Source: Flavobacteriales bacterium (lineage in GTDB: Bacteria; Bacteroidota; Bacteroidia; Flavobacteriales; Flavobacteriaceae). Taken from it: a stretch of 49,150 nucleotides of DNA. The stretch lies in the NCBI GenBank assembly GCA_003232435.1, contig QIJL01000403.1, positions 1 through 49,150 of the forward strand. Reading direction: 5' to 3'. The number at the start of each line of letters is the position of its first letter. Position 1 is the first letter of the stretch. Below the pieces are notes generated by a model. That model did not search any database and had not been told where the DNA came from. It saw only the letters and a list, made by a program, of their open reading frames with translations. Of the stretch, positions 1-49,150 are shown one piece after another. Made by a program: the position numbers and the translations under genes.

Positions 1-866
1 AGTTCTTTTATTTCAGCTTTTGTTGTTTTAGGGCGAACGTGAATTTCAAGATCGAACCAGTTTGGATGCTTTTCTTTTACGGCGACTGTGTTGGAGCGTG
101 TGTTGTTGAAGTAGGTTGATGAGACGTAGTCTCTCGACTTTTGAACAGAGTAAGTTTCCTCTTTAATTCTCTTAATGAGTTCTTTTTGGTCTTTAAGTGG
201 GGCTCGCATGACTGCATGTAGATGTCCCTCCGTTACGGTGTCGGAGCTTGTGAAGTAAACTTCAATTGCCTCTTTACTTAGGCGCTCAAGTAGCCGCAGG
301 GTCTTGACGATGGATGTCCGGGTGATTCCAAGTTCCGCAGACATTTTTGTTTGGTTTTTGAAAATCTTTTTTTCGAGGAGGGCTTTAAATGACAGTGCTT
401 TTTCAATGGGGTTTAAACTATCTCGATTTATGTTTTCAACAACAGAAATCTTATAGGCTTGTGCTGCCGTAACATCCTTTATGATGGATTCGATTGTCTT
501 ATGCTTAAGTGATTGACAGGCTCTCCACCTGCGCTCTCCAGCGATAATTTCGTAAAGATCGGGTTCAACTCTTCGGATTACAATGGGTTCGATTAAGCCG
601 ACCTTGGGGTCTGAGATAGATTGAACCAGTGCTGCAAAGGTAGTCGGGTTGAAAATTCTTCGGGGTTGGTCAGGGTTTGGACGAATCAGGTTAATTGGAA
701 CAGCAACCACAGATTCTGTGGATCTTGGCACATCTTCCGGTTTGGTTTGTTTTTTTAAGTTGAGTTCCCAGGGGCGGTGGGAAGAAGTTTTTTTATCAAG
801 TTTGTTCCATCCGGCATCGTTGGCTGGTTTCGTTTTTATTTTTTGAGGATCTTTTTTATTGGGCAT
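1..866 (-). CDS. parB: ParB/Spo0J-like partition protein (partial, runs off window start)
   Basis: Reverse-strand translation from the ATG at 866 reads MPNKKDPQKIKTKPANDAGWNKLDKK...VPINLIRPNPDQPRRIFNPTTFAALVQSI...LIEPIVIRRVEPDLYEIIAGERRWRACQSL...VVENINRDSLNPIEKALSFKALLEKK; GERRWRA and ENI-R--LNPIE are ParB hallmarks. Not in the ORF track because it is truncated. Confidence 0.93.
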   Translation of the reverse strand, partial: MPNKKDPQKIKTKPANDAGWNKLDKKTSSHRPWELNLKKQTKPEDVPRSTESVVAVPINLIRPNPDQPRRIFNPTTFAALVQSISDPKVGLIEPIVIRRVEPDLYEIIAGERRWRACQSLKHKTIESIIKDVTAAQAYKISVVENINRDSLNPIEKALSFKALLEKKIFKNQTKMSAELGITRTSIVKTLRLLERLSKEAIEVYFTSSDTVTEGHLHAVMRAPLKDQKELIKRIKEETYSVQKSRDYVSSTYFNNTRSNTVAVKEKHPNWFDLEIHVRPKTTKAEIKE

Positions 867-1884
867 TGTTCAGCACCTCAAAATTAGTGTTTATAATCTC
901 TTGTGTAAAAGCGTGGATGTCATTTGCTCCGTTACTTTTTGGGGCAAATGTAAACACAGGCGACATGTTTTTGGCTGACTCTGCAAGGTGAGTGCTTCGA
1001 CTAATGACTGTCTTTAATAGTTGTCCTTTGTAGTTACCATCTTGAAGTCGTCCAAGCGATTGTTGGCAAATGTTGTTTCGGATGTCAAAGTTATTAGCGA
1101 CTAATTTAATCAATGGGGCAGTAATTGGAATTTGCTTGAAATAGTCTTGTAAGGTCTCGATGGTTTCCTGTAGGAGTGAGAGGGAATGGTGAGATAAGAA
1201 GTCTGTTAGTATCGGAGCAATGATCACGTCAGATGCAAATATCCCGTTGACATTTAGGAGGTCGATAGAAGGCGGCGCGTCCAAAATAATGAAATCGTAG
1301 TTGTGCTTGATGGGTTTAATTAGATTGCTCAGGCGGTTAAATTTTCTTTCAACGCTGGTCTCTGATGCAATCACGAGTGAGACTGCTGTGACATCAAGCG
1401 AAGATGGGATCAAGTCAAGAGTTGGGGAGAGGGGTATAATCGTTTCTTTCATGGATGCTGCTTCATCGTCTTCCCCATAGAAAACATTCCAAAGTGTGTT
1501 TAAGTTTTCTTCGTCGGCGTTAGGAATGCCGAAACACGTTGTGAGATGTGATTGGCCATCAAGGTCAATGGCCAATACTCGATAACCGATACGCGAGAGA
1601 GCCCCGGCAAGGTTAAAACTAAGTGTGGTTTTTCCAACACCCCCTTTGACCAACCAAAAAAATATTGATAGGGGGGTGCGTTTTGAAAGTGGTCGAAATC
1701 GTTCCCTGGCTTCAAGAATATGAGAAATGTTATAGCGACGTCTCGTAGATTTACCCCAGGGGAGGCGATCAGGAGCTAAACCTTCTTTTTCCCATTTGAT
1801 GACTAAGCTTTGTGAGACCCCAAGGATATCTGAAAATTCTTGACGGTTCATGGTGTAATTTTGTGTTAATTCAATAGGATTCAT
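856..1884 (-). CDS. parA: ParA family ATPase with N-terminal MerR-like HTH
   Basis: Deviant Walker A KGGVGKTTLSFNLAGAL, DLDGQSHLTTCFG, DAPPSIDLLNVN; N-terminal HTH-like FSDILGVSQSLVIKWEKEGLAPDRLPWGKSTRRRY; overlaps parB. Confidence 0.95.
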   Translation of the reverse strand: MNPIELTQNYTMNRQEFSDILGVSQSLVIKWEKEGLAPDRLPWGKSTRRRYNISHILEARERFRPLSKRTPLSIFFWLVKGGVGKTTLSFNLAGALSRIGYRVLAIDLDGQSHLTTCFGIPNADEENLNTLWNVFYGEDDEAASMKETIIPLSPTLDLIPSSLDVTAVSLVIASETSVERKFNRLSNLIKPIKHNYDFIILDAPPSIDLLNVNGIFASDVIIAPILTDFLSHHSLSLLQETIETLQDYFKQIPITAPLIKLVANNFDIRNNICQQSLGRLQDGNYKGQLLKTVISRSTHLAESAKNMSPVFTFAPKSNGANDIHAFTQEIINTNFEVLNNAQ

Positions 1885-2026
1885 AGTGTGCGGCCAAGTG
1901 TAAGTAAAATGCCTACAAAGAAGATAATTACTTACATACCAAGAGAAATAGAATAAGTCAATAAAAAACTAATGTATCAAAGGAAATAAGGTTATGGAGG
2001 TTAACGACTGTATAGGCAGAAAAGAG

Positions 2027-2070
2027 ATTTCAGGGGGGGGTGTGGGATGTCCCACACCCCCCCCTGAAAT
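2027..2070. promoter_or_regulatory. 44-bp inverted repeat, candidate parS/ParB or ParA operator site 1
   Basis: ATTTCAGGGGGGGGTGTGGGA-TG-TCCCACACCCCCCCCTGAAAT: 21-bp perfect arms, 2-bp centre, upstream of parA. Confidence 0.6.
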
Positions 2071-2164
2071 TAGACATATGGGTATTGTCCCTAGTCTTGA
2101 AAGTAGGTATTTAAAACATTGATACAACCTCAGATGAGAGGAGAGTAGTAATGAAAAATTCCTA

Positions 2165-2202
2165 AACTTAAGGGGTGTGGGACGTCCCACACCCCTTAAG
2201 TT
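2165..2202. promoter_or_regulatory. 38-bp perfect palindrome, candidate parS/operator site 2
   Basis: AACTTAAGGGGTGTGGGACGTCCCACACCCCTTAAGTT; shares the core TGTGGGAYGTCCCACA with site 1. Confidence 0.6.
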
Positions 2203-2332
2203 ATCATTTAAGAAAAGGCATATCTCATTTTAAATGTCTACCTTAACAGTGCGTGAGTTGTCTTTACATCTCAGTATTTATGGTGGTTTTCCTTGTTAGA
2301 AAGTTTCATGGTTTAGGTGATAACGTCGCGAC

Positions 2333-2569
2333 CTATCGTCTCATATATTTCCCATGTATTCGATCAGCTACTAAGACTATTTCTGCTTCTGGAACGAGTA
2401 AAATGTTCATCCCTGCAAATGTATGGCCTATACAGCAACCACCTTCATCCATATTCTCTGGATGAGCACAGTCTTGAATGATCCCGTTATCTACCCATAC
2501 TTGTAGCTTGTAGTCATACCCATTCCAAACTCGTTTGTTTTTAATCTCGTCGCAGATTTTTCTTGTCAA
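2333..2569 (-). CDS. hypothetical protein
   Basis: 78-aa ORF collinear with the downstream genes; no recognised motif. Confidence 0.45.
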   Translation of the reverse strand: MTRKICDEIKNKRVWNGYDYKLQVWVDNGIIQDCAHPENMDEGGCCIGHTFAGMNILLVPEAEIVLVADRIHGKYMRR

Positions 2570-2570
2570 T

Positions 2571-2792
2571 TTAAGACTCTATGAGGGCGGGATCTTCAGA
2601 AAACGAGATCCTGACCGTTTTGTCGATATGTTGTACAACACATTGGCTCATATATTTCCCAATAGATTCATTTTTCTGATCTGCGGCAAGGGTAATTTTT
2701 GCTTGTTGTGTCGTAGAAAATTGTTTGAGAGAAATTGCATCATCAGGTTTTGGTTTTTTATCATTTTTATCTCTTTGTTTTTGTTCTGGCAT
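2571..2792 (-). CDS. hypothetical protein
   Basis: 73-aa ORF, charged N-terminus; adjacent to 2333..2569 on the same strand. Confidence 0.45.
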   Translation of the reverse strand: MPEQKQRDKNDKKPKPDDAISLKQFSTTQQAKITLAADQKNESIGKYMSQCVVQHIDKTVRISFSEDPALIES

Positions 2793-2804
2793 TTTAGTCT
2801 CCTT

Positions 2805-3788
2805 TTAGGATTTTTGAGGGAAGATTCGTGTTTTGGTTGCTTTGTTATCCTGAAACAATTCTTTAATACTCCCAATAGATCCGAGCAGCGCAGTAGCTTC
2901 ATAGGGCACATAGATCACTTTATTGTTTTGCCCAGATACCATTTCCTTGAAGGTTTCAATGTAACGCATAGCAATGAGATATTGAGTTGGATCCCCTTTC
3001 GAGCTTTCAACAGCTTCAGTGATGACATTAATAGCAGCAGCTTCGGCTTCTGACCTTAGTCTCAAGGCTTCTGCTTCTCCAGTTGCTATTTTGACAGCAC
3101 TTGTTTGAATTCCTTCAGCTTTGTAGATGGATGCTTTTTTTTCTCCCTCTGCTTCTAATTCCGTTGCTCGTTTTGTTCGTTCGGCCCGCATCTCTTTTTC
3201 CATTGCATTTTTGATATCTGCGGGGGGGTTAACATTTTGCAGTTCTACACGGGTGACTTTTACACCCCATGAGTTTGTTGCTTCATCAAGAGTGATTTGG
3301 AGGTTTGAGTTAATTTCATCTCGTGAGCTTAATGTTTGATCTAGAGTCTTTTCTCCGATAAAACTACGCAGTGTCGTTTGCGTAAGTTTTTCAAGGGCAT
3401 CAGGAAGGTTTTTAATTTCGTAAAAAGCATCTTTCGTATTGAAGATTTTAAAGTATAAAATTGCATTGATTTTCATGACTACATTATCTTGAGTGATAAC
3501 GTTCTGTTCTGGAAAATCATACACAGTCTCTCGCATATCAATGCGAGCGATGGTTTTTGTTTCAATGACTTTATTTCCATTTAGGTCAGTTCTTATGTAT
3601 TTCCATTCAACTTCTCGAACCGCTTCCATAATGGGCCAAATAAAATTAATCCCTTTATGAAGGACACGGTTAAATGCTCCCATTCTCTCCACTACCATTT
3701 CTTCGGCTTCTTGCACAATGACAAAGCCTTTTAAGGCGAAGACGGCAACAAATAAGAGCAAAAAAACCCAGATAAGAATAGATGCCAT
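2805..3788 (-). CDS. SPFH/Band 7 (stomatin/paraslipin-like) membrane protein
   Basis: MASILIWVFLLLFVAVFALKGFVIVQEAEEMVVERMGAFNRVLHKGINFIWPIM...RIDMRETVYDFPEQNVITQDNVVMKINAILYFKI...LRSFIGEKTLDQTLSSRDEIN; start set at the internal Met (3788) rather than the ORF-track start. Confidence 0.93.
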   Translation of the reverse strand: MASILIWVFLLLFVAVFALKGFVIVQEAEEMVVERMGAFNRVLHKGINFIWPIMEAVREVEWKYIRTDLNGNKVIETKTIARIDMRETVYDFPEQNVITQDNVVMKINAILYFKIFNTKDAFYEIKNLPDALEKLTQTTLRSFIGEKTLDQTLSSRDEINSNLQITLDEATNSWGVKVTRVELQNVNPPADIKNAMEKEMRAERTKRATELEAEGEKKASIYKAEGIQTSAVKIATGEAEALRLRSEAEAAAINVITEAVESSKGDPTQYLIAMRYIETFKEMVSGQNNKVIYVPYEATALLGSIGSIKELFQDNKATKTRIFPQKS

Positions 3789-3789
3789 T

Positions 3790-4242
3790 TTATAAATCCT
3801 TTCTTTTGACGGTAAGTGTTGCACCGGAGATCGCGACAATTTCAACAAGTGTATCGGCTTCGATAATTGTGTTGTCGGACGAAATCCCAATCCAATAACT
3901 TCCTCCAGTAGAAACCCTTCCTAGTTTCATCTTTGGGTCAATCATCTCCATTACCATGGCAGTTTTACCAATCAACGCTGCAGCATTGGTTTGGTTTTCA
4001 GGTTTTGATGGATAGAGGAACTTCAGGGCAAGAGGTCGAATTGTAATGAAAAAGAGTCCAGAACCTGAAAATAGGATTAACCCCTGAATGCCAGGACCCA
4101 GACCAAAGTATGATGCGAGTGCAGAAATTAGGCAGGAGATTCCGACCCCTGCGAGGACAAATCCTGGAATCAAGGTCTCTAAGGTAAGCAGAGATATCCC
4201 AGCAATGAACCAGATTTGCCAAATTTGTAGTGCGTCGATCAC
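3790..4242 (-). CDS. NfeD-like membrane protein with C-terminal OB-like domain
   Basis: Hydrophobic N-terminus (WFIAGISLLTLETLIPGFVLAGVGISCLISALASYFG) then ALIGKTAMVMEMIDP..GRVSTGGSYWIGISSDNTIIEADTLVEIVAISGATLTVKR; directly upstream of the SPFH gene, as is typical. Confidence 0.85.
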   Translation of the reverse strand: MIDALQIWQIWFIAGISLLTLETLIPGFVLAGVGISCLISALASYFGLGPGIQGLILFSGSGLFFITIRPLALKFLYPSKPENQTNAAALIGKTAMVMEMIDPKMKLGRVSTGGSYWIGISSDNTIIEADTLVEIVAISGATLTVKRKDL

Positions 4243-4258
4243 GTTAGCCTTGATTCCT

Positions 4259-4789
4259 TTAGTTAAAAATCATTTCGATTATTTTTGTGTCGCAGACCCG
4301 CTGTAAAGTAGAGTCAAATATGCATGCTTTCCCAACAGCCGTGATGGGCCCGCTAGGAATTGAAACCTTCTTACCGATCTGAGTGCTGGGTTGGTTGCAG
4401 GTAAGAGAGGAAAAACCTCCACTGGGTGTTTCATAAGTGCAAGAGGCTTGACCTGTCGTATTGCAGGTATGGTTTGGCAGTCCGCAATTGAGTCCAAACA
4501 CTTTAGTGAGATTCGAAGTTGTTTTGGGGTTATTTGTTAGGTGAAGCTCAAAGGTATAGATCGAACTGGGTGAACTGAATCCTGTTGTCCAATCTAGGGT
4601 CATGGATTCACCGTCAGATAAATTTGGAGGGAGTATTTCAAATTCATCTAAGACAATAAAATCAGAGGATGAAATATTTGGATTAGAGGGGCTGCTTCCT
4701 CCACTATTCCCACTGCTTCCGCATCCAGAAAGTGTTAGTCCAATGAAAAACACGGTAGCAAAAAGTGAAAGTTGTTTTGAAGGGTTCAT
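4259..4789 (-). CDS. putative lipoprotein
   Basis: MNPSKQLSLFATVFFIGLTLSGCGSSGN: signal peptide with lipobox LSGC; Ser/Gly-rich linker; several Cys in the C-terminal half. Confidence 0.7.
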   Translation of the reverse strand: MNPSKQLSLFATVFFIGLTLSGCGSSGNSGGSSPSNPNISSSDFIVLDEFEILPPNLSDGESMTLDWTTGFSSPSSIYTFELHLTNNPKTTSNLTKVFGLNCGLPNHTCNTTGQASCTYETPSGGFSSLTCNQPSTQIGKKVSIPSGPITAVGKACIFDSTLQRVCDTKIIEMIFN

Positions 4790-4793
4790 AATT

Positions 4794-5396
4794 TTAGTTC
4801 CTCTCATATTTGAGTTGGTTTAAGATGGAAATTACTTTTTTTGCGTAGATTATTTGTTTATTTTCGCTAACAGCGTTGTAACAGCCGATGCCTTTCCAGT
4901 TCAGTCCATGTTGACGAATACATTGCGCCAATATCCATGCGCCAACCTTGACGTTTTGGCATGGGTCTCCTAATGATTGCCAGACATCTGATCCCAGTTT
5001 TCTTGCCCATGATGTGTGAATCTGCATCAGGCCAAAATCGTAGTCGGTATTGGATCTAAAGTTAATCGCAAGAGGGTTAAAATCTGATTCGACTTTGGCA
5101 ATTGTCCAGAGTAGCTGAGGTGGAACATTGTAAATTTGTCCAGCTTCCTTGAAACAGAAGGCTTTTGATCGAGCTGGAAGGCATAAAATTCCAATGAGAA
5201 GGATAACGATCACTGCAAGCCTGTGCTTCCTTGGCTTGACATTAACGTTTGTGCGGAGTAGGTTTGATTTGACGTTAATATTTAAGTGAGGGCTTGTCAT
5301 GGTTGGTCTGGGTTTAACGGTTTTATTGAGTGTTTTTATCGTCATATTTCTCAAAAAATTTTCTCCGGTGGGCTTTGTTGGTTTAAGTTCTGTCAT
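4794..5396 (-). CDS. lytic transglycosylase, SLT domain (conjugation-associated, VirB1-like)
   Basis: FCFKEAGQIYNVPPQLLWTIAKVESDFNPLAINFRSNTDYDFGLMQIHTSWARKLG...GAWILAQCIRQHGLNWKGIGCYNAV. Confidence 0.9.
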   Translation of the reverse strand: MTELKPTKPTGENFLRNMTIKTLNKTVKPRPTMTSPHLNINVKSNLLRTNVNVKPRKHRLAVIVILLIGILCLPARSKAFCFKEAGQIYNVPPQLLWTIAKVESDFNPLAINFRSNTDYDFGLMQIHTSWARKLGSDVWQSLGDPCQNVKVGAWILAQCIRQHGLNWKGIGCYNAVSENKQIIYAKKVISILNQLKYERN

Positions 5397-5498
5397 GAGT
5401 GAATCCGTCTTAGATGACCAAAGACCAACGTATGATCCCTTAGATATGAATAACCCGATAAACCATGGTATTTCTCCAGGCGATGTAGGCTATGAAGA

Positions 5499-8400
5499 TT
5501 AGTGATCGTTAGATGGGTCTTTTTTTTTCGATAACGTGTTCATAGCTTCAGTATTTTCTCTAAAAATTCCTTTAAATTTATCTGCCCCAAATTCATCGCT
5601 GTTGCTCGTTCTTGCTTTGTTGTAGATGTCCTGGGAGAATTTGGAAATGTCGTTTGTAATGAGAGTGGCCATTTCTTCCTGGTTTAATCCAAGGTCTTGT
5701 CCCCTATTGTAGGAAGATCTGATCTGTTGATCGTATTTTGCGGTAAGGAGATCAATGGACTCGTTTTCTCGATGCGACCTCCCCACTGAGGTTCTTGCGG
5801 TTACTCCAGGGATAGGTACATAACCTCCACCTTCATGACTTGTGTGTCCTACATCGCTCCCTTGTAGACTTAGAAACGGTTGCATATCTGTTGAAAGCGC
5901 TCTCGCGGTTGTTGCGACATTGGCATCAAAGGCCTTGGGGTTGAATGTGCTCATTCCAGGGTCGGAGATAAAAGCGGCGAGCCTAGAGTCGTTGTTGAGC
6001 GCCATTTGAGCGCTTGATCCAACTTGGATGCCGTGGTCAACGACTTGTTTTGAGACATCCTCGTTAATATAGCTACTTCCAACCGTTTCTTGGCGATGTG
6101 CCTTAAATATTGCTTCCATTCCGCTTCGGGAGCTTGCAAAGTTCGTTTCTGTTGCAGAGCCTCCAGAATTAACGGATATATTCGTGAGGTTTTCGTTTGT
6201 ATCACTTGAGCTTGAGGTGACTTCGGCGGATTTTCCGGTTGCAGCGGTTGTTCTTAATGCATTTGCAACATGACTTGGCCCATTTTCAGAATTGATTTGT
6301 TCGGCCAGTGCTTCAAGACCTTTTGGCCCAAGCGTTTCTTTTCTAAAGATGCCTTTTCCGACCTCCCCACGGGAGATATCCAGTCCGAGATGTGTGAGGT
6401 TGCCAGACGAATCTTTGACCAGACCTGTTTTGGATCCTCCAGAATTTGATCCGGTAGTATCAAATTCAAATACGTCAGTGTCAGAGTTGAAGCTGGATTT
6501 TCCGGGTGAACCTGAAAACCCCTTGTTCAATGAACCTTCAAATTGAACCTTTTGATTGTCGGTCGAGGTTCCAGTGACCAGAACCTGATCTCCAGTCATT
6601 TTTACTTCGCCGCTTTGTAGGTGAAACGATCCTTGTGGTGTCTCTACAGTAAATCCGTTCCTTGATGTCGGAATTGTGGCATTCGCAAAATCTTCACTGT
6701 TTACCGTTGCGGTATCAGTAGCATGGAACGTCCCCTTGCCTGTATTGGGATTAATATCATATTTTGCGATCATTCCTGGCTTCATGAATTTAGCGGCATT
6801 TCCATGGCCGTTTGCAGTAGCAATTTCTTTTAAATCCTCAATATTGTCATTTGTGACCGGTCCAGCAAATGACATTTGAGAAACTTGGCCTGTTTTTGAA
6901 TCGAATGATTTTCCTGTGAGGTGCATTCCTCGAACGACACCCTGATGTCCCTGATTTTGTGCGAAATCGGCCATCTCTGGCGTAATGAGGTTTCCGGTAG
7001 CGTTAAAGCCTGCGGTCTTACTTGGGGTATCGAGGCCAAGCACTTGTTTCCCGAATTCGCTCTCTCCTTTGACACGTCCGTATCGAGAACTTCGTTCTAA
7101 GTGTTCCGCTTGTTGTCCTGCGGTATTCAAGTTTCCCCCAGCGGTCTCATCCGCAAAATCTTTTCTTCCTCTTGCAGTACCTACTGAAAACTCGGATTCG
7201 GTTTTACCGGTAGCAAAACCAACTTTTTGATCACCCAGGCCTAGACCACTCCCAATGGATTTAGCCCCCGTATTAGTTCTAGCAGTAGTTCGTTGATTGA
7301 AATCAAATTTATGGGCGTTTGACATAACAGGCGGTGCTTGTTCCATCGCATTTATCTTATTGGCAGCGCCTTCAGGTTTTGTAACCTCTCCAGCTTTTTC
7401 TCCCATCTGTTTTGCCGTTCCCGTTTGCAGTGAAGCAAGCTGGGCAAGAGCATGACCACTAACTTTTGTGAAATGAATTGTTAAGACCGTGGCCAACAGG
7501 AGGCCTGACCACCGAATTGCGCCAAAAGCGGCCAGAGTTTTAAGTGCTCCGGTGCCAAAAGATGATATTGCAGTAATACCTAATTGGTATTGCCTGATTT
7601 CTTCAAGCGCTGTATAGGCATAGTCAAGCGCGAACTGATGGGCAATCGCATCAGTCACCCCCCAAGCGGTGAGCCAAAAGAAAAAAGCGACCATGATGCC
7701 GAGCGCTCTAAAAAATATCGGAGTTGGAATAAAAATGACGATTATGGGAACAATCCCGATGGCGATTGCAGTCGTTACTCCCTTAATAATAGGGATCCAT
7801 GCGTTGGCGATAATGCCCGATGACATCATTGCTGTGCCCGTATCCCGAGATCCAAGGATCTGAACTGCTGTGTCTGGGCTGGATGCGAGAACGACATTGT
7901 TTATTTCGTTCGCCACCAGTTTTTGTCGATAGATTTGTTCTATGGGAAAGGGTGACCCTATAAACCAGGAAACCGTCTCTTCAAATGCGTTTTTGCAAGC
8001 AGTCAATTCCGTTGAGATACTTGGGTCAAACCCACTTTCTGCGCACCTGGAACGAATCGTCGAAGAATATTGTGATGGATTCGTAAGGGCTGATTGAATC
8101 CTGGTGTTGGCTTGAGTACAGCTTTGTGTCGCACCTTCCGGGGTTGCATTGTTGTAAAATACAGTAAAAATAGAAGGATTCGTTGCTTGGTCAAAAAGAG
8201 GCAGAAAATCATCCGTATTTGAAAATTGATTTATCGTGAGTGTTGTGCTTGGGCGATTGAGTTCAAAAAAGATGCAATCACTGATATAGTTTTTGACACT
8301 TAGGTGGAGATATTGATCTCCGAGTGTCACCCCTTTTTTGTGTAGGTTCAAGAGCATATCAAACCCAACACCACCAGCTTGGGCTTGATACCCGATAGGA

Positions 8401-8849
8401 TCCCCTGAGGTTGAAACAATGTTGATGAGACCTCTTTCGATTAGATTAAGAATTCCGGAAATAAGAATGATCCCGTTTGGTACACCTGAAACGGGTTTAT
8501 ATTGGTTTTTTACTTCATCGTATATATGGAGTGTGCCTGTGGGGAGAATCAACGAAAAATAAAAAATTAAACCCGCGAAAAAGGGGATAACCCACGAGAA
8601 AGAAGAGAATGGCCCTTGTCGTTCGGAGAAATATGGCGATATGCCTCCAAAAAGAATTCCGAGCACGATGATGGCAAAGAAGAGTCTATGATAAGCATTA
8701 TCGCTGAAGATAAGGGCAATTTTTTCGAAGGCGGTGACAATTGGGCCAAAGCCGTTGTAAGTGTAATATTCCATATCCAAAGCAAAGCTTGGCGAGACAT
8801 AAAAGAGGGAAAAAGATATTGTTAGAAACAAGAGTGCAGAGAACCTCAT
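5499..8849 (-). CDS. traG: F-type conjugal transfer mating pair stabilisation protein TraG
   Basis: 1116 aa; N-terminal multi-TM region (MEYYTYNGFGPIVTAFEKIALIFSD...) and a long polar C-terminus; follows traH as in F-type operons. Confidence 0.9.
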   Translation of the reverse strand: MRFSALLFLTISFSLFYVSPSFALDMEYYTYNGFGPIVTAFEKIALIFSDNAYHRLFFAIIVLGILFGGISPYFSERQGPFSSFSWVIPFFAGLIFYFSLILPTGTLHIYDEVKNQYKPVSGVPNGIILISGILNLIERGLINIVSTSGDPIGYQAQAGGVGFDMLLNLHKKGVTLGDQYLHLSVKNYISDCIFFELNRPSTTLTINQFSNTDDFLPLFDQATNPSIFTVFYNNATPEGATQSCTQANTRIQSALTNPSQYSSTIRSRCAESGFDPSISTELTACKNAFEETVSWFIGSPFPIEQIYRQKLVANEINNVVLASSPDTAVQILGSRDTGTAMMSSGIIANAWIPIIKGVTTAIAIGIVPIIVIFIPTPIFFRALGIMVAFFFWLTAWGVTDAIAHQFALDYAYTALEEIRQYQLGITAISSFGTGALKTLAAFGAIRWSGLLLATVLTIHFTKVSGHALAQLASLQTGTAKQMGEKAGEVTKPEGAANKINAMEQAPPVMSNAHKFDFNQRTTARTNTGAKSIGSGLGLGDQKVGFATGKTESEFSVGTARGRKDFADETAGGNLNTAGQQAEHLERSSRYGRVKGESEFGKQVLGLDTPSKTAGFNATGNLITPEMADFAQNQGHQGVVRGMHLTGKSFDSKTGQVSQMSFAGPVTNDNIEDLKEIATANGHGNAAKFMKPGMIAKYDINPNTGKGTFHATDTATVNSEDFANATIPTSRNGFTVETPQGSFHLQSGEVKMTGDQVLVTGTSTDNQKVQFEGSLNKGFSGSPGKSSFNSDTDVFEFDTTGSNSGGSKTGLVKDSSGNLTHLGLDISRGEVGKGIFRKETLGPKGLEALAEQINSENGPSHVANALRTTAATGKSAEVTSSSSDTNENLTNISVNSGGSATETNFASSRSGMEAIFKAHRQETVGSSYINEDVSKQVVDHGIQVGSSAQMALNNDSRLAAFISDPGMSTFNPKAFDANVATTARALSTDMQPFLSLQGSDVGHTSHEGGGYVPIPGVTARTSVGRSHRENESIDLLTAKYDQQIRSSYNRGQDLGLNQEEMATLITNDISKFSQDIYNKARTSNSDEFGADKFKGIFRENTEAMNTLSKKKDPSNDH

Positions 8850-8852
8850 GTA

Positions 8853-10280
8853 CTAGTTTCCCCCTACGGCCATATTGACAAGAGATGGTGCAAATGATTT
8901 GGAGAGGGAGGCCCTTGCGGTTTGTGTAAATTCTTCGTAGCGTTTTGCAATGTTCTGAAGGCCGTTGATTTCTGTCGCCTTACCAAAATAGGACTTCTTA
9001 AGGCCATCAAGGGATCGATGGATGCCTTTCGAGAGTTCTTCGCTCTTTTTTATGGCTGAATTAAAGAGTGTGACTTGGCAACGGGTGCCTGTCGCGACCG
9101 TCTTTTTGGAAACGATGTCACTTGCGGTACTCAGGCTGGTTGTAACCGCATGGTACATATCAGACATCATGCTGAATGCGTAAGCGCGCGCTGTTAAATC
9201 GGCTAAAGTAGAAATGGTGTTCGTCGTCTGGCCCGTGACAATGGAGAATTTGAGTGTTGAGTAAATTGGGAGGGGGATCGAATTAATAAAAGTGTTTTCC
9301 TCAAGACTTAAGGGGCTTTTTGCTTCCATTTTGTCTGAGATCGTTTGAAGTTGTGTACTTGCCCATAGAATGAGGTTTGCGTTGCTATCGGTAGTGCGTG
9401 TGCAGTTTCCTCCGTTTGATGGTCTGACATAGATTTCACCCGTGAAAAAATTATCGATACTATCAGGTTTATTTTCCTTACAGCGTTCAATCATATGGGA
9501 GGATATTTGTGTTGTCCCATTTGGCGAGGTGTCGTGAGTGATTCCAATATCTCCGACAAACCCACGGGCTAAATCAACATAACTGGTGGGATAGCCCCTC
9601 TTATTGGCGATAGCTTCCAAGACCGTTGTGCCTGGGGTTCCGAAAACATCTTTAAGGTCGGCGGGGCAGGAGTCAATTTGGGCAGAATCGTTGACCGTTG
9701 GTTGGCCTCCTCCGGCATTCCATGTGTCTTTCAAATCTTCGCGGAGGTCGTTAAGACCCGTTTGGAGTGAAAATTCGCTTTCGGCATCAGCTCGAATTTT
9801 TGCATTTTCTCCGCCAGCGCCCGAGTAAAGTTTTGCGACCATGAGTTTAGAGGCCTTGCAATCATCAAATTGGAGATTGTTTAAGGAGTCTGTAATGGCC
9901 GCTAGACTTTTGACCACTTTTGCACAGGGTTCGCAGAGCACATTAAGGGCCAGATCAAAAGCAACGGCGGGTGCGTTAGTAATCATGGTTTCAAACTTTT
10001 CTACCAAACGATCCACATTCAGAAAAGAGATTCCACCAGCAAACATATCGATGCCGCCGCAACCCGATTTTATTCGAGGGAGTTGTGCAGAGACGAGATA
10101 GTCGTTTCCGGTGTTCCAGCGGGCAGAAAAACTTCCCCCGCTTAAATAATTCCTTTTCTGTCCTTCAAATGAACCCGCATTGGTTACTGTCTTTTGTTGC
10201 AGCCAGTCATCTACCCAATCTGCTTCTACCGAATGAACCATCAACAAAAGAAATAAAATACTCCAAGTTAATATTTTCAC
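8853..10280 (-). CDS. traH: F-type conjugal transfer pilus assembly protein TraH
   Basis: YLSGGSFSARWNTGNDYLVSAQLPRIKSGCGGIDMFAGGISFLNVDRLVEKFETMITNAPAVAFDLALNVLCEPCAKVV. Confidence 0.96.
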   Translation of the reverse strand: MKILTWSILFLLLMVHSVEADWVDDWLQQKTVTNAGSFEGQKRNYLSGGSFSARWNTGNDYLVSAQLPRIKSGCGGIDMFAGGISFLNVDRLVEKFETMITNAPAVAFDLALNVLCEPCAKVVKSLAAITDSLNNLQFDDCKASKLMVAKLYSGAGGENAKIRADAESEFSLQTGLNDLREDLKDTWNAGGGQPTVNDSAQIDSCPADLKDVFGTPGTTVLEAIANKRGYPTSYVDLARGFVGDIGITHDTSPNGTTQISSHMIERCKENKPDSIDNFFTGEIYVRPSNGGNCTRTTDSNANLILWASTQLQTISDKMEAKSPLSLEENTFINSIPLPIYSTLKFSIVTGQTTNTISTLADLTARAYAFSMMSDMYHAVTTSLSTASDIVSKKTVATGTRCQVTLFNSAIKKSEELSKGIHRSLDGLKKSYFGKATEINGLQNIAKRYEEFTQTARASLSKSFAPSLVNMAVGGN

Positions 10281-11146
10281 TTTGGAACTCCATTGTCATG
10301 GGCCAGCCGATGGCTTGTTTGAAAGGGGGCAGTGGCATCGAATCCGCCCCCGCGTTGAAATTCATACATTGAGTAGGATGTTGAGTCCGTCTCTTTGTTT
10401 AAAAGACGCATCCCCCGGTAAAGCCTTTTTTCAAGCTCTTTGACGGAAATAACTCCTGCAGATATGGGCATAGTTTCTTTTGATACTTTTGAGACTAGAA
10501 TAAGGTAAGGGACGGCGTGAACACCCATTTCTTTAGCGAGTTTTGGGTGTTTGAGAATATTTATTTTTTTGACTGGCCAGGGGTGTCGGCTTTGGAAAAG
10601 TTTGAGAATATTATTTTGTTCATCGCAGAAATGGCAAGTGGGTGAGAAAAAATAAACTAAAGCAAATTTATCTATAGATTGATCGATTTTGAGTTTAACT
10701 TCGGCCATTTGTTGTCGAATCTTTGCGTTTCGACCGGGGATAACCGTGGGGAAATCTTTTTCTAGCGATAAGCGTGGGTATTTTTGAACGGTCATGATGC
10801 TCACATTGGTATAGGCACGCGCTTTCCTTCTGGCAATATCTTGAATGACCAAGTAGTCACGGACATCATCTTGTTTTAGTGTCATTACGGCCTTTTTGTG
10901 AATATTTTTTAGAAGAGCCTGGAAATCATCCGGATGCATATCCCATAACTTTTGCATGGGATAGTCCGATAAATTTGGGATTACCCTTTTTTCTTCTGGA
11001 TCTTTTTCAGGGGGTTTTACTTCATACCAGTGCCACCCGATTTTCGGGCTGGGTGAAACAGGCTTTTGAGCCATTGCTTCTGCTGCGAATAAACCATAAA
11101 CAATAACCAATAAACTAAATAAAGGGATAAGCAATGGCTTCGACAT
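10277..11146 (-). CDS. traF: F-type conjugal transfer protein TraF, thioredoxin-like
   Basis: W-YEVKPP--DPEEK...; FALVYFFSPTCHFCDEQNNILKLF...MGVHAVPYLILVS; adjacent to traH. Confidence 0.92.
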   Translation of the reverse strand: MSKPLLIPLFSLLVIVYGLFAAEAMAQKPVSPSPKIGWHWYEVKPPEKDPEEKRVIPNLSDYPMQKLWDMHPDDFQALLKNIHKKAVMTLKQDDVRDYLVIQDIARRKARAYTNVSIMTVQKYPRLSLEKDFPTVIPGRNAKIRQQMAEVKLKIDQSIDKFALVYFFSPTCHFCDEQNNILKLFQSRHPWPVKKINILKHPKLAKEMGVHAVPYLILVSKVSKETMPISAGVISVKELEKRLYRGMRLLNKETDSTSYSMYEFQRGGGFDATAPFQTSHRLAHDNGVPK

Positions 11147-11585
11147 TTTTCACCTCCATAAATCCGTAATATCGTGAGTCGTAACTATCGACATGATGGG
11201 AATAGAGAAATATTTTCCCATCGGGGATAACACCTTCATAAACAAAATGATCTAGTTCTTTTCCATCAAGGGTGTATTCTTTTGCGACTCCGAGGTATAT
11301 TCCGTTGCAAAAGTAGTAGAGGTCACGAACAGTCAGTTGATCGCCTTCTGCACAGGCGATTTTTTTAATCACTTTTTTGGCATTCTTAGTGAGGTCGGTA
11401 TGTAAGGTGAAAAGCACAAAACGACCCCTTTTGATGATGTCGTTTGTTGGGTATCGATCAAGAAGATAAATTCGGCTTCTAAGGGAAGGTGTGATTGTGA
11501 TACTAATGCGTTCGGGGATAGGCCGTGTAACCAACAGAAGCGTTATCATAAAAAGTCCAAAGCTAATAGGTGAGGGATTTTTCAT
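11115..11585 (-). CDS. S26 family signal peptidase (TraF/TrhF-like, conjugative)
   Basis: ITPSLRSRIYLLDRY (Ser region), KKVIKKIACAEGDQLTV (Lys region), VIPDGKIFLYSHHVDSYDSRYYGFMEVKNVEAIAYPF. Confidence 0.82.
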   Translation of the reverse strand: MKNPSPISFGLFMITLLLVTRPIPERISITITPSLRSRIYLLDRYPTNDIIKRGRFVLFTLHTDLTKNAKKVIKKIACAEGDQLTVRDLYYFCNGIYLGVAKEYTLDGKELDHFVYEGVIPDGKIFLYSHHVDSYDSRYYGFMEVKNVEAIAYPFI

Positions 11586-11919
11586 CGGTGACCACGACCT
11601 CTTTGATAAGGATTGTTGTGTTTTTTGGTATGGATTTAATTTTTTCTGATAATGTTCTTATATTTATTTTCATGGTTTCTTGGTCGATTGCCCCTGAAAA
11701 TGATAGTTGTTGTTGCGTTTTGATGAATCCTTTCAAGTCAACCGTGACGATTTTCAATGCGAAATGGGTGTCATAGACATAGAAGGAGAGTCCCGCGATC
11801 AGGATTGAGACAAAGGACGACACTAAGATGGTTTTTAGCCAAGCAAAAGTAGGCGGTCTTTGTTTTTCGGCTTGTGTTTGTTCAGGTGTTGGTTTTGACC
11901 TTACTTGATCTTCATCCAT
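11563..11919 (-). CDS. trbI: type-F conjugative transfer system protein TrbI
   Basis: 118 aa, single TM, FALKIVTVDLKGFIKTQQQ...; C-terminus ends KNTTILIKEVVVTDEKSLTY; position in T4SS operon. Confidence 0.72.
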   Translation of the reverse strand: MDEDQVRSKPTPEQTQAEKQRPPTFAWLKTILVSSFVSILIAGLSFYVYDTHFALKIVTVDLKGFIKTQQQLSFSGAIDQETMKINIRTLSEKIKSIPKNTTILIKEVVVTDEKSLTY

Positions 11920-12956
11920 GGCTTACCTCTGTTATTCGTGAAAACTTGAGTGAGTTTTTGAAGTGATGGTTTCTTTGTGTGTCGGTAAAGTTCCTCGATG
12001 AGGTATCTCAGAGAAGCATCTCCATAAAGTATGTAATGAAGAGGCGCTTCACCTAAACCTTCGCTACTATCCGGGTCTTGGTTTTGATAGGCAGGGACAT
12101 AGACCAAAGCGGGAACACGTTTTATATCGTATTTTTTATAGAGCAGAGGATCGATATACATGTTCAGGGGGCGTGCCGCGCATTTTTCTTCTTTTAAACG
12201 GCAACCTGGATTTAAGACCATGATATTTGAGATAAATTCGAGAGTTGGCCCGGCTTTTTTCATGCCGTCAATAAACCCCCGCATGACCATAGAGATATTC
12301 GGATCCCCAAATTGTTCTAGATTTGCAGCATAGGTCCGCAGAGTTTGAAGTGGGATGGAAGAAGAAACAAAAAGGTAGATTCTTTCTGTTGAGGCCAAGG
12401 TTTTTTGAGGCCCTGGCTTGTCAGGATCACCTTGTTTGAGATCTTCTGTGGGTAAATTGAAGACTTCTTTTTTTATCCTATTTGATTCTTCAGTCAGTTT
12501 TTTTTGATAATCTTCTGAACGGACAAAATGATTTAGGTTTTTTGCAATTTTTTTCATTTCTGGTGATTTCATAAACGGTTTTTTATTGGTTTTTTGAATA
12601 TATTCACTGTTTTGAAGAAGGTTGTGTACATCGTTGAGGTTGATGCCTTGGATAGATTGTTCTTGCCATAGTTTTTTTCCGACAAAAATTTTGACAGTTT
12701 TTATCGAAGCATTCAGGGTTACTTTAGTTCGACTGAGCATTTGCACACATTGTTTTGTGGCTTTGCGGAGGATGATTTTGTCATTTCTAATTTCTTCAAC
12801 AACATGACAGGGTGATGGGACCTTGATGAAGACCTCATGTGTGGAGATAGGTTTTGAGGTTTTAGCTTCGGGTTCGGGTAGGATCAAGAGTAATATAAAT
12901 GCAACGATCCAAAAGAGAAGGATGAATTGTATCTTTCTGTTTTTTATTAACTTCAT
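11901..12956 (-). CDS. trbC: type-F conjugative transfer pilin assembly protein TrbC
   Basis: YLFVSSSIPLQTLRTYAANLEQFGDPNISMVMRGFIDGMKKAGPTLEFI...MYIDPLLYKKYDIKRVPALVYVP. Confidence 0.9.
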   Translation of the reverse strand: MKLIKNRKIQFILLFWIVAFILLLILPEPEAKTSKPISTHEVFIKVPSPCHVVEEIRNDKIILRKATKQCVQMLSRTKVTLNASIKTVKIFVGKKLWQEQSIQGINLNDVHNLLQNSEYIQKTNKKPFMKSPEMKKIAKNLNHFVRSEDYQKKLTEESNRIKKEVFNLPTEDLKQGDPDKPGPQKTLASTERIYLFVSSSIPLQTLRTYAANLEQFGDPNISMVMRGFIDGMKKAGPTLEFISNIMVLNPGCRLKEEKCAARPLNMYIDPLLYKKYDIKRVPALVYVPAYQNQDPDSSEGLGEAPLHYILYGDASLRYLIEELYRHTKKPSLQKLTQVFTNNRGKPWMKIK

Positions 12957-12971
12957 CTATTATCCTTTTGT

Positions 12972-13994
12972 TTAAAGAACACAGCACGCTCTCTTTCTGA
13001 AAATCATCCATAAAAAATTATCGCTTGAATTTGGACCGGGAGAGAAGGGTAGGTTTTTGAGCTGCCCCCAAACCATGCTAGACCGACCGATGGGGTGGCA
13101 GGTAAAATCTCGAATCGGTTTTGCGATATGAATTCTGTAGTTATGTTTCACCCAGATGGGAGTAGGGATACAGCCGCAAAGATATATTCCGACATCGCAG
13201 ACAAGGAGTTGACGCGATAATTTGAAAATCATTCGCGCTGCAATAGCGGCATTTGCTTGAACATAAACGTCATCGTTTACGTGGCCGGTTAGCGGATAAG
13301 CAGACCCCCAGGAACCCATACACCAGTAGAGTGCGCTGAGCGATAGTCCAATATTTGCGGAAACACTGTCTGCGATACAAGCCAATTGTGCAATGGGGTT
13401 TGCAAAAAGCAGCGCTTCAGGATTGATCACAAAGGCCAGCATGTCATCGTTCCAAAGTGGATCAACCTCCGTTATATAGAGCAAGTCAAATCCACTGGCT
13501 TCGAGACAAATAATATCGATAAGTAATTCCATCACAGCCCAAGCCGGAAAGATAAAATAATGGGCTTGGGCGAATGTGGAGGTATCGACGTTCGAACCGC
13601 TGGATTGCTCAGAATGTGTTCCGCTCAAAAATCCAGGGTTTGGATTGACCAGTGGGATTCCTAAGCTTGGAAAGTAAAAAGGGTCTTTGACGGTTTCCAC
13701 AAAGCGTGCGGGCTCCCAAAAAGCAATGGGAATCCCAACGCGGGGGGGGAGAGGGGGTGGCAAAGGGCATACACAAATCGGGGTAACAGCCATATCGGGT
13801 GCATCCATAACCATTCCTGGTACAACCGTGACGCCACCAATCCTTATGGGGAATACACAATTCCAACAAATATCAGTGACCGGATTGAGGGGGACTCCGT
13901 AGCCAAGGGAATGCGCTTTGTTTGGACTGAGCATAAGAGAAGAAAATAGGACGAGCGTAAAAATAATGGATTTAAGGGTTCTACTATAATGCAA
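12972..13994 (-). CDS. traU: conjugal transfer pilus assembly protein TraU
   Basis: DICWNCVFPIRIGGVTVVPG...CVCPLPPPLPPRVGIPIAFWEPARFVETVKDPFYFPSLG; Cys-rich TraU signature. Confidence 0.97.
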   Translation of the reverse strand: MHYSRTLKSIIFTLVLFSSLMLSPNKAHSLGYGVPLNPVTDICWNCVFPIRIGGVTVVPGMVMDAPDMAVTPICVCPLPPPLPPRVGIPIAFWEPARFVETVKDPFYFPSLGIPLVNPNPGFLSGTHSEQSSGSNVDTSTFAQAHYFIFPAWAVMELLIDIICLEASGFDLLYITEVDPLWNDDMLAFVINPEALLFANPIAQLACIADSVSANIGLSLSALYWCMGSWGSAYPLTGHVNDDVYVQANAAIAARMIFKLSRQLLVCDVGIYLCGCIPTPIWVKHNYRIHIAKPIRDFTCHPIGRSSMVWGQLKNLPFSPGPNSSDNFLWMIFRKRACCVL

Positions 13995-14619
13995 TTTCTT
14001 GGACCTCCATGAGGGATTTTTTTTGCATCACAACGGAAGGCACTGTTTTAAGCTTGAATCGATCTATAATTTTCTGATTTGCATAGAAGACAGGACGTTT
14101 GAGGTTTTCAGAGAGTTCAAAGTAAGGTCCTTCAGTCAGTAGCAAAGTGACCTTGGTATCTCCTGCGTATTTAGAAGCTTTAAACCATTCGACTTGTTCA
14201 GTATCGTTGCCGTTTAAGACAATAATGATTGTTGGAACAAAAACATGGTCAAGGGGGTTGAAGGCATATCCGCGAGGATAAAGGATGCCTCCATTTCCGT
14301 CAGGGATGTCAGTATTGAGGATGTAGCTCATATTGACCGTAAAGGTATTTGTTGTTTCAGAACGAGGAAGAGTCTTAAGGTTTGGCGGTCGGTAGGATTT
14401 GACCGTTTTTTCGTATTTTTCTTTGTTAAAAAATTGTTCCCAATCAACCTCTTTGGTGCGTTTTTCAATCTCACCAAGTGCATCGGGTTCAAGGATGGGA
14501 TAGGTCGTCCCGAAGGTCCCCAAATTTTTAGCAAGAAGTATTGTCGGGAGGCTGAGTAATGGTAGAAGAACCAAAAACAGCAAGTGTTTATTAAATACTG
14601 GGATATCTGAAATCTTCAT
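13984..14619 (-). CDS. traW: type-F conjugative transfer system protein TraW
   Basis: KNLGTFGTTYPILEPDALGEIEKR...FNPLDHVFVPTIIIVLNGNDTEQVEWFKA...VFYANQKIIDRFKLKTVPSVVMQ; start set at internal Met 14619. Confidence 0.92.
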   Translation of the reverse strand: MKISDIPVFNKHLLFLVLLPLLSLPTILLAKNLGTFGTTYPILEPDALGEIEKRTKEVDWEQFFNKEKYEKTVKSYRPPNLKTLPRSETTNTFTVNMSYILNTDIPDGNGGILYPRGYAFNPLDHVFVPTIIIVLNGNDTEQVEWFKASKYAGDTKVTLLLTEGPYFELSENLKRPVFYANQKIIDRFKLKTVPSVVMQKKSLMEVQEIAL

Positions 14620-14632
14620 TAGATCTATTGCC

Positions 14633-17131
14633 TTATTGGATGTTGTTGTAAAAATCATTGATTTTTGTTCCCATATCATTTTTTATCTGGGTTTGTGTCT
14701 TTGTTGTGATATCACCGAAGAACTCTGAGAGGTCAATCAGACTAAAATCAATCATCTGAAAATCTTCTGGTGAGAAACCGGTACAGTTTGGTTCTGCTGT
14801 GCTTCCCCAAGCGCCGCTCGGATCAAATGTTTTCAATTGAGGCCGTCCCTGTTCGTGGATGATTCGGCCTAGTTTTCCACCAAAAGAACAATAGACATTT
14901 TCTTCTTGGACACATCCAAAGAGAGGAACATTTCTGATGCATTGGGTCCCGATAGAGTGTGTTTGCCCGTTATCTCTAGCATCGTTTAATGCGCGTTCGT
15001 TTGATTTGCAATTTTTTAAAAAATCCAAGAGTGAAGATGAGCCATTAGAGCAGCAATTAAACCAACCTGTGTTCGAACCCGCGGGACGGCAGCTCGCAGC
15101 TTTTCCGTCAAAAATCCGGATCTGACCTATACACTGACCCGAACTTGGGTCGGTGGTGCCATCACAGATCATTCCTTCCCCTGCAGACTTAAGGACTTCC
15201 ATCATGGCGGCGGCTTCGGCAAAATCGTTTTGGCATTGGCAATCTCGGACTAAAGTTTCACCTGAGACTAATGGACAAGTGGGTGTTCCTGATACAAGGG
15301 GGCAGGTTTTGTAGAAGACATCGGTCGTATTTGTAGTTGTCCTAAATTGAGAGGTGTTTCCAGTGAGTGATGCTTGAGTATCTATGGCTGGTTTGCTGGT
15401 CTTACAGGACATTTCGCAGGGGCCAATGGATGGTGTGGATGGAAAATCGAAATCGTTGTTTTCCGAAACCCAAGTCCCTCCGTCTTTTCGGAGATCTTCA
15501 TAATAGAAGTTTGTCGGATCATGAACGATATTATCGGTAACGGTTTCTAATCGCGTTTGCGCATCACTGAAATCATAGGTTGTTCCTGTTGCACAACGGT
15601 AGGTTCGGGATTTTTCCCACCAGGTTCTACATTCGACATAAGATCCAAGGCTTCCGTTAAAAGTCTGGCAAGATGATAACGGACTGAGATTGCTTGGGTT
15701 GTAATTTGCGTATGTGATGACGTTGTCAATTGTTTCATCTTTTATTTGGCAATTAGGGTCTATATCGAGACCAGTACAAGAGTCGTTTACCGTTTCTGAA
15801 ATGTTGTCTTGTAGGTAGTTGAATTGGTAGTTCATCGTGTAAGAAGGGTTTAGACGCCCTGCACCATGACAGGTCATCACATTGACTTGTGTTCCTGCAG
15901 TATTGACACAAGTGGTTCCAGAGGCCGGGCAAGCACTTGTTGCATTTAAGCAATACTGGAAGGAAGTCGGCGGGCTGGGTAGATTAACAATTTCCAAGGT
16001 ATGCCAGTCGTCAATACCCCCTGCTGTTCCACCTCGTTCGCAATTCCAATGTGGAGTGGTGTTTGGTGCAGTATCTAAATATTGTAGGTGATAGGTAACA
16101 GGGTCGAATTGATAGGCCCGGATAAATACGAAATGGTCGGAGCAAAGCGAACCTGTCATGGTGTTGTTGATCGTATTAGAAATGCTTGTAACTGTAATGA
16201 TCCTATCTACGGTACAGGTGGGGTAGGAGGAAACAGCGGTACTGGATGCTGAAGAGCCTGTCATGAGGTTGTAATAACTGTCTGGATCTGCGCTTTGAAC
16301 AGAGACTTCAGTCGTGGTGTCTGTTGCCATTGCGCCTGCATTTCCGAAATATTGTTCAGGATTATTTGTTCCGCTGGAAGAGGAGACCGCTGAGCAGTTC
16401 GCAGTGTTTTGGCCATAATATTCGACGGAAGATCCTGAGTTTGTCACATTAGATATGGCGAATTTAGGGTCAATGGCTTGAATAGATGCGGCAGCGCCTC
16501 CCCCTAAATCGTCGAGTATTTTCGGAAAAATTGTTGTGGAAGGGCTTCCGCAACTGGCATTCACACAGTAACAGCCACCTAGGTCTGTCATCAGTGCTGG
16601 TGCGAGTGTTACATTGATTGAAGAATTGCTCTGCCAGCGGTAATAATTACAGCTTGTCCATGTGCCTGGATCGCATGAGATAGCGCCGTTGGCGCAAACC
16701 CCGGAAATTTGGAACAGGGGCGTGTATGTGTAATCAATTACCCCGTCTAAATCAGTATCAATCTCGATTAAGGGAGGATTTAAGTCATCGGTGATTGCGA
16801 TTGGATTTGTCGTTACGCTTAAAAAGGACCGGGTAGATGGGCATGAGAGTTGGGCATTAAAGGAGGTTGAATCATCCAGGGACCTCATTTGTGTATTGTT
16901 ATTTATGAGGGGGTTTGTACTTCTATTTTGAATGTCATTAGTTGAACCCATGCGTTCTAAAACCCAGTTCCCAAGATTACTCCCTGTGTCTTTAGCCGTA
17001 TGACTCGTAGCTAAGAGCAGTGTCGGCCAGCTTATTGGGGAAAAACACAGCAATACGGATGCAAATCGGATAATTTTCTCTACACCCTTAACTGCGATAT
17101 CGTCTGACCATTTCGGCCAGTGCATCTTCAT
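14633..17131 (-). CDS. traN: conjugal transfer mating pair stabilisation protein TraN (start uncertain)
   Basis: About 830-aa Cys-rich protein with a C-terminal CRPAGSNTGWFNCCSNGSS...CIRNVPLFGCVQEENVYCSFGGKLGRIIHEQGRPQLKTF.. block typical of TraN. Confidence 0.93.
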   Translation of the reverse strand: MKMHWPKWSDDIAVKGVEKIIRFASVLLCFSPISWPTLLLATSHTAKDTGSNLGNWVLERMGSTNDIQNRSTNPLINNNTQMRSLDDSTSFNAQLSCPSTRSFLSVTTNPIAITDDLNPPLIEIDTDLDGVIDYTYTPLFQISGVCANGAISCDPGTWTSCNYYRWQSNSSINVTLAPALMTDLGGCYCVNASCGSPSTTIFPKILDDLGGGAAASIQAIDPKFAISNVTNSGSSVEYYGQNTANCSAVSSSSGTNNPEQYFGNAGAMATDTTTEVSVQSADPDSYYNLMTGSSASSTAVSSYPTCTVDRIITVTSISNTINNTMTGSLCSDHFVFIRAYQFDPVTYHLQYLDTAPNTTPHWNCERGGTAGGIDDWHTLEIVNLPSPPTSFQYCLNATSACPASGTTCVNTAGTQVNVMTCHGAGRLNPSYTMNYQFNYLQDNISETVNDSCTGLDIDPNCQIKDETIDNVITYANYNPSNLSPLSSCQTFNGSLGSYVECRTWWEKSRTYRCATGTTYDFSDAQTRLETVTDNIVHDPTNFYYEDLRKDGGTWVSENNDFDFPSTPSIGPCEMSCKTSKPAIDTQASLTGNTSQFRTTTNTTDVFYKTCPLVSGTPTCPLVSGETLVRDCQCQNDFAEAAAMMEVLKSAGEGMICDGTTDPSSGQCIGQIRIFDGKAASCRPAGSNTGWFNCCSNGSSSLLDFLKNCKSNERALNDARDNGQTHSIGTQCIRNVPLFGCVQEENVYCSFGGKLGRIIHEQGRPQLKTFDPSGAWGSTAEPNCTGFSPEDFQMIDFSLIDLSEFFGDITTKTQTQIKNDMGTKINDFYNNIQ

Positions 17132-19583
17132 AAGGCAATCCCTGTGTGACAAGTGATTCAATTTCTGAGACTTCTTTTTTTTCAGATGTGTAGACATAAT
17201 AGGAATAGGGATCGACCACGAGGCGAACAATCCCTGTGCCAAAGGGTGTCTCCATGAATATTTCGGAATAATAAGGTTTTTTGCTTTTTGTACTTTTTAG
17301 CAATTCAAGTAAAAATGGATCAAAATCTATCAACTTTTCTTCTTGAGATTTCTCAAAGTCGATAGATTCCAGGAAATATTTAAAGGCGGAATTAGAATTG
17401 ATTACATCCCCAATTGCGCCCCACTTTTTCAAGTCAAGAGCAGATTGTGTGATGATCCCAAAACTACCTCCATATTTTCGAGCCCGCCTGTAACCCCCCT
17501 CTATAACCCCTTCTAAAGCCATCAATTCTCCGCCTTCCCCTAAGAATTGTGCAGCTTCATCAAAGGTGATGATTCTTTGTCGATCCTTTCTGGAGAGATA
17601 GAGATCTTGTGTTACGGCGTTGACGACTTGAAGCGTGATTACCTTGAAAAGTTCTGGTTGAGATTTGAGGTTTTCAAGTTCGAGCACAACAAATTCATCT
17701 TTAGCAATATCTAAGGTCGATGGGCCATTTACCCATCGACCGTAATTCCCTTGAGTTGTAAATTCAAACAGGTTGAATGCCATTTCATGAGCGAGACCTT
17801 TTAGACCAGTAAGATCCATTGTTTTATTGTTTGCTTTGTCAGGAAATGTTTGGAAATAGTCATAGACCAGATCGATATGGTTTTCATTTTCGGGTTGAGC
17901 TTCGTAGGCCCATGTTGCTGCCCCCTTAATTAGGGTCCTGATGGTTTCTGCTTTTTCAGGAGGGACGGAGTTGGTGGCGGAGTAGATCATTTGTAGAATG
18001 ATTGCGGTAATGATAGAAATATCTTCTGAAAAATCTCGTACATTACTGAAAGGATTGAGACAGACATTTGATTGTTGATCAAAATCGAGATATTTCCCAT
18101 TGAACATTCGGGCAAGTTTTTTAAAACTGCCTCCAATATCAATAATTCGGATGATTGCACCACTTGCGTAGTAGTTGTACAGGAGGTAATTCATGAAAAA
18201 AGATTTGCCGGATCCTGATCCTGCGGTGACAAAGAAATTAGAATTATTGACGTGTTCATCAAACATATCGATCCCACAAATCTGACCTTTTCGCCCTGCA
18301 AACGCAATGACTGGGGATCCACCTCCGGCAAAATCAGCTTGTACGGGGAGAATGGAGGAAATCGCATCGGTTGGAGCGGTAAAATCCCGTTCTAACAGAT
18401 CAATATTTTTGTCTTGGTCGTATAGGCCAAAGGGGAGGCTACTAAATAGTAGAATTGGTAGAATCCCTCGGTCTTCCTGCATAACGAATTCTTTTGCTTG
18501 CCATATCCGTTTTATTCGGGCTACAGCATCAATTAGAATTTCTTCATTCTTGTGCCAAACCCAAAGAATGGGGATAATTTTAAAAAATTGTGTCCCCTTT
18601 TCGAGTTTGTCTGCTGCCCAAAGAAATTCATCCTGTTTGCGCGCAAGCGAGGGAGCAAAACTTCCAGAACCCCTTTGAACCAAAATAAGGTTGCATTTTT
18701 TATGCAAGGTCGCTTTTTGGTTTTCAAATAAGATGTTTAGGGTATAGAGAAATGGGGTTTTAATTTGATCGCCATCTGAACGTCCACCTTGATATCCTCC
18801 AAAGAGTTCATTGGTCATCATTGGGTCGACCTGTTTTGGAAAAGATTTTGGTGTGACACATCTGAAGTAAGTATCCCCCATCTTCAATTGATTCGTTTGA
18901 TTCGATATGGGGGTTTCTGCAGAGATAATTTGTTTTCGTATAGGAATGTCATCAGTGTAGTGCAAATGGTCATGGCTTTTTTGTTGATTGAAAAACCACC
19001 ACATCCAGTCAACCAGCCATTCAACAGCAAGTGGTCTTGGTTCAAGAGAAGCACCATATAATGCTTCTTCAACGCTTTTTCTTGTGTCTTCTCGATCGGT
19101 TGCTGAGAATCCTTTTGCAGAGATGGGAAATTTTATACTTACAAATAGTCGAAAGTTTCGGACGGGTATATTTGAAAGATTCTTTAAGCCGTTTGTTCCA
19201 TCTTTGAGGAAGTTGCAAAATTCTTGAGTGGTCTTTTTTACGATGGGAAGATCCCGATTTTTTAAGTTATAAAAGGCATCAAGAAAAGGATCGATGTTGT
19301 CATCAGCGTACAATATAAACTGGAGGATGGTTCCTTCTGGAAACTCATATTGTATCAAGCCGTTGAGAGTTGCTTGCGTTTGCTCACCCGAGAAAGCCAA
19401 TGGACTGCATTCCCAAATATAGCCATGTGTATTGTCTGTATTGGTGTAAAGCTTGGTTTCCGGGTTGTATGCTAGCCAGGGTAAATAATCAGACAACTTA
19501 CTACGCTCAGTCATATTTTTTAAGTCGGCTGTGGTCATACCGCCGTTTGATCCGAAGATGTTCAGAAAATCGAATAAGGCCAT
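17088..19583 (-). CDS. traC: T4SS ATPase TraC (VirB4-like)
   Basis: Walker A FFVTAGSGSGKSFFMNYLLYNYYASGAIIRIIDIGGSFKKL; YLDFDQQSNVCLNPFSNV; RIITFDEAAQFLGEG (Walker B); YRRARKYGGSFGIITQS. Confidence 0.97.
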   Translation of the reverse strand: MALFDFLNIFGSNGGMTTADLKNMTERSKLSDYLPWLAYNPETKLYTNTDNTHGYIWECSPLAFSGEQTQATLNGLIQYEFPEGTILQFILYADDNIDPFLDAFYNLKNRDLPIVKKTTQEFCNFLKDGTNGLKNLSNIPVRNFRLFVSIKFPISAKGFSATDREDTRKSVEEALYGASLEPRPLAVEWLVDWMWWFFNQQKSHDHLHYTDDIPIRKQIISAETPISNQTNQLKMGDTYFRCVTPKSFPKQVDPMMTNELFGGYQGGRSDGDQIKTPFLYTLNILFENQKATLHKKCNLILVQRGSGSFAPSLARKQDEFLWAADKLEKGTQFFKIIPILWVWHKNEEILIDAVARIKRIWQAKEFVMQEDRGILPILLFSSLPFGLYDQDKNIDLLERDFTAPTDAISSILPVQADFAGGGSPVIAFAGRKGQICGIDMFDEHVNNSNFFVTAGSGSGKSFFMNYLLYNYYASGAIIRIIDIGGSFKKLARMFNGKYLDFDQQSNVCLNPFSNVRDFSEDISIITAIILQMIYSATNSVPPEKAETIRTLIKGAATWAYEAQPENENHIDLVYDYFQTFPDKANNKTMDLTGLKGLAHEMAFNLFEFTTQGNYGRWVNGPSTLDIAKDEFVVLELENLKSQPELFKVITLQVVNAVTQDLYLSRKDRQRIITFDEAAQFLGEGGELMALEGVIEGGYRRARKYGGSFGIITQSALDLKKWGAIGDVINSNSAFKYFLESIDFEKSQEEKLIDFDPFLLELLKSTKSKKPYYSEIFMETPFGTGIVRLVVDPYSYYVYTSEKKEVSEIESLVTQGLPYEDALAEMVRRYRS

Positions 19584-19587
19584 TAAT

Positions 19588-19689
19588 TTATCCTTTTAAG
19601 GTCCCCGGCAAAAGCCAGCCGCGTGTTTTTTGAAAGTGAATTGAGGAGGCCCCCATGTTTTCGCTTTCCTCTTTTTTGCGGGATTTCAT
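19588..19689 (-). CDS. 33-aa small ORF between traV and traC
   Basis: MKSRKKEESENMGASSIHFQKTRGWLLPGTLKG*; fills the traV-traC gap almost exactly (1 bp from the traV stop, 4 bp from traC). Not in ORF track (too short). Confidence 0.4.
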   Translation of the reverse strand: MKSRKKEESENMGASSIHFQKTRGWLLPGTLKG

Positions 19690-19690
19690 A

Positions 19691-20209
19691 TTAGTTACCT
19701 GGAAATACTTCTTGAGAATGGCTCCCAAAATTACGCTCTGTTAATTGGTTATTCAGCACCCATTTGGGTTGATCAACAATGATATAGACATAACGAGGCA
19801 TGTAGAGTTCCGTGTCTTTCCCTTCATAGGGAAGGATAAGGACTCGAATGACTTGTGGAGGCTGGATCATCGGAGGTTTGGGTTCTTTTAAAATTCCGGT
19901 CATCTTTTTTATGAGGGCATTGAAATAAGTGACTTCAAAAACCTCAGTCTCATCAGGGGTGTTGAGTAGGTCAGAAATCACCTTCTCGGTCTCTGTTGAT
20001 TGGCCCGCTGCTTTCTGTGGTTTATTTTCGTCTAAGTCTTTAGGGCCGTTAATGGATTCTTCGTAGGCCCCTGTTGTTGAAATACATTTTCCGCCAAAGG
20101 TTTCAGGACAAGAAAATTCAGCTTCATATGGGGTGAGATGTTGACAAGCGGAAAGAAATAAAAACATCCCAATTGTAATTACATTTCGCATAGTTCTTCT
20201 CCTTCGCAA
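19691..20209 (-). CDS. traV: T4SS outer-membrane lipoprotein TraV
   Basis: Signal with lipobox LSACQHLTPYEAEFSCPETFGGKCISTTGAYEES; C-terminal MIQPPQVIRVLILPYEGKDTELYMPRYVYIIVDQPKWVL. Confidence 0.92.
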   Translation of the reverse strand: MRRRRTMRNVITIGMFLFLSACQHLTPYEAEFSCPETFGGKCISTTGAYEESINGPKDLDENKPQKAAGQSTETEKVISDLLNTPDETEVFEVTYFNALIKKMTGILKEPKPPMIQPPQVIRVLILPYEGKDTELYMPRYVYIIVDQPKWVLNNQLTERNFGSHSQEVFPGN

Positions 20210-21345
20210 GTCTCTTTTATTTCTAGGTGAACGCCTTCAGAGATAATGACGGTAACGGTCTGCCCCGGAAGCATTTCAATCACTGGTGTTGCCTGTCTCG
20301 CAAGTTCCAGGTAAAGCTTTTGAATTTCTTTACTTCCGCTTGCCAAGGCACCCCCTAAAGCAGCTCTTTCAATTTTGTCTGTATCGATAATCTGAGTAGT
20401 TCCCAGTGGACTGGTACTGCTAGTCCTTGCTGAGGTTGAGAGGGCATTGCCAGCACCGCCAAATAATCCAGCGATGGCGGCAAAAGCGATAGACTCACCC
20501 ATTTTATGAACGACTCTTCCTTTAACGCCGTTTTTACTGGAACTACCGGCAACCCAGCCTTTGATCGGTTGATCAATGACGGAATGACCGGTTTTTGAGA
20601 GACAGGAGAGTGTGACTAACCTCAACATAACGGCTTCTTTTGAGAGTTTTCCGAAACCATGTGCAATGATAAAACACCCTTTTAAATTTGCCTTGATTCG
20701 GTTTGGCAGAATGGCAAGATTTTTAATTCGAAGCAGTACGGGTTCAGGTTCTCCGTTTGCCGATGCAACTGTCTCAGCATCAAGGCCGGTCAATAATGTT
20801 GCCTCCATAAAAGAAGGGGGTAAATAGATGCTGTTTTTTCCTTTTTTTTTATCTTCATCCAAAGGGCGGGTGAATTCATCCAGGAAGGGGTTGGAAGCAA
20901 CGGTGATTGCACCAAAGCTTTCTTCTGTAAAATTGATGGATTTGTTCTCAGAGGCTTTTAAGGACAGTGGTTTAGGTGGTGGTGGCAGTGGCAGGGATAA
21001 TTTATGATCTGGGGGAATTGGGACATCTAAGGTATTATTATTTTTGAGATCTAAATTAATCTGTTTGCCTTTGATGGCTTCAACTTCTTGTAGGAGTTTC
21101 TTGATTACTTCGTTTTGGTCTCTTACTGATTTTTGAGCTTCAGAAACCATGCTTTTTTGCAAGACGCCTGGATCAAGTATGATTTCTTCTCTTTGGTTGT
21201 TTTGATCAGAAACCAGAGATGACTTATCTTTCATGTTGTAAGCGATCGTAACTCCGCTTATAAAAAGGACAAGGCAAGAGACCAGAACAAATCTTCGTTT
21301 CTTAGCAGGGTTTAAGTTTTTCCAAATATCATTGAGATTAGCCAT
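20179..21345 (-). CDS. traB: T4SS core protein TraB (VirB10-like)
   Basis: N-terminal TM; TGLDAETVASANGEPEPVLLRIKNLAILPNRIKANLKGCFIIAHGFGKLSKEAVMLRLVTLSCLSKTG; GWVAGSSSKNGVKGRVVHKMGE; LPGQTVTVIISEGV. Confidence 0.96.
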   Translation of the reverse strand: MANLNDIWKNLNPAKKRRFVLVSCLVLFISGVTIAYNMKDKSSLVSDQNNQREEIILDPGVLQKSMVSEAQKSVRDQNEVIKKLLQEVEAIKGKQINLDLKNNNTLDVPIPPDHKLSLPLPPPPKPLSLKASENKSINFTEESFGAITVASNPFLDEFTRPLDEDKKKGKNSIYLPPSFMEATLLTGLDAETVASANGEPEPVLLRIKNLAILPNRIKANLKGCFIIAHGFGKLSKEAVMLRLVTLSCLSKTGHSVIDQPIKGWVAGSSSKNGVKGRVVHKMGESIAFAAIAGLFGGAGNALSTSARTSSTSPLGTTQIIDTDKIERAALGGALASGSKEIQKLYLELARQATPVIEMLPGQTVTVIISEGVHLEIKETCEGEELCEM

Positions 21346-22114
21346 TGGATTGGCCTCCCTGACGCTCGATAATAATCATGCGAGCAGAATGGCCGGGTTT
21401 AAGCGATAAAATATCGATGCTTAGGCCCATCGGTCGACGCGTCAATTCGCTGCGTAAAAAATCGGATTCTTTTAACGGGATAGTGCGAGAGATATTTTTT
21501 GATTTCAGGAGATATTCTTTAATAATGAGACCTTCTCCATCAATTTTAATTGTTCGGCGATGTGTGATTTGAATGTCCTGGAAGATCGAGATCGGATTGT
21601 TGACCATGCTTACGGTAAAGCTATCAGGAATTTTATCTGTATAGACCGCTTTGATGATTTTGAGCACTTTTTCTTCGAGAGGCAGTCCGTTCAGAAAAGT
21701 GCGGTTTTTTTTGATTGTTTTTCGGGTATTACTGGCAAGCCGAATCGTTTTGGATGGTATTAATTTTGGAGTGACTATAATGTGGTAGATATTGTCATCA
21801 CAATTTATAAAGAGTTCACTGGGAATGAAGGCATGCTGAAAGTCTGTTGGGCTTTTTTTGATAATTTTAAATTTCAGGAATGCATCTTTTTTTGTGTATT
21901 GGATCATGAGACCTTTTTCTTTAGAAAAGACGATATCAGTTATGGGTGTGGGACAAATGATCCGATTTGCATCCGTATTGCTGACCTCTATACTGGTTGC
22001 GATTTCAGGGAGAACCTGAATGATTCTTTGGCCGGGAGATTGAATTTCGGCAGAAAACCCCGGGCTTTGCAAAACAAAGAATGATAAAAGTGTCGAAATG
22101 ATTAGATATTTCAT
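21338..22114 (-). CDS. traK: T4SS core protein TraK (VirB9-like)
   Basis: IQVLPEIATSIEVSNTDANRIICPTPITDIVFSKEKG..IQYTKKDAFLKFKI; between traB and traE. Confidence 0.93.
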   Translation of the reverse strand: MKYLIISTLLSFFVLQSPGFSAEIQSPGQRIIQVLPEIATSIEVSNTDANRIICPTPITDIVFSKEKGLMIQYTKKDAFLKFKIIKKSPTDFQHAFIPSELFINCDDNIYHIIVTPKLIPSKTIRLASNTRKTIKKNRTFLNGLPLEEKVLKIIKAVYTDKIPDSFTVSMVNNPISIFQDIQITHRRTIKIDGEGLIIKEYLLKSKNISRTIPLKESDFLRSELTRRPMGLSIDILSLKPGHSARMIIIERQGGQSNG

Positions 22115-22686
22115 TCGGGGATGCCTCTCTTTTGGTCTTTAAATTGTTGAATCGGTTGAGTCAAAAAAAACTTCCCGGCAACGAGTTCGAAATTAATAAT
22201 GTAGATTCTTTTTTCACTCCCAATAGAGGATTTTGAGGTAAATTGCCTGTTTGTTCCATGAATTTCGATTTTGCCGGGGGATGAAATTATCTTTGAAATA
22301 AAGAAGCTGTTTGAGACCATCGATATTTCGATTCGATCAGCAAGGTCGTAAAGTTGTATCTTGGCTTCATCATAAGAATCTTCTGTAAAGAGTGTCAGTA
22401 CGACATCAAATTGGCGTCTTGCATTGGAAGGAGTAAAGTTGCCTATAAGTTGGATGATATATCGACTATAAGCATCCAAGGTACTCTCGGAGGCTTGGTC
22501 TCCACGGATTTCAAATGGGGTCAGTAAGGGGAGTGGGATCAGTATTGTTGTATGCGAATCAAAGGATTTTTGAATTTCGAAAGTATTCCAGGCAACCAAA
22601 ATCCCAATGATGACAACAATAAATTTTAGGAGTCTGTTTTCACCCCACATCGCGGATGTGGTGTTTAAATACCCTTTTGTGTTCAT
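22111..22686 (-). CDS. traE: T4SS protein TraE (VirB8-like)
   Basis: Single N-terminal TM; SESTLDAYSRYIIQLIGNFTPSNARRQFDVVLTLF; position between traK and traL. Confidence 0.93.
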   Translation of the reverse strand: MNTKGYLNTTSAMWGENRLLKFIVVIIGILVAWNTFEIQKSFDSHTTILIPLPLLTPFEIRGDQASESTLDAYSRYIIQLIGNFTPSNARRQFDVVLTLFTEDSYDEAKIQLYDLADRIEISMVSNSFFISKIISSPGKIEIHGTNRQFTSKSSIGSEKRIYIINFELVAGKFFLTQPIQQFKDQKRGIPE

Positions 22687-22695
22687 GGTTTTATC

Positions 22696-22965
22696 CTATT
22701 CTTGAAAGTTTTTCTCAAAATAGATTGGGTAACCTTTAAATTTGGCGAAACCGATAATGTAAAAAATGTGTTTAATAAACCCTCTCGGGTGGGAGCTTTT
22801 TATAGATTTTATGTAACAAGGCCCGATAACGATGAAGGGCAGAAACCAGATGCTGAAAATATTGGTGAGAAGATAAAATGCCACCCCGATCAGCAGTTCA
22901 TCCGCTTCAAACCATATGATTTGAAAAGGTCTGGATAAATATAATGGGAAGCGGAATTTTTGCAT
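22696..22965 (-). CDS. traL: T4SS protein TraL
   Basis: 89 aa; FRFPLYLSRPFQIIWFEADELLIGVAFYLLTNIFSIW...; FKGYPIYFEKNFQE. Confidence 0.9.
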   Translation of the reverse strand: MQKFRFPLYLSRPFQIIWFEADELLIGVAFYLLTNIFSIWFLPFIVIGPCYIKSIKSSHPRGFIKHIFYIIGFAKFKGYPIYFEKNFQE

Positions 22966-23039
22966 TACCGACGACTCCTTTCTGCTCCCTAAGCCCGTGG
23001 AGGCTCAGGGAGCAGACGAACTGGGTTATAGGGTTGTAG

Positions 23040-23378
23040 TTAAATGATCATGCCAAAACTGGCTACAACCGCGTCGGCTTGTAGGAGGATTGCTGCCGAA
23101 ACAAACGCGGCGATTGCTGGCAAGATCTCACTTTGAATAGCCCATTTACAGCCAAAGCCAACTGCAAAAATTCCAATGGCAAATCCGATTGGACCTTTAA
23201 GGATCTTATTCACAGTGATGTCATATGCGTCGTAGCCGAAATCTCCGGCTGTTGGGACAGCGATAGCCCAGGCGATTGAGGCCATGGCCAAAACAACCAT
23301 CGTTGTCGTTACAGGCATCGATAGATTTGTCCTGGCAAAAAATCTTAAGATATCGGAACGTTTCAAAAAGCCCTGCAT
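23040..23378 (-). CDS. traA: TraA-like pilin precursor
   Basis: Long leader then two hydrophobic segments (MVVLAMASIAWAIA; GPIGFAIGIFAVGFGCKWAI...ILPAIAAFVSAAILLQADAVVASFG); immediately upstream of traL. Confidence 0.85.
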   Translation of the reverse strand: MQGFLKRSDILRFFARTNLSMPVTTTMVVLAMASIAWAIAVPTAGDFGYDAYDITVNKILKGPIGFAIGIFAVGFGCKWAIQSEILPAIAAFVSAAILLQADAVVASFGMII

Positions 23379-23422
23379 AAATTCTCCTTTCTGGGATTGA
23401 GGTTCAATGATAGGGGCCAATC

Positions 23423-24181
23423 TCAAGAGGGATCATCGAGAAGAAAAGCGATCTGCTTAAAATTAGCGCCGTTTACAAATTGGTTATTAATCCAGAGCGC
23501 GGGGGTTCCCCGGACATTTAATTGCTTTCCAATTTGTTCGTGTTGATTGAGGAGAGAAATGACGGCCTCCTCGTCGCACGGCTCTGGTAGGTTTTTGTCT
23601 AACTTGCCAGAGAGCGCATCTTTATATGCCTGTTGTCTATCTTGAGCGCAGAGAATATGTTGTGACTTTTTCCTCGCTTCTGGGTGAATTTCTATGATCG
23701 GAAAAAGAAAGACGTAACGCGTCAGGTCATTTCTCTTTTCAAAGTATTCATGCGTTTTTCGGCAAAAAGGACAATCAGGGTCAACGACTTCAATAATGAT
23801 GTTGGGTCCATTCCCAATTTTAATGGCTTTGTCGAGCGGAAGGTCTTTGATCTTTGTTGAGGCGAGTTCGTTTTTTCTTTTCTCTGTAAGATTGACTTTA
23901 TTGAAAGTCCAGAGCTCTCCAAAAAAGGTTATTTTTGTTCTGGGGTGATAGTAAACGACAGCATCTTTGATAGTAAGTTCATACACATCAGGAATATTTG
24001 TTTTTGCAATCCTATCGATTTCCATATTTGGAAAGTGAGACCGAATAAGCTTTGCGGCCTCAAGGGGTTCTTCATGGGCTCTAGCGATGGAAGAAAAGGA
24101 AATAAGAAAAAGGCTTACGAGAAAGAAGATGATGCAATGAAAAAGATATTTAATATTAGATCTTTTAATTATTGAATTCAT
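23423..24181 (-). CDS. dsbC: DsbC-like thiol:disulfide interchange protein
   Basis: IIIEVVDPDCPFCRKTHEYFEKRNDLTRYVFLFPI-EIHPEA; C-terminal GTPALWINNQFVNGANF. Confidence 0.92.
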   Translation of the reverse strand: MNSIIKRSNIKYLFHCIIFFLVSLFLISFSSIARAHEEPLEAAKLIRSHFPNMEIDRIAKTNIPDVYELTIKDAVVYYHPRTKITFFGELWTFNKVNLTEKRKNELASTKIKDLPLDKAIKIGNGPNIIIEVVDPDCPFCRKTHEYFEKRNDLTRYVFLFPIIEIHPEARKKSQHILCAQDRQQAYKDALSGKLDKNLPEPCDEEAVISLLNQHEQIGKQLNVRGTPALWINNQFVNGANFKQIAFLLDDPS

Positions 24182-24192
24182 ACTGACCCTCC

Positions 24193-24837
24193 TTATTCGA
24201 CAACAATCTCAACTCTTTGGTTGAGAGATCGTTTATTTGAAATCGGACAACAACTTCCCTTTCCTGACACACGTGTCGCCTGGAAACCTTTTGTTTGGAA
24301 AAATCGTTCTACGGCAAGCGCCCGTTGGATGGAGAGATTGGCATTGTATGTATCTGAGCCAATATCACTGGTATACCCAGATAGAGTGACGCTCTTTTTA
24401 TTCTTGGTCGTATTGATCATTTTTAAGATCTCACCGAGTCGTTCGATACTATCGGGTGTGAGAATGTCGGAATCGAAAGTAAAATGGATTGTATGTTTCT
24501 GAGGTCTGATTGGTTCTTCAGGTTGTGGTGTTGTTTGTTTTTTTATTTTTGTTTCTATTAAAGGTTCGTTCAGTTGAGCCAGTATTTCTGGGGCAATTAC
24601 TTTCGAGCCGGATTCTCTAATAACGAGGGGGAAGGTAGGCTTGATAATTAAAGAACCCGGCTCTGGGCAAGTCCCACAAATGATAAAGGTATCCACCTCT
24701 AAATATGAGACTTCATTCTCGGAGGGGTAACGAATGTTTTCCGTGTAGATTCCTCCTGCGATAGCTTGACTTTCTGAATGTATGGCCAAGTTTAACATCC
24801 CGAATATAAGTAAAAAACCCCAGATTTTAAATCTCAA
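24193..24837 (-). CDS. OmpA-family C-terminal domain protein
   Basis: IHFTFDSDILTPDSIERLGEILKMIN..KSVTLSGYTSDIGSDTYNANLSIQRALAVERFFQTKGFQATRVSGKG...SLNQRVEIVVE. Confidence 0.9.
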   Translation of the reverse strand: MRFKIWGFLLIFGMLNLAIHSESQAIAGGIYTENIRYPSENEVSYLEVDTFIICGTCPEPGSLIIKPTFPLVIRESGSKVIAPEILAQLNEPLIETKIKKQTTPQPEEPIRPQKHTIHFTFDSDILTPDSIERLGEILKMINTTKNKKSVTLSGYTSDIGSDTYNANLSIQRALAVERFFQTKGFQATRVSGKGSCCPISNKRSLNQRVEIVVE

Positions 24838-25003
24838 TTAAATCCCCTGTGCATCTTATTTTTGTACCAATTAAGATTATGCTAGCACGGATAATTCACA
24901 AAAACTCATGCGAATTTCTTTGAAAAAGTAAAGAAAAACGTAAGAGTTTCAGTGAATAAAGTGGGTTATCCTAAAACAAAGTTTTGTCCATCGGAGATGT
25001 CTT

Positions 25004-25978
25004 TTGCAGAATAAATTTCAGATTGGGAAAGGAATATTTGGTAGGACATTAAAGGAGAGAGATCGGCATAAACATTTGTTGATTACCCCGCGTTCAAAGG
25101 AAGATACACAACGATTTTGGTTGAAAATTCTACAGATGGAGTTTTCGCAACCATGTTCTACAATCATTGTAACAAGGGATATAAATCTTGTTACGGAGGT
25201 TGAAAGGTTACTCCCAAAAACTAAACAAGTGCATTATATAGATCCAGATTGCCAGCACACCTTGTCACTAAATCCGCTATTTCATTCAACTTCATCGACC
25301 TCAAAATGGCTTACCGAATTTTTTGTATGGGATAAAGAGAAGTCAGTAAAAAATATTTTTCGGATCTTAACTCAGATTGCAATTACCGATACGCATTCAG
25401 AAAAGTCACTTGCATATGTTTTTAGATTAGCGGGACTGGGAAGACTTCAACTAATAGAATATTTACAGTTTCAGGGGCTTCCTCTTTTTATTTCTGCACG
25501 GCAGCAGTTTAAGAAATTACCGATAGATGAGCAGGAACGAGCCCTGCAAGAGATTTATGGCTGTTTGGCTCTCTTACAAACTGACTATGCTCAACGGGTA
25601 TTATCTGAGCAAAAATTTTATGCTCCGATACTTTTTCATGAGCCCTCTGTTGTGATTGTATATGTCTCACCTGGGAGTAAAGCTAAGAGTTTACTTCTAA
25701 GGCTACTGGTTCATTCTATTGTTCATCAAGTTATTGATGCATCTCCTAAGAATGACAGTGGTTCGATTTATCTACATCTTGATGGAATGGACCTAGTGCC
25801 ATCCGATTATTTTTTAGAACTTCAGGGATCTCGCGTCGGAACCGTTTGTTTAGCGGATGAATGGCGATCATTTGCAACAAGATCACATTTTCATATCGAC
25901 ATAGAAAATTCAAAAAAAGGAAGTTTGAGTACTTTAAAAACGGTAAAGAATTTTCATCCTGTCATGATCCCTGCATAA
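25004..25978 (+). CDS. Divergent, truncated VirD4/TraG (T4CP)-like protein lacking Walker A
   Basis: 324 aa from a TTG start; segments TIIVTRDINLVTEVERLLPKTKQVHYIDPDCQHTLSLNPLF and ILFHEPSVVIVYVSPGSKAKSLLLRLLVHSIVHQVIDASPKNDSGSIYLHLDGM align by eye with the neighbouring T4CP; no N-terminal TM. Confidence 0.55.
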   Translation: MQNKFQIGKGIFGRTLKERDRHKHLLITPRSKEDTQRFWLKILQMEFSQPCSTIIVTRDINLVTEVERLLPKTKQVHYIDPDCQHTLSLNPLFHSTSSTSKWLTEFFVWDKEKSVKNIFRILTQIAITDTHSEKSLAYVFRLAGLGRLQLIEYLQFQGLPLFISARQQFKKLPIDEQERALQEIYGCLALLQTDYAQRVLSEQKFYAPILFHEPSVVIVYVSPGSKAKSLLLRLLVHSIVHQVIDASPKNDSGSIYLHLDGMDLVPSDYFLELQGSRVGTVCLADEWRSFATRSHFHIDIENSKKGSLSTLKTVKNFHPVMIPA

Positions 25979-25991
25979 AAGGAATATAAGA

Positions 25992-27764
25992 ATGAATTGG
26001 GCGGTTTTATCTAATCAAGGGTTCCTGCTTCTTTGCGGAGGGATATTTTTAATCTTGATCTTGGTCGGCTGGGTGAACAAATCGGGTGGGAGGGGGACGG
26101 GCCGTTATGCTACGACACCTGAGATATTACGACATATGGGTAATTGGGCGAGATTCCCTTTGGCCCCCTTGATGTTTGTTTTTGTTTTGTTGGGGATTGC
26201 TTTGCCTGCTCTTGGGATCATCTATCGTGTTGATCCGCAGATGATTATGAACATTCAGAATCGGTGGCCTAATTATTTGGGTGTGTTGTTGATTGCTTCT
26301 GTCCTTGTTTTTTGGTTTATTTTTGAAGTCTATCTTCTTCCTGCCGACAAAAACCGCTTTCCGCTGGGAGAGAAGTTAGGGGTGTTCTCTATCAACCTTT
26401 CTCTTCCGGAAAAAGCGCGTTTTGAACATATTCGCCTTATGGGTCGTGCTGGGACAGGCAAGACCAGCAGTTTCATGTTTCCACAACTCCTTGAAGATGC
26501 GGCCGGAAATTGCACGTCTATCTTTTTAGATGTCAAATCACCTGAAGCCTATAAAACGATTGCAGGGGCTTGGACGGCGCGAGGGAAAAAAGTGATTTTG
26601 TTTGATCCTTTTCAAAAAGATTGCGTTGGTTTCGATCCATTGGCGTCGGTAGATCAAAGAGGTCTGGGTCAAATTGTAGAAACGGTTTACGGCAAGATTG
26701 ACACCAACGAGAACGCAACCAGCTTATGGTTTGAAGAACAGGAGCGGCGTTTCTTTTCTTTATTGTGTGAGCTGGTGATGGGCTTTAAAGATCCGGGACA
26801 ACGTTCTTTACCAATGGTCTATCAGCTTGCACTAAGAGGGATTCCTGCCATCCAAGAGGTTGTTACGTATTGCCGAAATACAAATTTACAAGAACAATTC
26901 GAACCTTATTTTAAAAATATGAATCGAATTTCTGATGTGATTAGTGGAGTACTGAACCGTTTAGATCTTTTTGCTCAACCTGAGATAGCGGCCGCATTTT
27001 CTCGATCAGATCTCGATATCGATTTATTATTTCGTGAACCAGTATTGCTCGTTATCGCAAGCCCGCATAGTAATGCCAAAGCCCGACTCGGGGCATCCAT
27101 ATTGCTTCGAGCCATCATGCAAAAAGTTTATGCAAGTCCGGTTCGCAAAAAGAAAGACGGGGTATCCGTTTTTTTCTACCTGGATGAGTTTTATGCCTTA
27201 CATCTACCGGATATGGCAGATTTTGCGAATACGGCCCGATCCGCAAGGGTTGGAATTTTGACAGGTTTGCAAACACCAGAGCAACTCCTTCGGTATAAGC
27301 GGCATGAGGTTGCCTCAATATCCATTAATACAAAGGTTGAGGTCTATCTCCAGGGGTGTGATCCCCAAACATGTGAAGTGTTAAGTAAACGTCTTGGTCG
27401 CAGAGTCATTAAAGAGAAACGGCGTTCCCGATCGATTAAACATGGGACAAGTGTCTCAGTATCTTACCTGGAGATTTTACTTGAAACGCCTGATTCCATC
27501 GAAAATTTACCTGAAGATCAGGCATTAATTTTTTGCGCAGGGATGCGGGCCATAAAAATAAAACAAATGCCATTTTATAAAACCCATCGGTATAAGAAGC
27601 AAATCGATTTGCCGGTTACTGCGTATCGACCGAACCTTGATCCTTTATCCCCTCCCCATTTTAAAGACATTGATATCCCTGTCTTTGGTCTGGAAACACA
27701 GGATGAGGATCTCACAGCATCAAAGCATGTGAAAAAAGGAGAAGAGGATATTATGCGATTTTGA
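25992..27764 (+). CDS. Type IV coupling protein, VirD4/TraG/TraD family
   Basis: N-terminal TMs; Walker A GRAGTGKTSSFMFPQLL; IFLDVKSPEAYKTIAGAWTARGKKVILFDP; Walker B VSVFFYLDEFYAL; TGLQTPEQLL. Confidence 0.95.
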   Translation: MNWAVLSNQGFLLLCGGIFLILILVGWVNKSGGRGTGRYATTPEILRHMGNWARFPLAPLMFVFVLLGIALPALGIIYRVDPQMIMNIQNRWPNYLGVLLIASVLVFWFIFEVYLLPADKNRFPLGEKLGVFSINLSLPEKARFEHIRLMGRAGTGKTSSFMFPQLLEDAAGNCTSIFLDVKSPEAYKTIAGAWTARGKKVILFDPFQKDCVGFDPLASVDQRGLGQIVETVYGKIDTNENATSLWFEEQERRFFSLLCELVMGFKDPGQRSLPMVYQLALRGIPAIQEVVTYCRNTNLQEQFEPYFKNMNRISDVISGVLNRLDLFAQPEIAAAFSRSDLDIDLLFREPVLLVIASPHSNAKARLGASILLRAIMQKVYASPVRKKKDGVSVFFYLDEFYALHLPDMADFANTARSARVGILTGLQTPEQLLRYKRHEVASISINTKVEVYLQGCDPQTCEVLSKRLGRRVIKEKRRSRSIKHGTSVSVSYLEILLETPDSIENLPEDQALIFCAGMRAIKIKQMPFYKTHRYKKQIDLPVTAYRPNLDPLSPPHFKDIDIPVFGLETQDEDLTASKHVKKGEEDIMRF

Positions 27765-27813
27765 TGTTGTCCCGGAAGTTGGAACATTCCCATACATTAA
27801 AAGAAGGTGACGA

Positions 27814-29529
27814 ATGGGTCAGATTAATTTATTTGAGGAGGTTAAACGCAGGGCTGATTTATTGCACTTAGTGGAGAATTTTGCTGAAGGAAAAATTTCT
27901 GGCAATGGCAATAAACGGCAGTTATCAGTATGTCCTTTTTGTAAGGGGCATGGCTGTTTTTCTATCTCTCTTGAGATACAACTCTTCAATTGTTTCCAGT
28001 GCCCTTCCCCCGGTTCCGGGGGAGATATTTTCACATTTATGCTTAAGTTAAGAGGCTATGACCGTTTTTCTGCCCTTAAAGAGATTGCGGAGCTGATTGG
28101 CTATGCCCTACCTGAAAAAAGTAAACCCTCAAAGCGTGATATCCGCGATGAGATTGCGCTCAAACTCAAGACGGATTGGAATTTGCCGGAGGCAAATGTG
28201 TTTTGGGAGTATCTAACAGTAACTCGGAAACTTTCTCCTGATGTGCTTAGTGCACATGATATTGGGTTCTATCGTGGCCGCCAGGAGATGATGGAATATT
28301 TGAGAAAGAAGGGATTTGGACTTTCCGAAATTAAATCGTCAGGGATTTTAACGCGAAATTTTGGAGAATTTTACAAGATCATATTTTCTTGGCGAGGTCG
28401 TAACGGGAAAGTAGAAGGTTTTGTGGGTGCAGCGACCAAAGGACAACTTGAAAGAATCAATCGGTCTGAAAAAGATCTTTATCCAAAATATAAAAAAAAT
28501 TATGATTTTCAAGTAACAGCCCCATTTAATCACATTTTTGCAAAACGTTGGGTTCCAACAGATCGTGCTTTGATTTTTGTTGAAGGGATTGTGGATTGTC
28601 TTCATCTTTTGTCGATTGGGATTAAAAATGTGATTGCTTTAGGGGGTTCCGCATTTGATGCTGGCTTTATTGGAGCCTTACAGACAACCGATTACGAACG
28701 ATTCATTTTTTTATTTGATGCCGATCCGGCGGGGACAAAGGCAACCCGTAGAACTATGCAGATAATTTGGGAAAATGGTGCGAAATTTAGTTTGTATGTT
28801 GCTCAGATTGTTTATACAGATCCAGATGATGACTCTCGTATGATTAAGGACCCAGACGAGCTAATAAAGAAGCTTGGGCCTGATGTAATGAGATCCGTTG
28901 TTCAAGACCCTGTGCGGGCGGGTTCCTGGTTGGTTGGTGTGTTGTGGGATGAAAATGACATGAAAAACCCCTTGGTGCGGGATCAGGTCTTGGAAGAAAT
29001 TGGGGGGCTTTGGGGTTTTATAGAAGACGTTATTGAAAAAAAGGAAATGTTGATTGTTTTATCGAAAGCATGCGGAGTTCCACAAGACAGCTTGCTTAAA
29101 ACGATTGAAAAGCATGGCAGTGCAAAACTTGTTATTTCGACGAAGATATCTCCTTTAAATGAACAAAATGACCTTTCCTCACGTGATAAAGGACTGATAA
29201 AACAGTTAAAGGAAGATTTGAGTGAGGTTAAAAAAGAAGTCAAACTTTTAAAACAGGAGAAGAAGCTTTTGTTTATGGCTTACGCCAGTTTTGTTACCTA
29301 CATAAAGGTATTGGCTAGGGCAAGACAAGTCTGGCATATATCTCGAATCTCCGATGGTCATGTTTATCTCATAAAACTGATTAAAAAGAAGTCTGAAGGT
29401 GTGCCAAGGAAAATTAAACAGATTGAGCAGATGTTTTCAAAAGTTAAATTGAACAATCCGGATCAGATCCAGAAGGAGCTGACGACCCTCTTAAAGGAGA
29501 ACCAAGAGGAAGATAGGAGGATAACGTGA
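27814..29529 (+). CDS. DnaG-like DNA primase (CHC2-type zinc finger + Toprim)
   Basis: CPFCKGHGCFSISLEIQLFNCFQCPSPGSGGDIFTFMLKLRGYDRFSALKEIAELIG; Toprim ALIFVEGIVDCLHLLSIGIKNVIALGGSAF...FIFLFDADPAGTKATRR. Confidence 0.94.
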   Translation: MGQINLFEEVKRRADLLHLVENFAEGKISGNGNKRQLSVCPFCKGHGCFSISLEIQLFNCFQCPSPGSGGDIFTFMLKLRGYDRFSALKEIAELIGYALPEKSKPSKRDIRDEIALKLKTDWNLPEANVFWEYLTVTRKLSPDVLSAHDIGFYRGRQEMMEYLRKKGFGLSEIKSSGILTRNFGEFYKIIFSWRGRNGKVEGFVGAATKGQLERINRSEKDLYPKYKKNYDFQVTAPFNHIFAKRWVPTDRALIFVEGIVDCLHLLSIGIKNVIALGGSAFDAGFIGALQTTDYERFIFLFDADPAGTKATRRTMQIIWENGAKFSLYVAQIVYTDPDDDSRMIKDPDELIKKLGPDVMRSVVQDPVRAGSWLVGVLWDENDMKNPLVRDQVLEEIGGLWGFIEDVIEKKEMLIVLSKACGVPQDSLLKTIEKHGSAKLVISTKISPLNEQNDLSSRDKGLIKQLKEDLSEVKKEVKLLKQEKKLLFMAYASFVTYIKVLARARQVWHISRISDGHVYLIKLIKKKSEGVPRKIKQIEQMFSKVKLNNPDQIQKELTTLLKENQEEDRRIT

Positions 29530-29813
29530 CAATAGAAGAAATTATTGATTTCCTGAAACCAGGCGATGTAATGACACATCAACTCTGTGGGGGAGGATTG
29601 ACAGAGCATTTTTTCATTGGGATGGATGGAAATTCTATCTGTGGATTTCCGACGACAGATACAATGCTGATTGAGGGTAGTGCTTTGGAATTCAATGCTA
29701 TTTCTCCCAAGAACATCACTCATATTAATCGAATTTCGGTATCGGTAGATGTTTTGGAGTTTGTTAAAATTCAGCCTCACAGACCGTATGCAAAAATCGG
29801 AGAATCATTTTGA
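29526..29813 (+). CDS. hypothetical protein
   Basis: 95 aa, overlaps the stop/start of both neighbours (translational coupling). Confidence 0.75.
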   Translation: MTIEEIIDFLKPGDVMTHQLCGGGLTEHFFIGMDGNSICGFPTTDTMLIEGSALEFNAISPKNITHINRISVSVDVLEFVKIQPHRPYAKIGESF

Positions 29814-30631
29814 GAAAGGGGCTTTATTTAACGGATCGAGATATCGATATGTTTGTGTATCTTGCGTATGGCCCGGCGTTTGAGGATGATCTGAATATAC
29901 GATTCTTCATTTCTGAAGGAAAGAAGGTTTTAAGGAAAGTGTTTCTTCGTCGGCTAAAAAAACTCATTGAATATAAATATATTGAGTGTTATTGGCCGCC
30001 CCGAGCTTTGGTCAGAAATAAGCAGCGGCAAGGGATATGTATCTTAGCTGCTGCGGGCATAAAACAAATAAATTATGAATCCTTAGTGCCACATTCACGG
30101 GTACGCCATGTAAAGTTGGACACGAGAACCATATTTCACGAAGTGATGCTAACGCGCCTGATTCGGAAGATTTATGATGGCGAGCCGAGGCGGTATCAGG
30201 TAACACGTATGGAGGATCATTTTGATCTCGCAAAACTGATCCAAAGAGCACGCATGAAAAGAATTCCTGATTTGAAGTTTACGGTGCAGCTGATCAATGG
30301 ATCTTATTTTAGTTTTATTGTTGAGATAGATGCTGGGACAACGCATATGCCTGAATTTATGCAGAAACTTCAGACGTTCATGACATTACTGCCCGCACTG
30401 ACCCCCAAAGGAGTTAAGGAACCTGTTGGAATGCTCGTTGTCTGTCATACGGCGGCGCGGATGGCTGAACTTCAGAAGGCTGTTATGGAGAGTCATGTCA
30501 TGACGCGTATTAAATTCAATTTTTTATTTAATACGATCTATGGCATTGATAATCATCTGGGGTTGTTCAATCCTTGGTATCGTGCAGATGGTCAAAAGAT
30601 AGAGGTTATTTTTAGAAAAGGCCAAGGGTAA
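29810..30631 (+). CDS. replication-relaxation family protein
   Basis: YLTDRDIDMFVYLAYGPAF N-terminal winged-helix-like; RIPDLKFTVQLINGSYFSFIVEIDAGTTHMPEFMQKL motif typical of the family. Confidence 0.7.
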   Translation: MRKGLYLTDRDIDMFVYLAYGPAFEDDLNIRFFISEGKKVLRKVFLRRLKKLIEYKYIECYWPPRALVRNKQRQGICILAAAGIKQINYESLVPHSRVRHVKLDTRTIFHEVMLTRLIRKIYDGEPRRYQVTRMEDHFDLAKLIQRARMKRIPDLKFTVQLINGSYFSFIVEIDAGTTHMPEFMQKLQTFMTLLPALTPKGVKEPVGMLVVCHTAARMAELQKAVMESHVMTRIKFNFLFNTIYGIDNHLGLFNPWYRADGQKIEVIFRKGQG

Positions 30632-30632
30632 T

Positions 30633-31373
30633 ATGACAACCCGTAGCAAAATAGAATGGACAGAGCAGACCTGGAACCCGACAACAGGATGTACAAAAAT
30701 TTCGCCTGGCTGCAAACATTGTTACGCAGAAACCATGGCGCAAAGACTAAAGGCCATGGGCGTTCGGGGGTATGAAAATGGATTCGGGCTTTCGCTGTTA
30801 CCGGAACGCCTGGGTGAACCCTTAAAACGCCGCAAACCAACGATCTACTTTGTCAACTCGATGAGCGATCTTTTCCACGAAGAAATCCCCTTTAATTTTA
30901 TTGATCAGGTTTTTGAAGTCATCCGGACGACACCTCAGCATACCTACCAGATCCTTACAAAGCGTGCCAAACGGATGAGGAAGTATTTCACCAATAATAA
31001 ACGCATTGTCCCAATCAATGCCTGGTTGGGTGTCTCCGTTGAGGACAGGAAATGCGGTCTGCCACGAATCGATACCTTACGAAGAGTTGACGCAAACATT
31101 AGATTTCTTTCCATTGAGCCGCTACTCAATGATATCGGAAAACTGGATTTAACCGACATCCACTGGGTAATCGTTGGGGGTGAATCCGGGTCTAAGGCAC
31201 GACCAATGAAACCAGAGTGGGTAGAGGCCATTCGGAAACAATGCAGACAGCAAGATGTCGCCTTCTTTTTCAAGCAATGGGGTGGATGGGGTGCTGATGG
31301 AATACGCCGTGCGAAGAAAGAGAATGGCAGAATTCTGGCAGGTCGTACATGGGACGAAATGCCAGTTTGGTAA
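30633..31373 (+). CDS. DUF5131 / phage Gp37-Gp68 family protein
   Basis: SKIEWTEQTWNPTTGCTKISPGCKHCYAETMAQRL...VNSMSDLFHEEIP...HTYQILTKRAKRM...WLGVSVED...WVIVGGESG.KARPM..EWVEAIRKQC....AFFFKQWG. Confidence 0.96.
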   Translation: MTTRSKIEWTEQTWNPTTGCTKISPGCKHCYAETMAQRLKAMGVRGYENGFGLSLLPERLGEPLKRRKPTIYFVNSMSDLFHEEIPFNFIDQVFEVIRTTPQHTYQILTKRAKRMRKYFTNNKRIVPINAWLGVSVEDRKCGLPRIDTLRRVDANIRFLSIEPLLNDIGKLDLTDIHWVIVGGESGSKARPMKPEWVEAIRKQCRQQDVAFFFKQWGGWGADGIRRAKKENGRILAGRTWDEMPVW

Positions 31374-31501
31374 CAGCCTACAATTAGATTTATTACAATC
31401 ACAAAATAGGCATTCTTAGGAGGTCTTTTCGTATGTAAATTTGGTATGAATTTTGCTTTTTTTAGAAATGAACCTTAAAGTGGAAAATTAGGTGTGCAAT
31501 C

Positions 31502-32236
31502 ATGAAAAATATGGAGATTGATCTTGAAGCAGAGCCTCCATCAATAGAGGAGATTTCAGAACTGCGGGGGTTATCTGAGCAGATATTTATGTATGCACAC
31601 CAACGTGCTCAAGGCGTTGCAGATCGCACGCTAGTCATTAGTATCCTCTCCTTGATAATAATTGTTGCCATCGAAATTTTCATGGGGGCCAATTTTGTGA
31701 ATTTCGGAGTAACCTTCGGGATTAGCTGTGTTGTTTTGTTTATTTTATGGACATTGGAGGAAGATATCAAAACAAAGGCGGAGACAATATTCTCCTTTAC
31801 CGCTTGGGGGGTAGTACTTAGCCCCCCCCTTCTGGCGGCCTTCTTCAGCGATATTTTGCCTACAATGGAAAGTATTGGTGGTGTCCCTCTGGATACGATT
31901 GTCAATTATGGTAACTATCAGGGGAGTTTGATATCAATAATTATCTTACGGGTGGTTCTGGAAGGATTTATTGTTGTGATTTTGGGGTATATGGTTTGGT
32001 CGATATGGGTCGATACTCCCCGTGAAACGTCTCAGCATTTTTTAGAAAGCCTCAAGATAATGTCCCCCGCTAAATATTCTGATGAAATCATAAATATCTC
32101 GCGATGGGCAAATACAGATAAAGTTATCCAGAACTATTTAAAAAAGGTGTCTCTTTCGGGGCGTGGAATTATCTACGCTGAATTCGAGGCGGCCCAAAAA
32201 TGGATTGAAGGAACTAAAGATCGAGAAAGTATTTGA
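31502..32236 (+). CDS. multi-pass membrane protein, unknown
   Basis: At least 4 hydrophobic segments (TLVISILSLIIIVAIEIFM, FGVTFGISCVVLFILW, WGVVLSPPLLAAFF, IIILRVVLEGFIVVILGYMVW). Confidence 0.8.
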   Translation: MKNMEIDLEAEPPSIEEISELRGLSEQIFMYAHQRAQGVADRTLVISILSLIIIVAIEIFMGANFVNFGVTFGISCVVLFILWTLEEDIKTKAETIFSFTAWGVVLSPPLLAAFFSDILPTMESIGGVPLDTIVNYGNYQGSLISIIILRVVLEGFIVVILGYMVWSIWVDTPRETSQHFLESLKIMSPAKYSDEIINISRWANTDKVIQNYLKKVSLSGRGIIYAEFEAAQKWIEGTKDRESI

Positions 32237-32307
32237 AACCTGTTAGCTGTAGAAAATAGAATACGCTTTAATAGTAAAATTAACTTTTGAAGATAGGAGC
32301 GAAAAAA

Positions 32308-32661
32308 ATGGCGGTCAAACGTTTGGGAGGAGGGCAGTTACACAAAATCCTTTACAGGGTCTCTTTAGAGCAGAACCTAGACGCCTTCAAGGCCAGTAAA
32401 AAAGCTGCGGCCGCAGATGCCTTTGAACTCGCAAATCTCAAAGAACTCAAATCCGACTATTTGCATGCACTCTCCTTCTATAAGCAAGCCGTCGATCTTG
32501 CACCAGAAAACAGCGCCTACCTTAAAGCTCTTCAAAATTTAGAAAACAAGCTCGAAGCGGATCATCTCTCTAGAAAGTTAGGGGGAGAGGAATCGATACT
32601 TCCTTATATAAATTGTGAACAATCCAAACCACCCGAAAAAAGGGTCGGCTATCAAAGTTGA
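32308..32661 (+). CDS. TPR-like repeat protein
   Basis: DAFELANLKELKSDYLHALSFYKQAVDLAPENSAYLKALQNLENKL; start set at the internal Met with upstream AGGAGC. Confidence 0.65.
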   Translation: MAVKRLGGGQLHKILYRVSLEQNLDAFKASKKAAAADAFELANLKELKSDYLHALSFYKQAVDLAPENSAYLKALQNLENKLEADHLSRKLGGEESILPYINCEQSKPPEKRVGYQS

Positions 32662-33047
32662 GCCGATTTGAGCAGCTTAACCAAGCATCGACCCTGGCCG
32701 TAAAGGATACAAAAATGAAAAAAAATGAACCCAAAAATTTTTCAAAAAAAGCGAAAAAAGTAAAAGCTAAATCTTGTGATCTTGCCCCTGGAACGGGCGA
32801 AGCAACGGCATTCCCACTGGATCATATCACTGGGAGCGAGATATTCATAGGCTCGATTTCGGATGGCATCCACTCTGAGCCCCTGCTCAAACCTCTCACT
32901 GAGCGCGAGATGATAGATCTGGCACAGAGGCATGGGCTTTCTATGTGTCCCGATCCGCTTGTTGAACTGCGTGCGGAGTATCTATTGCGGGGTTTGGATG
33001 AAGACCCAACTGCTAACAGCGATAGTGAAAAAAGCATTATAGACTAG
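32658..33047 (+). CDS. hypothetical protein
   Basis: 129-aa Lys-rich ORF, TTG start, overlaps previous stop. Confidence 0.55.
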   Translation: MSRFEQLNQASTLAVKDTKMKKNEPKNFSKKAKKVKAKSCDLAPGTGEATAFPLDHITGSEIFIGSISDGIHSEPLLKPLTEREMIDLAQRHGLSMCPDPLVELRAEYLLRGLDEDPTANSDSEKSIID

Positions 33048-33063
33048 CTCATGGACTGGAGAT

Positions 33064-33918
33064 TTGAAAATCATTAGGAAAATACATCTTTTGCTTTCGA
33101 CCCTTGCCCATTTTTCTATCCCATCTTTTTTCTATGTTTGGATTTTCTGGCTTGCCGCAACTTTAGTGCTCCTCTCTAATCCAGAGTTTCAGGGTATCTC
33201 TCTCTATGTAATCTCAATACTAGAGGCACTTACCATTGGTGTTTTAATCTCTTTATCTTTTTCAATTATTTTCACTGGCCTGAAAAATTTTTACCCATCA
33301 GAAAATGATCATGTGTTGATAAAATCTGCCGGAATTGCTCAGAGTGCTCAGAGTGTGTATTTGCCGGGCGATGTTTATCATCAGGTCGCAATTCATGAAG
33401 CGGGTCATCTTCTTTCTCTTGGGCTTTATGAAACCCTTCCCGATACGATTGAAGTGTTTATAAATTCTCACTATTCAAACCCAACGGGAAATGTGTCTTA
33501 CCGCTACAAGAATGCTTATTCGTCTAGTTTTGTGTCCCGTCTGGCCGAGATGAAGTTTTCTCTTGCTGGGATAAGTGCTGAACTTGCCGTTTTAAATAAG
33601 GAAAAGCTTGGGTCTCGGAGTGATTATTCTGGTTGGGAACAAAAAGCAAGAGAGGTCTTAGATGAAGGTTATGGAATAAAACCTTGGTTTATCCATCCTT
33701 CAAATAAAGCCGAGGCGTTGATTAACGCCAAAACACTTAAGGCTATGAGATCGGAGCAAATAGATTATATGATGGAATTCATGAAAGAAAATTCTGAACT
33801 TATTCTTGAAATTGCTGAAGTGCTAAAAACTGAGGGTCGGTGCGCAACAGAAATAGTTTTACCTTTTATCAGCAGGGCAAAGCTGCTTTCTGTTCCTTCA
33901 CTTAAGCACAGAACCTAA
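33064..33918 (+). CDS. membrane-anchored M41-type (FtsH-like) metallopeptidase lacking AAA domain
   Basis: Two N-terminal TMs; QVAIHEAGHLLSLGLYETLPD (HEAGH); MKFSLAGISAELAVLNKEKLGSRSDYSGWEQKA (AG-.AE.. and third-ligand D, as in FtsH GASNDL). Confidence 0.78.
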   Translation: MKIIRKIHLLLSTLAHFSIPSFFYVWIFWLAATLVLLSNPEFQGISLYVISILEALTIGVLISLSFSIIFTGLKNFYPSENDHVLIKSAGIAQSAQSVYLPGDVYHQVAIHEAGHLLSLGLYETLPDTIEVFINSHYSNPTGNVSYRYKNAYSSSFVSRLAEMKFSLAGISAELAVLNKEKLGSRSDYSGWEQKAREVLDEGYGIKPWFIHPSNKAEALINAKTLKAMRSEQIDYMMEFMKENSELILEIAEVLKTEGRCATEIVLPFISRAKLLSVPSLKHRT

Positions 33919-34025
33919 GCCTAACTGAATCGCCCAGGATCAACGATCCTAAAGACTGGTAATCCATGGGCCCTTGCTGCGAGGCACGGCCACCATCGCC
34001 GATAGTAACGATGTTGTCTAGAATT

Positions 34026-34061
34026 TGCAGGGCTTTTTGTATTTTGAAGCAAAGCCCTGCA
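34026..34061. terminator. bidirectional hairpin between convergent genes
   Basis: TGCAGGGCTTT-(14 nt)-AAAGCCCTGCA, 11-bp perfect arms, between the + gene ending at 33918 and the - gene ending at 34100. Confidence 0.6.
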
Positions 34062-34099
34062 TTTGAGGAGGTAGATCTACATCCAACTAATTCTACTTC

Positions 34100-34300
34100 T
34101 CAGAGCTTGATATTTAATCGAATTTCTTCTTCATCCAATATTTTAGAAATTGCGTCCAAAATTAGATTTGATTTAGGTCTTCCCGTGATCTTGCGCCAAT
34201 TATCGAGACGTTCAAAATCTCTTCGGGATAGAAGGATAGGATAGCGGATACGAGATGAGCCTTCATTTACCCCATATTGCTGTCTTTTCTTCTTTTTCAT
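34100..34300 (-). CDS. small putative ribbon-helix-helix-like protein
   Basis: YPILLSRRDFERLDNWRKITGRPKSNLILDAISKIL resembles an RHH (beta-helix-helix) pattern. Confidence 0.5.
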   Translation of the reverse strand: MKKKKRQQYGVNEGSSRIRYPILLSRRDFERLDNWRKITGRPKSNLILDAISKILDEEEIRLNIKL

Positions 34301-34623
34301 TCAAACAAGGAGGCTTGTTGTGTGGGTTTCTTTTTTATCCGATTTATAGCTATTTTAAAGGCTTTATCTAGGAGGATCCCTTCCCGATGTATGGCCAGAG
34401 CTTGTCGGACTATTGGGATTTCATTTCGGTCATAAAACCGCTTTGCCCGCACTTTTTTTTGAATGGCAGTTACGGTCAACAATTTTTTCTCAAGGAGATA
34501 ATGTATGGCATTCCTATACGCAACCTTATCTTTTTTTGAGGCAGGGCATGCGGCCATAAAGTTCCGCAGCGATATATATCGTGATGGATCTGGTGGAGAT
34601 TGAACAAAAGTCACATGCTGCAT
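34297..34623 (-). CDS. putative DNA-binding protein, unknown
   Basis: 108-119 aa basic protein (VAYRNAIHYLLEKKLLTVTAIQKKVRAKRFYDRNEIPIVRQAL); overlaps neighbours; start 34623 or 34656. Confidence 0.5.
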   Translation of the reverse strand: MQHVTFVQSPPDPSRYISLRNFMAACPASKKDKVAYRNAIHYLLEKKLLTVTAIQKKVRAKRFYDRNEIPIVRQALAIHREGILLDKAFKIAINRIKKKPTQQASLFE

Positions 34624-35075
34624 GTTCTCTGTTTTTCGAATACGTTCTCGTTGCATAAGGATTCCTCATAGGCAAGTTTTAGGCAGATACGGAGTTTCCA
34701 GACTGCATCTGCCTCCAGAGGGATGGAGATGCCTAGCGAGCCTCTATACCCATTGATAAAATAATTCCCGTTGTTTGCCAGGATTACTTTTATTGTCTTA
34801 CTGCGACTACGATATCGATGCACCAGGTTCAGCAATTCCCCACCCTGTGTGTGGTTAAAAGCAACGCCTAATTTTCCAAGGTCATCTCTTGAAAGCCTGA
34901 ACACCAGTTTGTTTTCCCAATCGTATTTACTCTTTCCGCTTCGTGGGAGCGTTTTTTCCATGCCGGGAAAAGTCTTGGCCATCTCCAGCCAGACGCTCCA
35001 TTCTTCCTGATAGACTTTCATTCCGATCCGGAGCGCACCGGATCCCCGATACCAGTTTTCTTCAAATTCTTTCAT
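34611..35075 (-). CDS. possible Whirly/MRP-like ssDNA- or RNA-binding protein
   Basis: DWENKLVFRLSRDDLGKLGVAFNHTQGGELLNLVHRYRSRSKTIKVILANNGNYFINGYRGSLGISIPLEADAVWKLRICLKLAYEES resembles the beta-sheet/helix pattern of Whirly-type proteins. Confidence 0.4.
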   Translation of the reverse strand: MKEFEENWYRGSGALRIGMKVYQEEWSVWLEMAKTFPGMEKTLPRSGKSKYDWENKLVFRLSRDDLGKLGVAFNHTQGGELLNLVHRYRSRSKTIKVILANNGNYFINGYRGSLGISIPLEADAVWKLRICLKLAYEESLCNENVFEKQRTCSM

Positions 35076-35229
35076 ATCTAATTCTATGCAGAATCTATGC
35101 AGAAATCAAACAATAAAAAAAAGGTTCAACACATCAAATATTAATATTGGAGGAACACCACGTCCTAACCTTATTTCAAGTGGATGGATATCGTGGATGA
35201 CAATAAGGTCACTAAGCTGACCCATCTAC

Positions 35230-35247
35230 TAACTGAACATTCAGTTA
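35230..35247. promoter_or_regulatory. inverted repeat, possible TetR-type operator copy 1
   Basis: TAACTGAA-CA-TTCAGTTA. Confidence 0.4.
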
Positions 35248-35476
35248 CCGCAAAGAAGCTTCTCCCCCCAAAAAAACCATCCATTCATCTCCCTGCAGCC
35301 CTGCATGCTCGATCCTTTGCCTTCCTCGCGGGGGAAACTCATGAAAAATCATGGGAACTCTGGGATAGGGGCCGGCAAGGGAAGGTATGGGAGGGCTGGG
35401 TCACGGGTATGGCTTTCTCGGAGGGGATAAAATAGGGACTGTTGGGTGGGTTTTGGGCCGGAAAAGATGTATTGCG

Positions 35477-35496
35477 CTAACTGAATGTTCAGTTAG
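35477..35496. promoter_or_regulatory. inverted repeat, possible TetR-type operator copy 2
   Basis: CTAACTGAA-TG-TTCAGTTAG, same arms as copy 1. Confidence 0.4.
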
Positions 35497-35700
35497 ATTG
35501 TGTAGGGGGGGTTTGAAATATCTGCGTAGACTTCTTTTGTTGTACGCCCTAGCTTATTTCCTATTATCGAATCTTGAGATCAATCAAAAACTGTGCACTC
35601 TTTCAGGTCAAATTTGTCCTCTCTTCGGAGGACTCACTCCCCCATTAAAAAAATTGGAAACCCCTTCGGGACTAGAGGATAAAAGTTAAAGAACAGCGGG

Positions 35701-38319
35701 CTACTGAACTTTTTTGACGCAACGAAATCCAATATTAAAGTACCGAGTAAATGGTTCAGTCCTATTATGGCTCGTACAGAGCGTAAAAGCCTGTTTGTTG
35801 ATCCAGGAGCCGCCGCGAAGCACTTCTCTGTCTTTACCTTTGTCATCCAAGTGATCGATCCACTCCCATATATTTCCCGCCATCTGAGCACATCCAGAGG
35901 GATTGTCTAACTTAGGATAGCTCTCGACGGAAACAACCTTTTTAAGTCCTGATTCTTCTGTGTTACACTTTTCTGTATCAAAGACATTCCCCCAGGGATA
36001 CCGTCTCCCACTTCTTCCACGTGCCGCCTTCTCCCACTGGATTTCTGTCGGAAGGGACAGGCCATATGCATAGGAATAGGCTTTTGCCCCATACCATGAG
36101 ACATAAATGACGGGATAATTCCCATAGTTCTTCATAACCTTGTATAGATCTTCTTCTTTAACAAGTCTGCATCGTTCATTTTTATAGCTTCCATCAAGAT
36201 CGATCCATTTTCTTAAGGTGTTTTGATCCGGTTTCGTTTGATTGAGAAATTTACAGTAGTCTTCATTAATTACCGGGAATTTATCCATCATGTACGCTTC
36301 CTTTACATCCAGAAGCTCGACAGGCCACTCATCTTTATGTTCATAAGAACCGTAAAGAAATTCTCCTTTGGGAATCAAGATCATATTGCCTTCGGGTTTT
36401 TTTGCTGAGAATGCGTTCTGTCGCTCTTCTTCCCTGAAAATCTCTTCAAGCCACTTTCTCGCCTTTTCATGCGACTTTGCCAGCGTATCTCGTACTTGCA
36501 AGGCATAGGTTCTTACTTGGTCGCTTTCGATTTTAAACAGGATGTCATGCCAGAATGCAATTTCGCTTTCTGGGTCTTCGGATTGAAGTGTGATCAGTTC
36601 GGAGAAGAAAAGACCGAGTTCCTGTTGATCGTAGGTCAGTTGGTGCAGTGTTTGAAAGAGTTTCTCGGCTTCTCCTCCTTCGCGCATGATTACTAATTGT
36701 TTTGCGGCAAAATATTCCTGAAAATTGGCGTGGTGATATTGATGTGTTTTTCCTTCAGATATCCCGGGAATAGCTTTGATGTCGGATTTTGATTCGATGT
36801 CTAGTACATGCTTGACCATACTAATCAAAAGTTCCGCCTGTTCCATTTCACCCAGGTGTTTATAAAAACGTCTGGCATTTTTCTTATGAAAAATTTGTTT
36901 TTCGCCTTTTGTAAGGAGTAGAAGAGAAAGCTCACTTAATTCGTCAAGCAAAACCTCATAAAAATATTCTGGCCGTTTGACTCCCGCTCTTCTATCATTC
37001 TTGAGCTGTTTTTCCATGAGGCGTTCGGTAAATCTTTCGAAAAGTTCTGCTTTCCCTCTGATCTGCGCCACTTGCCCGTCAAGGGCCAGAGACTTCACCA
37101 GCTTGGCTAAAAGCGGAATGGAAACGAGATCTTTTGGTACCTTCCTGAGCAAGGGTTTGATCGGGAAACGCGCCCCGAAATATCTTGAAAGTTGATCCTC
37201 ATCAAATGTTTGGATTGTATAGCCTTGAAGACCATCCACGTGGGTTTCGAGTTCCTTCAAGCGATGGGGTCGGGTGCTGATGATTAAAGACGCGTTGCCG
37301 ATCGCCTTATTTATAAAATTGTGGATGATGGATGTTTGTGAGATATCGATCTGGTCATAGGCATCGATGATGAAGATGATCCGGTTCTTTCTTAAAAGTT
37401 GGCTGATCAGGCCCTTGGTCTTGGCTTCCTTGAGTCCAATTTGTCTCAGCGCGGGTTCCAAGCGGGTTTCGATCTTTTTTTTAAGGTCGGCTAATTCTCC
37501 CGATTGAATGTCGGCGGTGTGGAGGTAGAGTGCGAGTTTTTTTTCGTTAAGAAACTTCATTTCAAGGTGAAGCATGAACAGGGTCTTTCCAACACCAGCG
37601 TTTCCGATAAAAACCATCCGCTTCCCTTGTTGCTTAATTATTTCATCATCAATGGATGTGACAGGTTCTGGCTTGCCTTCCCCGTCATTTCCCAAGCAAT
37701 CAATACGATTTTCGACATAGCAAAATTCCTTTGCATGGTCTTTACCTTCTCCTATTTTTTTGTCGAACTCTTTTTTTAGATCTTTGATCTGATCTTGGCA
37801 GTAGACGTCAATAATGTCTTGAACCTCTTGAGAGGAGATGTAGGTATCGAGACGATTAATGATTCTGCGCTGATCTTCTGGTTGCAAGAAGGGATTATTT
37901 TTGATCTCCAAACGGAGGTAGTCCCAGAAATAACCAAAGATCAATTCAAAGTGATCAGGAGGGAGTAAGGCGTAAACGGTATTCTGAACCTCTCGTTGAT
38001 AGGCCGCATAGAGTTTACCGCTATCAGGGCCTTCAAATTGCGTATCTGTAAAAAACCGCATGTATTCTTCGACAAAGGCCGGGTTTTTGAAAAGGGATTT
38101 TCCAAAGTGTTCTTCTAAGTGTCCCACCTCTATCGGTAATGCCTCGGTCTTAGACAAAAGGGTTTTGTAGGCGCTGTGGATGCCTCGGACGAGGGCTGCA
38201 CGCTTTTGGACGTCATTGAGGACATTTTTTATGAAGGGATCGACAGCTTTTTTCGCTAAATCTAAAAAGATATCCCCTAAAAGATTTTTTGCTAAAGCGA
38301 GTGTGAAGACTTCAAGCAT
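35701..38319 (-). CDS. NACHT/STAND NTPase fused to C-terminal FGE-sulfatase (SUMF1-like) domain
   Basis: Walker A MVFIGNAGVGKTLFMLHLEMKF; Walker B RIIFIIDAYDQID; LIISTRPHRL; C-terminal MILIPKGEFLYGSYEHKDEWPVELLDVKEAYMMDKFPVINEDYCKFLN...YPVIYVSWYGAKAYSYAYGLSLPTEIQWEKAARG..GRRYPWGN...GCAQMAGNIWEWI...EVLRGGSW...IGFRCVKK. Confidence 0.93.
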   Translation of the reverse strand: MLEVFTLALAKNLLGDIFLDLAKKAVDPFIKNVLNDVQKRAALVRGIHSAYKTLLSKTEALPIEVGHLEEHFGKSLFKNPAFVEEYMRFFTDTQFEGPDSGKLYAAYQREVQNTVYALLPPDHFELIFGYFWDYLRLEIKNNPFLQPEDQRRIINRLDTYISSQEVQDIIDVYCQDQIKDLKKEFDKKIGEGKDHAKEFCYVENRIDCLGNDGEGKPEPVTSIDDEIIKQQGKRMVFIGNAGVGKTLFMLHLEMKFLNEKKLALYLHTADIQSGELADLKKKIETRLEPALRQIGLKEAKTKGLISQLLRKNRIIFIIDAYDQIDISQTSIIHNFINKAIGNASLIISTRPHRLKELETHVDGLQGYTIQTFDEDQLSRYFGARFPIKPLLRKVPKDLVSIPLLAKLVKSLALDGQVAQIRGKAELFERFTERLMEKQLKNDRRAGVKRPEYFYEVLLDELSELSLLLLTKGEKQIFHKKNARRFYKHLGEMEQAELLISMVKHVLDIESKSDIKAIPGISEGKTHQYHHANFQEYFAAKQLVIMREGGEAEKLFQTLHQLTYDQQELGLFFSELITLQSEDPESEIAFWHDILFKIESDQVRTYALQVRDTLAKSHEKARKWLEEIFREEERQNAFSAKKPEGNMILIPKGEFLYGSYEHKDEWPVELLDVKEAYMMDKFPVINEDYCKFLNQTKPDQNTLRKWIDLDGSYKNERCRLVKEEDLYKVMKNYGNYPVIYVSWYGAKAYSYAYGLSLPTEIQWEKAARGRSGRRYPWGNVFDTEKCNTEESGLKKVVSVESYPKLDNPSGCAQMAGNIWEWIDHLDDKGKDREVLRGGSWINKQAFTLCTSHNRTEPFTRYFNIGFRCVKKVQ

Positions 38320-38814
38320 TTCTATTCCTGATGATTGGGGGTTGATTGACCTACAAGGTATTTTAGGAAGGGATTATAGCAGAAGGTTTATTCGATATCA
38401 TAAGTGCCGTGATTCGCAACGTATCCGATAATTTTCAGGTGTTGGGTTCTTAAGACTTCGTAGATGGTAGAAATATCGCTCCGTTCCTTCCTGAAAGTGA
38501 GTGTTGTGATTTACTCAATTCTATGCATCCTTTTAGGTGGTAATTGGTGAAAGGCAGGTATTTCCTTTGTGATCTGAATATTAAACGTTGCAATATTATA
38601 CCAAGACGATCATATTCTTGATGGTCCTGAAGGAATGGGACAACCTGGAGATTAGTAGCGAACGGGGCCATACAGTCGATCAAGTGGACGTGCGCTCTTC
38701 ATCTCTGGGTAACCCAGAAAGGGCTAGTAGAATCTGCTATATAATCCCAATAAAACATTAACTACCCTTGTGCAGGTAAACTTGGGGTGTCGACTTGAGG
38801 TAGGTCATCACACA

Positions 38815-39780
38815 ATGGAAAATCAACCGACATTTTATGCTAAAGGCGATCCGACAGGGAAAACCTACCGAAAACAATTGGAACAAGGCTCGATTGTGAC
38901 CGTCCTCGAAGAAAAGTTTGAGATAGCCAGTCTCCTTGGGGTAGGTGCGGCGGGCGTGACCTACGAGGCACGCGAAGAGGGTGGTTCTGGCCGTCGCGTG
39001 GCCCTCAAGTTCCTTCAGCCGCTTCCACATTTTCTTAACTTAAATGGACAATTGGTCGACGAAAAATTTATTCGGCGGTTCAAATATGAAGCCAGGATTT
39101 CAGAAATTGGACCCCACCCAAACGTTGTCTCCGTCCTTAGATTTTCTCCCGGAAAGCTCTCTGCTGATTCCATGCCGCGATGGGTGATACCTCCCTTAAT
39201 CATCATGGAACTCGCCGGTGAAGGTACTCTGAGGAAGAAGATGTCTCAGACCTTTGATGAGAACGAATGCTTAATTTGGACCAACACGCTCCTTAAAGCC
39301 CTTGCCCATCTACATCGCCATGGAGTCGTGCACAGAGACGTGAAACCAGACAATATCCTGTTTCATGGTGGGGTCTTAAAGCTGGGGGACCACGGCGTTG
39401 CCAGATGGCCATCTGGCATCCTTGCGGATGACTCGTCACCTGGCACGATGACTGGAGCATTTGTCGGGACTCATAGATATGCCCCACCCCAGCTCGGTGT
39501 GTCCGAACCAGGAGAGCGTTTTCAACGAGACTCGTACAGACTGGACATGTTCAGCGCTGGTGCCACTATTGCGGAAATCTGGGGCTTTAAATGGAACCAT
39601 AATTTAGGGGAGCACATAGGCAGCGTCAGCTTTGAAAACTGGGTCAAGAATACCCCTCTACTCATCCAGCGTATTATCAGAAAAACCGTTACGAAATCTT
39701 GGGACCGTTATTATTCTGCTGTATGTGCTGTCGAGGATGTTTGTCATTTTTCAAGCAGCCTATCTGCCAAGGGACAATAA
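38815..39780 (+). CDS. eukaryotic-like Ser/Thr protein kinase
   Basis: LLGVGAAGVTYEAREE..GRRVALKFLQPL; VVHRDVKPDNILFHGGVLKLGDHGVARWPSG; VGTHRYAPPQLGV; start at internal ATG 38815. Confidence 0.92.
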   Translation: MENQPTFYAKGDPTGKTYRKQLEQGSIVTVLEEKFEIASLLGVGAAGVTYEAREEGGSGRRVALKFLQPLPHFLNLNGQLVDEKFIRRFKYEARISEIGPHPNVVSVLRFSPGKLSADSMPRWVIPPLIIMELAGEGTLRKKMSQTFDENECLIWTNTLLKALAHLHRHGVVHRDVKPDNILFHGGVLKLGDHGVARWPSGILADDSSPGTMTGAFVGTHRYAPPQLGVSEPGERFQRDSYRLDMFSAGATIAEIWGFKWNHNLGEHIGSVSFENWVKNTPLLIQRIIRKTVTKSWDRYYSAVCAVEDVCHFSSSLSAKGQ

Positions 39781-39785
39781 AAAAG

Positions 39786-42242
39786 ATGCTTCAGAGTATT
39801 GCCGACCTAGACATCGCCAGTATTCTCGCAGCCTCACCCGATGGGGATAATGTATACCGCCTTGCGAGAGGCAATATTAAGAAAAGTCGCAAGACAAACG
39901 AAGGATTATTACTAATCAAGCCAGGAGGCACATTCAACGAAGCCACGTTGACGGAAATCTTCCGAAGAATCTTCGCGTTCCCATGTGGTGTGCTCGGTAT
40001 CCGAGTTTATGGTGGCCAATATATCGCTTGCAACGACTTGTTTGAAAAACAATACCCAGAGCCCACAAAGCTCGCTACTGGCACTCGGAAACTCGACAAA
40101 CTTGACTACGATCGCGCCCGATCCTTTTATGACGTACCAGAGTTTCGAGTGCGGTTTGGTCACTCATATAGCCCTGAACTTATAGTTGGAGCCACCGCCG
40201 TTGAGAGAAAGTATAACTTGTCCCCGTCTGATGTGTCACAGATGTGGGATTCCGGTAGAAAAAAAGACCTGTTTCATAATCACAGATTCGATGGGCTCAA
40301 TAAGATCGGTTTCCAAAAGAGCGTTTTCCCCATTTCCATCGGTTCGGAGGTTGTGCTCATACTAAACGGCTATGTTCCGGGATATCGCGCTCTGTTCGAG
40401 GATTTTCAAAACCGCGTCGTGGCGGTTTGGCTTACGACTGACCGTCCATGGGCAGATGTACGTGACAGGTTGGTTGGTGGACAGTCTGCTCCCCACGAAT
40501 GCAAGTCTGGCTCTATCCGTAGGGATGCCTACGCCAATATCATACCAATCGAGAACTCCCACGTGGATGGTCAACGTAACGTCGTTCACGCCAGTGCCAA
40601 CCTAGTCGAGGCATCTTTGGAGTTGGTCACGTGGTTCGAAGTCAAGGTTAGCGATACTCTGTTTGGCGACCGTTTTCAGGACCGAGTGAGGGATGTCGAT
40701 ATTCGGACATTGTGGACCGCGCCTGGTCATACGTTCGTCGAGACTCGTGACGACGATCTGCGTGCTACGATTGACGCTTGCATTAAGGAGATCTGGTACA
40801 TTCAGACGGAGAATGAAGGACGCTCGCAAGTATTCAATGATCTACTGAATGCTCTACAGAATTCGACCGGCCTCTCAACTGGGACACTCGCCCGCGATGG
40901 TGTCATCCGGACGTTGGTTTCTGGTGGAGTGGACCTCAACCTTGCTGGCAAACGCCTCTTCAAGAATGCCACTGTGCGAGGCCTGCTTAGCGAAGTAGCG
41001 GCTGTGTACAGCCAGGCGGCCAACGTAATTTTAGATCAGTGGACCCGTGATGAGATAAGCTCAGAGATAGCGGCCGAGGCAGTCCGGATCTGCGCTTCGG
41101 ATGCTTATCTGGTTCTTCGAAACGAGACGTTCTTCCCTCCAGAGTTAATCGACGAAATCGGTGCGACAATGGCTGAGCAGGCGATTAGTAGCGCAATGCG
41201 AATTTACGATAATGCCTGCGCTGAAATTAGGATAAAACTCGGCTTATTCGAGAATGAGGCGGTAATTCACAAGGAAGTGATGGTTGCTACGATGGCGGAG
41301 TCCGAAGCGTGGCGAGAGTTTCTAGCTACAGATAACGCGAGGCCCATCGCGGTCCCCCCAGATTGCGAGACAGTTGGACTGATTCTGGCGGGGGGACGGT
41401 CGACTCGCGTGCGGACAACAGTACCGAAGGCGTTGCTACCTGTCGGTAAAGAACCGATGCTGAATATGGTTCTGAGGGCATTACAGGCATCGACTTGTAC
41501 TAAGATTTTCTGTGCAGTTGGCTGGCGGAACGACCTAATGGCAAAGATTCTTGGTAAGTGGGACTCCTATTTGGATGTGGAACCTTTAGTGTACAGTAAA
41601 ACCCCTGGACTCGGACTGCGAGTCGCCACTTGTCTCCATCAGTTGCGTGAATTCCATGGCAACATCGTGATTGCCTACTGCGACATGCCGGGAATTTCCC
41701 CCGTCGACATAATCCGATTATTGGATCAGGTAAAAACAGAAGATGCCATCGCGGGGATTCTCACCGCTAGGACCGATAGATTATCCGGGCATATCCAGAG
41801 GCTGAAAAGCCGAGTCTCCGGGGTCGTTCAGGGCCGAATGGATCCGAATTTCTACTCCGAGGAGCGGGACTACGGAGTGAATGTGTTCAGGAACTCTTCA
41901 CTACTTCGAGAGACCCTACTTGGTTGCCGGAATGACAACCCGAGACGTGAGTACATTCTTGCCGATGTCTTCTCAGCTCTGCATCGGAGTGGACTGCCAG
42001 TCGCAGACGTCGACGCAAAAAATAGCATTATGTTCGGGGTGGACACACCTCAAGACTTGGTTCTGTTGGGCTCAGGTCTGCACAAGCGGCTAGGTAACTG
42101 CTTCGAGACCCAGAGAATTGGCCCGAGCATTGCCGAGGCATTTTTGTTATCCTACAACCTCCCAATCGGAGCTGACGAGATAGCAAAGGATGTAGCTGAA
42201 GCCCTTACAGGACGTTTTCGTCCAGTCCTTTTCCTGCGATGA
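39786..42242 (+). CDS. NDPK-like domain fused to GlmU/MobA-like nucleotidyltransferase domain
   Basis: N-terminal: LLLIKPGGTFNEATLTEI ... VVAVWLTTDRPWADVRDRLVGGQSAPHECKSGSIRRDAY...GQRNVVHASANLVEASLELVTWF (NDPK IKPDG / GTIRGDF / RN-iHgSDs pattern); C-terminal: VGLILAGGRSTRVRTTVPKALLPVGKEPMLNMVLRALQAS...IVIAYCDMPGISPVDIIRLL (NTP transferase). Start at ATG 39786. Confidence 0.85.
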   Translation: MLQSIADLDIASILAASPDGDNVYRLARGNIKKSRKTNEGLLLIKPGGTFNEATLTEIFRRIFAFPCGVLGIRVYGGQYIACNDLFEKQYPEPTKLATGTRKLDKLDYDRARSFYDVPEFRVRFGHSYSPELIVGATAVERKYNLSPSDVSQMWDSGRKKDLFHNHRFDGLNKIGFQKSVFPISIGSEVVLILNGYVPGYRALFEDFQNRVVAVWLTTDRPWADVRDRLVGGQSAPHECKSGSIRRDAYANIIPIENSHVDGQRNVVHASANLVEASLELVTWFEVKVSDTLFGDRFQDRVRDVDIRTLWTAPGHTFVETRDDDLRATIDACIKEIWYIQTENEGRSQVFNDLLNALQNSTGLSTGTLARDGVIRTLVSGGVDLNLAGKRLFKNATVRGLLSEVAAVYSQAANVILDQWTRDEISSEIAAEAVRICASDAYLVLRNETFFPPELIDEIGATMAEQAISSAMRIYDNACAEIRIKLGLFENEAVIHKEVMVATMAESEAWREFLATDNARPIAVPPDCETVGLILAGGRSTRVRTTVPKALLPVGKEPMLNMVLRALQASTCTKIFCAVGWRNDLMAKILGKWDSYLDVEPLVYSKTPGLGLRVATCLHQLREFHGNIVIAYCDMPGISPVDIIRLLDQVKTEDAIAGILTARTDRLSGHIQRLKSRVSGVVQGRMDPNFYSEERDYGVNVFRNSSLLRETLLGCRNDNPRREYILADVFSALHRSGLPVADVDAKNSIMFGVDTPQDLVLLGSGLHKRLGNCFETQRIGPSIAEAFLLSYNLPIGADEIAKDVAEALTGRFRPVLFLR

Positions 42243-42395
42243 GAGAGTCTCACTTTAAATGCTATTCGTAACATGACGACGTATTCTGTGGTTGGGTAGA
42301 GGGCATAGTGAAATTTCATCAGGATTCCCCAGTAAAATCCAAACCCATTGGATTTTTCGGTAATTCTAAATAAAGCCATGCTGAAAAAAGGCAAA

Positions 42396-42431
42396 AAAAA
42401 AGAGCCCCCCAGCAATGGGAGGCTCTTTTTT
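42396..42431. terminator. hairpin with flanking A/T tracts
   Basis: AAAAAAGAGCC...GGCTCTTTTTT between the + operon end (42242) and the - gene end (42444). Confidence 0.75.
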
Positions 42432-42443
42432 GAAGATTTACTG

Positions 42444-42668
42444 CTAATCAAACCATGATTTTAATTGTTGATCCGCGAGCCTAATTGCCGCTGTTATTTC
42501 TTTTTTCCCCTCCTTTATTTCAAGAATTGTTTTGCCTTTGATTTCTAGGATATGAGAGTCGTAGTTACAAACGAACATGAGAACGCTGTTGCTGTATTTT
42601 ACGACGCGTGTTGCCGGTTTATGACAGGAGAGATTGTTACATTCTTTATTCACAGGATTTTTGGTCAT
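42444..42668 (-). CDS. small Cys-containing hypothetical protein
   Basis: 74 aa MTKNPVNKECNNLSCHKPATRVVKYSNSVLMFVCNYDSHIL; possible zinc-ribbon-like Cys/His arrangement. Confidence 0.5.
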   Translation of the reverse strand: MTKNPVNKECNNLSCHKPATRVVKYSNSVLMFVCNYDSHILEIKGKTILEIKEGKKEITAAIRLADQQLKSWFD

Positions 42669-42750
42669 AGAATCCCCGTCAAATTAAATAAGTTTCTTCA
42701 AATTTCGTTGTTGAATTATTTGGAAATGGATGGAGGGAACATTTCGTGAT

Positions 42751-45700
42751 TTATTGGTTTAGAAAATCAAAATAGCTCGATAACCTCATATTTTCTTCAG
42801 CAACGTCTTGAATTTCCTGCTCTAAGAGTGTTGTTAAGGATGAGACCTTGAGTTCCTGAGTCCCTTCGAGTCGCGTAACATATTGCGGCATGCGCTCTTC
42901 AATGGCTTCCTTGCAAAAGCCTTCCACTGTTGCAGCATTAAAGACGGGTTTAGTGTCAATGAAATGAAAGACTTCTTTGTCAGGAAATAACTCTGGAAAC
43001 GATCGCTGATGAATTTGTGAGAAGAGCAAGGTATTCAACATAAATGCCTTCCCGTTTTGTATGTCCGGGAAACCTGAAATCATCTGGGGGGAAACCACAT
43101 CGAAGATCTTGATGTTTTCTTTTAACCGCCCCAGATGTGCGATCACCGGGGATTCTGGATTAGATTCGAGTAAAGAGTTCTCTTGGGTATTGATCATTTC
43201 AAAATGTTGCGGAAAAAGCGGCCGCAGACGCCCCGCCATTTGTAAACGAACTTCTGCGTTATCCATGCCCTCGCTCATGAAACCGTACTGCACAAAAAAC
43301 AGATTGAATCCTTTTAAAATAGATTTAGTTGTAGCAACCAAGGTCCGACCCATTTGATCGCTTAGTTGATCAAATGCACCTAATATGGTGTAACGGTCAT
43401 TCTTTTTTGTTTCTCCTGTGACTGAAAAGTTGGCTTGGGTTGAAGATGCGAGGCTTTGTTGTGAAAAGCGGTATCGACAAGAAATTAAAAGAGGGACTTG
43501 ATGTTTCCGGGTCAGTTCGGCCATTTTCCCAGCAAAAGCTTCAAAGCTTGCAGATTTGGCGATCACCTCGCGAATTCGTTCGACGTCTCCCTCTTCGATT
43601 TTTAGCGTGATCCCTTGTTTTGCCAATAAGGTATACAGACGGTGCAAGATCCGATCGGCAAAACGCAGAACCAAGGGAAAGTTGACTGATTCAGATGCTT
43701 TAAAAATAATGCCATACTCTGCCAATGTTTGTGCCAAATCAACATTTCTTGAGCCAATATCGTGGAGTACTTCTGATACCCGATCATTTGATATCAGCCT
43801 TTTTGCAAGGGCCTCCAGGGTCGTTAAAGTTTCATCCAGAAAAATGGGATATTTGGAGAGAATTGAAGGTCGAAAATGGTACAAACCATCTTCTTCTTGC
43901 TGAATGCGTTCGATATCCTTTTTAAAAATATCGAGTATCTGTGTGCATGATTTATTTTCACTATCGAAGTTTAGGGCGACCGATAATGTTTCGAGTATCA
44001 GCGCCCGTTTTTTGGAGATTTCTTCTTCAGCTTTTTTGTTGGGTGTGCCGTTTTTGTCATTTGAGTCTAATAAAGTGAGTAATTCAAAATACCTGACGGG
44101 CGCAAAGAACTGTGCCAGCTCCTCTACGAGCCGATGCCCAAGGATTTTCCCTTCTGCCATATTTTCCAATAACGCGATCATTTCTTCTTTTTGATCGGCG
44201 TTAGCGGCCCAATAAGGATGATGTTCTGTTTCATCGACGATTTGGAAACCTTTGTGAACTTTTCGTCGTGTGACTTCTTCCTGTTGAGTAAGCGCAATAC
44301 TGTGTAAATGCGCGTAGGTGCTCAGAAAATCCAATCGAAGCAGGGCACATTCCTTCTCTACTTTTTTTCTGACCGCGTGCCAAGTATGCGAAGATGAATG
44401 AACCTTGCGGATTAAATTGACAAACATGGTGAGGTTTAGAAATTGCCGGATCTTTTCCAGTACTTCAAGGTTCGTTACAGATTCCAGTAGATTGGGTTTT
44501 AATTGTTTGGAATTAATCTGGAAATGTACTTCATCTTCAGCATTGAGTGCTCGGTCATAGGTAAATGAAGCACTCATTTCTTTTAAAAGAGGCAAACAAG
44601 GAATCAATGCATCAAGATCTCGTGATCCGGCATGCACGAGTGGTTTTTCCAACCCAATAAAGGATTGGGCCGATTCTCGCACAGGTTGTACGATCCGGGT
44701 ATAGGAAACCCCCAATTTTTGCATAATATCTACACGATTTGGACAGATCGTCTGTCCGTTCTTTTTTGTCCCAAGCCAGGAGCGAATGGGATAACATCCC
44801 CTCGCATAAATCGCATGATAGTAGAGCGTGAGAATGGCGCCGGCACAATCGGTGTAGATGAGTTCGTACATATGCTTTGATCGACCATTGCCATTTTGAG
44901 AATCAATTGTGTCCCAGTGAATCAAAACGCCGGTTCTAGAATGACTCACATTCAGTAGCTTTAGTAATTGTTCTAAAGTCATTTTGTTTTTACAAATACA
45001 GGAGAGGTTTTGTATCTCCCAACTCATTTTGTGGCTGACCTTTGGGTAGTGGTGGAGAAACGACCCGATATTGATCAGATTTGTATTAATTAAATAAAGG
45101 AAATCACCTGTGTCATTATTGGCCGGAGTTGCTGTAAGTCGATAGTCCAACCAGAGGGCTCTCTTCTTTTTCAAATATCCGATGAGTGTCTCCATTGCTG
45201 ATGAAATCCCGCTTTCTGTGTTTTTTAGGAAAGAGGATTCATCCGAAACCAGCATGAATCGGAATCCCTTTCGGATTAGGATTTCCAAGGGTTGGGTAAT
45301 GGCGTCTTTTGTTTTGAGCCCGAATTCGTGCCGACTCAATACGACACAATCACCTGATTGGATATTGAGGGAGGTGAGATCTTTCAATTTGACATGATAG
45401 AGAGTATTTTTCGGCACGCCCATTTCGATCATAGAATTAACGACATTTTCACAAAGACTGGCTTCTGTAAGAAAGAGTGTTATGAAATCGGCGGGTTTTT
45501 CTCCTTTATTGATTTGTCGTTCTCGGATTAACTCTGCAAACATTTTGATGAAGATGGGGGTCGTGTAGGTTTTTCCAGCCCCCACCTGAGAAAAATTGTT
45601 TAGTTTGAAATAATCTTTCGGATGCCGCTTTTCTGAGAGGAAAACCTTCATGCTTTCATAGGTGTAAAAGAGTGCCTTTTTTTGCATTGATGTCGGAGAA

Positions 45701-46551
45701 CCAGAGAACGGTTCACTCAACCTATTGATGAAGATTTCAAATAAACGGTAGTCATCCCGGAAAGGATCAGCATCTTGTGATTTTAAGAGGGATTTTTCTA
45801 ATGCCTTGGCGCGAATTGAGATGAAGGTTGTAAGTGAGGCCCATGACGCAATAGAGGAGACAAACATATTGTCGCAAAGCGGCATGACTTGGAGGAACTG
45901 ATTTAAAGTGTCACGAAGCTTTCCTCCGAGGTGTGCGATGATAGTTTCATTGCACAAATGGTCTGTGAAGTGTCCAACTTCGATATTGTTCGTGGTGACC
46001 TGATTGCCTATTTCTAAAAACATGTTCCCAAGCATTGTATTGTCTGGCACATTGGTATAGAGATATTTGAAGAACCGATAGTCTTTAAGGAAGCGATTTA
46101 TTTTGGGGGCCTTTTTTGGACTTTCTTCCTTTTCTTTTGGTTTAATTTCTTCATATTTAATGGTTTTTTCCTCACTGTAGAACTTTGTTTCTAGTGCGCG
46201 TAGTTTGGACAACAATATTGTGATGGGCAAAATTTCCTCTTGAAATAGAGAGATAAAGTTTTTTCTAAATGGTTTTGTGTAGGGCAGAAGAAACAAACCC
46301 GTTTCGTGGGATACAGGCTTTATTTCAATGGGTTTCCCGCGATACTGTTTCTTTGGAAAATTGAGCGTAATTTCTTGAAATTCAGGAATTTGAATACCTT
46401 GAATTGGGTTAACGGGCTGAAGAAAAGGGAGGTTCTCGCTGATTCTTTCTTTAATCGCATCGGGGGATTCGTTCAGGCCTTGAATGGTGTTCTGTAAGAA
46501 TTGGAGTTGGTAAATTCTTTCTTTCAATGCTTCTATGATTGTGTTTTTCAT
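42751..46551 (-). CDS. large SF2-type helicase-like protein (about 1266 aa)
   Basis: QVGAGKTYTTPIFIKMF (motif I), MLVSDESSFLKN (motif II DExx), WLDYRLTATPANNDTG (motif III), NAEVRLQMAGRLRPLFP (motif VI-like); start at ATG 46551 after GGAGATCCC. Confidence 0.8.
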   Translation of the reverse strand: MKNTIIEALKERIYQLQFLQNTIQGLNESPDAIKERISENLPFLQPVNPIQGIQIPEFQEITLNFPKKQYRGKPIEIKPVSHETGLFLLPYTKPFRKNFISLFQEEILPITILLSKLRALETKFYSEEKTIKYEEIKPKEKEESPKKAPKINRFLKDYRFFKYLYTNVPDNTMLGNMFLEIGNQVTTNNIEVGHFTDHLCNETIIAHLGGKLRDTLNQFLQVMPLCDNMFVSSIASWASLTTFISIRAKALEKSLLKSQDADPFRDDYRLFEIFINRLSEPFSGSPTSMQKKALFYTYESMKVFLSEKRHPKDYFKLNNFSQVGAGKTYTTPIFIKMFAELIRERQINKGEKPADFITLFLTEASLCENVVNSMIEMGVPKNTLYHVKLKDLTSLNIQSGDCVVLSRHEFGLKTKDAITQPLEILIRKGFRFMLVSDESSFLKNTESGISSAMETLIGYLKKKRALWLDYRLTATPANNDTGDFLYLINTNLINIGSFLHHYPKVSHKMSWEIQNLSCICKNKMTLEQLLKLLNVSHSRTGVLIHWDTIDSQNGNGRSKHMYELIYTDCAGAILTLYYHAIYARGCYPIRSWLGTKKNGQTICPNRVDIMQKLGVSYTRIVQPVRESAQSFIGLEKPLVHAGSRDLDALIPCLPLLKEMSASFTYDRALNAEDEVHFQINSKQLKPNLLESVTNLEVLEKIRQFLNLTMFVNLIRKVHSSSHTWHAVRKKVEKECALLRLDFLSTYAHLHSIALTQQEEVTRRKVHKGFQIVDETEHHPYWAANADQKEEMIALLENMAEGKILGHRLVEELAQFFAPVRYFELLTLLDSNDKNGTPNKKAEEEISKKRALILETLSVALNFDSENKSCTQILDIFKKDIERIQQEEDGLYHFRPSILSKYPIFLDETLTTLEALAKRLISNDRVSEVLHDIGSRNVDLAQTLAEYGIIFKASESVNFPLVLRFADRILHRLYTLLAKQGITLKIEEGDVERIREVIAKSASFEAFAGKMAELTRKHQVPLLISCRYRFSQQSLASSTQANFSVTGETKKNDRYTILGAFDQLSDQMGRTLVATTKSILKGFNLFFVQYGFMSEGMDNAEVRLQMAGRLRPLFPQHFEMINTQENSLLESNPESPVIAHLGRLKENIKIFDVVSPQMISGFPDIQNGKAFMLNTLLFSQIHQRSFPELFPDKEVFHFIDTKPVFNAATVEGFCKEAIEERMPQYVTRLEGTQELKVSSLTTLLEQEIQDVAEENMRLSSYFDFLNQ

Positions 46552-46578
46552 GGGATCTCCATCAAGAGTCTTGAAAAA

Positions 46579-46619
46579 TAAAAGGCCCAACTTTCTATAC
46601 AAGAAAGTTGGGCCTTTTA
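46579..46619 (-). terminator. 18-bp perfect-arm hairpin followed (minus strand) by a T-rich tract
   Basis: TAAAAGGCCCAACTTTCT-5 nt-AGAAAGTTGGGCCTTTTA; on the minus strand followed by TTTTTC, about 27 nt upstream of the helicase ATG. Confidence 0.75.
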
Positions 46620-46820
46620 GGACGGTGCAGTCAACTTAAGGGAACTTAGCTATCGTTTTTCCCCAGGATAAAATCACAAGCGCCAGGTTTTTATCAGGGT
46701 TTAAAAGTGGGATAGATATCGGTTCAACTGATAGAATTTTTAGGTTTTCGTTGGTTGTATCGACTTTCTTCGTTTTTAAATTTGTGAAAACTGTAGTTCA
46801 AGAGTTGTTATGGAAAAAAT

Positions 46821-47123
46821 TTAAACCCTTCCCTCAATATTTTCGAGTAATCGCATACCATGAATAACAGCCAGCATGATGATGCTCTGTTTGTCGATTC
46901 GGTAAACAAGGCGGTAGCTGTATACAAATCTCTCTCGTATATTTTCATCATCGAATTCAGGAACAATCCTTCCAATCAAGGGAAATAATTTAACATTTCG
47001 AGATACTTCAAGAATCTTTGAGACGACAGATTGTGCATAAAAGAATGAATCTCTTTCTATATAACTTGCGATTGCCTCAAGATCTTCAAGCGCTTCCGGA
47101 GACCACGTTACAAGGTAGTCCAT
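46821..47123 (-). CDS. ParE/RelE-type toxin
   Basis: MDYLVTWSPEALEDLEAIASYIERDSFFYAQSVVSKILEVSRNVKLFPLIGRIVPEF..ENIRERFVYSYRLVYRIDKQSIIMLAVIHGMRLL. Confidence 0.94.
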   Translation of the reverse strand: MDYLVTWSPEALEDLEAIASYIERDSFFYAQSVVSKILEVSRNVKLFPLIGRIVPEFDDENIRERFVYSYRLVYRIDKQSIIMLAVIHGMRLLENIEGRV

Positions 47124-47296
47124 TTTCCGAGCCGTTTTTCTGCATCTTCTTGGGATATCACGCCTTCTATTTTGGCTCTGTCGATCCCTCGTTGAACCTT
47201 TTCAACGACATATAGATGGTACTGAACATCTTCAAGTGTACAGTCATCAGGAAGCTTTTTTAAAAGCGACTGGACTTCGTTTTTTGCTGTTCTCAT
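47108..47296 (-). CDS. antitoxin of ParE/RelE-type TA pair
   Basis: 62 aa; EVQSLLKKLPDDCTLEDVQYHLYVVEKVQRGIDRAKIEGVISQEDAEKRLGKW; overlaps the toxin start. Confidence 0.88.
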   Translation of the reverse strand: MRTAKNEVQSLLKKLPDDCTLEDVQYHLYVVEKVQRGIDRAKIEGVISQEDAEKRLGKWTTL

Positions 47297-47469
47297 AAGA
47301 AAAGCCTTTCCTTAATTATCTACGATAGATTCTCTCTGAATATGCCATTTTACTCCTTAACTCGTTCAAAGTCACAATAGACACAAAACGTCCCCATCCT
47401 TCTTCTAACAATTCAATGTTGTGATTATCATGGATAGTGAATTTTCTTGTTTTTTGACCGATTGTTTAC

Positions 47470-47640
47470 TTAAGGCGTGAATGAGCGAAATTCCCGAATA
47501 GGCGTTTCTTCTTTGAATGACTCAATTATTTCGACTTGATCTCCTTGTTTTTTCTTCGCCGCAATGAACAAGGGAAGATCACAATCCTCTTCAAGGAAGA
47601 TGGCCTCATTTGAGGGTGAAATATAGCTGCAAGAACTGAT
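47470..47640 (-). pseudogene. C-terminal remnant of an unknown protein beside the IS (boundaries approximate)
   Basis: Minus-strand frame ...CSYISPSNEAIFLEEDCDLPLFIAAKKKQGDQVEIIESFKEETPIREFRSFTP* has no start codon before the transposase gene. Confidence 0.4.
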
Positions 47641-47652
47641 TTTATTGCCTCG

Positions 47653-48909
47653 TCAGAAAAATTCATGGGTGGTTTTCGGCACCGGTAAGGCCCCAAGTGT
47701 ATGATACAAGGCGATTTCAGCCGCATGATAGGTTCTTCTAAAACCATAGGCTTTTCTGGTGGTCAGTTTTGCTTTGGTGTTGAAACCTTCGACAATGCCG
47801 CTGGAAAACTGTTTTTTTGCCCGAAACCAGTTCAGCAACAGAGGCCGATGCCGCCTCAGCATCTTGGCCACCTTCTTCATCGGATCAAGCTTCGAGCGCA
47901 GGGTCTTGGTGCACCATTTGTCCAGAAACTGCCCGGCCCAGTAAGGCGATGTATACAACCAGAAAAGCTGGAACTCTTCTTTCAGAAGGTAACTCCTGAT
48001 CGATCTCAGATTGTACCGCAGCAGATCCGCCAATTTGGTTTCCTGTTTGTCCGTCAGGTTCTCAGGTCGCTTGAGCAAAAGCCAGCGCGTCTTCTTCAGG
48101 ATTGGCTCATAGCCCTTGTCCTTCAACTCCCTCGCCTCCTGGGCGCGAACGTCGTCAATCGCTTTGCTCAGGTGAGCCATAATGTGGAACCGATCCAGGA
48201 TATGGAGTGCAGGCCCCGCCTTCTTCGCAATCACTTTCAAGTACGGCTTCCACATGTCACTACAGACAAACTTCAGTGCCTGACTTCGCTCCTTGCCGAA
48301 CCAGCGGAAGAATCGCAAAAACGTCTTGACGGTGCGCTTCTCGCCAATCCACAGCAGTCGCTTGCAATGTCCATCAATCTGATAAACCAGCGTCAAATAG
48401 CGGTGGCCCCGCTGCCAGGCGATTTCATCAACGCCGATGGCCTCAACCCCCGACAGGTCCTGATGCGCTCGTCCCCAGGCTACGGCCCGCTCGACCGAGC
48501 AGAATACATGATCCCAGCTCGTACGGAATGCCTCGGCAACTTCTTTCCAGCTCAGACGCTTTGCCCAGCCCGCCAGAAACCAGGCATAGGTCTCCGTCAG
48601 GCGGTGCTTCCCCGTCACCCAGGGCATTCGCTCCACCCGAATACCGCAACGCGGGCAATTGACTCGGCGTGGCGCATAAACGAAAAATACCTTGTTGCCC
48701 CATATCGGGATAAACTCGAAACGCCGCTCAGGTAGTTTATCGTAACCAGGCCTTTTATGGCCGCAACCACCGCATACTGGGCGGCTATTTGATCGGGGCT
48801 GTATCTCAACTTCCAATCTCGCTACTGGCGCACCTTCCACCAATCGTACTGCTCCGTACACAAATGATTTGAATTTCTGGACTCGATTGAGGATAGTCTT
48901 GATCTGCAT
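47653..48909 (-). mobile_element. ISL3-family transposase gene (IS ends not resolved)
   Basis: CxxC zinc finger SRPVCGGCGHKRPGYDKLPERRFEFIPIWGNKVFFVYAPRRVNCPRCGIRVERMPW; GVEAIGVDEIAWQRGHRYLTLVYQID; VCSDMWKPYLKVIAKKAGPALHILDRFHIMAHL; FSSGIVEGFNTKAKLTTRKAYGFR. Confidence 0.95.
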
Positions 48910-49150
48910 CCTGTTCCTTTTGCTCTGATTGATGGTAAGTTCGCACTTCCATTTTCTCAGAACGGGGGGACAGGATGCTCTACTCTTTAAATCCCACTAA
49001 AATTCCTTCTATCGCAACATATCCACTGTTTTTACCCACTAATTTTCCTGAAGAGCCATTTTTTCTAAGTGTGTTTCTTATATGAAGGATAAACTAAATG
49101 ACCTGGGTCCCACCATAATAAGATAAGAATATTTCGGTCTTTAATCCCCC

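Follow-up and report, generated by a model that had tools for sequence, protein, structure and literature searches.

Coupling proteins (T4CPs) are regarded as homohexamers and, to our knowledge, how they stay idle until substrate arrives is known in few cases, such as that of CagZ and Cagbeta. In Helicobacter pylori, the regulator CagZ traps Cagbeta as an inactive monomer via its all-alpha domain until substrate arrives (PMC9886983). In type VII secretion, the D2, D3 and DUF domains of EccC are degenerate, a helix replaces the P-loop, and D2 and D3 have been proposed to be regulators (PMC11154593). Known coupling ATPases also work with accessory subunits, as in the DotL-DotM-DotN T4CC (PMC12857230).

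The protein described here, encoded directly upstream of a VirD4-type T4CP, can be set beside each of these systems. It shares with the VirD4/TraG/TrwB T4CPs the fold core, the all-alpha insertion, clear homology and a place in the same operon, but it has no TM anchor, P-loop or arginine finger, is about half as long and does not match PF02534. Like CagZ, it is presumably a soluble accessory protein devoted to one coupling ATPase; unlike CagZ, it is a copy of its own presumed target. With EccC/EssC it has in common an FtsK/HerA-class domain that has lost its Walker motifs and, as the model of a relative suggests, a degenerate Walker A in the form of an extended helix, but in EccC these domains share a polypeptide with the active ATPase, whereas the paralog has a gene to itself. 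Legionella Dot/Icm likewise has a coupling ATPase with dedicated accessory subunits (DotL-DotM-DotN); there the accessory role falls to other proteins, whereas the paralog is predicted to resemble DotL itself by fold. No description of the paralog was found in the literature within reach of our search, outside which most subscription journals lie.

Results

Genomic context of the T4CP operon

The window, i.e. the whole stretch of 49,150 bases that was analysed, is one entire contig out of the 669 that make up a draft genome (84% complete, 6% contamination). Its transfer region is laid out as follows.

5499-24837, minus strand: F-type T4SS operon
24838-25003, no strand: divergent intergenic region between the paralog/T4CP operon (plus) and the F-type transfer operon (minus)
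25004-25978, plus strand: degenerate coupling-protein paralog, a soluble pseudo-ATPase of 324 aa with a TTG start
25992-27764, plus strand: intact VirD4-type coupling protein (Pfam PF02534, 1.5e-34; TraG-D_C, 3.5e-14)
27814-29529, plus strand: DnaG-like primase (CHC2 zinc finger, Toprim), in the same operon and conserved in the relatives checked
29810-30631, plus strand: replication-relaxation-like protein (weak PF13814), the last gene of the conserved block

The paralog frame is open over 25004-25978, with a GGAG about 8 bases 5′ of the TTG start, and the T4CP ATG lies 13 bases past the paralog stop. The T4CP has three hydrophobic N-terminal peaks, the P-loop GRAGTGKT and the Walker B motif YLDE. 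The product of 29810-30631 also has a weak PHROG match to 'replication initiation by nicking'. The F-type operon encodes OmpA-like, DsbC-like and pilin-size proteins together with TraL, TraE, TraK, TraB, TraV, TraC, TraN, TraU, TraF, TraH and TraG, where TraL and TraE were placed by synteny with annotated plasmids and TraV by position only. The scan of the window ORFs brought up no classical relaxase, which makes the product of 29810-30631 a candidate to supply the relaxase or relaxosome function. Elsewhere in the window, 35701-38319 encodes a single protein with a NACHT domain and an FGE-sulfatase (formylglycine-generating-like) domain, which recalls defence or signalling architectures, and 42751-46602 encodes a 1283-aa protein with sub-threshold matches only (DrrA_P4M, E=0.005; SNF2-related, E=0.09).

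The product of 25004-25978 is a distant paralog of the adjacent T4CP

A preliminary description of this DNA had proposed, from collinear sequence blocks, that 25004-25978 encodes a paralog of the T4CP. These blocks are present, in the same order, in the BLASTP alignment of the two proteins (E=3e-7, 23% identity over 296 columns). The profile-profile alignment that it recommended was run with hhalign on five paralogs and nine T4CPs, giving a probability of 99 and E=4.2e-18 over 287 columns, and a larger set of eight paralogs and 13 T4CPs gave E=8.6e-20. When all 231 window ORFs of at least 60 aa were searched with a T4CP profile built without the window, two matched, namely the T4CP and the paralog; the paralog scored 24.4 bits (E=1e-7), compared with 4.9 bits for the best of 1000 shuffles of it. 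General resources did not reveal this relationship: no Pfam, NCBIfam or PHROG family covered the paralog, no Pfam or NCBIfam T4CP model matched it at E<=1 (PF02534 included), a PDB sequence search was empty, and the paralog alone as query retrieved no relatives from plasmids, viral contigs or 98 relatives of the window's genome.

AlphaFold2 models were obtained for the window paralog (pLDDT 64.7, a moderate confidence that is lowest at residues 1-30 and 204-216) and for the relative L006 (pLDDT 78.2, pTM 0.80); as one set of five sequences underlies both, they are only partly independent. In a Foldseek search of the PDB, all 24 matches of the window model at E<=0.001 were to the coupling proteins TrwB or Cagbeta, and the L006 model ranked DotL, Cagbeta and TrwB at the top, followed by HerA and VirB4. 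The FtsK/HerA-class nucleotide-domain fold with an all-alpha insertion is therefore found in the paralog by both profile alignment (hhalign E=4e-18) and predicted structure (TrwB, Cagbeta, DotL). A VirD4-like match and a VirD4-like fold, on which the preliminary description had made its proposal depend, were thus both obtained. No relation to CagZ was seen: the PDB sequence search gave nothing, and the structure matches in entry 8dol were Cagbeta-sized chains of 498-540 residues.

Two other origins were considered and rejected. A VirB4-type origin disagrees with the ranking of VirB4 chains below T4CPs and with the significant sequence match to the adjacent T4CP, and a frameshifted or truncated T4CP is ruled out by the intact frame and by conserved motifs of the paralog's own in eight loci. 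The profile alignment, the two structure predictions and the eight loci agree that 25004-25978 encodes a genuine, if distant, paralog of the VirD4-type T4CP next to it.

ATPase motifs and membrane anchor are lost while the core is kept

Three segments of the paralog gene correspond to diagnostic parts of a T4CP.

25073-25120, plus strand: former Walker A region (HLLITPRSKEDTQRFW), without Gly and without the catalytic Lys; none of eight homologs matches
25298-25615, plus strand: retained all-alpha-domain-like helical insertion, residues about 99-204 (AlphaFold2 model and T4CP alignment)
25766-25792, plus strand: former Walker B, IYLHLDGMD, with the acidic pair DE changed to DG in the window copy

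Motif loss in the eight paralogs was tallied at 103 aligned positions where 13 T4CPs of the window T4CP's lineage do not vary. The Walker A consensus GxxGxGK[ST] is gone, the T4CP residues G151, G154, G156 and K157 being matched in 0/8, and the same is true of R416 (the arginine-finger position) and motif-III Q427, which were placed by their spacing from R375 and Q386 of TrwB. The LDV stretch after the strand that follows the P-loop is missing from all eight, and in L009 and L035 the entire P-loop stretch is deleted, including the first strand and the P-loop helix. In the L006 model, strand 26-31 leads almost directly into helix 34-49, with no room for a P-loop. The loss of the P-loop claimed in the preliminary description thus holds for all eight members. 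The claimed change of Walker B from DE to DG was confirmed for the window copy, but the letters vary among relatives (DE in L006, EE in L033; DS, DW, EG and GG elsewhere), with D398 kept in five of the eight and E399 in two; DG is the state of the window copy and not a family rule. The absence of a TM anchor was likewise borne out by hydropathy, the maximum over 19 residues being 1.16 in the paralog vs three peaks of at least 2.5 in the T4CP.

Other parts of the parental protein are retained. The structural residues P206, L273, G283 and G421 are present in all eight paralogs, and the predicted helices at 99-201 sit between strands, in a segment that hhalign aligns with its T4CP counterpart. 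Nucleotide-domain core and all-alpha domain are thus both still present in the paralog. The family also has conserved motifs of its own, e.g. CSSIV, DPDHPxSLSLNPLF and YAPI, and a uniform length of about 300-340 aa, roughly half that of a T4CP.

The paralog is paired with the T4CP in all eight loci, but the T4CP is not always paired with it

Relatives were recovered only through the T4CP profile and the paralog profile. The T4CP scan of genome contigs yielded six loci, each from a MAG whose title reads Nitrospirota or Manganitrophaceae/Manganitrophus, the plasmid collection yielded Candidatus Manganitrophus plasmids with the same operon, and the paralog profile found further members among 271 genomes of the Nitrospirota class. 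In a phylum-wide draw of 395 genomes the paralog profile detected no further strong member, its weaker matches being longer frames of 463-777 aa, taken to be coupling proteins. Among 396 genomes of the window's own phylum, a profile search gave no other case. Eight paralogs were found in total (the window, L006, L007, L009, L011, L033, L034 and L035), and the seven outside the window all come from Nitrospirota-class genomes; most relatives are MAGs. This survey, which the preliminary description had suggested as a check, revealed conserved pairing: in all eight loci the T4CP gene follows the paralog immediately on the same strand, with 3 to about 30 bases between them.

T4CPs without the paralog occur in two clades of the same lineage, one formed by the Manganitrophus plasmids (L003, L004, L005) and L037, the other by L036, L038 and probably L008, where 118 upstream bases are visible and hold no homolog. 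Because of these, the paralog is accessory. The primase and replication-relaxation genes are conserved in the relatives checked and are also present in the paralog-free L003, L036, L037 and L038. An uncharacterised protein of 339-344 aa, distinct in family from the paralog and 71% identical between the two loci, is encoded directly before the T4CP in L036 (6329-7348) and before the paralog in L009 (3659-4693), so that presence and absence of the paralog can be compared at one site. In L008 a fragment resembling this protein precedes the T4CP. Several of these elements also encode Band 7/SPFH (stomatin-like) proteins close to their transfer operons (window 2805-3890; L009 1162-2157; L011 12745-14592; L035 8261-9259; L036 3863-4855); the window copy was identified with Pfam, those of the relatives by eye.

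The transfer region has its closest relatives in Nitrospirota MAGs and on Candidatus Manganitrophus plasmids, and the window genome belongs to a different order. Considering that the paralog/T4CP pair is absent from the other sampled genomes of the window genome's order and phylum and that all relatives are in Nitrospirota, the window results from either horizontal transfer or mis-binning, between which composition does not decide.

Evolution and selection

In the tree, the eight paralogs form one clade (support 100/100), which joins the T4CPs of the window T4CP's lineage against three outgroup T4CPs (100/99). The point of duplication is uncertain, because branches are long and the split that sets the T4CPs apart is supported by only 70/96. 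Branching within the paralogs mirrors that of the T4CPs ({L006, L033}, {L007, L011}, {L009, L035}), and the distances of the two families are correlated (Mantel r=0.93; none of 10080 permutations as high), which shows joint inheritance but is by itself no sign of contact. The paralog evolves at roughly twice the rate of the T4CP; mean distances are 0.66 for the paralog and 0.43 for the T4CP. Frames are nevertheless intact in all eight paralogs, at 23-37% identity to the window copy. For L007/L011, the one pair close enough for rates, paralog dN/dS was 0.18 (NG86) to 0.30 (YN00), compared with 0.10-0.12 for the T4CPs of the same pair; at a dS of 0.7-1.1 these values are rough, but being well below 1 they argue against a dead gene.

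Discussion

Building on paralogy, fold, motif loss, lack of a TM segment, one-to-one adjacency to the T4CP, joint inheritance and purifying selection, all established computationally, the best reading of the paralog is that of a soluble pseudo-ATPase that serves the T4CP of F-type conjugation elements as a partner, either regulating it or acting as an adaptor. Rather than being a DNA-transfer motor itself, it probably works with the motor or controls it. A single duplication in or near the base of the window T4CP's lineage would have given rise to a copy from which membrane anchor, P-loop and arginine finger then disappeared and which stayed as an accessory subunit of the coupling complex, and we consider this history, together with T4CP binding and a gate or adaptor role, fairly probable. 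Made together with the T4CP, as the operon suggests, the paralog would most plausibly bind it, because it is soluble, has lost all ATPase motifs and is encoded directly beside the T4CP. Operon position, joint inheritance and shared fold all point to such binding, but adjacency and joint divergence could also be explained by an operon inherited as a block. The contact would be with the cytosolic part of the T4CP, probably through a parental surface such as the flank of the nucleotide domain or the all-alpha domain. The paralog may then keep the T4CP from pumping until substrate arrives, for which CagZ and Cagbeta are a precedent, or it may present the substrate or relaxosome to the T4CP. In L003/L004/L005, L037, L036 and L038 the T4CP can do without it, since it is absent there.

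The preliminary description had envisaged mixed hexamers or regulation. That the paralog enters the T4CP ring as a non-catalytic subunit, e.g. of an asymmetric DNA pump, would agree with the fact that two parts of a ring-forming protein, the nucleotide-domain core and the all-alpha domain, are retained and with a tight gene spacing that permits matched dosage; it is unlikely, however, given the loss of the cis P-loop, R416 and Q427 in all eight paralogs, the further loss of the first strand and P-loop helix in L009 and L035, and the lack of the membrane part. A mixed ring is less favoured than a gate or adaptor, since a subunit that has lost both P-loop and finger would leave the sites on either face without function, and regulation is thus the half of the earlier proposal that fits better.

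We give rather little credence to a paralog that acts apart from the T4CP, for instance as a relaxosome or primase adaptor using an old DNA- or protein-binding surface. The operon does continue with the DnaG-like primase and replication-relaxation-like genes in the relatives checked, and the all-alpha domain of VirD4 homologs has a part in substrate recognition (PMC9886983), but L003, L036, L037 and L038 have both genes without the paralog, so neither needs it. Finally, a functionless, decaying duplicate would account for the fast evolution and for the absence from several relatives, but is hardly credible in view of intact frames at such low identity, a dN/dS well below 1 in the one measurable pair, uniform length and motifs peculiar to the family.

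With the paralog, F-type conjugation elements gain a protein family that is not yet listed. It is a doubtful prospect, but F-type systems in Nitrospirota may as a rule have a conjugative DNA pump whose ring mixes active and permanently dead paralogs, or one whose assembly is controlled by its own dead copy. A dead paralog encoded beside its motor offers a genetically simple system in which to ask whether a pseudo-enzyme gates a conjugation motor or makes it asymmetric.
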